Below, in pieces: positions 1-40,529 of a stretch of DNA of 40,529 nt. The notes beneath the pieces are model-generated. The model ran no database searches. It was not told the DNA's origin and worked only from the letters and a program-made list of their open reading frames with translations. Origin of the DNA: Candidatus Pacearchaeota archaeon (GTDB taxonomy: Archaea; Nanobdellota; Nanobdellia; Pacearchaeales; GW2011-AR1). The position numbers and the translations under genes are program-made. Location: positions 1 to 40,529 of the forward strand of contig JAFCEO010000012.1 of assembly GCA_017609085.1 (NCBI GenBank), written 5' to 3'. Position 1 is the stretch's first letter, and the number at the start of each line of letters is the position of its first letter.

Positions 1-447
1 ATCTACAGGTTTTCCTGCATTAGCATTATTTATAAAAAATTCTACTTCAGCATATTTTCCAGGATAAGGGACTTTGACTCTTATAAGCCCCATAACATTT
101 CCTACTAAACCTATGCCATCTTCTTCTTTAGAAATTTGTCTTGCTCCGATGGATATTGTATGAGTTCCAGGAACCTCAATTTCAGAAGGTAAGTTTAAAG
201 AAACAACAACTTTCCCCCCACCAATTAAAAGATTTTTATCTAATTTAACATATTTTGCTAAATCTCCTCCCACATATAATTCAGACTTTGTATTTTCATC
301 AAAAATAAAGTTAAATACAAACTCTTTACTTAAATTAGGGGAGAAATGAATCTCGTAACTTGCAGGGCTAACTCCTACTACAGCGTTTACAAATCTTAAA
401 TTTGCTATTAAGAGGATAAAAATCAAAATAATCACTCTTTTTTCCAT
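1..447 (-). CDS. Secreted surface protein, C-terminus beyond left edge
   Basis: The frame is open from an ATG at 447 down to base 1 (149 codons), so the 3' part lies outside the window. The protein starts with a short basic N-terminus and a hydrophobic signal peptide (about residues 5-23, MEKRVIILIFILLIANLRF), then a beta-rich region beginning VVGVSPASYEIHFSP, which resembles the Ig-like surface-protein domains of archaea. It is probably exported and cell-surface attached. A second copy of the start region lies 17 bases upstream (direct repeat 441-475), and the TATA box is spaced for that upstream ATG, not this one. It lies just downstream of another secreted-protein pair on the same strand. 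Family not recognised with certainty; function unknown. Confidence 0.75.
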   Translation of the reverse strand, partial: MEKRVIILIFILLIANLRFVNAVVGVSPASYEIHFSPNLSKEFVFNFIFDENTKSELYVGGDLAKYVKLDKNLLIGGGKVVVSLNLPSEIEVPGTHTISIGARQISKEEDGIGLVGNVMGLIRVKVPYPGKYAEVEFFINNANAGKPVD

Positions 448-464
448 AAATGAAAAATTTCCAT
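432..464 (-). other. Upstream mini-ORF (10 codons) overlapping the surface gene start
   Basis: ATG at 464-462 opens a 10-codon frame that ends in TGA at 434-432, overlapping the first codons of the main gene out of frame. The TATA box at 486-493 is centred 25.5 bases before this ATG, the spacing seen at leaderless genes in this window. It may take initiation away from the main start. Whether it is translated is inference. Confidence 0.35.
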
Positions 465-475
465 AAATGAAAAAT
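441..475. repeat. Tandem direct repeat, period 17 bp, two copies
   Basis: The 18-base string tttccataaatgaaaaat occurs at 441-458 and again at 458-475. Each copy carries the ATG and first bases of the adjoining surface gene (minus strand), so the start codon has been duplicated 17 bases upstream in another frame. Confidence 0.85.
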
Positions 476-485
476 AATAAATAAG

Positions 486-493
486 TTTTTATA
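486..493 (-). promoter_or_regulatory. TATA box before the left-edge surface gene
   Basis: The minus strand reads TATAAAAA. It is centred 25.5 bases before the ATG at 464 and 42.5 before the ATG at 447, so the leaderless position belongs to the duplicated upstream ATG. Confidence 0.5.
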
Positions 494-648
494 TCTTTCT
501 TTTAATTTTGTTAACTTATTGTCGGCATATATTTATTTAAGTTATTGTATTTTTGGATAATGTGAATCCTTTGCTAATTCAAATTGTTGAAGAAACTTTA
601 CTTAATTCGTAAGTAGCTTTAATTATTAATAAAAAAATTCCAAAAGAA

Positions 649-1290
649 CTAAGAAGCTTGGAAAAATGTTGCTGTGAAAGTGTCTGTTATTACTCCTGTT
701 TTAGAGTCTGAAGGAATCACTAATTTAATGTCAACTCTTATTGTATCAGCCGAGTCATCAAACTGGAATATTCCGCAAGCTTGTGTCGAAGTAGTATTTG
801 CAGGAATGAAATTTCCTAGATTCAATCCGTCTGTCCCGCCTGTAGAATTTAGACAAGAATTTGCTTCTATATTTGTTACATTATACTCATAAGCAGGATT
901 TGTTCCTCCAAGAAGACTATCAGCATCATTTCCTGCTGAAAAATTTAAAGTAACATTCACATTTCCTATATTCTCTATAACAAAGCCATCTGTAGTTCCA
1001 GTCCAATTTCCATTTGTGACATTATTAGCTCCTCCTGCAGTATTAAGTGTAGCGTTAGGACTTCCTGGATCTACTCTTCCACTTCCCCAATCAATTATAT
1101 TTGTTGTGAAATTAATAGATGCTGTAGATTCTACTGTTAAATTAATTGTTCCTGTATCTGTAGCATAACCAGTAAGCTTGTTTCTAAGAGAAGTTATGAA
1201 ATTATAAGTAATTCCTATCCCTACAATTGAAACGATAACTGCAACGATTGCGACACCCAACAGTAGATTGTCTGTTTTCATTTTATCCAT
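649..1290 (-). CDS. Secreted sequon-rich surface protein with N-terminal membrane anchor
   Basis: A 213-aa protein with a basic N-terminus (MDKMKTDN), one hydrophobic helix (about residues 9-28) and then an extracellular-looking Thr/Asn/Gly-rich beta domain. I count about ten N-x-S/T sequons, so heavy N-glycosylation is likely. Two cysteines sit late in the protein and could form a disulfide. I take ATG 1290 as the start, not the TTG at 1311, because the ATG overlaps the stop of the upstream 66-aa gene (ATGGATAA, 8 bases), which suggests coupled translation. It is probably an S-layer or surface-coat component, by inference from composition. No named family recognised. Confidence 0.75.
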   Translation of the reverse strand: MDKMKTDNLLLGVAIVAVIVSIVGIGITYNFITSLRNKLTGYATDTGTINLTVESTASINFTTNIIDWGSGRVDPGSPNATLNTAGGANNVTNGNWTGTTDGFVIENIGNVNVTLNFSAGNDADSLLGGTNPAYEYNVTNIEANSCLNSTGGTDGLNLGNFIPANTTSTQACGIFQFDDSADTIRVDIKLVIPSDSKTGVITDTFTATFFQAS

Positions 1291-1483
1291 TTTGCGAAGG
1301 ATTTTTTTCAATGATTAGTCTTATGTTTCCTTCAGGAGTTCCTTTAGGAACATTACTTGGAATAGTTACATTAATTGGCTTAAATTCAAAATTAATTAAG
1401 GAAAGATTAAGTAAAACCGAAACTGCTGAAAAAACAATTGCGATAATTAAAAGCATCACAATAATTTTGTGTATCTTTTCCAT
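1283..1483 (-). CDS. Small signal-peptide protein, first gene of the surface pair
   Basis: A 66-aa protein with a hydrophobic N-terminal segment (about residues 8-28: IVMLLIIAIVFSAVSVLLNL), followed by a short polar tail with motif NVTIPSNVPKGTPEG. It is either a secreted peptide or a single-pass membrane protein. The ATG at 1483 has a TATA octamer centred 25.5 bases upstream, as at other genes here, which supports a real leaderless gene over the opposite-strand frame at the same place. Its TAA lies inside the start of the 213-aa gene, so the two form an operon. Function unknown; the tail resembles the NVP-G repeats of archaeal surface proteins, but the match is weak. Confidence 0.65.
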   Translation of the reverse strand: MEKIHKIIVMLLIIAIVFSAVSVLLNLSLINFEFKPINVTIPSNVPKGTPEGNIRLIIEKNPSQNG

Positions 1484-1504
1484 TTCTCTTTTTTTATTTT
1501 TTCT

Positions 1505-1512
1505 ATTTAAAT
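1505..1512 (-). promoter_or_regulatory. TATA box of the surface pair
   Basis: The palindromic octamer ATTTAAAT is centred 25.5 bases before the ATG at 1483, the spacing of a leaderless mRNA. Confidence 0.6.
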
Positions 1513-1686
1513 AAAGTAAAACAATTTATAAATCTTTCGTTAAATTTTATATTACTAATATATATTTTAAATAATTAATGATATGTTAAAAGAAATTACA
1601 AGTTAATTATTTTTGAACAGTATTCTTCAAAATAAATTTTCTATTACAATTTTATTTTTAAACGTGTTTGACTTAATTATTTTTTA

Positions 1687-1986
1687 ATGAATAAGTCATT
1701 GAAAGAGAGGGTAGAGTATCTTATTAAAACCAGTATTTGCGATTTTGAAGGGAATAATAGTTTAAGACCAAAAAGAATTGTTCTTTACAGCTCTATTAAA
1801 TTTAAAGATATCTTAACGATTTTTGAGTTTACTAAAAATTCCTTTTGCAATCAACAATATATTATTAATAAAAAAATTCGTGTAGAGATTCTTCCCTCTT
1901 ATGATCCAAAGTACGCAAAAAAAGGAGATTATTTTATTGATATTGGGGCTTTTTTAAAAACGTATGGTTTATTCGAAGAAGATTAA
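1687..1986 (+). CDS. Hypothetical protein, 99 aa
   Basis: A soluble-looking protein, MNKSLKERVEYLIK at the start and ending in an acidic tail (FEED). It has mixed alpha/beta composition, no membrane segment and only two isolated cysteines. A T/A-rich TATA-like stretch (1655-1662, TTTTTAAA) lies about 28 bases before the ATG, close to the spacing elsewhere. The stop overlaps the stop of the convergent Hef nuclease gene by 4 bases. I do not recognise the family. The mixed composition and the late motif YDPKYAKKGDYFIDIG make it more likely a real gene than a chance frame. Confidence 0.6.
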   Translation: MNKSLKERVEYLIKTSICDFEGNNSLRPKRIVLYSSIKFKDILTIFEFTKNSFCNQQYIINKKIRVEILPSYDPKYAKKGDYFIDIGAFLKTYGLFEED

Positions 1987-2606
1987 TCGTTCAAAAGTTT
2001 TTTGAAAATTTTCGTTTTACTTTTTAAAATTTCTTGAAGCTCAGATTCTTCTGCGTTTATTACAGAAGAGATTGTTTTAAATTTTTTCAGCAAATTTTTA
2101 GCAGTTACAGGACCAATTCCTGGAAAAGATTCAAGAATATATTGCTTTTGCTCTTCTCTGTTTAAAATCTTTTTCTTGGCATGAAGAGAAATTTCTTTTT
2201 TGCCTTTTTTAATTCTTTTTGCTATCAATAATAGAAAGCGAGCAGTGTCTTCATAATTTTTCGTAAATAAAATTGGGCAATTAGATTCTAAAATTGTATA
2301 AAGTAACATGCCTCTTACAGCATTTCCATTTATTCCTTCAGGTTCGTCATTATAAAGTTCTTGCTTATCTAACCCTTCAATAATTAACAATCTTTTTTCA
2401 TATTGTTTTAATTCTTCTAACTGACGAAGCAGTCTTTTATTAATCATGCTGTTGATAAAGTCTGAAATTGTTTTTCTTTCTATCGCAATATCACCGACAA
2501 TATAGTCTGCTACTTTTAGGTGTTTGAATTCTACATTCACTCCTAAATTCACTAATTCAGATACAACTAAAGATTTTTTTTCGTGTAGGTCGGTTGTTAT
2601 TTTCAT
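1983..2606 (-). CDS. XPF/ERCC4-type nuclease with HhH domain (nuclease half of Hef)
   Basis: A 207-aa structure-specific endonuclease acting on branched or stalled-fork DNA. The nuclease motif GDxxxERKxxxD is intact (G38 D39, E43 R44 K45, D49), preceded by D6 and E9. The C-terminal part holds a helix-hairpin-helix DNA-binding repeat (ESFPGIGPVTAKNLLKKF, about residues 154-171). In Euryarchaeota this module is normally the C-terminal half of Hef; here it is a separate gene 34 bases after the helicase gene, on the same strand and surely in the same operon. Crenarchaeal XPF is also free-standing but is not next to a helicase gene. No Shine-Dalgarno is visible. The two products probably act together (inference). 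Confidence 0.9.
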   Translation of the reverse strand: MKITTDLHEKKSLVVSELVNLGVNVEFKHLKVADYIVGDIAIERKTISDFINSMINKRLLRQLEELKQYEKRLLIIEGLDKQELYNDEPEGINGNAVRGMLLYTILESNCPILFTKNYEDTARFLLLIAKRIKKGKKEISLHAKKKILNREEQKQYILESFPGIGPVTAKNLLKKFKTISSVINAEESELQEILKSKTKIFKKLLND

Positions 2607-2640
2607 TTTTCAGTTTTGTATAAGTAATTTTTGAATCCTG

Positions 2641-4218
2641 TTAAAATAAAGTTTTTTGTTTTTCTTTACATTCTTTAAGTTTTTGATTTTTATTTTCAAG
2701 TTCTTCTTTTATATTATTAATTGCCTTATACATTTTTCTTTCTTTGTGGAAAGCGGCCCAATAATAACTTTCGTCTATAGTTTTTTTAATCATTAAGATT
2801 ATTAATTTTCCGGGTTGAAGTCTCGCAGTTCTACCTCTTCTTTGTATTTGCCTTATGGCAGAGGGAATGGGTTCGTAAAAAACTACTGCAGAAACTTCCG
2901 GAATGTCAAGTCCTTCTTCAGCTATTGAGGTCGAAACAAGAATATTAATTTTTCCAAGCGCAAACTCGCGGATTATTTCCTGTTGTTCTTTTTGACTTAA
3001 ACCTGTCGCACCCTCTCCTTTTCCTTTTTTTAATTGGCCTACAAATACTCTTGCATTAACCCCTTTTAAAGTGTTAAGTTCTTTACAAATTTTTGTTACG
3101 GTTTCCCTATACTGAGAGAACACAATTATTCTTTTTGTTTTTTCTTCCATTTCTTTTGCCACTAATTCTTTTAGTTTAAAGAGTTTAGGATTTTCGAGAT
3201 TTTTTGCTATCAGTTCTGTAAGCAAGATGTACGCTTTATTAAAATTCGGTTGTTTTGTTAGTTGTTTAACTGCTCTGCTTTTATTTTGACGAGCTTGTTT
3301 AAATAAGTCTTGCATATATCTTTGTAAAGAAGAAAGGGTTTGAGTCTCTAAAAGCTCTAGACAGTATTGTAGTTTTATGGCCTGCGCACACGCAGTTGCT
3401 CCAGCCAGAATATTAAAATTTTTATTTCCTGTTGAAATTATTGTCATAAGTTTTTTTTGTAAGTCGAGAATGTTTTTTTTAGTTGGTGGTTGAAATAAAA
3501 GTTTTCTATTTTTCAATTCTTCAATCTTTTTTTCATAAAGTTCATGCAACAGATTTTTTATTTCTTTAAATTCTTCTGGGAAATCTAATTTAATTATACT
3601 AAACTTTAATTTTTGCAGGTAGGGTTTGACATCTTCACTTTCTCTTGTCCTAATTTCTATAGCTTCTATTCCTAAATTTTTTGATATTCCTTTTATCTTT
3701 GATTTATCTGCCCCTGGTGAAGCTGTTAATCCCAGAATTCTTTGGTTTTTTGCTTCTTCTCTATACCTTTTTGCAATGTAGGTATAGTCGTAATTCTTAA
3801 GACAGCGGTGACATTCATCTTCTATAAGTAAAGAAACTTCTTCTAAGTTGTAGAGATTATTTCTGAGATCATTTGCGATGCATTGGGGTGTTGAAAATAT
3901 AATCTCTGAATTTTGCCACAGTTTTTTCCTTTTTTTGGCTGAAACTTTTCCAGTGAAGAGTTCAAGAGATGCAAAGAGTTCGGGAAGATGTTTTTTAAAA
4001 TAATTAAGATGTTGTTCTGCTAAAGGACGAGTTGGAGCAAGAAATAAGATTTTAGATTCAGGAAATTTTTTTAATCTGTTTATTGATAACATTAAAGCGA
4101 TAAGAGTTTTTCCAGTTCCTGTTGGTAATACTACTAGGCAATTTTTTTCTTTGCAAGTTTTATAAATTGCCTCCTGATATTCGCGTGGGCTGACATTTTT
4201 TAAAATTTTGTCAGGCAT
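2641..4218 (-). CDS. Hef/FANCM-type superfamily 2 DNA helicase (helicase half of Hef)
   Basis: A 525-aa ATP-dependent helicase for repair of stalled replication forks. Visible motifs: motif I LPTGTGKT (31-38), motif II DECH (134-137), motif III TASPG (165-169) and motif VI QRRGRTAR (459-466). The long Lys-rich helical insert between the two RecA domains (about 215-345) is typical of Hef/FANCM/MDA5-like helicases. No nuclease domain follows; the protein ends about 60 residues after motif VI with a charged helix and the tail QKTLF. The nuclease is the next gene. The QKTLF end resembles the start of an archaeal PCNA-binding box, but the usual aromatic residues at positions 7 and 8 are missing. 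Confidence 0.92.
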   Translation of the reverse strand: MPDKILKNVSPREYQEAIYKTCKEKNCLVVLPTGTGKTLIALMLSINRLKKFPESKILFLAPTRPLAEQHLNYFKKHLPELFASLELFTGKVSAKKRKKLWQNSEIIFSTPQCIANDLRNNLYNLEEVSLLIEDECHRCLKNYDYTYIAKRYREEAKNQRILGLTASPGADKSKIKGISKNLGIEAIEIRTRESEDVKPYLQKLKFSIIKLDFPEEFKEIKNLLHELYEKKIEELKNRKLLFQPPTKKNILDLQKKLMTIISTGNKNFNILAGATACAQAIKLQYCLELLETQTLSSLQRYMQDLFKQARQNKSRAVKQLTKQPNFNKAYILLTELIAKNLENPKLFKLKELVAKEMEEKTKRIIVFSQYRETVTKICKELNTLKGVNARVFVGQLKKGKGEGATGLSQKEQQEIIREFALGKINILVSTSIAEEGLDIPEVSAVVFYEPIPSAIRQIQRRGRTARLQPGKLIILMIKKTIDESYYWAAFHKERKMYKAINNIKEELENKNQKLKECKEKQKTLF

Positions 4219-4240
4219 GCTATAAATTGGATAAAGGACT

Positions 4241-4248
4241 TTTTATAT
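4241..4248 (-). promoter_or_regulatory. TATA box of the split hef operon
   Basis: The minus strand reads ATATAAAA, centred about 26.5 bases before the ATG at 4218. Confidence 0.55.
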
Positions 4249-4355
4249 TTAACACTATTTGACGCTGTTAATTTAAAAAATTATGATTTAACTGGATTAA
4301 GGAACTTTAAATTAAATTCCTGTTAAGATTAAGAGAATCTCCTGTAGCGAGTAGA

Positions 4356-5420
4356 CTATAATCCAATTTCTTTAATAAACTTTTTTGGATTGAAAAGTTC
4401 AAGGTCTTCGTAATTTTGGCCGGTTCCGATATAGAGGATAGGTTTTTTTGTCATGTAGCTTATAGAAATTGCAGTTCCTCCTTTTTCATCGACATCTGTT
4501 TTTGTTAAAATACTTCCGTCTATGCCTATGGTTTCATTAAAGGTTTTAGCTTGTTGTATGGCATCATTTCCTGCTATACTTTCTGCTACAAAAATTTTCA
4601 AGTCTGGTTGAGTAACACGGCAAATTTTTTCCATTTCTGCCATTAAAGAGTTTTGAGTATGCATCCTTCCTGCAGTGTCTATTAAAACAGTTCTTATTCC
4701 GTGGGCCTTTGCATATTTTATTGCATCAAAAGCTACTGCCGCAGGGTCAGAGCCGTAATTATGTTTTATTATCCTAATTCCTAATGCAGAGGCGTGCTGT
4801 TGCAGTTGCTCTATAGAAGCTGCCCGAAAAGTGTCAGAAGCTGCTAAAACACATGAAATATTGTTTTTTAAAAATAAATTAGCCAACTTGGCTATTGTAG
4901 TTGTTTTTCCGCAACCATTTATTCCGAAAAAAACTATTACGAAAGGTTGTTTTTCTTTAACTAAACTCAAAATATCATCTGGTTCTATAAGTATTTCTTC
5001 TATAGCATTCTTTAGTGCCTCTTTTATTTCTTTCTCTACTTCTTGTTTTTTGATTTCTTTTCCTATAAGCTCTTTTTTTAAGTGGGATTTAATTGCTTCT
5101 ACAGCTTGTAATGCAACATTATTTTCAAGAAGCAAGAGTTCAAGATTTTCAAATATATTTTCAAAATCCTCTTCTGATAATTTATACTGAAACTTTCCTT
5201 TTAATTTTCTAAAGATTGAAGTTTTTTTTTCTGCTTCAAGCTCTTCTATTGTTGGAGCTTCTCTTTTTATTGGTTCTATTTCTTTTGTTTTTTTTGGATG
5301 TTTTTTTAATTTTTCTTCAACTTCTCCTTTTTCCGACTTCTTTTCCTCTACTTTTTCTTCTATCTCTTCTTTTGTTTTTCCAATCCAAGATTTTAATTTT
5401 TCTTTGAAGAACTTAAACAT
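4356..5420 (-). CDS. ftsY: Signal recognition particle receptor GTPase FtsY
   Basis: A 354-aa SRP receptor that docks SRP54-bound ribosomes at the membrane. Residues 1-65 are the charged Lys/Glu-rich A domain, followed by the N domain helices (about 70-145) and the GTPase G domain. Motifs: P-loop GINGCGKT (166-173), DTFRAA (197-202), DTAGR (248-252), TKTD (306-309) and GTGQ (332-335). Length is normal for archaeal FtsY. The ATG at 5420 has a TATA box at the leaderless spacing. It is divergent from apgM. The targeting role fits a genome rich in secreted proteins. Confidence 0.96.
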   Translation of the reverse strand: MFKFFKEKLKSWIGKTKEEIEEKVEEKKSEKGEVEEKLKKHPKKTKEIEPIKREAPTIEELEAEKKTSIFRKLKGKFQYKLSEEDFENIFENLELLLLENNVALQAVEAIKSHLKKELIGKEIKKQEVEKEIKEALKNAIEEILIEPDDILSLVKEKQPFVIVFFGINGCGKTTTIAKLANLFLKNNISCVLAASDTFRAASIEQLQQHASALGIRIIKHNYGSDPAAVAFDAIKYAKAHGIRTVLIDTAGRMHTQNSLMAEMEKICRVTQPDLKIFVAESIAGNDAIQQAKTFNETIGIDGSILTKTDVDEKGGTAISISYMTKKPILYIGTGQNYEDLELFNPKKFIKEIGL

Positions 5421-5441
5421 GGCATTTATAATTGAAAGAGG

Positions 5442-5449
5442 TTTATAAT
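5442..5449 (-). promoter_or_regulatory. TATA box of ftsY
   Basis: The minus strand reads ATTATAAA, centred 25.5 bases before the ATG at 5420. Confidence 0.6.
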
Positions 5450-5515
5450 ATTTACTGATAGAATAATCAAATTGTTTACTTAGGAAAAATTTATTGTTCT
5501 GTTTATATAATTAAG

Positions 5516-5523
5516 TTTATAAA
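5516..5523 (+). promoter_or_regulatory. TATA box of apgM
   Basis: TTTATAAA, centred 25.5 bases before the ATG at 5545. With no room for a leader, the mRNA is predicted to begin at or next to the start codon. Confidence 0.7.
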
Positions 5524-5544
5524 TTTATTTTACTCCAATTTAGT

Positions 5545-6807
5545 ATGAAAGGTATATTAGTTATAATAGATGGGTTAGGTGACAGACCATGTAGGCAGCT
5601 TCAAGGACGGAGTCCTTTAGAAATAGCTGAAAAGCCAAATCTTGATTATATGGCTGAGCAAGGAAGATTAGGGTACGTGTTTCCTATAGATGAGAATACT
5701 GTGCCAGAATCAGACACAGCTATTTTAGCTTTATTTGGAAATAATCCTAATGTATCTGCAAGAGGTGTTTTTGAAGCGTTGGGAGCAGGTTTAAGTTTTG
5801 AAAGAGGCGATTTAGCTTTAAGAACAAATTTCGCCACAATTGATAAAATAGAAAAAGGAAAAGTTATAGATCCAAGAGCAGGAAGAACTTTAACAACGAG
5901 AGAAGCAAAAATTTTGGCAAAAGAAGTAAATAAAATATTCCTTCCTAGAAAATTTATTTTTAAACCCACAATACAACATAGAGGTGTTTTAATTTTGAGA
6001 GGAGGATTTTCTGATAACATAACAAATACAGATCCTTTTTATCCTGTTAAAAAGAATGTCCGACCTCCTGCACCTTTTAAACTTTCTGAGCCATTGGACG
6101 AAGATGAGAATTCAGAATATACTGCCAATATGTTAAACGAATTTGTAGAGCAGTCATTTATGAAGTTAAATAATCATCCTATAAATCAAGAAAGGAGAAA
6201 GAAAGGCTTAATGCCTGCAAACATTTTGCTTACGAGAGATGGAGGAACAGAGATTCCTAAAATTAAAAAGTTAAAGAAATGGATGGCTATTCAGTACATG
6301 CCTCTGGAAATAGGGATATGTAAGGTGGCGGGAATGGAAGTTTTTTCTTTTTCTTATCCCGAAATGAAGAATTTCGATGTTTATCAAAATTTGTATGACG
6401 CCTTAAACAAAGCGGTTAAGTTTTCTATTAAGGTTTTAAAAAAACAAAAAAAGAATTTTGATTATGCATATATTCATTTTAAAGAAACAGATGTTCCTGG
6501 ACATGATAACAAGCCTCATGTTAAGAAAGATATGATTGAGCTACTTGATAGAAAGTTTTTTTCTTTTTTAAGGAAATTTGCAGAAAAAAATAATATAAGA
6601 GTAGCTGTTACTTCTGACCATTCTACTCCTTGTAATTTAAAGATGCACAGTGCAGACCCTGTTCCTTTATTATTTTTTGATCCTAGCGAAGAAGGAAAGC
6701 ACGAAAAAAGAGACAACTGTTTAGTTTTTAATGAGATACAAGCAAGGAAAGGAGGTCTCGGACGAATTTATGGAAAAGATTTTTTGAAAAAAATAGGTTT
6801 TAGTTAA
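5545..6807 (+). CDS. apgM: 2,3-bisphosphoglycerate-independent phosphoglycerate mutase, archaeal type
   Basis: A 420-aa metalloenzyme of the alkaline phosphatase superfamily that interconverts 3- and 2-phosphoglycerate in glycolysis or gluconeogenesis. Seen: N-terminal metal-site motif VIIDGLGDRP (D9), catalytic serine in PESDTA (S56), HFKETDVPGHD in the C-terminal half, and the TSDHSTPC metal motif. The length is close to the archaeal family norm (about 400-430), and no residue of these motifs is missing. It is monocistronic by spacing, with its own TATA box. It is the only clear central-carbon gene here, so it shows that lower glycolysis exists but not whether the pathway is complete. Confidence 0.95.
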   Translation: MKGILVIIDGLGDRPCRQLQGRSPLEIAEKPNLDYMAEQGRLGYVFPIDENTVPESDTAILALFGNNPNVSARGVFEALGAGLSFERGDLALRTNFATIDKIEKGKVIDPRAGRTLTTREAKILAKEVNKIFLPRKFIFKPTIQHRGVLILRGGFSDNITNTDPFYPVKKNVRPPAPFKLSEPLDEDENSEYTANMLNEFVEQSFMKLNNHPINQERRKKGLMPANILLTRDGGTEIPKIKKLKKWMAIQYMPLEIGICKVAGMEVFSFSYPEMKNFDVYQNLYDALNKAVKFSIKVLKKQKKNFDYAYIHFKETDVPGHDNKPHVKKDMIELLDRKFFSFLRKFAEKNNIRVAVTSDHSTPCNLKMHSADPVPLLFFDPSEEGKHEKRDNCLVFNEIQARKGGLGRIYGKDFLKKIGFS

Positions 6808-6906
6808 TCTTTCTTATTTCAAATTTAAAAAATAACAGGTTCCTTTATTTTTTATTACAATAATTATTAAAAACTATCCTTTTTTAATAGAGAAAGTATA
6901 ATTAAG

Positions 6907-7470
6907 ATGATAACTTATAATGATATTTATGAGGCACTGAGGAGGGAAAAGTATTCTGAACAACTTCAAAAGTTAGAAAAGAGTTTTATTCAGGAGGTTT
7001 CTGCATATTTAAAAGAGAAGAAAGCCATATCTGAAAAATCTGGAGATATATTTTCTGATGCTATTTCAAAAACAAAAAAACAATTTGAAAACGCTGTTTC
7101 TATGTTTAAAGAATTGATGCTCAGACGTAAAAAGAAATTATTAAATTTAGCTTTTATAGCTGCCGAAACAGGGATAAGTAAAAGAGATTATGAAAATATG
7201 TTAGAGTTTGAAAAGGAAGTATTTGATAAAATAATGAAAAGTATGGAAGAAGGAGATAAAAAACTCGCAAGATTACTTAATGGACAAGAGAAAGAAAAGA
7301 GGAAAAATAAATTGATTACATTTTTACAAGATACAGAAGAATTTCTTGGTTTGAATGGGGAGAAGTTAGGACCTTTCAAAAAAGGAGATATTGTAAACTT
7401 GCCGATAGAAATAGCCAATATACTCATAATTGATAATAAGGCAGAAGATGTAAATGGAGATGAAGAATAA
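6907..7470 (+). CDS. Archaeal GINS subunit, Gins51-like
   Basis: A 187-aa replication protein. The helical A domain comes first (about 1-125) with the conserved pattern FKELMLRRKKKLLNLAF (67-83). The small B domain is C-terminal (about 135-180), with GPFKKGDIVNLPIEIANILI, the usual GINS signature of hydrophobic residues around GDxVxLP. The order A then B is that of Gins51 (Sld5/Psf1 type), not Gins23. GINS bridges MCM and the RecJ-like protein at the fork. No TATA box at the standard spacing was seen, so this gene may have a leader. It is convergent with tRNA-Thr. Confidence 0.82.
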   Translation: MITYNDIYEALRREKYSEQLQKLEKSFIQEVSAYLKEKKAISEKSGDIFSDAISKTKKQFENAVSMFKELMLRRKKKLLNLAFIAAETGISKRDYENMLEFEKEVFDKIMKSMEEGDKKLARLLNGQEKEKRKNKLITFLQDTEEFLGLNGEKLGPFKKGDIVNLPIEIANILIIDNKAEDVNGDEE

Positions 7471-7497
7471 GTTTTCTTATTATTTTTTATTGCAGAA

Positions 7498-7583
7498 AGC
7501 CTCGAGAGGGATTCGAACCCCCGACCTACTGCTTACTTGTTTAATTACAAGGCAGTCGCTCTAACCACCTGAGCTATCGAGGC
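7498..7583 (-). tRNA. tRNA-Thr(UGU) with 12-nt intron
   Basis: Acceptor GCCTCGA/TCGAGGC with U73, D stem GCTC/GAGC, anticodon stem ACTGC/GCAGT and T arm with TTCGAAT. The anticodon loop CTTGTAA gives UGU. A 12-base intron (7534-7545) follows position 37. Exon CTTG pairs with intron CAAG to give the 4-bp helix between two 3-base TAA bulges, but there is no inner helix beyond it, only a short loop. U73 is usual for archaeal tRNA-Thr. Confidence 0.93.
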
Positions 7584-7606
7584 TTAAAAGTTTTAATGAG
7601 AATTAA

Positions 7607-7613
7607 TTTAAAA
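7607..7613 (-). promoter_or_regulatory. TATA box of tRNA-Thr
   Basis: The minus strand reads TTTTAAA, centred about 27 bases before the tRNA 5' end, the spacing seen at most tRNA genes here. Confidence 0.5.
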
Positions 7614-7622
7614 GCGTTTTGT

Positions 7623-8111
7623 TTATAAAATATGCTCTTCTACAGCTAATTTATAATCATGTATTTCATCTACTGAAAACCACAAGGCAAGTTCTTTTTT
7701 TGCATCTTCTTCTGTTTCAGACGCATGAACTAAATTTTTTCCTTGGTTCTTTTTTTTGGCATATTCTTTACTCACGTGCGCAAAATCGCCTCTTATTGTT
7801 CCAATATCTGCTTCTCCAGGGTAGGTTGAGCCCACAATTTTTCTAACAATTCTTACAGCATCACTTCCCTGAATCGCAAGGGCAATTACTGGTCCGCTTG
7901 TAATGTAATCAAGAAGATACTCTCTAACTTCTTTGCCATGTTTTTTTGATATATCTTCAGTATAATGCTTTTCTGCAAGGCTCCTTTCTACTCTACACAT
8001 TTTCATAGCTATTATTTTTAGACCTCGTTGTTCAAATCTTTTAATTATTTCTCCGATAAGTCCTCTTTGCACACCATCAGGTTTAATTAGAACTAAGGTT
8101 TGTTGAATCAT
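7623..8111 (-). CDS. ndk: Nucleoside diphosphate kinase
   Basis: A 162-aa enzyme that transfers the gamma-phosphate between nucleoside tri- and diphosphates through a phosphohistidine. Motifs: TLVLIKPDGVQRGLIGEII at the N-terminus (K10 binds phosphate) and NLVHASET with catalytic H129. A short Lys/Asn-rich insert (about residues 114-125) lies just before the active site, so the protein is slightly longer than the usual 150 aa. It begins 8 bases after the eS1 stop, and AGAAGGT upstream of the ATG may be a weak ribosome-binding site. It is the last gene of the eL42-eS1-ndk operon. Confidence 0.96.
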   Translation of the reverse strand: MIQQTLVLIKPDGVQRGLIGEIIKRFEQRGLKIIAMKMCRVERSLAEKHYTEDISKKHGKEVREYLLDYITSGPVIALAIQGSDAVRIVRKIVGSTYPGEADIGTIRGDFAHVSKEYAKKKNQGKNLVHASETEEDAKKELALWFSVDEIHDYKLAVEEHIL

Positions 8112-8119
8112 TTTACCTT

Positions 8120-8734
8120 CTATTTTTTTAACGTTTTCTTCTTTTTTGATTCTTCTTTTTCTTCTTCCTTTTTCACCTTTTCAACTGTAACTTTTAGCTC
8201 TTCTTGTTCTTTAACTTTTTCTAGACTTAAAATTCGGATTTCACATAAGGATAAAGGATAAATTTTTTTCAATTTTAGACTCAAGGGTTTTTGTAACCTA
8301 TTTCCAATAATGTCTGAAAAAATTTCCTCATAATTTTTATCTTTAACATAAGTTATAAGCCAGTTTTTTGCTTCCTCTCTTAAAGCTTTTCTTACAGCTC
8401 TTGATACTTTTTTTCTTGTTATGAGAAATGGTTTTATTCTAAGCCAAGCATTTTTACATTCAGCGGAAAAAGAGTCTTCTACATAATTTACTCCTTTTCT
8501 TAACATCCTTCTAATAAAAAATGGAAGAAGAATTATTTTTTTTGGCTCTGCAATAGCCTTTTCATTATCTACTTTTATTTGGAAGACTGCTTCTATGCTT
8601 TTTCCTCTAAGATTTCTTGTTAGGTCTAATTTTATTGTTTTTTTATTTAGAGATTCTATAGAGTAGGATAACAATTCTACTGAGGTATTCGTTAAGGGAA
8701 CTTCAACTTTAAAAAATTTCTTTTTTAGAGCCAT
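8120..8734 (-). CDS. Ribosomal protein eS1 (S3Ae)
   Basis: A 204-aa small-subunit protein shared by archaea and eukaryotes. Recognised from the N-terminal pattern KFFKVEVP, RNLRGKSIEAVFQIK, RRMLRKGVNYVEDSF and the C-terminal pattern IYPLSLCEIRILSLEK. The last 35 residues are a Lys/Glu-rich tail typical of low-G+C genomes. Its ATG lies one base after the stop of eL42, so translation is probably coupled. Length matches the archaeal norm of about 200. Confidence 0.92.
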   Translation of the reverse strand: MALKKKFFKVEVPLTNTSVELLSYSIESLNKKTIKLDLTRNLRGKSIEAVFQIKVDNEKAIAEPKKIILLPFFIRRMLRKGVNYVEDSFSAECKNAWLRIKPFLITRKKVSRAVRKALREEAKNWLITYVKDKNYEEIFSDIIGNRLQKPLSLKLKKIYPLSLCEIRILSLEKVKEQEELKVTVEKVKKEEEKEESKKKKTLKK

Positions 8735-8735
8735 T

Positions 8736-9065
8736 TTACTTTTTCTTTTCTTTATTTTCTATTTGGACTTTTCCAGTTCTTTTTCCTTTTTTTTGTCCAT
8801 GAGACTTCTTGCATTCTTGGCAAGTGTAAAGTATATTTGTTTTTTTAGTTGATTTAGTTTTCCTTTTCCATTTTGTTACGGCAGGTTTGGAGCCCCATTT
8901 TCCCTTATTTCCGAGACCTCGCCCTCTCCCACGTTTTTTTGCTCTTTCGATACTTCCATGTTTGAGAGCGGATCTTTTTCCTCCTGTACTTACTAGGGAA
9001 ATCTTATGTTCAGTATGTTTTTTGCAGTAAGGGCAATATCTTTTGATTTTTTTAGGAAGTTTCAT
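8736..9065 (-). CDS. rpl44e: Ribosomal protein eL42 (L44e)
   Basis: A 109-aa large-subunit protein near the E site. It has the N-terminal zinc knuckle CPYC (C11, C14) and the second pair CQEC (C82, C85), with a very basic Arg/Gly/Lys centre (AKKRGRGRGLGNKGKWGSKP). It carries a 10-15 residue Lys-rich tail beyond the family core. It is the first gene of an operon with eS1 and ndk. A TATA octamer TTTAAAAA is centred exactly 25.5 bases before the ATG. In many archaea eL42 sits with eS27 and aIF2-alpha; that partnership is not seen here. Confidence 0.95.
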   Translation of the reverse strand: MKLPKKIKRYCPYCKKHTEHKISLVSTGGKRSALKHGSIERAKKRGRGRGLGNKGKWGSKPAVTKWKRKTKSTKKTNILYTCQECKKSHGQKKGKRTGKVQIENKEKKK

Positions 9066-9086
9066 GAATTGATGAGAAAAAAAGCC

Positions 9087-9094
9087 TTTTTAAA
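9087..9094 (-). promoter_or_regulatory. TATA box of the eL42-eS1-ndk operon
   Basis: The minus strand reads TTTAAAAA, centred 25.5 bases before the ATG at 9065. Confidence 0.65.
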
Positions 9095-9096
9095 AG

Positions 9097-9330
9097 TTAT
9101 CCTGTTTTGTTTTTTAGGATATCAACCAGAGGTTGAGGAATTATTTCTTTTCCTAGACTTAATCTTATTACCGTCCATAAGATTATTATGATTATTATGT
9201 AAATGAGTATTTTACTTATCTTTATTTTTTTTCTTTTTTTAAAATTATAGCCGCAGTTTATACAATATTTATCTTTTTCGTTTAATCCTGCCCCACACTT
9301 TGGACAAAATTTTTTCTTTTTTTTAATCAT
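9097..9330 (-). CDS. Zinc-ribbon single-pass membrane protein
   Basis: A 77-aa protein. A Lys-rich start is followed by a rubredoxin-like zinc ribbon CPKC...CINC (C9, C12, C23, C26), a basic stretch, one Ile-rich membrane helix (about 40-58) and a short outer tail. This zinc-ribbon plus helix layout is common in archaea and usually annotated only as zinc-ribbon domain protein. The TATA octamer lies 24.5 bases upstream of the ATG. The role is unknown; a cytosolic ribbon held at the membrane is inferred from the positive-inside rule. Confidence 0.75.
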   Translation of the reverse strand: MIKKKKKFCPKCGAGLNEKDKYCINCGYNFKKRKKIKISKILIYIIIIIILWTVIRLSLGKEIIPQPLVDILKNKTG

Positions 9331-9350
9331 ATTATTAAATAGTCTAGAGA

Positions 9351-9358
9351 TTTATAAA
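9351..9358 (-). promoter_or_regulatory. TATA box of the zinc-ribbon membrane protein
   Basis: TTTATAAA on the minus strand, centred about 24.5 bases before the ATG at 9330. Confidence 0.6.
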
Positions 9359-9384
9359 TTTATGGATAAAGTCAATCTTTGAGA

Positions 9385-9456
9385 TGGTCCTGCGCGGAAT
9401 TGAACCGCGGACCTCTTCCACGTCAAGGAAGCGTTCTACCACTGAACCACAGGACC
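9385..9456 (-). tRNA. tRNA-Val(GAC)
   Basis: Acceptor GGTCCTG/CAGGACC with A73, anticodon stem CTTCC/GGAAG with loop TTGACGT giving GAC, and T stem CGCGG/CCGCG with loop TTCAATT. 72 nt, no intron, CCA not encoded. Confidence 0.95.
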
Positions 9457-9480
9457 ATATAAAAGAGTATGAGAAAGGTA

Positions 9481-9488
9481 TTTTAAAT
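9481..9488 (-). promoter_or_regulatory. TATA box of tRNA-Val
   Basis: ATTTAAAA on the minus strand, centred about 28 bases before the tRNA 5' end. Confidence 0.45.
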
Positions 9489-9514
9489 TTTATTATTGTC
9501 ATAGAGAGATAACA

Positions 9515-9522
9515 TTTATATA
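9515..9522 (+). promoter_or_regulatory. TATA box of surface locus A
   Basis: TTTATATA, centred 25.5 bases before the ATG at 9544, so locus A is predicted to be transcribed as a leaderless mRNA. Confidence 0.65.
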
Positions 9523-9543
9523 CGCATTTCTCGTTAAGGTTTT

Positions 9544-11412
9544 ATGAAAGAGAAAAGAGGTAATAGCCGTGCTCAGATTACAATTTTCATAATTATTGCA
9601 ATTTTGATTGTTTTCTTTATTGTGGGATACTTTTTATTGAAAGATAGAATTAAGTTAGGAATTCCACGCGAAGTTTTACCAGTTTATGATTACTTTATTT
9701 CTTGTGTAGAGGACGAGACAAAAACAGCAGTGTCAATAATGGAAAGTCAAGCAGGTTATCTCGAAATTCCTGAATTTGAGCCAGGGAGTGAATATATGCC
9801 TTTTTCTTCCCATTTAAATTTTTTAGGAATTGCGGTTCCTTATTGGTATTATATTTCTGGAAATGGTATAGCAAAAGACCAAATGCCAAATAAAGAAAAG
9901 ATGGAATTGCAGCTAAAAAATTATTTAAAAGAAAAAATTGCAGAATGTTCTTTTGAGGAATTTGAGAGACAAGGCTTTATTATAAAGAGAAAGGAGCCAG
10001 AAGTTAATGTAGATATAAAAGATACCAAGATAAATATTGTAGTAGAGATGCCTTTATCGATATCTTTCGGTTCTGTTACTATGAAACAAACAGAACATAA
10101 AATTTCTGTTAATTCAAAACTTGGTAAATTTTATGATATAGCAAGAAAAATTTATGATAAAGAAAAAGCAGAAATGTTTTTAGAAAATTACGGCGTAGAT
10201 GTTTTAAGGTTGTACGCTCCTGTCGACGGGGTAGAGATTACATGTTCTCCAAAAATTTGGTTAAAAGACAACATTAAAGAAGAGTTAAAGAATGCGTTAG
10301 AGGCAAATGTTCAAGCGATTAAAATTAAAGGAGATTACTATTCTTTGACTTCTCCGGAGAACAAATATTTTATTCAAGATTTGGGGGAGCGTATTGAGGA
10401 GAATGTTAATTTTTTATACTCAAAACAATGGCCTACGAAAATAGAAATTTATTCAGATGATCCTATGATGGCAGAGCCAGTGGGATTGCAGGAGGGTCTT
10501 GGAATTTTAGGTTTCTGCTTTGTTCCTTATCATTTTGTTTATGATATGGCTTATCCTGTTCTGGTGCAAATTTATGATAATGAAGAGATGTTTCAATTTC
10601 CCTTGGGTGTTGTTATAGATAAAAATAAGCCATTGGAGGGAGAAAATGTTGAGTCTTTACAGGGAATAGAGCCAGAATTATGTCAACATAAATTAACGAC
10701 TATTGATGTCTATACTTATAATACAAAATTAGAGCCTGTCGAAGCTTCTATTAGTTTTAAGTGTTTTGGTACAAGTTGCGATATAGGCGAAACTAAGATA
10801 GAACGAGGGGATGCTTATTTGTCTGCTTTGTTCCCCCAATGTGTAAATGGTTTTATTATTGCTAAAGCCGATGGCTATTCTACAAAGAAATATATGGTCT
10901 CTACTGTTGAGAGCACTACTGTCGATATAGTTCTTGATAAAGAATATTCTTTAGATTTAGAAGTAGAAGTTAATGGCAAAAAATTAAGTGGAGAGAGAGC
11001 TGTTATCTATTTTGAGGGTGCAAAAAATTTTGTTATAGCTTATCCTGAGCAGAAAGAAGTGAAATTAAGTGAAGGGCAATATAATATTACAGCTTATATT
11101 TATAAAAATTCTACACTTTCTCTTGGAGGATTTACAACTCAAAAATGTATTGAGGTTCCGGAAACAGGCATATTCGGAATATTTGGTTCAACTAAAGAAA
11201 AATGCTTTAGTATGAATATTCCTGCACAAACAATTTCTTTCGCTATTTCAGGAGGAGGTAAAACAAGTTATTATTTTGTAGAGTCCGAATTGTCTGATCA
11301 TAAAAAATTAAAAATTAAAGCAGAAAATTTGCCTCAACCAACATCAATAGAACAATTGCAAGATAATTATAATTTATTGGAAGAGAAGACTTTATGGTTA
11401 GAACTTATATGA
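9544..11412 (+). CDS. Large secreted pilin-like anchor protein of locus A
   Basis: A 622-aa protein. The N-terminus is basic and then hydrophobic (about 10-33) with motif RAQITIFIIIA, which looks like a class III (prepilin-type) signal with Q at +1 and T at +3; processing by an archaeal prepilin peptidase is inference. Residues about 35-240 match the whole ectodomain of the 272-aa protein of locus B: both have a YIxxC[IV]ED-like start after the helix, a helical block with EEF/INECL-type cysteines, then beta strands and a SxxIAxYEARYGD/ARKIYDKEKAEMF region. The C-terminal third (about 390-600) is beta-rich with a PEGA/CnaB-like segment (FIIAKADGYSTKKYMVS). Cysteines are few and probably paired. 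Its stop overlaps the next start as ATGA. Confidence 0.8.
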   Translation: MKEKRGNSRAQITIFIIIAILIVFFIVGYFLLKDRIKLGIPREVLPVYDYFISCVEDETKTAVSIMESQAGYLEIPEFEPGSEYMPFSSHLNFLGIAVPYWYYISGNGIAKDQMPNKEKMELQLKNYLKEKIAECSFEEFERQGFIIKRKEPEVNVDIKDTKINIVVEMPLSISFGSVTMKQTEHKISVNSKLGKFYDIARKIYDKEKAEMFLENYGVDVLRLYAPVDGVEITCSPKIWLKDNIKEELKNALEANVQAIKIKGDYYSLTSPENKYFIQDLGERIEENVNFLYSKQWPTKIEIYSDDPMMAEPVGLQEGLGILGFCFVPYHFVYDMAYPVLVQIYDNEEMFQFPLGVVIDKNKPLEGENVESLQGIEPELCQHKLTTIDVYTYNTKLEPVEASISFKCFGTSCDIGETKIERGDAYLSALFPQCVNGFIIAKADGYSTKKYMVSTVESTTVDIVLDKEYSLDLEVEVNGKKLSGERAVIYFEGAKNFVIAYPEQKEVKLSEGQYNITAYIYKNSTLSLGGFTTQKCIEVPETGIFGIFGSTKEKCFSMNIPAQTISFAISGGGKTSYYFVESELSDHKKLKIKAENLPQPTSIEQLQDNYNLLEEKTLWLELI

Positions 11413-14400
11413 AAATGAGAAAAAGAAAAGAAATAATAAAAGTGAAGAAGTTGCCTTTAGCAATAGTTCTAATTTTATTTTCTGTAATTTTATTAGCAGG
11501 TGTTAAGGCTTATAGGGGGACTAGTTTTTCTCCAGCCTCCCAATATTATAGGCCGAGTTTTCAGCGATTTTATACCTCACAGGAAATAAGAACTTACTGG
11601 CCGATTTTTGGAAAAGAAGAATGCAAGGCAAGGCAAGATTTTATTTTATCGATAAGGCCTGGAGGTTGTCAACCTGCTGTTGTTAGATCTGATCTTTTAG
11701 AAGAGCAAAATGTTCCTGTTTTCTGCAGATTAGATGCTATAAAAATTAATCCTTTAATCGACATTAAAGCAATAAAATCAATTTCTTTTAAAGGTTCTTA
11801 TCCTAAAGAAGTTTCTGGAATAGGGTTTCATCCTGCAAGAGCAGCTATAAGAAGCTACAATACTCTTCTTGGCTCACCACTGATGAACGATGTCGGATAT
11901 TTGGTTATTGTTTTAAAAAGAATGCCTGAAGACAAAATGCCTGAGTGGGTAGGAGGAAATTTAACAGCGAGGATCTGGTATGACATGGACGAAGCTTTCG
12001 GCGTTGGGAAGGCAGAATTCTTCTTACCTATTTTGTCAGATAAAGAATGGGAAACTAATTATGAAGATTATGGTTTTTGGAGAGGAAAAGGATTCTTGAG
12101 AGCGAACTGGATAGAGCCAGATAAAGCTTCCTTGTCTGTTTATAGAGATGCCTATCATAAGGAATCTACTATAACATTAGAGAAAGGCAAGACATCTAGA
12201 GACATATATCTCGGCGGTTTTTATTGCAGGGCCGCTTTACAATTAATTTTGAAGGATTTAGTATATCCAGAAACCAGAGCAAAAATAGTGGTGGAGAAAG
12301 ATGGCGAAGAAGATGTTTTATGGCTTTATGAGGGGAGCCGTTTCTTAGATGGGAAATGCAGAATTAAAGAAATAGAACCTCTTTCTTTAGGGGGAGGCTC
12401 TGTTACTATAAGGTGTGGAAGTAATGAATTTATGTTGAGACTCGGGATGGCAAATAGAGTTAATCTAAAAATTGATAATGTTGAACAGGAAGTCGAAGTA
12501 GGGGATATAGTTCCAGTAAAAACAGACTATACTTATTTAATCTATATTGGAGAGGTTTCTCAAAAGATAGTGAGAGAAGAAGAGAAAAGAATATTTATTG
12601 TTCTTGTAAATTCGACTAACAATATTGAAGAAAAACAAGGTTTAACAAGAAGAATAAATCTTGCTCTTGAAAGTATAGCCCAGAGGGAAAAAACAAAAGA
12701 AAACTTTGAAAATAAAGCAGAAAAGTCTATAAAAAATATCCCTGGCATTAACGAAGCCGATGTTATTTTTTACGGGGAAAAAGGGGAGAAATTTGAAGAG
12801 GTTGAATTTATAGGTCCTTCCGGAAGTGTCGATAAATTTTATGATATTAGAAAAGAAGACGCTAAAATTTTAGACGAGTATTTTAACAATGCAATTCATG
12901 AATACAGGAAAGTTGTTCAACTTTATCCTTTAGAAAAAGAAATTCAAGATGTAGAGAATATGGAAACATATGGCGAGGAGGCTTTAACAAATGCAGTTAG
13001 GTTGGCTGAAGATCTTGGAAAACAAAAAACAAAACAAGAGTTGTTAAGAGAAGAAATAAGCAATTATCCTAATACAAAAATAGCTAAAACAGCAGAGAAA
13101 GAGCTCTCTAAAACATTAAAATATGATGAAGGGGAGGCTATAGAAACAACTCCTGTCGGTTATGATTATTATACTTTTCATCTTAAAGATATTGTAAAGC
13201 CAACACAAGAAGAGATTAGTGCATCTATTTCTGTTAAAGCCGAAGGTGTAGATGAAAAAGGAATTTACACAATTGGAGATTACATTTACTCTCCAAAAAA
13301 ACAAGATAGAGGGTCCGGACAGGAAGAGTTTATCCAATTAAAATCTTTAGATGAAAAATATGCCACAATAAAATATTCTGTTGATGAGAAAAAAGACGGA
13401 AAATGGGTTAATACAGGTGCTAAATTAAAAAAAATAAAAATTAAAGAATTAACTACTTTAGGAAGATTTTCTCTTTATGTTTCTGATGTAAAACTGCAAC
13501 GATATGCTAATGTTGTTGTTAAGCCGAGAATTATAGGGCCTTATACAGAAACTAATCTCTCTTTTAAAATCGGAATAGAGAAAAGAGGAATAAAGCTTAG
13601 CCCTGAGAAAACTAACGAGATGATTAATAATTTAAATGAATCTATAAAAAAATGGGAGAAGATTTCAAATAATCTGAAAAAAGTTGTAAGAGGGTGGAAA
13701 GGTGTTTGTTATGCGACATCTGCTATTCTTATGGTTAAAAACCTGCTGGATAATTTTTCTGGAAAAAGTTTGGCAAGACAAAAAGTTATGAGAGGGGTAG
13801 ATGGAAAAGGAGGTTGGATAAATAAATGTAAAGATTTGGTGGCGAGTGGGAAAGAAGGCTACGCAAGTTTGGACGATTGTTTAAGAAAAAACGGTGCCGA
13901 GATAGAAAAAGATGTTAACGCAGCTCACGAAACAATTAAAAAAATTAATGAGGTGATGAAAAGTACAGAAAAAGTTACAAAAGAAACGATTTTTGGAGAA
14001 AAGATCGTAGATACAGAAAAATCTTTTTACGAGTTTGTGAAAGAATTTGAAAAAGAAAACGGGAAAGATATTATAGAACTTAAAAAAGATGGAGAAACTA
14101 TAAGTTTTAATGTTTCTGATTTAATCAAAGATTACAAAACAGGATACAAAGAGGGATTGTATACTTTTTCGGATGTAAGGGAATGGAAATTTTATACTGA
14201 TATATTAAAAAAAGATATCTCTCCCGAGCTTAAAGAATCTTATAAAGAAAAACTTTACGATATTTATAAAGAAATAAATAAGAAAAGAGAAAGTTATGAA
14301 TTTGCTTCTTCATATAACGAAGACTTGAAAAAAACAGGGCTTAATTTAAATGTTAAAGGTCCATATTTAGAAGTCGGAGGACGGGCAGATTTTTGGGATG

Positions 14401-17039
14401 GGAGCTTTTTGAAAAAGAGCGACTTGCAGAAAATAGACCAAAGCAAGTTAGGAGATGAGAAATTAAGTATAGAAGAAGGAGATCGTGAATATGTTCAGAT
14501 GATTCCTTATAATGGAGTCCTATATATGTTTGTGTTGAAAGAAGCTTCTGATGGAAAATTAGTTCCTACACATGATACTTACAAAGTTAATATTAAAAAT
14601 GGAAAATTAATTTTTGAAGATTATTTTAAGAAAATAGAAAAAGGAAAATGCAATAATCCTTACAAAGAACCAAAAGTGAAGTTTTTTGAAGTAGAGCCAT
14701 ATAAAGGAATGCCTGGAATTGTTCCATTCGATGTTAAAAATGGATGGTATGTTGCGACAAGACAAGTAATTAAAGGTTTTGGTCTTACGCCGTATACAGA
14801 TGCAGGTTTGTTAAGGAACTTTTATTTATGTAATGTTGGGAGTAACGGTAGAGAAGAGTTTGAATCAGGAATTGGAGATGATATATGTAGTTTTATAAGT
14901 TTTGAAACTGGTGCTGAGCCAAGTCATCCATGTTTATCAGAAACTGAAGCAAGGAATATGGCTGATAAGGCAAGAAGAGCAGTAATGGATGCAGCAAGAC
15001 AATATGCAAAAGGTGTTAGAAAAGTCAATATTTTCGGGCAAGAATATGATGTAGGGGTACCTATGGGTGGAGCAGAAGGAACGCAATGTCAAGATTTTAT
15101 GTCTCCTCAAGATTGTTATTTGTTGTTTAATACTTGCGACCCTGTGCTTTGTCCTCCAAGTAGATGCAATCTAGGAGGAGCTTTCCCTGTAAAAGATGTT
15201 GTTCAGTCAGGTATTCTGGGAAGTATAGTTTTATGTTTCCCAAATATAAGGGAAGGTATTTTCGTTCCAGTTTGTTTGACAGGAATTCAGGCAGGAATAG
15301 ACGCTTATGTAAGTATTTTAAAAGCCCATAGAGATTGTTTACAAGAAAGTTTGGAAACAGGCAGGATGACTGGTATTTGCGATGAAATCTATAGTGTCTA
15401 TTTGTGCGAATTTTTCTGGAGGCAGTTTGCTCCATTAATGGATGTGGCAATACCTAAATTGGTCGAATTGGCTTCTGGAAAAGGAACTCGGGGGGGTGGA
15501 GAATATTCTACAATAACTCACGCATGGAGCACACTTGATAAAAGTATTAAATATTTTACAACTCATTACGCACAAAATTCTTATAAGGCATTTGCATTAA
15601 GGTCGACAGATGAAGTTGGGAGCGAAATTTGTAAAGCTTTTGTAAGTGCAAGGTATCCTTCATCAAAGAAATTTTTTGATGCATTGCTAGAGCCAGAGTC
15701 TCCTGTTCAATATCATGCATGGTTTAGTGAAATACCTTTTACAGAAGCAACTGTTCCTGCCACCTCACATTATAAAGTTTATTATCATATTTGGGCAGGA
15801 AAAGATAGTGGCGCACAATATTCGGTGTACTTAAAAGATCCTCCTGGAAGCTCTTTCTATGCGAGTATGCCAAGAATAATTGTAGATACAGGTTATATTT
15901 CAAGAGGAGATTATATTTCTGAAACTAAGGACTTTACTGCTCCCTCAGGGTATAAAACTTTATGTGTAAGGGTAAATTTACAAGAAGAGTGCGGTTTCGG
16001 ACAGGTTTCTACATCTTTTGCTTTAGATTATCTTAAAGAGCAGTATGCTAAAGACCAAGCAAAACAAGAAATTACATCAGAAAAAGAATGCATGTCAGGG
16101 ACGCCAAGTTTATATTCTTTAGTTCAGCCAAATATCCAAGAGGCAGGAGAAGAAATCATACAACCTGCTTTATATAAAAAAGGAATTATAAGGGTTTGCA
16201 GTACAGATAATCCTGGCAAACAGACAGATCCTGACAGGTGGAAGAATGTTGGTTACTGCGATAATGAAAAGGTAAGATGTTGGCTTGATATGGAAAGCGT
16301 TAAAGCTAATATAAAAAATAAGGAGCTTCTTAATGAAACCCTCGGTTATATTAAAGATATAGATGAAAAAAAGAGAAAAGAATTAATTGAGAAAGGGGAG
16401 GTTTTGTCTATAGAAGATACAAATAGCAAATTAGATTTTGTTGAAGAATACGCAGGAAACAAAAAGTTTGAAAATACTTTATCAGATAAAATTGCCAAAC
16501 AAAATTTTGGAAATGCAGAGATTTTGGCAGAGTTTATAGTTAATGAATTTAAATCTAAATCAAGTGGTGGAAAAAATGTCTTTGAAGTTTTAGATGAAAT
16601 AGAAGAGAAAGGATTTTTAAATAGTCAGAAAGCTAAGGCTATACTTTTAAGGGGGCAGATTTATGATTTTATAGCAAGAAAGATTAAAGAGACGTTTGTT
16701 AAAAAGCCAGAACAAGTTTCAGAAAAAATTTTGAATACTTCTCAAACTCTTAATAAAGAAGAATCTTCTTCTGAAAAGAAAAATAAAATAACTTATGACA
16801 AAAATCAAATTTTCCAGTATGGGAGATATTATCTGCAATTTAGAAGCAAATCTTATTTTAGTTCTTTAATATATGGAAAAGAATGGATGTATACTACAGA
16901 TAATCCTAATGATAAAAATGTCAGATGGCATCCTGTGAGTAAAATAATCGGAAGAAAAGATTTAGATTTTCTTAAGGATAAAGGATTTGAGGAAGGTGTA
17001 GAAGAGATATTAAAAAAAGAAGGAGCGCCTTATTTTTAA
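11409..17039 (+). CDS. Giant secreted protein of locus A, 1876 aa
   Basis: The largest gene of the window. I place the start at ATG 11409 because it overlaps the previous TGA as ATGA; an in-frame ATG at 11394 is also open. Residues 1-14 are basic, then comes a signal or anchor helix (about 15-31, LPLAIVLILFSVILLAG). The N-terminal 370 residues are beta-rich with paired cysteines. About 400-900 is charged and helical, probably coiled coil in part. About 1195-1400 is Cys-rich with several amphipathic helices (CQDFMSPQDC, CDPVLCPPSRC). The C-terminal 250 residues are again charged and helical. I recognise no named domain. It is likely exported, disulfide-bonded and complexed with the pilin-like protein. 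Its stop lies one base from the convergent tRNA-Leu. Confidence 0.8.
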   Translation: MKMRKRKEIIKVKKLPLAIVLILFSVILLAGVKAYRGTSFSPASQYYRPSFQRFYTSQEIRTYWPIFGKEECKARQDFILSIRPGGCQPAVVRSDLLEEQNVPVFCRLDAIKINPLIDIKAIKSISFKGSYPKEVSGIGFHPARAAIRSYNTLLGSPLMNDVGYLVIVLKRMPEDKMPEWVGGNLTARIWYDMDEAFGVGKAEFFLPILSDKEWETNYEDYGFWRGKGFLRANWIEPDKASLSVYRDAYHKESTITLEKGKTSRDIYLGGFYCRAALQLILKDLVYPETRAKIVVEKDGEEDVLWLYEGSRFLDGKCRIKEIEPLSLGGGSVTIRCGSNEFMLRLGMANRVNLKIDNVEQEVEVGDIVPVKTDYTYLIYIGEVSQKIVREEEKRIFIVLVNSTNNIEEKQGLTRRINLALESIAQREKTKENFENKAEKSIKNIPGINEADVIFYGEKGEKFEEVEFIGPSGSVDKFYDIRKEDAKILDEYFNNAIHEYRKVVQLYPLEKEIQDVENMETYGEEALTNAVRLAEDLGKQKTKQELLREEISNYPNTKIAKTAEKELSKTLKYDEGEAIETTPVGYDYYTFHLKDIVKPTQEEISASISVKAEGVDEKGIYTIGDYIYSPKKQDRGSGQEEFIQLKSLDEKYATIKYSVDEKKDGKWVNTGAKLKKIKIKELTTLGRFSLYVSDVKLQRYANVVVKPRIIGPYTETNLSFKIGIEKRGIKLSPEKTNEMINNLNESIKKWEKISNNLKKVVRGWKGVCYATSAILMVKNLLDNFSGKSLARQKVMRGVDGKGGWINKCKDLVASGKEGYASLDDCLRKNGAEIEKDVNAAHETIKKINEVMKSTEKVTKETIFGEKIVDTEKSFYEFVKEFEKENGKDIIELKKDGETISFNVSDLIKDYKTGYKEGLYTFSDVREWKFYTDILKKDISPELKESYKEKLYDIYKEINKKRESYEFASSYNEDLKKTGLNLNVKGPYLEVGGRADFWDGSFLKKSDLQKIDQSKLGDEKLSIEEGDREYVQMIPYNGVLYMFVLKEASDGKLVPTHDTYKVNIKNGKLIFEDYFKKIEKGKCNNPYKEPKVKFFEVEPYKGMPGIVPFDVKNGWYVATRQVIKGFGLTPYTDAGLLRNFYLCNVGSNGREEFESGIGDDICSFISFETGAEPSHPCLSETEARNMADKARRAVMDAARQYAKGVRKVNIFGQEYDVGVPMGGAEGTQCQDFMSPQDCYLLFNTCDPVLCPPSRCNLGGAFPVKDVVQSGILGSIVLCFPNIREGIFVPVCLTGIQAGIDAYVSILKAHRDCLQESLETGRMTGICDEIYSVYLCEFFWRQFAPLMDVAIPKLVELASGKGTRGGGEYSTITHAWSTLDKSIKYFTTHYAQNSYKAFALRSTDEVGSEICKAFVSARYPSSKKFFDALLEPESPVQYHAWFSEIPFTEATVPATSHYKVYYHIWAGKDSGAQYSVYLKDPPGSSFYASMPRIIVDTGYISRGDYISETKDFTAPSGYKTLCVRVNLQEECGFGQVSTSFALDYLKEQYAKDQAKQEITSEKECMSGTPSLYSLVQPNIQEAGEEIIQPALYKKGIIRVCSTDNPGKQTDPDRWKNVGYCDNEKVRCWLDMESVKANIKNKELLNETLGYIKDIDEKKRKELIEKGEVLSIEDTNSKLDFVEEYAGNKKFENTLSDKIAKQNFGNAEILAEFIVNEFKSKSSGGKNVFEVLDEIEEKGFLNSQKAKAILLRGQIYDFIARKIKETFVKKPEQVSEKILNTSQTLNKEESSSEKKNKITYDKNQIFQYGRYYLQFRSKSYFSSLIYGKEWMYTTDNPNDKNVRWHPVSKIIGRKDLDFLKDKGFEEGVEEILKKEGAPYF

Positions 17040-17040
17040 A

Positions 17041-17166
17041 TGCGGGGAGAAGGATTCGAACCTTCGCAGGCACTAAGCCATCAGGGTTCTCAGAGGATAA
17101 AAATTTACTCATAATTAATTTTTTCCCACCTAAACCTGACCCGTTTGTCCACTCCGGCATCCCCGC
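17041..17166 (-). tRNA. tRNA-Leu(UAG) with 42-nt intron
   Basis: Class II tRNA: acceptor GCGGGGA/TCCCCGC with A73, anticodon stem TCAGG/CCTGA, long variable arm GGC-TTAGT-GCC and T arm GAAGG/CCTTC with TTCGAAT. The anticodon is TAG. A 42-base intron (17087-17128) follows position 37; exon TTTA pairs with intron TGAG, flanked by 3-base bulges, and the intron has an A/T-rich inner stem. Confidence 0.93.
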
Positions 17167-17189
17167 TTTAAAATTTAACTCTTATGTAG

Positions 17190-17197
17190 TTTAAAAA
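17190..17197 (-). promoter_or_regulatory. TATA box of tRNA-Leu
   Basis: TTTTTAAA on the minus strand, centred 27.5 bases before the tRNA 5' end. Confidence 0.5.
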
Positions 17198-17279
17198 TGT
17201 ATTCAAAATAGTTTCTTTACAATAGTAAATTTGTCTTTTATAAAAAAACAAAAAGAAAAAGCAAATAAAAGTTTTTTGA

Positions 17280-18224
17280 TTATTTCTTTTTTTTACCTTT
17301 GCCGATTCTTGCTTCTGCTTCTTTAATTTTAACTTTGTCTTCTAATTCCAATCTTTCTAATAGTTCCTTATATCTGTTTCTAATTGTTACCTCAGTAATT
17401 CCCGCTACGTCTGCAACTTCTCTTTGAGTTTTTTTCTCGTTATTGAGGAGCGCTGCTACATAAAGGGCAGCTGCTGCTATTCCTGCAGGTCCTCTTCCAC
17501 TCGTTAGTTCTGAAATCTCTGCTTTTTTTAATATTTTAAGGGCGTCGTTTTGCGTTTTAGGAGAAAGATGTAAAATAGAGCCGAATCTGCTTATATAGTC
17601 TTTTGGCGAACTCGGAGTTACTTTTATTCCTAATTTTCTCATTATAAATCTATATGTTCTTCCAATTTCTTTCCGTTCTACGTCAGACGCATTCGAAATT
17701 TCATCTAAAGTTCTCGGAATATTGTAGCTTCTACATGCAGAATAAATGCATGCTGCAATAACAGATTCCATGCTTCTTCCTCTGACTAAACCTCTTTGCA
17801 ATACAAAATTATAAATACGTGAAGCTTCATCCCTTACAACTGTTGGCAAATTTAAAAAAGAAGCGACTCTTCTCAATTCGGCCATGGCTAATCTTAAATT
17901 TCTTTCAATGGAAGTAGAGACTCTTTCTTGCCACTTCTTTAATCTTAAAAATTTTCTGACAGCTCCAGATTCTAATTTATAGATATCTGAAATTTCTCCG
18001 ACATTAGTGGTGAGTCCCTTATCAAATTTTTGCATACTTAATGGCGCTCCTCCACGACTTTTTTTCTCTCCTGACTTAGATTTTCCGTACATTTCTTGTC
18101 CAGTATCCACCATCTTTTCTTCTACGACCAAACCACAGTCATTACAGATAACTTCTCCTTTTTGTTCATTATAAGTCAAATTTATAGAACCGCATTCAGG
18201 ACATCTTTTTATAAAGGCAGTCAT
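17280..18224 (-). CDS. tfb: Transcription initiation factor TFB
   Basis: A 314-aa archaeal TFIIB homologue that binds TBP-TATA and recruits RNA polymerase. It has the N-terminal zinc ribbon C8-x2-C11 ... C27-x2-C30, the B-reader region after it (about 45-75, SRGGAPLSMQKFDKGLTTNVG), then two cyclin-like repeats (about 115-200 and 210-300). The second repeat holds the BRE-reading helix-turn-helix (TQREVADVAGITEVTIRNRY). Length is standard. The TATA box is a little closer to the ATG than usual (about 21.5 bases), and an 8-bp inverted repeat lies upstream at 18286-18312. It is the only TFB in this window. Confidence 0.97.
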   Translation of the reverse strand: MTAFIKRCPECGSINLTYNEQKGEVICNDCGLVVEEKMVDTGQEMYGKSKSGEKKSRGGAPLSMQKFDKGLTTNVGEISDIYKLESGAVRKFLRLKKWQERVSTSIERNLRLAMAELRRVASFLNLPTVVRDEASRIYNFVLQRGLVRGRSMESVIAACIYSACRSYNIPRTLDEISNASDVERKEIGRTYRFIMRKLGIKVTPSSPKDYISRFGSILHLSPKTQNDALKILKKAEISELTSGRGPAGIAAAALYVAALLNNEKKTQREVADVAGITEVTIRNRYKELLERLELEDKVKIKEAEARIGKGKKKK

Positions 18225-18616
18225 TTTCTTTTATAGTTAATTTTATAAATCTTTTGATATAGGAAGCTTTTTAAATCTTTCGGTTTTTTCAGTACATCTG
18301 AAGAACTGAAAATGGAAAACAAATTATCTAAATTATCGATATAAGGCTTGTAACCATTAATTTTTAACTCTCGTCGTATATAATTTAGCTTGTTTTCTTC
18401 TCTTTAATAATTATTTTTTCGCTTCGCAAACTTAGAAAATCTTTTTTAATAAATCTATTAACGATTTTTCATATTTTTATTAATATAATCTAACTAAAGA
18501 AAGAACATATATAAATTAAGCGGCTCTTTTTTAATTTTTAAACTCTTTCATCTGCGCATACTCACAAACACTTTGGATTGATCTGTAGAATTTCATCTAA
18601 TGTTGTTTGAAAAAAG
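18225..18616. other. 392-base gap between tfb and eS8, no gene seen
   Basis: This A/T-rich stretch holds the tfb TATA box (18242-18249) and a perfect inverted repeat, ttttcagt at 18286-18293 and actgaaaa at 18305-18312 with an 11-base spacer, which could be an operator or a small hairpin. A TATA-like tatataaa on the plus strand (about 18509-18516) has no gene behind it. I looked for C/D-box motifs and small frames on both strands and found nothing I can support. Confidence 0.5.
18242..18249 (-). promoter_or_regulatory. TATA box of tfb
   Basis: The minus strand reads TTTATAAA, about 21.5 bases before the ATG at 18224, 4 bases nearer than at most genes here. Confidence 0.5.
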
Positions 18617-18979
18617 TTACTCAACCAAAACTGCTTGGACAGAGCCTTCTTGACTTGGCCTGTTTGTTATTTTAGCTTTTCCGAGTTCTGTTTCTATTAT
18701 TGCTCCTTTTAAAAGAATGTTCTGTCTTGCTAGAAAACGATTACTTGGAGTTTCAAGGACATTTTTTATTTTAACTTTTTTTGCTTTATTTTTCTTGTCT
18801 ATTACATTAGCTTCGTCTGTAGATAAAAGAACTACTTTCATTTTACCTCCCCTCATTCTAATCTTTTTTCTTTTTGTAGGAGCTAATTTTACAAACCTTG
18901 TTTGTCCTTCTTTTTCGTAGAGTTTCTTCTTTCTTTGCTTTTTATATTTTCCTCCGGAAATTTTTCTTCCTTTTCTCAT
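18617..18979 (-). CDS. rps8e: Ribosomal protein eS8
   Basis: A 120-aa small-subunit protein. It begins MRKGRKISGGKYKKQRKKK and has the family pattern RMRGGKMKVVLLSTDEANVID, followed by ETPSNRFLARQNILLKGAIIET and the C-terminal ITNRPSQEGSVQAVLVE. Length matches archaeal eS8 (about 125), shorter than eukaryotic forms. A TATA octamer TTTAAATA is centred 25.5 bases before the ATG. It is divergent from the LSm gene, so the two promoters share about 120 bases. Confidence 0.95.
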   Translation of the reverse strand: MRKGRKISGGKYKKQRKKKLYEKEGQTRFVKLAPTKRKKIRMRGGKMKVVLLSTDEANVIDKKNKAKKVKIKNVLETPSNRFLARQNILLKGAIIETELGKAKITNRPSQEGSVQAVLVE

Positions 18980-19000
18980 AAAAGGTTTGAGAAAAATTTA

Positions 19001-19008
19001 TATTTAAA
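19001..19008 (-). promoter_or_regulatory. TATA box of rps8e
   Basis: TTTAAATA on the minus strand, centred 25.5 bases before the ATG at 18979. Confidence 0.6.
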
Positions 19009-19071
19009 TCTTTCGAGTTCTTAATGTTGCAAGTAACGTAAAGATAAATATTATTGTATAATAGAGAAAAC

Positions 19072-19079
19072 TTTAAAAA
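19072..19079 (+). promoter_or_regulatory. TATA box of the LSm gene
   Basis: TTTAAAAA, centred 25.5 bases before the ATG at 19101. Confidence 0.65.
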
Positions 19080-19100
19080 CTAACTTATCAAGAGATTGAT

Positions 19101-19370
19101 ATGGTTAATGGAATTGAGAGACCTTTGGATTTGTTAAATAACGCGAAAGGCAAAGAAGTTTTGGTGCAGTTAAAAAATGACAAGCAGTTAGTTGGGACAC
19201 TTTTAGCGTTCGACATTCACATAAATATAGTAATGGACAACGCCAAGGAAATGGCTAACGGAGAAGTTAAGAGAAACATTGGTTTAACTTTTTTAAGAGG
19301 AGATACAATAATATTTATTTCTCCTGCATCATTAACTGCGTCAACACAAGCTGCAGAAAAAAAAGGATAA
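19101..19370 (+). CDS. Sm-like RNA-binding protein (SmAP/LSm)
   Basis: An 89-aa ring-forming Sm-fold protein that binds U-rich RNA. Sm1 motif: PLDLLNNAKGKEVLVQLKNDKQLVGTLLAFDIHINIVMD is split over residues 8-46, with the RNA-contact D-x-H-x-N type loop DIHINIV. Sm2 motif: FLRGDTIIFISP (about 64-75), where the usual IRGDNVV is close. Length is typical of SmAP1. In many archaea LSm is followed by eL37; here no such gene follows. Confidence 0.94.
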   Translation: MVNGIERPLDLLNNAKGKEVLVQLKNDKQLVGTLLAFDIHINIVMDNAKEMANGEVKRNIGLTFLRGDTIIFISPASLTASTQAAEKKG

Positions 19371-19467
19371 GGGAAAGAGGTAAGAGAAACTGCTCTTGCA
19401 TATTTCTTTAGAAGAATTTAGAAGATTTAATTTTGATAATAATGTCTATTATATTTAAATTAAAAAC

Positions 19468-20364
19468 TCAAATTTCCACTTTATAAAAATCTTCTGCTAT
19501 TTCTGTTTTTGGGAAAATTTCTTGGGCTTCTTTTAAGATTAGAGATTCTGAATTATCGTATCTTTGACTTATATGTGTTAAGATTAATTTTTTTGCTCTT
19601 GCAGTTTTTGCTATTTTTGCCGCTTGTTTTGCTGTTAAATGCCTATATTTTTCTGCCAAGTCTTTTTCTTTTTCTGTATATGTTGTTTCTGCTATTAGCA
19701 GGTCTGCTTGTTTCGCTATTTTATAACAATTTTTGCAGAGAGCAGTGTCTAAAATAAAAGTAATCTTTTTTCCTTTTTCTATATAACTTACTTCTTTTGC
19801 TTTTATTATTCTTCCTTTATAACTTATGTTCTTCCCTTTTTGAAGTTCTTTTAAGAGAGGAGAAGAAGGGAGTTTTAGTTTTTGCAATTTTTGTTTATCC
19901 AATTTCCTTTTGTCTTTTTCTATAAATGAATAGGCATTACAAGGGACGCCATGCTTCAACGGTAACGCTTCAAGGTAAAAATCTTCTGTTTCAAGAAATT
20001 TTCCATTAACCTCTTCTACTCTAATTTCGAGTTTTTCTTTAAAAACAAACAGTTTATAGATAAGAGAGATGAATTTTTTTGTCCCTCTTGGGCCATAGAT
20101 ATAGAGTATTTTATTATAATTATTTAAAGCAAGAGTTTGAAAAAGGCCGGGTAAGCCAAGAATATGGTCTCCATGCCAATGACTAATGAGGATTCGAGTT
20201 AATTTGCAAGGATTGAGTTTTGCTTTTCTGAATTGCCGTTGAGTTCCTTCGCCACAATCTATTAGTATATTTTCATTTTTGTAAGAGAGAAGTATAGAGG
20301 TATGATTTCTTTTGTCTGTAGGGATGGCTTGTCCTGTTCCCAGAAAAATTATCGGAATCTTCAT
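19468..20364 (-). CDS. rnz: Ribonuclease Z (tRNA 3' endonuclease)
   Basis: A 298-aa metallo-beta-lactamase-fold enzyme that trims tRNA 3' ends. This fits the tRNA genes here, which do not encode CCA. Motifs: the start IIFLGTGQAIPTDKRNHTS; the zinc motif HWHGDH (62-67); the LPLKHGVPCNAYSF segment; DTA near the centre; and LTHISQRY toward the C-terminus. Length is normal for the short RNase Z form. A TATA-like AATTTAAA lies at the usual spacing upstream of the ATG. Confidence 0.96.
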   Translation of the reverse strand: MKIPIIFLGTGQAIPTDKRNHTSILLSYKNENILIDCGEGTQRQFRKAKLNPCKLTRILISHWHGDHILGLPGLFQTLALNNYNKILYIYGPRGTKKFISLIYKLFVFKEKLEIRVEEVNGKFLETEDFYLEALPLKHGVPCNAYSFIEKDKRKLDKQKLQKLKLPSSPLLKELQKGKNISYKGRIIKAKEVSYIEKGKKITFILDTALCKNCYKIAKQADLLIAETTYTEKEKDLAEKYRHLTAKQAAKIAKTARAKKLILTHISQRYDNSESLILKEAQEIFPKTEIAEDFYKVEI

Positions 20365-20385
20365 GAAAATTTTAAGTGAAGATAG

Positions 20386-20393
20386 TTTAAATT
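20386..20393 (-). promoter_or_regulatory. TATA box of rnz
   Basis: AATTTAAA on the minus strand, centred 25.5 bases before the ATG at 20364. Confidence 0.5.
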
Positions 20394-20450
20394 TTTATTG
20401 TTTTTGAATTTGATTTTAATTTTTTATTAAGAGAAAATTAAGCATAAACT

Positions 20451-20458
20451 TTTAAATA
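20451..20458 (+). promoter_or_regulatory. TATA box of tRNA-Arg
   Basis: TTTAAATA, centred 27.5 bases before the tRNA 5' end. Confidence 0.55.
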
Positions 20459-20481
20459 TCCTTATTACTCTTTACTAACAA

Positions 20482-20555
20482 GCCTCCGTAGCTCAGCTGG
20501 ATAGAGCACTAGCCTTCTAAGCTAGGGGTCGCAGGTTCGAATCCTGTCGGAGGCA
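20482..20555 (+). tRNA. tRNA-Arg(UCU)
   Basis: Acceptor GCCTCCG/CGGAGGC with A73, D stem GCTC/GAGC, anticodon stem CTAGC/GCTAG with loop CTTCTAA giving TCT, and T stem GCAGG/CCTGT with TTCGAAT. 74 nt, no intron, CCA not encoded. Confidence 0.96.
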
Positions 20556-20577
20556 TTTTGCCGCAGCTATAGCTAAA

Positions 20578-20585
20578 TTTAAAAA
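20578..20585 (+). promoter_or_regulatory. TATA box of tRNA-Cys
   Basis: TTTAAAAA, centred 27.5 bases before the tRNA 5' end. Confidence 0.55.
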
Positions 20586-20608
20586 CTTCTTATTTTTTTT
20601 ACAATTAT

Positions 20609-20736
20609 GCGCGGGTGGCGAAGTGGCTAACGCACTCGCCTGCAGATGCCAGACATTTTCGGTCGTAGATAATTATCCGAAGTTATTAAAAACATCAGAT
20701 AGCGAGCATTCGGGGGTTCGAATCCCTCCCCGCGCT
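20609..20736 (+). tRNA. tRNA-Cys(GCA) with 55-nt intron
   Basis: Acceptor GCGCGGG/CCCGCGC with U73, as expected for Cys. Anticodon stem CTCGC/GCGAG and T stem GGGGG/CCCTC with TTCGAAT. The anticodon is GCA. A 55-base intron (20646-20700) follows position 37. Its ends pair with the exon through CTG/CAG next to 3-base bulges, and it carries an internal hairpin TTCGG...CCGAA. A T run directly follows the gene and may terminate transcription. Confidence 0.93.
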
Positions 20737-20782
20737 TTTTAATTTTTAAATAGATTTATGTTTGGTAGTTCCTAAAGCAACA

Positions 20783-20790
20783 TTTATAAA
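20783..20790 (+). promoter_or_regulatory. TATA box of glyS
   Basis: TTTATAAA, centred 25.5 bases before the ATG at 20812. This supports the long N-terminal form of the protein. Confidence 0.65.
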
Positions 20791-20811
20791 TTATTTGTAG
20801 TTACTAATACT

Positions 20812-22536
20812 ATGTATATAGTTAAAAAGAAAATTAAAGGTAAAGAATATTATTATCTTAATAAGAGTATTAGAGAGGGTAGTAAGGTAATAAGTAAGAA
20901 TGTTGCTTACTTAGGCAAGGACAAGAAAGAAGCTGAGAAAAAAGCCAGAGAGATAATCGAGAAAATGAAAAACGAAGAAAAAATAGGAAAAAATAAAGAA
21001 AAACAGGATGTCCAGGTTGGGGAAAAAATTGATGAAATTAACAAAATTGCAAGTAGAAGAGGTTTCTTTTTTCAGACAGCTGAAATTTATGGTGGAAAGG
21101 CAGGCTTTTTCACATATGGACATTTAGGAAAAAAGATGAAGAACAAGTTTGAGAGTTTATGGAGAAAGCATTTTTTGAAATTAGAGGATAATTTTGTTGA
21201 GATTCAATCAAATAATATACTTCCCGAACCTGTGTTTAAAGCTTCTGGACATTTAGAAAATTTTAATGACCCGATGACAGAATGTAAACAATGTCATTTT
21301 AGATTTAGAGCCGATCAATTTTTAGAAGATAAAGGAATAGAAAATGCAGAAGCTTTGTCTATTGAAAAAATGACCATTTTAATTAAAGAAAAAAATATGA
21401 AGTGTCCAAGATGTGGGGGCAAGCTTTCTGAAGTTAAGCAGTTTAATATGATGTTTCCTGTTAATATCGGATTTCAAGGGGAAAAAGGATATCTTAGTCC
21501 AGAAACAGCACAAGCTTCTTATCTCGCTTTTAAACAAGAATTTGAAGCTACAAGAAGAAAACTGCCTTTAGGTATAGCCATAATTGACAAAGCATATAGA
21601 AATGAAATTTCTCCTCGCCAAATGTTTTTTAGATTAAGAGAATTTACGCAAGCAGAATTACAGATATTTTTTGATTCTGACAAGATAAACGAGCATCCAA
21701 AGTGGCAAGAAGTTAAGAAAAAGAAATTAAGATTAAAATTAATTGGAAAAGAAGTTGAGGAAATAAATTGCGAAGAAGCAAATATAAAATTAAATTTGCC
21801 TAAATTTTATCTTTACTACGCCTCTAAGATTCAAGAGTTTTATTTAGAAGTTTTAAAAATCCCAAAAGAGAAATTTAGATTTAGGGAGTTGAGTGAGAAA
21901 GAAAGGGCTTTTTACAATAAGATACATTTCGATATTGAACTTAATTTGGATACTCTTGGAGGTTTTAAAGAGGTGGCTGGCTTGCATTACAGAACAGACC
22001 ACGATTTAAAAGGGCATAGCGAAATATCAGGAAAAAATTTAGAGATTTTTTATGAGGGCAAGAGAATTCTTCCCCATGTTTTAGAATTAAGTTTCGGCGT
22101 GGATAGGAATATTTGGGCTTTGTTGGATATTTTTTATGATGTTGGGAAGGAAGGGAGTATGTTTAAATTTCCTCCGAAGATTGCCCCTTTCGAAATTGCT
22201 ATTTTACCTTTAGTAAATAAGGCAGGGATGGATAAGTTGGCAAAAGAAGTTTATTCTTCTCTTAAAGAAGATTTTGATTGTTTTTATGATGATTCTGGTT
22301 CTATTGGAAGAAGATATGCAAGACAAGACGAGATAGGAACTCCTTTCTGTATTACTATAGATGGAGAAAGTTTGAAGAAAAAAGATGTTACAATTAGAAG
22401 AAGAGATGATCAAAAACAGATTAGGGTTAAGATTAATGACTTAAAAGAAATTTTGAAAGGATTGCTTGATGGTTTAGAGTTCGAAAAAGCCGGAAAGCTT
22501 GTTGAGACAGGAAAAAATGAATTGAGGAGAGAATAA
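20812..22536 (+). CDS. glyS: Glycyl-tRNA synthetase, alpha2 type, with N-terminal extension
   Basis: A 574-aa class II synthetase that charges tRNA-Gly. The catalytic core begins near residue 78 (ASRRGFFFQTAEIYGG), where family members usually have only about 10 residues before it. The first 55 residues form a compact Lys/Tyr-rich unit (KGKEYYYLNKSIREGSKV, then YLGKDKKEAE) joined to the core by a charged linker. A zinc-binding pair C-x2-C...CPRC lies in the insertion (about 159-202). Motif 2 is AYRNEISPRQMFFRLREF; motif 3 is near SFGVDRNIWALL. The anticodon-binding domain is C-terminal (about 460-560). The TATA box placement supports ATG 20812 as the true start. The extension resembles a small domain I recall at the N-terminus of some archaeal Fic proteins; that link is from memory. 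Confidence 0.93.
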   Translation: MYIVKKKIKGKEYYYLNKSIREGSKVISKNVAYLGKDKKEAEKKAREIIEKMKNEEKIGKNKEKQDVQVGEKIDEINKIASRRGFFFQTAEIYGGKAGFFTYGHLGKKMKNKFESLWRKHFLKLEDNFVEIQSNNILPEPVFKASGHLENFNDPMTECKQCHFRFRADQFLEDKGIENAEALSIEKMTILIKEKNMKCPRCGGKLSEVKQFNMMFPVNIGFQGEKGYLSPETAQASYLAFKQEFEATRRKLPLGIAIIDKAYRNEISPRQMFFRLREFTQAELQIFFDSDKINEHPKWQEVKKKKLRLKLIGKEVEEINCEEANIKLNLPKFYLYYASKIQEFYLEVLKIPKEKFRFRELSEKERAFYNKIHFDIELNLDTLGGFKEVAGLHYRTDHDLKGHSEISGKNLEIFYEGKRILPHVLELSFGVDRNIWALLDIFYDVGKEGSMFKFPPKIAPFEIAILPLVNKAGMDKLAKEVYSSLKEDFDCFYDDSGSIGRRYARQDEIGTPFCITIDGESLKKKDVTIRRRDDQKQIRVKINDLKEILKGLLDGLEFEKAGKLVETGKNELRRE

Positions 22537-22552
22537 TTTTAAATTTAGACAA

Positions 22553-22623
22553 TGGACCTGTCGGGAATTGAACCCGAATCTCGCCCAAGCCAAGGGCGCG
22601 TAATGCCGTTATACTACAGGCCC
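22553..22623 (-). tRNA. tRNA-Ala(GGC)
   Basis: Acceptor GGGCCTG/CAGGTCC has the G3-U70 wobble pair that marks alanine tRNAs, with A73. Anticodon stem CGCCC/GGGCG with loop TTGGCTT gives GGC. T stem TCGGG/CCCGA with TTCAATT. 71 nt, no intron. Position 37 is U, where a purine is usual, and the D arm (GTATAACGGCATTAC) is not of the common Ala form. Confidence 0.85.
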
Positions 22624-22681
22624 TCTATTAAGTTTAAACACGGCATATTTTTTTAATTTTATGGATAAAAATACAATAATA

Positions 22682-22689
22682 TTTAAAAA
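22682..22689 (+). promoter_or_regulatory. TATA box of the small gene and HIT operon
   Basis: TTTAAAAA, centred 25.5 bases before the ATG at 22711. This places the first gene of the operon at the 58-codon frame, not at the HIT gene. Confidence 0.65.
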
Positions 22690-22710
22690 TATGGGATAAT
22701 AGATTAAATA

Positions 22711-22887
22711 ATGGAAAGAATAATGTTAGACAATCTTGAAGAAAGAATAAGTCATGATTTAGAGAGCGATTTTCCTAAAGAGGGGTTGGGGTCAAAACCA
22801 AAAGAAATATCTAAAGCATATGGTTGGCCTGATTTGCCAAAAGATGGTGGAGGAGATATTGATTTATGGGACTATAGTTTGGAGTGA
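22711..22887 (+). CDS. Small acidic protein, 58 aa, first gene of HIT operon
   Basis: An open frame of 58 codons that begins MERIMLDNLEERISHDLE and ends GGGDIDLWDYSLE. It is acidic, soluble-looking, and has two Trp residues and no Cys. The exact TATA spacing at its ATG, and a TGA two bases before the ATG of the HIT gene (or overlapping its alternative GTG start as GTGA), argue for a real gene translated with HIT. I do not recognise a family. The conserved-looking motif YGWPDLPKDGGGDIDLWDY may bind a partner. Confidence 0.6.
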   Translation: MERIMLDNLEERISHDLESDFPKEGLGSKPKEISKAYGWPDLPKDGGGDIDLWDYSLE

Positions 22888-22889
22888 AA

Positions 22890-23237
22890 ATGGAAGAATG
22901 TATATTTTGTAAAATTGCCAAAGGAGAAATACCCAGCGAAAGAATTTTAGAGACAGAAAACTTTTTTGCGATTAAAGATGCAAATCCTAAAGTTAAAGGA
23001 CATGCACTCGTTATTCCAAAAAAACATTATGGGACTTTATTGGATGTTCCTTCTTCTTTGTTAGGAGAATTTTTTGAAACAGCAAAACAACTTGCTTTGA
23101 AATTGCTGGAAAAGGAAAAAGCAGAAGGTTTTAACGTTGTAGTTAATAATTATGAAGTTGCAGGACAATTAGTTCCTCATGTTCATATTCATATTTTGCC
23201 AAGAAAAAAAGATGATGGCTTTAGGATGAATGTTTAA
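22890..23237 (+). CDS. HIT-family nucleotide hydrolase/transferase
   Basis: A 115-aa protein of the histidine-triad family (Hint/Fhit-like), which hydrolyses nucleoside phosphoramidates or related nucleotides. It has the N-terminal CIFCKIAKGEIPSE (a C-x2-C pair, zinc-type in Hint), FFAIKDANPKVKGHALVIPKKH and the triad HVHIH near the C-terminus, followed by LPRKKDDG. I prefer ATG 22890, two codons after a possible GTG at 22884 that overlaps the previous stop as GTGA. It is second in an operon with the 58-aa gene. Length matches short archaeal HIT proteins. Confidence 0.94.
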   Translation: MEECIFCKIAKGEIPSERILETENFFAIKDANPKVKGHALVIPKKHYGTLLDVPSSLLGEFFETAKQLALKLLEKEKAEGFNVVVNNYEVAGQLVPHVHIHILPRKKDDGFRMNV

Positions 23238-23257
23238 TGCTTATTCTTATAACATAT

Positions 23258-23345
23258 GTCGTTAGGTGTTTCGAGCATAAGCGAGAGCTTACAAGGTGTG
23301 GCAAAATCCGAAGGATTTCAAGTTCCGAAGCCAGCGAATGTTTAC
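23258..23345 (+). ncRNA. Candidate structured RNA after the HIT gene
   Basis: This stretch is close to half G+C by my count, against about a third around it. It can form a TAAGC-GAGA-GCTTA hairpin with a GNRA tetraloop (23278-23291) and an AAATCC-GAA-GGATTT hairpin (23304-23318). A TATA-like ttataaca lies just upstream (about 23248-23255). A frame of 69 codons crosses the region, but it looks random. Could also be the structured 3' end of the HIT mRNA. Strand is assumed from the neighbour. Confidence 0.25.
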
Positions 23346-23475
23346 AAATGTTTTGTTTTTAGGGTGGGCAAAAGGCAAAAGCGCTTTCTTAATTGTGTAT
23401 ATCAACCAATATTAGTTAAAATTATTTTTCAGATATTTCTTCAGCGAAAAAGAAAGGATAAATAAACAATAAGAA

Positions 23476-23679
23476 TTATATTTTTCCTTGCTCAACTAAT
23501 TCTGCAAATTTCTCAAAACTTCTGTCGTATGTTTTCTCTACATCTTCTGGAAAGCAACAGGCTGGTAACTGTCTCATTTTTAAATGATATCTTAAACAGT
23601 CACAACAAATACCTTTTCTTTCGCATGAAGGGTAAGAACAATTACAGTTTTTCTTATTTTGTTCTTTTTTGCACTCCAT
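23476..23679 (-). CDS. DUF6485-like small Cys-rich protein
   Basis: A 67-aa protein with eight Cys in the pattern C...CNC...C...CCDC...CC (for example CNCSYPSCERKGICCDC), then a C-terminal helix ETYDRSF-like segment (KTYDRSFEKFAELVEQ). This matches my memory of the DUF6485 family, small probable metal-binding proteins found in archaea and anaerobic bacteria, function unknown. The ATG lies 18 bases after the 3' end of tRNA-Met on the same strand and no TATA box could fit outside the tRNA, so it may be co-transcribed with the tRNA. Confidence 0.75.
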   Translation of the reverse strand: MECKKEQNKKNCNCSYPSCERKGICCDCLRYHLKMRQLPACCFPEDVEKTYDRSFEKFAELVEQGKI

Positions 23680-23697
23680 TTTAAGTTTTTAATTCAA

Positions 23698-23784
23698 TGG
23701 CTGCACCGGGGATCGAACCCGGGACCTCCGCCTTTCCCATAAATATCATGAGAGCGGCACTCTTGCCAACTGAGCTATGCAGCC
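23698..23784 (-). tRNA. tRNA with CAU anticodon (elongator Met or Ile2), 13-nt intron
   Basis: Acceptor GGCTGCA/TGCAGCC with A73, D stem GCTC/GAGT, anticodon stem CCGCT/GGCGG and T stem CCGGG/CCCGG with TTCGATC. The loop is CTCATGA, giving CAT. A 13-base intron (23734-23746) follows position 37; exon CTCA pairs with intron TGGG between 3-base bulges TGA and AAA, leaving only a 6-base loop. It lacks the three G-C pairs of initiator tRNA. I cannot tell elongator Met from Ile2, which needs a modified C34. Confidence 0.88.
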
Positions 23785-23805
23785 AAAATTATCAAAACTA
23801 AGAGA

Positions 23806-23813
23806 TTTAAAAA
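23806..23813 (-). promoter_or_regulatory. TATA box of tRNA-Met, possibly bidirectional
   Basis: TTTTTAAA on the minus strand, inside a palindromic agatttaaaaatct, centred 25.5 bases before the tRNA 5' end. On the plus strand it reads TTTAAAAA and could also serve the membrane protein at 23861. Confidence 0.5.
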
Positions 23814-23860
23814 TCTAATGATATTTGGAAAAAAATAAAAACCCTTTTTCTTTTTTAATT

Positions 23861-24154
23861 ATGATGGATATACCTATTAATACAACTGAACTTGGAGATG
23901 AAGTCATAAATAAGGTTATGCCTTTAGTTTTGGATAAGCTTTCTCCTCTAATTACTCTATTTAAAGTGGTCGGAATAGCGATTCTCGTTTATATTTTATT
24001 TTTAATAATCAAGACTTTGTTTAAGTTGAGAACTTCTTTTAAAATAAGCAAAATAGCTAAAAATGTCGAACAGATAAATAAAAAATTAGATATTCTAATT
24101 AAGAACCAAAAATTTCAAAAAGAAAATATAAAAAAGAAAAAAGGTAAAAAATAA
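23861..24154 (+). CDS. Small membrane protein with C-terminal coiled coil
   Basis: A 97-aa protein. The N-terminus is short and polar with an NTT sequon, followed by an amphipathic helix and one strong membrane helix (about 34-53, VVGIAILVYILFLIIKTLF). A Lys-rich coiled-coil tail comes after it (AKNVEQINKKLDILIKNQ). I use ATG 23861, since the frame opens upstream only at TTG 23825. The TATA box 23806-23813 would give a leader of about 26 bases. Family unknown; by topology the coiled coil is probably cytosolic. Confidence 0.6.
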   Translation: MMDIPINTTELGDEVINKVMPLVLDKLSPLITLFKVVGIAILVYILFLIIKTLFKLRTSFKISKIAKNVEQINKKLDILIKNQKFQKENIKKKKGKK

Positions 24155-24175
24155 ATCAAATCCTTTATTTTTTTA

Positions 24176-24481
24176 TTACTTTGTTAATGTTATCTCTATT
24201 GTGGAAACATTGACCTTTTTTCCTTCTTTGTTTTCGAATTCTTCACTGTCTATTTTTATGTCTTTTATTTTTATGCCGTGTTCTTTTAAAAATCTCTTTG
24301 TTGCTACTTCTGCAACATCTACTGCTCTACTTATAAATTTTCCTCTTGCTTTGACAACAACTTCGTTACTGCCTTTGGTTGTAAACTGCATAACAACACC
24401 TGTCACGTAATTCATAAAAGGTTTGCTTCCAATAAAAACGATGTTTTCGTCTTCTTTGCTTTGTGTTTTTTCTTCTGCCAT
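24176..24481 (-). CDS. albA: DNA/RNA-binding chromatin protein Alba
   Basis: A 101-aa Alba-fold protein that coats DNA and RNA. Key parts: [20 protein letters not shown] (nucleic-acid-binding lysine in GSKP), [20 protein letters not shown], then the C-terminal strands [10 protein letters not shown]. Typical length plus an acidic N-terminal tail of about 12 residues. A full AGGAGGTC Shine-Dalgarno stands 3-10 bases before the ATG, the only strong one I found. It is the last gene of the eS17 / 53-aa / Alba operon. Confidence 0.95.
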
Positions 24482-24484
24482 TTT

Positions 24485-24492
24485 GACCTCCT
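24485..24492 (-). promoter_or_regulatory. Strong Shine-Dalgarno of albA
   Basis: The minus strand reads AGGAGGTC, complementary to the archaeal 16S 3' end, a few bases before the ATG at 24481. It matters because other genes here start leaderless or by stop-start overlap. Confidence 0.75.
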
Positions 24493-24522
24493 AGTTTATT
24501 TTTCTTTAAGCAATGAAATTGC

Positions 24523-24684
24523 TCAATATGATCCATAGTTTTTGCAATATAGACAACTTTCCACTATTCCTGTTTCTACATATTTACAGTCTTGTTTTCC
24601 GAAATTTAAACACTCAGAAATTCTTTCGTGGGCCACTATTAAATTTTCGTTTAGTTCCTCTTCGAGTGTTTCTGTTTTCTTCAT
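24523..24684 (-). CDS. Small four-cysteine protein, 53 aa, between eS17 and Alba
   Basis: A frame of 53 codons, MKKTETLEEELNEN at the start and CLYCKNYGSY at the end. It has four cysteines (C25, C33, C44, C47), the last two as C-x2-C, so a small zinc site is plausible. The ATG lies one base after the eS17 stop, the same tight spacing as eL42/eS1. That context makes it a likely real gene. No family recognised. Confidence 0.6.
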   Translation of the reverse strand: MKKTETLEEELNENLIVAHERISECLNFGKQDCKYVETGIVESCLYCKNYGSY

Positions 24685-24685
24685 T

Positions 24686-24868
24686 TTATTCTTTTTCTTT
24701 CTTTTTAAGTCTTGCGATGTAGCCTGCTATTTTGTTTCTTATTCTTTTACTTGGCATATAGTTTGCTAACAATCTTTTATTATGCTCGAAACTATCAGTA
24801 AAAGCGTTCTCTTCTTTCAGCAAGTTTTTCGCTGTTGTCTTAATTAATGAAGATTTTATTCTTCCCAT
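24686..24868 (-). CDS. rps17e: Ribosomal protein eS17
   Basis: A 60-aa small-subunit protein: MGRIKSSLIKTTAKNLL at the start, then the conserved FEHNKRLLANYMPSKRIRNKIAGYIARL. Length matches the short archaeal form. First gene of an operon with the 53-aa Cys protein and Alba. A TATA-like A/T stretch lies about 34 bases upstream, so a short leader is possible. Confidence 0.93.
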   Translation of the reverse strand: MGRIKSSLIKTTAKNLLKEENAFTDSFEHNKRLLANYMPSKRIRNKIAGYIARLKKKEKE

Positions 24869-24928
24869 GTTACTTATTTTTTGTACTTTTTTACATTATT
24901 TAAATTTTTGTATAGTTAAGTGCAAGAT

Positions 24929-25771
24929 TCATTCAAGTTTTTTTAGTTTTAGAAGAGAGCACGTTTCAGCATATTCCTGAGCTTTTTTATTTATTTCATG
25001 CGGGAAGATTATTAGTGCAGACATTTTTAATGATTGAGCTTTTTGTAGTACTATTCTTAAATCATTTTCTGTTATTCTTTTTTTATCTTTAGCTACACAC
25101 AAAAATTTGATTTTTCCTAAAGAGGAATCTATATTTATTATAGTAGAAAATTCTTTTTTCTTTATATCTTTTTCTTCAAGGATTTCTATTCCTTGGTTTT
25201 GCAAAAAGTTTATTACTTGCAAGACAAATGGTGATTTTTCTTTTTGTTTTTTTGTTTTTATTGTCGTTTTTAAACTGAGAGAATTGGCTTTTGATTGTTT
25301 TTCTTTAATCGGGATTGTTTCTTGTTTTCTTTCTGGTTTTTGATTTTCTAAGTCTTTTATTTTTTCTTCTGTTACAGAATAGAAACGCCACAAAATAGAA
25401 TTATCTTTTAGAAAAGGTGTTGCAAAGTCTTTCAGATTGCGCAAAGCGACTCTAATAGCAGGTTCTTGTTCTTTATCTCTTAGAATCTTTTTTTCTTTTA
25501 AAAGTAGAAAAGCTTCTTTTTCTTTACCTGGGAGATATGTATAAAATTTTTCTAAAAGATGTTTTTGGCCTTCGAGAAAATATAGTGGAGACCCTCCAAC
25601 TTTCATATGGCTTATTTTTATTATTTTCTCTTTTGCGAGTTCTGATAAAATTGCTCCTGCAAATAAAGAGTTAATCTGTGTTTCTTTTGCTATTTGGACC
25701 GGTAAAGAAGGACCTTTAATTTTTAGGGTACTGATTATTTTTCTTTTTACCTCTTCAATATTATTTTGCAT
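24929..25771 (-). CDS. Winged-helix protein with probable nuclease-fold C-terminal domain
   Basis: A 280-aa protein. Residues 1-75 form a winged helix-turn-helix (KGPSLPVQIAKETQINSLFAGAILSELAKE, then ISHMKVGGSPLYFL as the wing). The middle (about 140-185) is a Lys-rich linker. The C-terminal part (about 185-280) has the layout of a restriction-endonuclease-like fold: IINIDSSLGKIKFLCVAKDKKRITENDL, then helix and LIIFPHEINKKA. The D...AKDKK pattern fits a PD-(D/E)xK-type core, but I cannot assign catalytic residues with certainty, and the fold may be inactive. DPANN genomes often have such a gene, annotated as hypothetical. A TATA box lies 25.5 bases upstream of the ATG. DNA-binding role inferred. 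Confidence 0.72.
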   Translation of the reverse strand: MQNNIEEVKRKIISTLKIKGPSLPVQIAKETQINSLFAGAILSELAKEKIIKISHMKVGGSPLYFLEGQKHLLEKFYTYLPGKEKEAFLLLKEKKILRDKEQEPAIRVALRNLKDFATPFLKDNSILWRFYSVTEEKIKDLENQKPERKQETIPIKEKQSKANSLSLKTTIKTKKQKEKSPFVLQVINFLQNQGIEILEEKDIKKKEFSTIINIDSSLGKIKFLCVAKDKKRITENDLRIVLQKAQSLKMSALIIFPHEINKKAQEYAETCSLLKLKKLE

Positions 25772-25792
25772 AAGAGGTGTAAATTTTTATAG

Positions 25793-25800
25793 ATTATAAA
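25793..25800 (-). promoter_or_regulatory. TATA box of the winged-helix gene
   Basis: TTTATAAT on the minus strand, centred 25.5 bases before the ATG at 25771. Confidence 0.6.
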
Positions 25801-25823
25801 TCTTATTATGAGCATACTATAAT

Positions 25824-25831
25824 TTTAAAAA
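25824..25831 (+). promoter_or_regulatory. TATA box of alaS
   Basis: TTTAAAAA, centred 25.5 bases before the ATG at 25853. An acquired gene would thus be under a local promoter. Confidence 0.6.
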
Positions 25832-25852
25832 TATTCCTTTCTAGTATTTTAT

Positions 25853-27541
25853 ATGAGAACAAGAAAACAGCTTATTAAAGCATATATCGATTTTTTTAAA
25901 AGTAAAAATCATAAAGAGATTCCTAACGCTTCTTTAATTCCAGAGAATGACCCAACAGTCTTATTTACAACAGCAGGTATGCACCCTTTAGTTCCTTTTT
26001 TACTTGGACAGCCACATCCTTTAGGAAAAAGACTAGTCAATGTTCAAAAATGCATTAGAACGCAAGACATAGAAGAAGTTGGAGACGAGTTTCATTTAAC
26101 TTTTTTTGAGATGTTGGGGAATTGGAGTTTAGGAGATTACTGGAAAAAGGAGGCCATAACTTGGAGTTTTGAATTTTTAACTAAAGTTTTAAAAATTCCG
26201 AAAGAAAAAATTTCAGTTACATGTTTTGAAGGAGATAAAAATATCCCTCGAGATACCGAGTCAGCAAAAATATGGGAATTTTTAGGAATTCCGAAATCAA
26301 AAATAAGATTTTTGCCAAAATCGGATAATTGGTGGGGTCCTGCTGGGAAGACAGGTCCTTGTGGTCCAGACACAGAAATGTTTGTGAACGGATTTGAAAT
26401 TTGGAACGATGTTTTTATGCAGTATAACAAAACAAGTAAAGGTTATTTGCCTTTAAAACAAAAAAACGTTGATACGGGAATGGGGGTAGAGAGAACTCTC
26501 GCTGTTTTAAATAATAAAAGCTCTGTCTACGAAACAGAACCTTTTGAGAAAATAATAAGAAAAATAGAATCTCTTTCAGGAAAAAAATATAATGATGGCA
26601 AAGAAGAAACAAAAGCAATGAGAATAATAGCAGACCACATAAAGGCAGCATGTTTCATTTTAAATGAAGGGATTCTTCCAAGTAATGTAGAACAAGGATA
26701 TGTTTTAAGAAGACTTATTCGTAGAGCAATAAGATATGCAAGAAAATTGAAAATAAAGAGTATAGTTGAAATTTCTGAATCTGTTTTTGAAATTTATGAT
26801 GACTATAATCTCGATAAAAATTTCATAAAACAAGAATTAGAAAAAGAGGAAAAGAAGTTTTTGAAAACACTAGAGCAAGGACTGAAAATTTTTGAAAAAC
26901 TTACAAAAGGCAAAAGATATTTATCCGGCAAAGATACATTTCTTCTTTATCAAAGTTACGGTTTTCCTTTAGAAATGACTAAAGAACTGGCGAAAGAAAA
27001 AAATATTAAGATAGACGAGGAAGGATTTAAATCTGAACAGAAAAAACATCAAGAGTTAAGCAGAACAGCCACTGTTGGAAGATTTAAGTCTGGTTTAGCA
27101 GATAGTAGTGAAGAGGTTACAAAACTTCATACAGCTACCCATCTTCTAAATGAAGCTTTAAGAAGAGTGTTAAAGAGACCAGATATACATCAAAAAGGCT
27201 CCAACATAACTCCTGAAAGGTTAAGATTTGATTTCAATTTTGAAAGGAAACTTACAGAGGAAGAAATCAGAAAAGTTGAGGAACTTGTAAATAAAAAGAT
27301 TCAAGAATCTTTGCCGGTTAGAAGAGAAATTATGTCAGCAGAACAAGCTAAAAAAATTGCTCAAGGAGTTTTTGAGAACAAATATGGAGAAAAAGTTTCT
27401 GTTTACAGTATAGGGGATTTTTCGAAAGAAATATGTGCAGGCCCTCATGTTAAAAATACGAAAGAGTTAGGACATTTTAAAATTATTAAGGAAGAGTCTT
27501 CTGCTGCAGGGATAAGGAGGATAAAGGCGATTCTAGAATAA
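25853..27541 (+). CDS. alaS: Alanyl-tRNA synthetase, short bacterial-type form
   Basis: A 562-aa class II synthetase that charges tRNA-Ala. The catalytic domain (about 1-240) has the bacterial layout, with DPTVLFTTAGMHPLVPFL and FFEMLGNWSLGDYW. The archaeal type would begin with a zinc-binding C-x2-C region near the N-terminus, absent here. The tRNA-binding domain follows (about 245-380). The editing domain is present: H426 and H430 in HTATH, C528 and H532 in CAGPH. The C-terminal DHHA1/C-Ala domain (about 300 residues in full-length AlaRS) is missing; the gene ends right after the editing domain. Both features match my memory of AlaRS from Patescibacteria (CPR). Confidence 0.93.
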   Translation: MRTRKQLIKAYIDFFKSKNHKEIPNASLIPENDPTVLFTTAGMHPLVPFLLGQPHPLGKRLVNVQKCIRTQDIEEVGDEFHLTFFEMLGNWSLGDYWKKEAITWSFEFLTKVLKIPKEKISVTCFEGDKNIPRDTESAKIWEFLGIPKSKIRFLPKSDNWWGPAGKTGPCGPDTEMFVNGFEIWNDVFMQYNKTSKGYLPLKQKNVDTGMGVERTLAVLNNKSSVYETEPFEKIIRKIESLSGKKYNDGKEETKAMRIIADHIKAACFILNEGILPSNVEQGYVLRRLIRRAIRYARKLKIKSIVEISESVFEIYDDYNLDKNFIKQELEKEEKKFLKTLEQGLKIFEKLTKGKRYLSGKDTFLLYQSYGFPLEMTKELAKEKNIKIDEEGFKSEQKKHQELSRTATVGRFKSGLADSSEEVTKLHTATHLLNEALRRVLKRPDIHQKGSNITPERLRFDFNFERKLTEEEIRKVEELVNKKIQESLPVRREIMSAEQAKKIAQGVFENKYGEKVSVYSIGDFSKEICAGPHVKNTKELGHFKIIKEESSAAGIRRIKAILE

Positions 27542-27642
27542 ATTATTACATTCATAATATTATTACTATCTTTTTTATGAAATTTTTTGAGTTTCTTAGT
27601 ATAATTTAACAAAAAGCAGTACCCACATTTCCAATTAATTAT

Positions 27643-28686
27643 TTAAAGAACTCTCGCCAGTTTCTTTACATTTGGTTTGGCGTCCCAACTACTTGGCCAA
27701 GAATCCCATTCTTTTGGATAGGCAAATTTTTCTAGATTATATCCTAAATTTTCTAAAACACTCTCTGACTGATTTAATCCAAAACCTAAATATTCTGCAC
27801 ACATCTGGGCTGCAATAATTCTCTTTAAACCTTTACTGTCTTTACCAGAAGTAGCAAGAAAAAATTCTTCTAAACTCATACTGTTTTTTTCGTAACCTTC
27901 TTCTTTCATTCTTTTTATCTGTTTTTCTAGGTTATCTCTATCGATGTAGAGACCATACAAGTGCAAAGAACTGCTTCTATCGATGTAAGCTCCTAACTTT
28001 ATTTCTGTTTCTAACATATTTGAAATTTTGTCTCTAAATAACTTCATCAGTTCTATTTGACCAATATTATTCTCGTTCCACGCTTTTAACAAGTCTCGAC
28101 TTCTCCAGTCTGTTATATAATTTAAAATTATCTCCCCTTTATCATTTAATAGCAATCTTATTTGCCCTCTCTGTAAACATGGAGGATCTTCTTGTTCCAA
28201 TATAATGTCTTCGCCCGGCCTCCAAATTACAAATTGATAATCTCTTCCACTTACTCTTCCTTTCTCTTCTCCCCATTCTCCTTTTCTTTTTTCCCAGTCT
28301 GCTTTTATTCTTTGGAAAATAAAGGGTAATTGGTCAACAAATCTTTCATTATAGGTATATCCCCACCATTCAGGATGTTCGGGACATTTTTTCCAATGAT
28401 TATGAATTCCATGAGTAACTTCTAAAATGTACTGCATGACTCCTCTTCCATCATCATGCATTCCTGGAAAATAAACCTTGGGTTCAGAATCAGGATTTTT
28501 TATTCTCACAGTTATGTCTGCATCAAAACCCAAACTCATTCCTTTTTTTTGCTTCGGGGTCTCAACTCTACAACCATATTCGTAACAAGCTATAATTGCC
28601 TTATGAGTAGCTTCTGCCAAGTTTTCCGCTTCAATAGAAATAATAGGAATTTTTCCATCCTTACGTAATTTGTACTCTCCATCCAT
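27643..28686 (-). CDS. Thymidylate-synthase-family protein
   Basis: A 347-aa protein. Candidate active site: EQEDPPCLQRGQIRLLL with C170, followed by a phosphate-binding-type WRSRD (194-198) and LLKAWNENNIGQIELMKLF, which parallels the RSxD and PFN-type dUMP region of ThyA. A late HLYGLYID matches the terminal HxYGxY pattern. On this basis I call it ThyA-like; dUMP or dCMP (hydroxy)methylation is the likely reaction. It is longer than short archaeal ThyA (about 220), with an extra C-terminal region (about 260-347). Other parts (FPGMHDDGRGVMQYILEVTHG; CPEHPEWWGYTYNERF) I cannot assign. TATA box at the usual spacing. Unknown family if the ThyA match fails. Confidence 0.68.
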   Translation of the reverse strand: MDGEYKLRKDGKIPIISIEAENLAEATHKAIIACYEYGCRVETPKQKKGMSLGFDADITVRIKNPDSEPKVYFPGMHDDGRGVMQYILEVTHGIHNHWKKCPEHPEWWGYTYNERFVDQLPFIFQRIKADWEKRKGEWGEEKGRVSGRDYQFVIWRPGEDIILEQEDPPCLQRGQIRLLLNDKGEIILNYITDWRSRDLLKAWNENNIGQIELMKLFRDKISNMLETEIKLGAYIDRSSSLHLYGLYIDRDNLEKQIKRMKEEGYEKNSMSLEEFFLATSGKDSKGLKRIIAAQMCAEYLGFGLNQSESVLENLGYNLEKFAYPKEWDSWPSSWDAKPNVKKLARVL

Positions 28687-28708
28687 TCGCTATTTTAGGT
28701 TTTTCAAC

Positions 28709-28716
28709 TTTAAAAA
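28709..28716 (-). promoter_or_regulatory. TATA box of the thymidylate-synthase-like gene
   Basis: TTTTTAAA on the minus strand, centred about 26.5 bases before the ATG at 28686. Confidence 0.5.
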
Positions 28717-28746
28717 TATAATTGCGACAAAAAATATATTATAAAG

Positions 28747-31182
28747 TTATTCAATATAAATAGCAGGTTTTCCCGGTTTTGCTTTTTTACTTTTATTGGT
28801 TGGGTCATATTTGTTTTTATCATTAACTGCAAAAATCTCTAATTTCAGATTAATTCTCTTTTCAATTCTTTGTTTTTCTCGCGAAAAGAATTCTTTTTCA
28901 CTTGGAAGAACATAAATAAAGACTTTTGTGAATTCTTTACCTTTCACCATCTTTTTTATATGATTAATATCTTCTACTATTTCCTCGATTTTCTTTTCTT
29001 CTTCTTCAATTTTTTCATCAATCTTTTTTTCATCTGCTTTTGGCCATTCAGCCAAACTGATAAAATCTTTGTTTCCTAATTTCTCCCATAGCTCTTCAGC
29101 AATATGTGGGCAAAAAGGGGCTAAGAGTTTTAAAAAAGTTTCAGCATCTTTTCTGCTTACACTTTCTTCAACAAAAACATCAAATAAAGTTGTAATTTCT
29201 TTTATTGCTTTATTCAATTTGCTTTCAAGTTTTTTACTTGCTTTTTTTGTTTCAAAATTATCAAAAAATGCAAAAACTTTTTTTATAAATCTTAAACTTC
29301 CTTCAATGCCTTTTTTACTCCAGTCTCTGTCCTTGTCTGGAGAAGCAAGAGAGAGAAGGAAAAGACGTGCAGTATCGATTCCGTATTTCTTTGAAATATC
29401 GTCTGGATTAATGACATTTCCTTTTGATTTAGACATTTTAATTCCTCCCTCTCCTCGAAGCATTCCTTGATGAAATAATTTCAATGCTGGCTCGTCAAAA
29501 TCCAACAACCCCAAGTCTCTCAAAAATTTAGTGTAAAACCTAAAATAAATTAAATGCATGCAGGCGTGCTCTGCCCCTCCGATATATAAATCAACAGGGC
29601 ACCAATATTTTGCCTTTTTCTTATCAAAAATACTTTTATTGTTTTTCGGGTCACAATATCTTAAAAAATACCATGAAGAATTGACAAATGTATCCATAGT
29701 GTCTGTTTCTCTTTTTGCATCTCCTTTGCACTTTGGACACTTCACTCTAATCCACTTTTCATTGGTTGTTAAAGGATTTCCCTTCCCAAACTTTACATCT
29801 CTTGGAAGTTTCACAGGCAATTCTTTTTCTGGCACAGGAACAATACCACATTTACCACAATAGATAATTGGAATAGGGGTCCCCCAATATCTCTGTCTCG
29901 AAATAAGCCAATCTCTTAACTTGTAATTAACAGTTTTCTTTCCTATCTTTCTTTTTTCCAGTTCATCAGTAATTATCTCTCTCGCTTCTATACTTGAAAT
30001 TCCATTAAATTTCTCAGAATTCACCAGTCTACCTTCCCCTGTATATGCTCTAATCATTTTTTCGGGATTTAACTCAAAGGTTTCTGGTTGGATCACTATT
30101 TTTATAGGAATCTCATATTTCTTTGCAAATTCAAAATCTCTCTGGTCATGAGCAGGGACTGCCATTACCATCCCGCTTCCATAATCTGCTACAACAAAAT
30201 TTCCAGCATACACTGGTACTTTATCTCCACTCAAAGGATTAATAGCATAACTTCCTGTAAATATTCCCTCTTTATTTAACTCTTCAAGTTCTTTTTCACT
30301 AACACTTCTTAGTTTCTTCAGAAACTTTTCAACTTCTTTTTTTTGTTTTTCGCTTACAAGCTCCATAAGCCTTGGGTGCTGTGCAGAAATAACCATGAAT
30401 GTTACTCCAAAAATAGTATCTGGTCTTGTCGTAAAAATTGGCCATTTTTCCTTACTTCCATCAGGCTTTTCGATTTCAAATAAAATTTCAGTGCCATATG
30501 ATTTTCCAATCCAGTTTTTCTGCATTGCTTTTGTTCTTTGTGGCCAGTTAAGTTTATCAATTTCGCTAAGAAGCTCTTCAGCATAATCTGTTATTTTAAA
30601 AAACCACTGCTCTAAGTGTTTTATTTCAACTTCGGTGTTCTCATGTCTCCAGCACTTTCCTTGAACAACCTGCTCATTTGCCAAGACGGTTTTACACTTC
30701 GGGCACCAGTTTACAGGCGCTTTTTTTCTATAAGCAAGACCTTTTTCAAACATTTTCAAAAAAATCCACTGATCCCATTTGTAATACGAGGGATCTGCTG
30801 TATTAATAATTCTTGACCAATCATAAGAAATACCCAATTCTTTTTGTTGTTTTATGTAATTTTTTATTGCTTTGTTCGTGTAATCTTCGGGATGAACTCC
30901 TGCCTTTATCGCAGCATTTTCAGCTGGCAATCCGAGAGCATCATATCCCATTGGGTGCAAAACATTGAAACCTCTCATAACCATAAATCTTGCAAAAACA
31001 TCTCCAATAATATAATTCAAAGCATGTCCCATGTGTAAGCCTGAAGCAGAAGGGTAGGGAAACATTTCAAGCACATAATATTTCTTTTTTTTCTTATCTA
31101 CGTCAACTTGGAATATTTTAGCTTCCTCCCATTTTTTTTGCCACTTTTTCTCTATTTGTTTCAAATTTATTTCTGTTTTCAT
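28747..31182 (-). CDS. leuS: Leucyl-tRNA synthetase, bacterial-type
   Basis: An 811-aa class I synthetase. It has HMGH (50-53) after MFPYPSASGL, the editing domain with TTRPDTIFGVTFMV, and KMSKS (582-586). The pattern PVNWCPKCKTVLANEQV, then QWFFKITDYAEELL, and AMQKNWIGKSYG are those of bacterial LeuRS; archaeal LeuRS is about 940 aa with other signatures. Compared with bacterial forms the anticodon-binding domain is shortened: LESKLNKAIKEITTLF runs almost directly into TFLKLLAPFCPHIAEELW, losing perhaps 20-30 residues. The C-terminal domain is kept (SEKEFFSREKQRIEKR...PAIYIE). TATA box at exact spacing. Confidence 0.95.
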   Translation of the reverse strand: MKTEINLKQIEKKWQKKWEEAKIFQVDVDKKKKKYYVLEMFPYPSASGLHMGHALNYIIGDVFARFMVMRGFNVLHPMGYDALGLPAENAAIKAGVHPEDYTNKAIKNYIKQQKELGISYDWSRIINTADPSYYKWDQWIFLKMFEKGLAYRKKAPVNWCPKCKTVLANEQVVQGKCWRHENTEVEIKHLEQWFFKITDYAEELLSEIDKLNWPQRTKAMQKNWIGKSYGTEILFEIEKPDGSKEKWPIFTTRPDTIFGVTFMVISAQHPRLMELVSEKQKKEVEKFLKKLRSVSEKELEELNKEGIFTGSYAINPLSGDKVPVYAGNFVVADYGSGMVMAVPAHDQRDFEFAKKYEIPIKIVIQPETFELNPEKMIRAYTGEGRLVNSEKFNGISSIEAREIITDELEKRKIGKKTVNYKLRDWLISRQRYWGTPIPIIYCGKCGIVPVPEKELPVKLPRDVKFGKGNPLTTNEKWIRVKCPKCKGDAKRETDTMDTFVNSSWYFLRYCDPKNNKSIFDKKKAKYWCPVDLYIGGAEHACMHLIYFRFYTKFLRDLGLLDFDEPALKLFHQGMLRGEGGIKMSKSKGNVINPDDISKKYGIDTARLFLLSLASPDKDRDWSKKGIEGSLRFIKKVFAFFDNFETKKASKKLESKLNKAIKEITTLFDVFVEESVSRKDAETFLKLLAPFCPHIAEELWEKLGNKDFISLAEWPKADEKKIDEKIEEEEKKIEEIVEDINHIKKMVKGKEFTKVFIYVLPSEKEFFSREKQRIEKRINLKLEIFAVNDKNKYDPTNKSKKAKPGKPAIYIE

Positions 31183-31203
31183 TTTAACCTAAAGAAATTT
31201 TAA

Positions 31204-31211
31204 TTTTTAAA
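31204..31211 (-). promoter_or_regulatory. TATA box of leuS
   Basis: TTTAAAAA on the minus strand, centred 25.5 bases before the ATG at 31182. Confidence 0.6.
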
Positions 31212-31217
31212 TATTTT

Positions 31218-31475
31218 TTACAATTTTTCTGTAAGGCTTTTTCTTTTTTTTCGAATATACTCTTCTAAATATCTATTTGCCGTTGCATCAATTTCAACAA
31301 TTTCGTAGATGTTGCTTTGCATTATATCGTAAATGCCTTTTATAGATTTTTGTTTTCCGTATGGATGCCACTCTTCAATTTTTCCTTTATCATTAGTTTC
31401 TTTTGGTTTCAACAGGTGAAAGTTTCCATCTATATATGCTACTTTTCTTCTTTTGTCATATTTTGCATTGTTCAT
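31218..31475 (-). CDS. Hypothetical protein, 85 aa
   Basis: A soluble protein, with a Lys-rich start (MNNAKYDKRRKVAYIDG) and a helical C-terminus (VEIDATANRYLEEYIRKKRKSL). The centre has a KPKETNDKGKIEEWHPYGKQ loop. No Cys, no membrane segment. Downstream lies leuS (35 bases). GAGGAAAA just before the ATG may act as a weak Shine-Dalgarno; a TATA-like GTATAAAA at 31491-31498 is closer than usual. Family not recognised. It could be real; an opposite-strand frame over it looks like noise. Confidence 0.5.
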   Translation of the reverse strand: MNNAKYDKRRKVAYIDGNFHLLKPKETNDKGKIEEWHPYGKQKSIKGIYDIMQSNIYEIVEIDATANRYLEEYIRKKRKSLTEKL

Positions 31476-31497
31476 TTTTCCTCTTTTATTTTTTATA

Positions 31498-31559
31498 CTC
31501 GCAACAGTCTGTAATACCCTTTTAGAAAAGATTAAGGGAACTTATAAAGCTGGTGCGAG
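31498..31559. repeat. Inverted repeat with nested stem
   Basis: Outer arms CTCGCA (31498-31503) and TGCGAG (31554-31559), with an inner CCCTT (31517-31521) and AAGGG (31534-31538). It may fold as one 62-base element. Strand and function unknown; it lies between divergent genes. Confidence 0.4.
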
Positions 31560-31628
31560 AACTAACGCCAATAAAATTCTATAATGAAGAATCTTATCAG
31601 CTTCCATGAAAAGACTAAAATGGATAGC

Positions 31629-31636
31629 TTTATATA
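31629..31636 (+). promoter_or_regulatory. TATA box of endA
   Basis: TTTATATA, centred 25.5 bases before the ATG at 31658. Confidence 0.65.
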
Positions 31637-31657
31637 TTTTTCTTTATTCAGAAATTT

Positions 31658-32335
31658 ATGGCAAAAAGGAACAAAGCTGAAAAAAGAGAGAAAGTAAAAA
31701 CCTCTAAAAAGAAGGCTCCTGCTAAGGCATCTAAAAAAAAGAGTAAAAAAACAACAAAAATTACAAAGATAGCTAAAATAAAAGCTGTTTTTGATGGGGA
31801 ATTTGTTTCTTCAAATAAAAAAGAAGCATTTTCTCTTTACTCTTCCAGCAGATTTGGCGAAAAAAAATCTGGCAAGATTTTATATTCAATTTTTGAAGCT
31901 CTCTATTTGCTTGAAAAAAATAAAATAGAAATTAAGTTTGGAAAAAAGAAATTAAAATTTGATCAACTTTTAGAAATAGCACGAGAAAAAGATCTAAATA
32001 TAAGAACAAAATATATTGTTTTTAGAGATATGCGGGACAGAGGATTTATAGTTAAGACAGCGTTAAAATTCGGAGCTGAATTTAGAGTTTATGACCGGGG
32101 GATAAAACCGGGAGAAGACCATGCTAGGTGGATTCTTTTTCCTGTTTCAGAAACATCTAATTTAACTTGGCATGATTTTTCAGCTAAAAACAGAGTAGCC
32201 CATTCTACAAAAAAGAGTCTACTAATAGGAATTGTAGATGAAGAAGAATTAAATTCTACTTTGTTATTATTAATCCGACAACAATTGTTACTATTATTAA
32301 TAAGATCCCATTTAGTGTTTCTTTTTCAAGAATAA
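31658..32335 (+). CDS. endA: tRNA-splicing endonuclease EndA with aberrant C-terminus
   Basis: A 225-aa endonuclease that cuts tRNA introns at bulge-helix-bulge sites. Residues 1-40 are a Lys/Ala-rich tail. The catalytic domain has YIVFRDMRDRGFIVKTALKFG, then Y145 (VYDRG), H155 (GEDHARW) and K185/K186 (AHSTKKSLLIGIVD), the usual Tyr-His-Lys triad. After D194-E-E-E197 the family normally ends with a short strand like VTYYEV; here the frame continues as a Leu-rich stretch (LLLLIRQQLLLLLIRS). It overlaps the convergent membrane-protein gene by 80 bases. One base earlier in frame (-1), from 32248, the sequence reads IKFYFVII, which looks like the missing strand. A sequencing or real frameshift is possible. 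Substrates are in this window: four intron-containing tRNAs. Confidence 0.9.
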   Translation: MAKRNKAEKREKVKTSKKKAPAKASKKKSKKTTKITKIAKIKAVFDGEFVSSNKKEAFSLYSSSRFGEKKSGKILYSIFEALYLLEKNKIEIKFGKKKLKFDQLLEIAREKDLNIRTKYIVFRDMRDRGFIVKTALKFGAEFRVYDRGIKPGEDHARWILFPVSETSNLTWHDFSAKNRVAHSTKKSLLIGIVDEEELNSTLLLLIRQQLLLLLIRSHLVFLFQE

Positions 32336-32762
32336 AATGTTTTATACTTAACAAGAAACTATTTGCTCCCGATTCGTCTGCTCCAGGCAAATATGCTTGT
32401 GTGTTTGGAAAGGTATAGAAGAAAGCGCTTATTAAAATTAAAGAAAATAAAGTTATGAAAACAAGGGAGAGAGGCTTAGTAAATTTTGTCCAGTTATCTT
32501 TTATTAAAAATACAATTATTAACATAAAGAAAAATGAGATTGTCAAAAGAACAGTAAACCAAGGGGTTATGTTTATGACATAGTTTCTTACTGAAGAAAA
32601 GGATAAGAAGATTATAGATAAAATAAGACTTATGATTGTATTTATAGAGGCGGTTTCTCCCAAAATTTTTGTTTTTGTAAGGATTGCGTAAATGAGAACA
32701 AAGACTAAGACAAATCCAAATATTGGAAGTCCTTCACTTAGCCATGCAAACTCAAGTGCCAT
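32256..32762 (-). CDS. Five-helix membrane protein, convergent with endA
   Basis: A 168-aa hydrophobic protein with about five membrane segments (near 12-29, 40-57, 66-87, 96-116, 148-166). Polar residues are few; an acidic loop (PGADESGAN) lies before the last helix. The first residues MALEFAWLSEG suggest no signal peptide. I do not recognise the family. The last 26 codons lie on the strand opposite the end of endA. A TATA box is centred about 31.5 bases before the ATG, giving a leader of roughly 6 bases. Confidence 0.7.
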   Translation of the reverse strand: MALEFAWLSEGLPIFGFVLVFVLIYAILTKTKILGETASINTIISLILSIIFLSFSSVRNYVINITPWFTVLLTISFFFMLIIVFLIKDNWTKFTKPLSLVFITLFSLILISAFFYTFPNTQAYLPGADESGANSFLLSIKHFILEKETLNGILLIIVTIVVGLIITK

Positions 32763-32789
32763 TTTAACTATTTTATTAATAAAATAAAC

Positions 32790-32797
32790 TTTATAAA
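32790..32797 (-). promoter_or_regulatory. TATA box of the five-helix membrane protein
   Basis: TTTATAAA on the minus strand, about 31.5 bases before the ATG at 32762. Confidence 0.5.
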
Positions 32798-33019
32798 TCT
32801 TTCTATTATTGTAACTATTTAGTGGTATCTATTTAAATATTTAAATTTTATTGGAGTTTTATATTTTTTGAATAATGCATACTAAGAATTACAGTATAAT
32901 TTTACAGAACTGATGGAAAGTTAGATTTAAAAATAATGCAACTCTTTATTGAATTAGGCAAACACATTTTATGAAGAATCTTTAGTAAATTTTGACACTT
33001 ACTAAATAAGATTAATGAA

Positions 33020-33415
33020 ATGAAAAGAAAAAAAGGATGGTTAAGGATAATAGAAGCATTTATAGCAGTTTTAATAGTAACTTCTGTTCTTACAATTTTA
33101 GTAACAAGACAGCAGAGACAACAAAACGAAGTGCAGCAGATATATGAAATGCAAAGAAATATTTTGAAACAAATAAGTTTAAACGAAACTTTAAGAAGCG
33201 AAATTTTGCAAGAGAAAAAGGACAGTACAGAAAATTTTATTAGAGAGGTTCTTCCTTTTTACTGGAACTTTACAATAAAAATTTGTGAGGTTAGCGAGTT
33301 TTGTGGAATGCCTTTTTCTGTTGATAAAGATGTTTATGCTGATGAAATTTTAATAACGAGCAATTTAACTTATTATAATCCTCGAAAATTGAAGTTTTTT
33401 ATTTGGGAAAAATAA
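33020..33415 (+). CDS. Pilin-like single-pass secreted protein
   Basis: A 131-aa protein that begins MKRKKGWLRIIEAFIAVLIV: Lys-rich, G, then a hydrophobic helix with an early acidic residue (E12). This is the layout of type IV prepilins, with likely cleavage after G6. The remainder is a helical part (RQQRQQNEVQQIYEMQ) and a C-terminal domain with one Cys pair (CEVSEFC) and sequons NET, NFT and NLT. No TATA box at the standard distance was seen. It is convergent with locus B, stops 27 bases apart. It may be an extra subunit of that apparatus (inference). Confidence 0.7.
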   Translation: MKRKKGWLRIIEAFIAVLIVTSVLTILVTRQQRQQNEVQQIYEMQRNILKQISLNETLRSEILQEKKDSTENFIREVLPFYWNFTIKICEVSEFCGMPFSVDKDVYADEILITSNLTYYNPRKLKFFIWEK

Positions 33416-33442
33416 ATTATTGTTAATTTAAATCTCTTAAAA

Positions 33443-35731
33443 CTATTCTTTTTGCTTTATGATATCATATGGTCTTATAATCATCGAACATTCGTTTGAT
33501 AAAGGAATATTTCCATATTCATCAGAGCATCTTATATAGTAAGTATTGTCAGTTTTCCATTCAGCAAAATGCTCTGTTTGATTTGCATAAGGCATATCTA
33601 TGCCGTCTTCAAATTTAAAGTTGCAATCTTGGCTGCTATATCTGCACTCAGACTTTTCATTCGTAACTATTTTTAATAATTCATCTTCTTCGTATGCTCT
33701 TACTATAATAGGTGCTTCTTTGTCTATTTCTATATTAAACTCTGTAAAGTTATCATCTCTGTTTCCTCCTAAATCCACACACTTGATATAATACTTGTAT
33801 TTTCCTTTTTTCAAGTCCAATCGTTGTTTGTGTAAAGAAGAGCCAGTTTCATAAAATTCAATCCAATCTCCTTCATTGCCTGTTTCACTATAATAACAAA
33901 TAGCTTCCCCGTTTTTGTAGCCGTTGGATGTTTCTACTTCTAAATTTACAGAAACAACGTCTGTCGCTCCTTTAATAGTTCCATTTGGTTTTACTTCTAT
34001 TATATTCAAAGTTTCTGTTCCTATTATGGTAAAAGGATAACTTTGCATATTTACATTTCTTTTAGATTCATTTGCCCAGGGCTGGTCTTTACATCTAAAG
34101 TAGAATTTGTTTTCCTGCCTGCTTTTAATTCCAGTTAAGGTAGTTTTACACGTATAAACGAGATTATTATTCATTTCCCATACATTCTCAGAACAGGACA
34201 TTTCATATTCCATATTTTCATAACTTCTGTCTTCTCTACTCCATCTGCACTCAGCCGGCTCATTGACATAAACTTCTAACTCTAGAGTACTTTGGTTAAA
34301 TTTAATCGGCATGTTATTGGCTACGTTTGTTCCTTCAATTTTTGGAGGTGTAGTATCAGGACCTTTTTCTACACAGAATCTTATTGCAAACTCATCTACA
34401 TTTTCGTTTCCATTAGCATCTTTACATCTTACATATAGAGTGTAAGTTCCGTCGTTTTTTAATTCAGGAGCTGCAGCATTTATCGAATCTGGACTTGGTA
34501 ACGACAATTTTTGAGAATGATTATATAAAAATAAATTAGTTTCACCAAACCAGAAATTCATATTATCAAATTTTAAAGTATGGTTGTAATCTATTTTACA
34601 TTGAGCTGGTTCATCTGTTAATATTCCGAATTTTAAAGGTGTGAAAGCTTTGATGCAGCCATCTTTTGTTTTTTCTCCTATTATTTTTACTCCTCTTGCT
34701 GGAGGTCTAATAGTTTTATCTGGTTCATACCTGTAACCTTCGGTTAAGACATCTTCCCAGACACTTATTTTTGGAGAAGTCGTGTCACGAGGGTTAACCC
34801 AATCACATTTTTCATTTTCAGTTCCAGGATTTAATAACTGGCAGGCTTGTCCTAGACTTTTACATCTATACTCAGAGCAAGAATGAAGTTCAGAGTTGCA
34901 TTTTTCGCAATCATTTCCTCCAATAGAACCAGTTGGAGGTTGCCAAGGTTCGCAGGTAAATGTAACAATTTTTTTTGATTCTCTTTTATAGAGAAGAGCG
35001 AAAGTGATTATACTTACAGCTAAGCCAGCACCAAATGCTCCTCCTGGAAAAGATTCTGTGAATTTTGTTAGTGTTTTAATCTCTTTATTTGTGGCTAAAA
35101 ATTTCCAAGTAAAAGAGCCTGTGGCTAATGCGGATGATAAAGCCTTTTGTTTTTGCTTATCCATTCCGGTAAAACTTCCAATCATCCGTCCAAGAAGATA
35201 AGCTCCTCCTGCCCATTGTACGCCTGTAAGAGCAGCATCCATAAAGGTGCCTTTTGCTACTCCGAAGAGTTTTGGTAGAAGGGATTGTGATTCGGGTTTT
35301 ACTACTTTAATAGCTCCATCATTAATTGCTTTTGTTAATTCTTTTTCATTCAGAATATAAGCTTTCCCACTTTGTTTTATAATTACTCCTTCTTCAGATT
35401 TTTCAATAATTGCTATAGAAGGATCTATTTCAACTCCAGATGTTAATCTAAAAGTTTTTTTAATATCATATTTTAGTATCTCTTTTGTAGCTTCTACACT
35501 TCCCCCATAGCCTGAAGGTATTGGTGTAGCACTTTCCTCTGTACCTCTTTCTGCTAATTGTTTCTTTATTTCTTCAATATCTTTCTGCAATCTTTTTATT
35601 GTGGCTTTTCCTTTAACAGCTCCGACTAAACTAGATTCATTTATAATAAAACAAAATGCGAAAATCCCAACTATTAAAATTAAAATTTGTATTATTGCTT
35701 GTATTTGGATTTTTCCTCTTTTTTTCACCAT
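33443..35731 (-). CDS. Secreted Ig-like repeat protein, second half of split module, locus B
   Basis: A 762-aa protein with an N-terminal membrane helix (about 12-31) after MVKKRGKIQIQ, a short coiled coil (TIKRLQKDIEEIKKQLAE) and two further hydrophobic segments (near 170-190 and 226-246). The outer part starts with a Cys-rich knot (CEPWQPPTG...CEKC...CSEYRCKSLGQAC), followed by Ig-like repeats with the pattern [TN][DN]EP[AS]xC and YxxRCKDxxGN (last copies TNEKSECRY, YIRCSDEYGN). It matches the C-terminal 500 residues of the 38331-40529 gene, same order and motifs. That copy is fused to the Cys-rich domain; here the domain is the preceding gene. It has its own TATA box 24.5 bases upstream. 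Confidence 0.85.
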   Translation of the reverse strand: MVKKRGKIQIQAIIQILILIVGIFAFCFIINESSLVGAVKGKATIKRLQKDIEEIKKQLAERGTEESATPIPSGYGGSVEATKEILKYDIKKTFRLTSGVEIDPSIAIIEKSEEGVIIKQSGKAYILNEKELTKAINDGAIKVVKPESQSLLPKLFGVAKGTFMDAALTGVQWAGGAYLLGRMIGSFTGMDKQKQKALSSALATGSFTWKFLATNKEIKTLTKFTESFPGGAFGAGLAVSIITFALLYKRESKKIVTFTCEPWQPPTGSIGGNDCEKCNSELHSCSEYRCKSLGQACQLLNPGTENEKCDWVNPRDTTSPKISVWEDVLTEGYRYEPDKTIRPPARGVKIIGEKTKDGCIKAFTPLKFGILTDEPAQCKIDYNHTLKFDNMNFWFGETNLFLYNHSQKLSLPSPDSINAAAPELKNDGTYTLYVRCKDANGNENVDEFAIRFCVEKGPDTTPPKIEGTNVANNMPIKFNQSTLELEVYVNEPAECRWSREDRSYENMEYEMSCSENVWEMNNNLVYTCKTTLTGIKSRQENKFYFRCKDQPWANESKRNVNMQSYPFTIIGTETLNIIEVKPNGTIKGATDVVSVNLEVETSNGYKNGEAICYYSETGNEGDWIEFYETGSSLHKQRLDLKKGKYKYYIKCVDLGGNRDDNFTEFNIEIDKEAPIIVRAYEEDELLKIVTNEKSECRYSSQDCNFKFEDGIDMPYANQTEHFAEWKTDNTYYIRCSDEYGNIPLSNECSMIIRPYDIIKQKE

Positions 35732-35751
35732 AATTTTTTAATTTTTTTACA

Positions 35752-35759
35752 TTTATAAA
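35752..35759 (-). promoter_or_regulatory. TATA box of the 762-aa Ig-like gene
   Basis: TTTATAAA on the minus strand, centred about 24.5 bases before the ATG at 35731. It lies in the 76-base gap to the previous gene, so the two halves can be expressed separately. Confidence 0.55.
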
Positions 35760-35807
35760 TCTTGTTATTTGTTACTATTTTATAATAATTAATAGCTCTT
35801 TCCATTT

Positions 35808-37442
35808 TTATACTCCTGCCCGACTTTTAATTGAGCTTATTATTGCTTGACTAAGAGTTTTTTTCTTTCCAGCTATTTTCCATTCTGCTCCGTCCTGTGT
35901 GAACTTGCCTTGCCAATTAACATAGCCACCACAATCTCCTAAACTCGTACAGATTTTATTCATTTTTTCTGCCCAGCTTTCTTCTAAACATTCGCAATTT
36001 TCAATACACTTTTTACTTCCAAATAAACCTTTTTTATATTTAACAATACATTGAGCATTTGCAAGAGAACAGATTCCTTCTGCATCTCCTTCTTCCCAAA
36101 ACTTAAGTCCAGGAGGATAATTTGGCAAACATGCACCTTCGCCACCTTCAGCCAATCCTGTAACTCCTCCTTGCTGTCCGGTGTTTCCTTCCTCTGTTCT
36201 AATAAAATGAACTCCTTCTATCCAGAAACAATCTCTTTTGTCTGTATTTTCACAATCATCTTTTTCTGTTTGCTTTATACAGTCTTGCCATCTATTCACA
36301 CGACATGCAGCTTCCTGGAAAATTCCAGATGAAGTTTCTATTTTTCCTTCTATACAGATTTCTTGTCTGAAATCTGCACATGGTTCTACTATCTCTTCAC
36401 CTGCAACACAAATATGTCTAAAGTGTCTACTTCCTACAGGATCTTTTCCTTCTCCGATTGCTCCATCATATTCGCACCAACTCTCTCCATGTTTATGATT
36501 TTTTCCATCTGAAGTATCATAACAATTTAGATCTTGACATATATATTCTCCATACTTTGGTTTAGACTCTCTTTCTGCTTTTTTACAAATACTTCCCAAA
36601 TAATAATCGCAATTTCCACAAGTTTTGCTGTTTGCATTATTTTTTCCATAACCGCAACTTTCACTTTTATCTATGATCTTTTTCCAATAAGACTTATCAT
36701 TAACTTTAGAAGCATCATAAATGTTAGCAGGATTTCCACAACTGTCTCTGAAATAAACTTCATCTTTTCCTTCAACACACATTGTGTCATGTGTTGGTCC
36801 ACAATTTGTTGCTAACTCTTCTGCCGAGCATAAATAATCTTTATAAAATTCGGGCTTTGTTAAATTGCCTGTGGATTTTATTTTCATGCATTCTTCTCTT
36901 GTTGTAAATTTACAAGTTCTTGTAAAATCCTCCTCATAAACGCAGGCTCCTTTGTCTTGGGCTTGTGTTACAGCAATACATTCTAATTCATTATCTATAT
37001 TTCTTCTAAAGTCAGTTTCTAGACCATAAAAACTACTTAATTTTTTACATCTTGTTAATGTTACAAAAGCCGCTTGATTATCCAAGACACAACATCCCAG
37101 CTCACATTGAGGAATATCACATTCAGGAGAGTCTGCCCATACACCTCCTTTTTCATTACAAACCCTTTGAGGTGTATTTTCCATACATAATCCTTCACTA
37201 GATTCATAACAACACCCTAACTTACAAAAAGAAGTTGCATCACAACTTGTAGGCGTTTTTCTAAAATTCTCATTACATTCTTCTTCTGGAGCATTTTGGC
37301 ACCATGCTCCACTCGTTGTTTTCTCGCAGCAATAATCTCCTTGCTGACCTGAGATTAAAATAAAAGATAATAAAAGAGAAATTACAATTATGACTGTACA
37401 AATTAATATTTTTGATTTAATCAATTTGTTTTTCATTTTCAT
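35808..37442 (-). CDS. Secreted Cys-rich protein, first half of split module, locus B
   Basis: A 544-aa protein, start ATG 37442 overlapping the previous TGA as ATGA; a TTG at 37463 is less likely. Signal or anchor helix about 11-32. The ectodomain holds about 45 cysteines (around 9%), with repeated C-x2-GCC and C-x2-C units (CKLGCCYE, CELGCCVL, CGNCDYYLGSICKK). Its last part, CTSLGDCGGYVNWQGKFTQDG, matches the part of the right-edge gene just before that gene's Ig-like region, CTSLGDCGSYVNYIGE. So it is the Cys-rich half of the same module. Probably disulfide- or metal-stabilised outside the cell. Unknown family. Confidence 0.85.
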   Translation of the reverse strand: MKMKNKLIKSKILICTVIIVISLLLSFILISGQQGDYCCEKTTSGAWCQNAPEEECNENFRKTPTSCDATSFCKLGCCYESSEGLCMENTPQRVCNEKGGVWADSPECDIPQCELGCCVLDNQAAFVTLTRCKKLSSFYGLETDFRRNIDNELECIAVTQAQDKGACVYEEDFTRTCKFTTREECMKIKSTGNLTKPEFYKDYLCSAEELATNCGPTHDTMCVEGKDEVYFRDSCGNPANIYDASKVNDKSYWKKIIDKSESCGYGKNNANSKTCGNCDYYLGSICKKAERESKPKYGEYICQDLNCYDTSDGKNHKHGESWCEYDGAIGEGKDPVGSRHFRHICVAGEEIVEPCADFRQEICIEGKIETSSGIFQEAACRVNRWQDCIKQTEKDDCENTDKRDCFWIEGVHFIRTEEGNTGQQGGVTGLAEGGEGACLPNYPPGLKFWEEGDAEGICSLANAQCIVKYKKGLFGSKKCIENCECLEESWAEKMNKICTSLGDCGGYVNWQGKFTQDGAEWKIAGKKKTLSQAIISSIKSRAGV

Positions 37443-38257
37443 CCAATATATCCTGAAGGCCAAGCTAAACTTCTACTTGCAAATTGGAATTTTTCATTTG
37501 TTAATTTATTTGTTAAGATGTAAACAGTAGAACCTTCTGATTGCTTCTTTTTTTCAACTCTAATATCAGGATAATATAACATATATGTTAATGTGTCAGA
37601 ATCTCCATATCTTGCTTCATAATTTGCGATACTTGAAGATAACATAATTAAATCATAGAGCTGACTTGGAATATTGACTTTAAATTTGTCAAAGCTTTCT
37701 GTTCCTTCTTTTGTTACGGTCATACGAACATTTACTGTTACTCCAATGTAATTTGGAACTATGGTGGTTTTAATATTCATTTTCCCTAAAGAAACAGAAG
37801 AGCCTTTTTTTTCGAGTTCTGATTTTAAGTTATTTAGACACTCGTTGACTCTCGGTTCAATAAAAGAGGTTATTTCTTCTTCAATATCTTGCTTCAAAAA
37901 TGGTTTTTGCATCATACACCTCTTATAATATTCGTTTGTATAACAAATATAATCTATTTTATTTCCCTGATAAAGTATATAATTTTCTGGGTTAAGAGTT
38001 CCGCCTTGCATTTCTAATTTTTTTAAAACTTCTTTTGTTGAATCTTCAATACATCTTTCAATATAATCTGCTGGAACAGGTCCTGCAATTATTGTTTTCA
38101 ATTTTGGATAAATTAAAATTAAAAGTATAGCAATTATAACTATGGCTAAAATTATAAAAATTGTAAGCTGCGCATGTTTTGAATTTAGGAAACTACCTCT
38201 TCTATACAAAAATTCAAGATTTGAGGTAGTATTTTTATTTTTTCTCTTTTTTTTCAT
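37439..38257 (-). CDS. Pilin-like secreted anchor protein of locus B
   Basis: A 272-aa protein. A basic start is followed by HAQLTIFIILA and a long hydrophobic helix (about 29-51), the same motif as the 622-aa protein of locus A (RAQITIFIIIA). Q after A suggests prepilin-type processing. The ectodomain has helices with four or five cysteines (IERCIED, ICYTNEYYKRC, VNECLNNL), then beta strands VRMTVTKEG, and SSIANYEARYGD. It aligns over its length with residues about 10-240 of the locus A protein, with no Ig-like tail. The stop overlaps the next start as ATGA. The TATA box is about 56.5 bases upstream, so a 31-base leader with a mini-ORF is predicted. Confidence 0.82.
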   Translation of the reverse strand: MKKKRKNKNTTSNLEFLYRRGSFLNSKHAQLTIFIILAIVIIAILLILIYPKLKTIIAGPVPADYIERCIEDSTKEVLKKLEMQGGTLNPENYILYQGNKIDYICYTNEYYKRCMMQKPFLKQDIEEEITSFIEPRVNECLNNLKSELEKKGSSVSLGKMNIKTTIVPNYIGVTVNVRMTVTKEGTESFDKFKVNIPSQLYDLIMLSSSIANYEARYGDSDTLTYMLYYPDIRVEKKKQSEGSTVYILTNKLTNEKFQFASRSLAWPSGYIG

Positions 38258-38283
38258 CTTGACTTTTCATCTCTTTTTTTCAT
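38254..38283 (-). other. Leader mini-ORF before the locus B pilin-like gene
   Basis: ATG at 38283 opens nine codons (MKKRDEKSR) and stops at a TGA that overlaps the pilin-like ATG as ATGA. The predicted transcript starts about 5 bases before it. Translation is not shown; it may couple or attenuate. Confidence 0.3.
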
Positions 38284-38309
38284 GTTCCTTATAAGAGAAG
38301 AATTTCACG

Positions 38310-38317
38310 TTTATAAA
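38310..38317 (-). promoter_or_regulatory. TATA box in locus B before the pilin-like gene
   Basis: TTTATAAA on the minus strand, 56.5 bases before the ATG at 38257. Confidence 0.5.
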
Positions 38318-38330
38318 TTTTTAGATGATA

Positions 38331-40529
38331 TTACACGGCTAATCTGACGATTATAGAGCATTTTCCAGGCTGATTTCCATATTTATCTTTACATTTTACA
38401 TAATATACAGATTCTACGCTCTGTTTTACTGTGTGCTCCTTTCCTTCTCCAGACATTAAATTTGCCTCAGTTGAATTTTCTATATCGAAATTACATTTAT
38501 TATTCGTTAAAGAATATGCACAAATAGCAGGTTCGTCTGTCATTATAATTAATTCTCCATCATAGTAAGCTCTTGTTATTATAGGTGAAGAAGTGTCAAT
38601 TTTAACATTAAATTCGGTATAATTTTCAGCTATGTTTCCTGCTGCATCTTGACATTTAATATAAATTTTATAATGTCCTCTTGTTATTTGTGAAAATACT
38701 TGTTGGTGGTAATTGGAATCTGTATCAAAAAATCTTATATAGTTATATCCATCAAGACTATACTCGCACGTTGCTTTTCCGTTTTCAGCTCCACCAGAAG
38801 TAAAAACTTCTAAGTTTACAGTTAAAGGTTCAAATCCTCCTATAATATCTTCTGAAGGCAAGACCTTATCAATTTTCAATTCAGATTCACTTCTCTTTAA
38901 TTCATAAATATAACTTTCTCCCATTATATTTCTACTTTCATTATCCTCAGGAAGCCAAGGTTGGTCTTTACACTTAATATAGAATTTGTTATTTTCAAAA
39001 ACATTTAAGGTAGTGTTACATTGCCAGCCATATAACTCATAATCTTCTATATCTATTTGACAATTCATTAGATTCTCCATATCTTCATAGTCTTTATTAT
39101 TGATATCATATTTACAAGAAGCAGGTTCATTTGTCCAAATCTGTAAATCTTGTTTTGTCTGATTATAAGCAAGATAGGCTCCATTTGTCGGCTCTGTTCT
39201 TGTAATTCTTGGAGCAGTTAAATCCGGTCCCGGCTTTACACAAGTTCTAATTACATAAGGGTTAGTATTTGCGATTCCATTTACACTTTTACATTTGACA
39301 TAAAAATTAATTTCACCCAACTCTTTTATCTGTTTATCTGTTAAATTATATTGGTTTTTAAATGCAGAAGGGCTTGGTAAGTTTAGTGAAGTTGTGTGAT
39401 TTGTTAAATAAAGATTAGAGCCACCAAAAAATTCTTCCATTTCGTCATAACTCTTTAAAGGATCGTCTGAAATTTTACACTGACTAGGTTTGTCTGTTTC
39501 TATTCCAAATGTAACTTGAGTAAATTCAGGAATACATCCACCTCCTTGTTCTGCAACTTCGAATCCGTCATCTTTAATATTATAATACTCATAACCTTCT
39601 GTAATTACACCATAAAGAGGCTCTATCTTTGGAGAAGTAACGTCATTAGGACTGTTATCTATGCACATTTGATGTTCAGTTCCTTTATTTATAAGTTCGC
39701 AAGTTTGTCCCAATGATTTACATCGATACTCGGAACAAGGAACTCCTAACGGATTATCAGTATTACATTTATTACAATTCTTTCCTCCTGCTGGAGGTTG
39801 CCATGGGAGGCATTTAAATTCAACAATTTTTTTCTTTGTTTTACCTATTCCGAGAACTTTAAGCACACTTGCTACAATTAAGAGAACAACAACATAAGGT
39901 CCTAAAATTCTTCCCAATAGTTTAAAGTCGAAACCCAAAAGTGCATCCATTAGTCCTGATGTTGCTCCTCCCGAAAAAGCAGTGGAAGTAGCATGTAATG
40001 TTAAACTTAAACCAACATAACTTAAGATTTTAGAGGCCTCTCCATTTAATCCAAGAGCCTTACTAATTATTGAAGAAGTTGCTAGAATAGCTCCTGCTGC
40101 TGCTAACGCATTACCAAATGCTTGAAGACTTGGATTTCCAGCGACTGTGACTAAATCTCTTTGACTTAAGGGAAGACTTGCAAATTCTGGAGATGTTGTA
40201 CCTAATTGTGCTCCAGCAGTTGAAACTAAAGAAGTCGCGAAAACTTTATTTACTAATAATCCAACTCCCATCATTCCCAAGCCAGCTCCAACATAACTTT
40301 TTCCTCTTTTTTCTTCATACTTTTCACTTTCAAGAGTAGTCCAGCTTCCTAAGAAACTGAGGTTGCCTGGTTCAGCTTTTTGTTCCGGTTTCGCCTCTGC
40401 ATAGGCCTTTAATTTGTTTAAAAAAGTATTAGACAATTTTGGAGCTCCTTTTACAGAATAACCATCCTCTGTAATTTCTCCTATATAATTGACATAACTG
40501 CCACAATCTCCTAAACTCGTACATAAGTC
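38331..40529 (-). CDS. Fused Cys-rich/Ig-like surface protein, N-terminus beyond right edge
   Basis: The frame is open from base 40529 to the stop at 38331 (732 codons seen). A TTG at 40436 is inside the frame and is not a needed start, because upstream codons continue without a stop and read CTSLGDCGSYVNYIGE, the match to the end of the 544-aa protein. So this gene holds in one chain what 35808-37442 and 33443-35731 encode in two. After the junction come hydrophobic stretches (several membrane-type helices between about 80 and 235), then the Cys knot CLPWQPPAGG...CSEYRCKSLGQTC, then Ig-like repeats (TDKPSQCKI, TNEPASCKY, TDEPAICAY; YVKCKDKYGN). First seen gene of locus B in transcription order. 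Confidence 0.85.
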   Translation of the reverse strand, partial: DLCTSLGDCGSYVNYIGEITEDGYSVKGAPKLSNTFLNKLKAYAEAKPEQKAEPGNLSFLGSWTTLESEKYEEKRGKSYVGAGLGMMGVGLLVNKVFATSLVSTAGAQLGTTSPEFASLPLSQRDLVTVAGNPSLQAFGNALAAAGAILATSSIISKALGLNGEASKILSYVGLSLTLHATSTAFSGGATSGLMDALLGFDFKLLGRILGPYVVVLLIVASVLKVLGIGKTKKKIVEFKCLPWQPPAGGKNCNKCNTDNPLGVPCSEYRCKSLGQTCELINKGTEHQMCIDNSPNDVTSPKIEPLYGVITEGYEYYNIKDDGFEVAEQGGGCIPEFTQVTFGIETDKPSQCKISDDPLKSYDEMEEFFGGSNLYLTNHTTSLNLPSPSAFKNQYNLTDKQIKELGEINFYVKCKSVNGIANTNPYVIRTCVKPGPDLTAPRITRTEPTNGAYLAYNQTKQDLQIWTNEPASCKYDINNKDYEDMENLMNCQIDIEDYELYGWQCNTTLNVFENNKFYIKCKDQPWLPEDNESRNIMGESYIYELKRSESELKIDKVLPSEDIIGGFEPLTVNLEVFTSGGAENGKATCEYSLDGYNYIRFFDTDSNYHQQVFSQITRGHYKIYIKCQDAAGNIAENYTEFNVKIDTSSPIITRAYYDGELIIMTDEPAICAYSLTNNKCNFDIENSTEANLMSGEGKEHTVKQSVESVYYVKCKDKYGNQPGKCSIIVRLAV

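Follow-up and report, generated by a model that had tools for sequence, protein, structure and literature searches.

A duplicated gene module of Nanoarchaeia that may encode a membrane-anchored cell-contact complex

The stretch of DNA analyzed here (the window, 40,529 nucleotides) is the entire contig C5 of a 583-kb Candidatus Pacearchaeota genome that is 88% complete. Its last part, locus B (positions 33443 to 40529), consists of four minus-strand genes, and the question is which cell-surface structure these genes build and what that structure does. Our preferred answer, to which we give a probability of about 0.55 on the basis of sequence comparison and structure models, is that locus B codes for the central parts of a membrane-anchored contact or adhesion complex of the Nanoarchaeia, in Pacearchaeota as well as in other families. 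The features discussed below are listed in Table 1.

Table 1. Features of locus B, its neighbor, and the paralogous locus A in the window
Feature	Position	Strand	Remarks
Fused Cys-rich/hydrophobic/Ig protein, C-terminal 732 aa	38331..40529	-	Open at contig end; 5' part on C13, 11124-12223
Anchor B, 272 aa, one-span, prepilin-like N-terminus	37439..38257	-	AlphaFold2 model; anchor tree ("downstream" clade)
Secreted Cys-rich protein, 544 aa, 46 Cys	35808..37442	-	Homologous to the N-part of the fused protein
Ig-repeat protein, 762 aa, hydrophobic segments and Ig domains	33443..35731	-	Homologous to the C-part of the fused protein
T5 homologue (small accessory gene)	33020..33415	+	Convergent neighbor; module membership uncertain
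Locus A anchor, 622 aa	9544..11412	+	Paralogue of anchors A and B via N-terminal ~190 aa
Locus A giant secreted protein, 1881 aa	11394..17039	+	Partner of the locus A anchor

The initial annotation had described four genes on one strand that fill this interval and encode exported or membrane-spanning, disulfide-rich proteins. All four are present as described, with a cysteine content of 4.1% compared with 1.2% elsewhere in the window, but the first of them is cut by an assembly break. As the window is the whole of contig C5, the fused gene is truncated at position 40529, and its first 366 codons form the end of contig C13 (up to position 12223), where the PCNA gene and a second anchor gene (anchor A, 40% identical to anchor B) precede it. 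Comparison with a full-length relative shows that about 95 residues are absent between the two pieces. Because both contigs break within one fused gene, they can probably be joined end to end across a gap of about 280 bases. A quartet of small genes that recurs with the module (q6, q5, q7, and q10), a regulator gene, and an S-layer-like gene of this genome are found on contig C27. A five-span membrane protein of unrecognized family (positions 32256-32762) overlaps the end of a tRNA endonuclease gene.

The locus is built from a repeated unit, as had been proposed. The Cys-rich protein aligns with the N-terminal half of the fused protein, the part on C13 (37% identity, E = 1e-81), and the Ig protein aligns with its C-terminal part (39% identity over 578 aa, E = 2e-122). 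The 23-residue N-terminus of the Ig protein is 52% identical to the N-terminus of the fused protein, so that the anchor segment has been kept. Since the fused protein thus equals the Cys-rich protein plus the Ig protein, anchor A with the fused gene and anchor B with the Cys-rich and Ig genes represent one unit in duplicate, split in the second copy. In locus L048, two fused genes stand in tandem (positions 5449-9324 and 10336-13956) with their first ~31 residues identical and the remainder different, which reflects either gene conversion or an assembly effect.

Among 30 relatives, the Cys-rich protein shows 43 to 65% identity and about 40 invariant cysteines, and the number of cysteines is near constant; the invariant pattern is of the disulfide type. 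In the structure model of the C-terminal part of the fused protein, hydrophobic helices predicted at low confidence (pLDDT of about 30 to 73) are followed by Ig-like domains, mostly with pLDDT above 90. The hydrophobic segments are rich in glycine and alanine and lie between two exported domains, and in the fused protein of the window lysines come after the last hydrophobic helix. A Foldseek search of the Ig domains against the PDB returned Ig chains with E values down to 7e-12, including cell-adhesion molecules, a bacterial adhesin, and the grappling hook of Aureispira. As modeled, these proteins have the features of Ig-chain surface adhesins, namely export and tandem Ig-like domains. Scans of the four locus B proteins against Pfam and NCBIfam gave only subthreshold Ig-type matches, and PHROGs gave no match for the module proteins, which does not support a phage-derived structure. 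The idea that all Ig and fused proteins carry class III signals was dropped, as their N-termini are mixed and some look like ordinary Sec signals.

We compared the gene order in 73 loci obtained from a genome scan. With a profile of its C-terminal part, the fused protein was detected in 195 of 378 genomes of the class, representing 130 of 247 genera. In Pacearchaeota, the recurring order is primase, PCNA, anchor A, fused gene, anchor B, Cys-rich gene, Ig gene, q6, q5, q7, q10, regulator, and S-layer protein, and it is found in relatives with mostly 30 to 50% sequence identity. The primase and PCNA were confirmed by Pfam, the S-layer protein by PF05124 in a relative, and the regulator by HVO_A0114. 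In 49 of the 51 loci with room for it, an anchor gene is among the three genes upstream of the fused gene, and in 50 of 57 one lies downstream, which excludes chance. The four q proteins are small and pilin-like, with prepilin-like N-termini; of the 30 loci with a q5 gene, 24 have the full quartet in the order q6-q5-q7-q10. In the more remote families of the class only one unit is present, consisting of anchor, fused gene, q6, q5, q7, q10, and S-layer protein. The S-layer gene next to the module fits a role in the envelope.

Several loci of the comparison have features of their own. Small gene pairs are inserted between module genes in L040 (8322-8953 and 10412-11033) and L050 (8713-9325 and 11544-12160); they belong to recurring clusters 11 and 12 and by eye look like the nucleotidyltransferase/HEPN type. 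Module pieces also occur in records labeled Dojkabacteria (L140) and Aenigmarchaeum (L149), on contigs that are probably misbinned.

The anchors resemble pilins at the N-terminus only. The AlphaFold2 model of anchor B has a mean pLDDT of 92 and consists of a long N-terminal helix followed by helices and strands. Foldseek found no match to this model in the PDB at E ≤ 0.001, with no solved pilin matched, and no convincing match in BFVD. The model therefore lacks the type IV pilin fold, a long helix packed on a beta sheet that matches solved pilins, and we take it as a predicted new fold without known counterpart. PDB searches with sequence profiles of the anchor, the C-terminal part of the fused protein, q5, q6, q7, and q10 gave no match below E = 0.02. 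The N-termini of the anchors mostly read K, K/R, G/A/S, with G/A/S at position -1 in 102 of 103 sequences, Q at +1 in all 103, and F rather than E at +5 in 100 of 103. The motif looks like a prepilin site minus the usual glutamate, and because of the F at +5, cleavage of the anchors by prepilin peptidase stays an expectation drawn from the motif. In a maximum-likelihood tree, whose bootstrap values are not fully settled, the upstream and downstream anchors form two groups with few exceptions; the locus A anchors and the single anchors found in distant families fall into separate supported clades. The split into upstream and downstream groups places the duplication early, close to the base of the Pacearchaeota. 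In this tree, the anchors of RBG_13_36_9 are nearest to those of this genome.

A paralogue of the anchor had also been claimed for locus A, and the comparison bears this out. The locus A anchor is 28% identical to anchor B over its N-terminal ~190 aa (E = 6e-7), and the anchor profile matches the locus A anchors of 20 relatives with E values of 1e-18 to 1e-29. In all 20 relatives, an anchor of 600 to 700 aa stands directly before a giant protein of about 1,600 to 3,000 aa. The giants, seen in L202 to L221, have a common core and swapped C-terminal domains, always behind the paralogous anchor. A Pfam domain was recognized at the C-terminus of 10 of the 20; in six of these it is an SLT transglycosylase, Amidase_3, or M23 peptidase domain, and the other four have OmpA, a GDSL lipase with a 3D domain, a transglutaminase-like domain, or ankyrin repeats. 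None of these C-terminal domains was recognized in the giant of the window. The swapped C-termini look like exchangeable effectors aimed mainly at bacterial walls. The giants are probably the family fam00969 of Castelle et al. (2021, PMC8204110), described there as proteins of up to 3,000 aa that carry a murein transglycosylase domain, with attachment to bacteria as the suggested role.

The prepilin-like N-termini make it necessary to ask whether the module belongs to a pilus. The module loci contain no secretion ATPase (FlaI/PilB, PF00437) and no platform protein (TadC/FlaJ, PF00482), and the pilus locus of this genome, which has genes for a FlaI-like ATPase and two TadC proteins, is separate, on contig C17. 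No member of an archaellin or fla family was found among the module proteins, a flagellin match being at chance level (E = 0.74). Five genomes have the fused protein without a TadC match: G059, assembled as a single contig; G089, which is 100% complete; and G199, G244, and G265, which are about 89 to 93% complete. All five keep the prepilin peptidase, and in G265 we read a full single unit directly, adjoining the S-layer gene. Three genomes of lower completeness (G315, G352, and G382) also have the fused protein without a TadC match, and G185 and G202, with weak TadC matches only, were excluded from the count. Across these 10 TadC-poor genomes, the peptidase is found in eight, the two without it being 82% and 78% complete. 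As genomes without TadC keep the fused protein, the module is independent of a detectable TadC platform. Retention of the peptidase is suggestive of module processing, but this sign is weakened by G083, in which the peptidase is present, the fused protein is absent, and the TadC match is only weak; the peptidase thus has other clients. We conclude that the module is neither an archaellum nor an ordinary type IV pilus.

The initial annotation had gone on to propose a defined and undescribed cell-surface machine of these four genes, with a pilin-like anchor and perhaps a role in host attachment. The conserved neighborhood supports such a machine well, and the profile and Foldseek searches linked it to no archaellum or described pilus. 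Its parts reach beyond the four genes, however, to the four small q proteins and the second anchor, and "pilin-like" holds for the N-terminus of the anchor but not for its predicted fold. The operon is undescribed in the literature that we searched, and the module proteins are not named by any family library or solved structure searched. For host attachment, the adhesin-like Ig chains and the paralogous anchor beside the giants provide backing: we infer adhesion from fold class and gene context, and attachment to other cells is probable because a copy of the anchor adjoins giants, some of which carry wall-cutting domains in relatives.

If so, the complex could work as follows. The anchors and the four q proteins would be exported by Sec, and prepilin peptidase would probably trim them at the site [KR][KR][GAS] followed by Q, just before the Q, to leave one-helix membrane anchors. 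Together, anchors and q proteins would keep the large Cys-rich protein in place at the S-layer in one complex, from which a disulfide-locked head and an Ig stalk would project outward through the S-layer and bind another cell. A pilus motor would not be needed. The anchor of locus A would have the same role for the giant protein and, as giants with a peptidoglycan hydrolase occur in some relatives, the partner cell, or prey, may in many cases be bacterial. A wider picture, which we hold only tentatively, is a contact machine with two arms, in which the motor-free locus B complex grips a neighbor and the locus A anchor presents a giant with exchangeable, often peptidoglycan-cutting C-termini, for a life on or from bacteria.

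The same proteins might instead be the minor pilins and large tip adhesin of a type IV pilus encoded elsewhere and assembled by FlaI and TadC. In 16 of 16 genomes tested there are PF00437 matches and in 15 of 16 TadC, the anchors and q proteins start like prepilins, and q6 has a weak match to the type IV pilin 8pfb (E = 0.029). Two pilus-locus genes also adjoin module parts in this genome, on two contigs: T5 and T4 (the latter at L076 4904-5623), both small genes with counterparts elsewhere behind TadC in the pilus locus. Neither was seen near the module in other loci. Persistence of a module without its own ATPase or platform where TadC has no match, in the complete G089 and the single-contig G059, and an anchor fold unmatched to solved pilins make this arrangement unlikely, though still a serious candidate.

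A role without any cell contact, in which the set would tie the S-layer to the membrane or form a second protein coat, we judge distinctly improbable. It would account for the S-layer-like gene and regulator as constant neighbors, for the near-constant cysteine number, and for a conservation of the Cys-rich protein (43 to 65%) above that expected of a fast-changing host-recognition head. Long Ig chains, however, resemble adhesins, the paralogous anchor is paired with giants of which some have hydrolase domains, and, as about half of the genomes of the class are without the fused protein, it is not a universal part of the envelope. Very unlikely, finally, is a pore formed or inserted by the hydrophobic helices of the fused protein for delivery of locus A or other proteins to a neighbor. 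The Gly/Ala-rich segments between two exported domains, and giants encoded in the same genomes whose C-terminal domains can be swapped, would suit such a channel, but the module lacks an ATPase and resembles no secretion system, and the hydrophobic part is the one modeled at low confidence.

A contact complex of this kind would bear on how DPANN archaea hold their partners, in a group in which most lineage-specific surface families are without function. The module offers one concrete, conserved gene set with a predicted new fold and an anatomy of head, stalk, and anchor, which occurs in more than 100 genera of the class. The link between anchor and giants, of which some carry peptidoglycan-cutting domains, suggests bacteria as partners of archaea that are usually regarded as symbionts of other archaea. 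Should the module be a pilus tip complex, the gene system would be less new than it now appears.

Parts of this system have touched earlier work. In the sections of Castelle et al. available to us (PMC8204110), DPANN module 98 and fam00969 are families common to Pacearchaeota and Woesearchaeota, mostly without assigned function, and those sections do not describe the operon, the anchor, the duplication, or the replacement of SLT by amidase or M23 domains. The nanotubes of Microcaldus ARM-1 (PMC11329633) are likewise a DPANN cell-contact structure at the S-layer, but they come from the host rather than the symbiont and have no sequence link to locus B. Saccharibacteria pili (PMC12206443) are also surface structures, linked to host binding in an ultrasmall episymbiont, but they are bacterial and true type IV pili. 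Ig-chain adhesins, such as GhpA of Aureispira and the ice-binding adhesin, share with locus B surface chains of Ig-like domains, a match of fold class only (identity of ~10%, low TM-score); the Cys-rich head and the hydrophobic segment are, as far as known, not shared with them. Cys-rich and S-layer-like proteins also occur in some archaeal pilus loci (Makarova et al. 2016, PMC4858521). With the archaeal type IV pilus and the archaellum, the module has in common one-helix subunits, a prepilin-like N-terminus, and a prepilin peptidase in the genome. It differs from them in that locus B is without FlaI and TadC and occurs without detectable TadC, in an anchor fold unmatched to solved pilins, and in that giant Cys-rich/Ig proteins are its main product.
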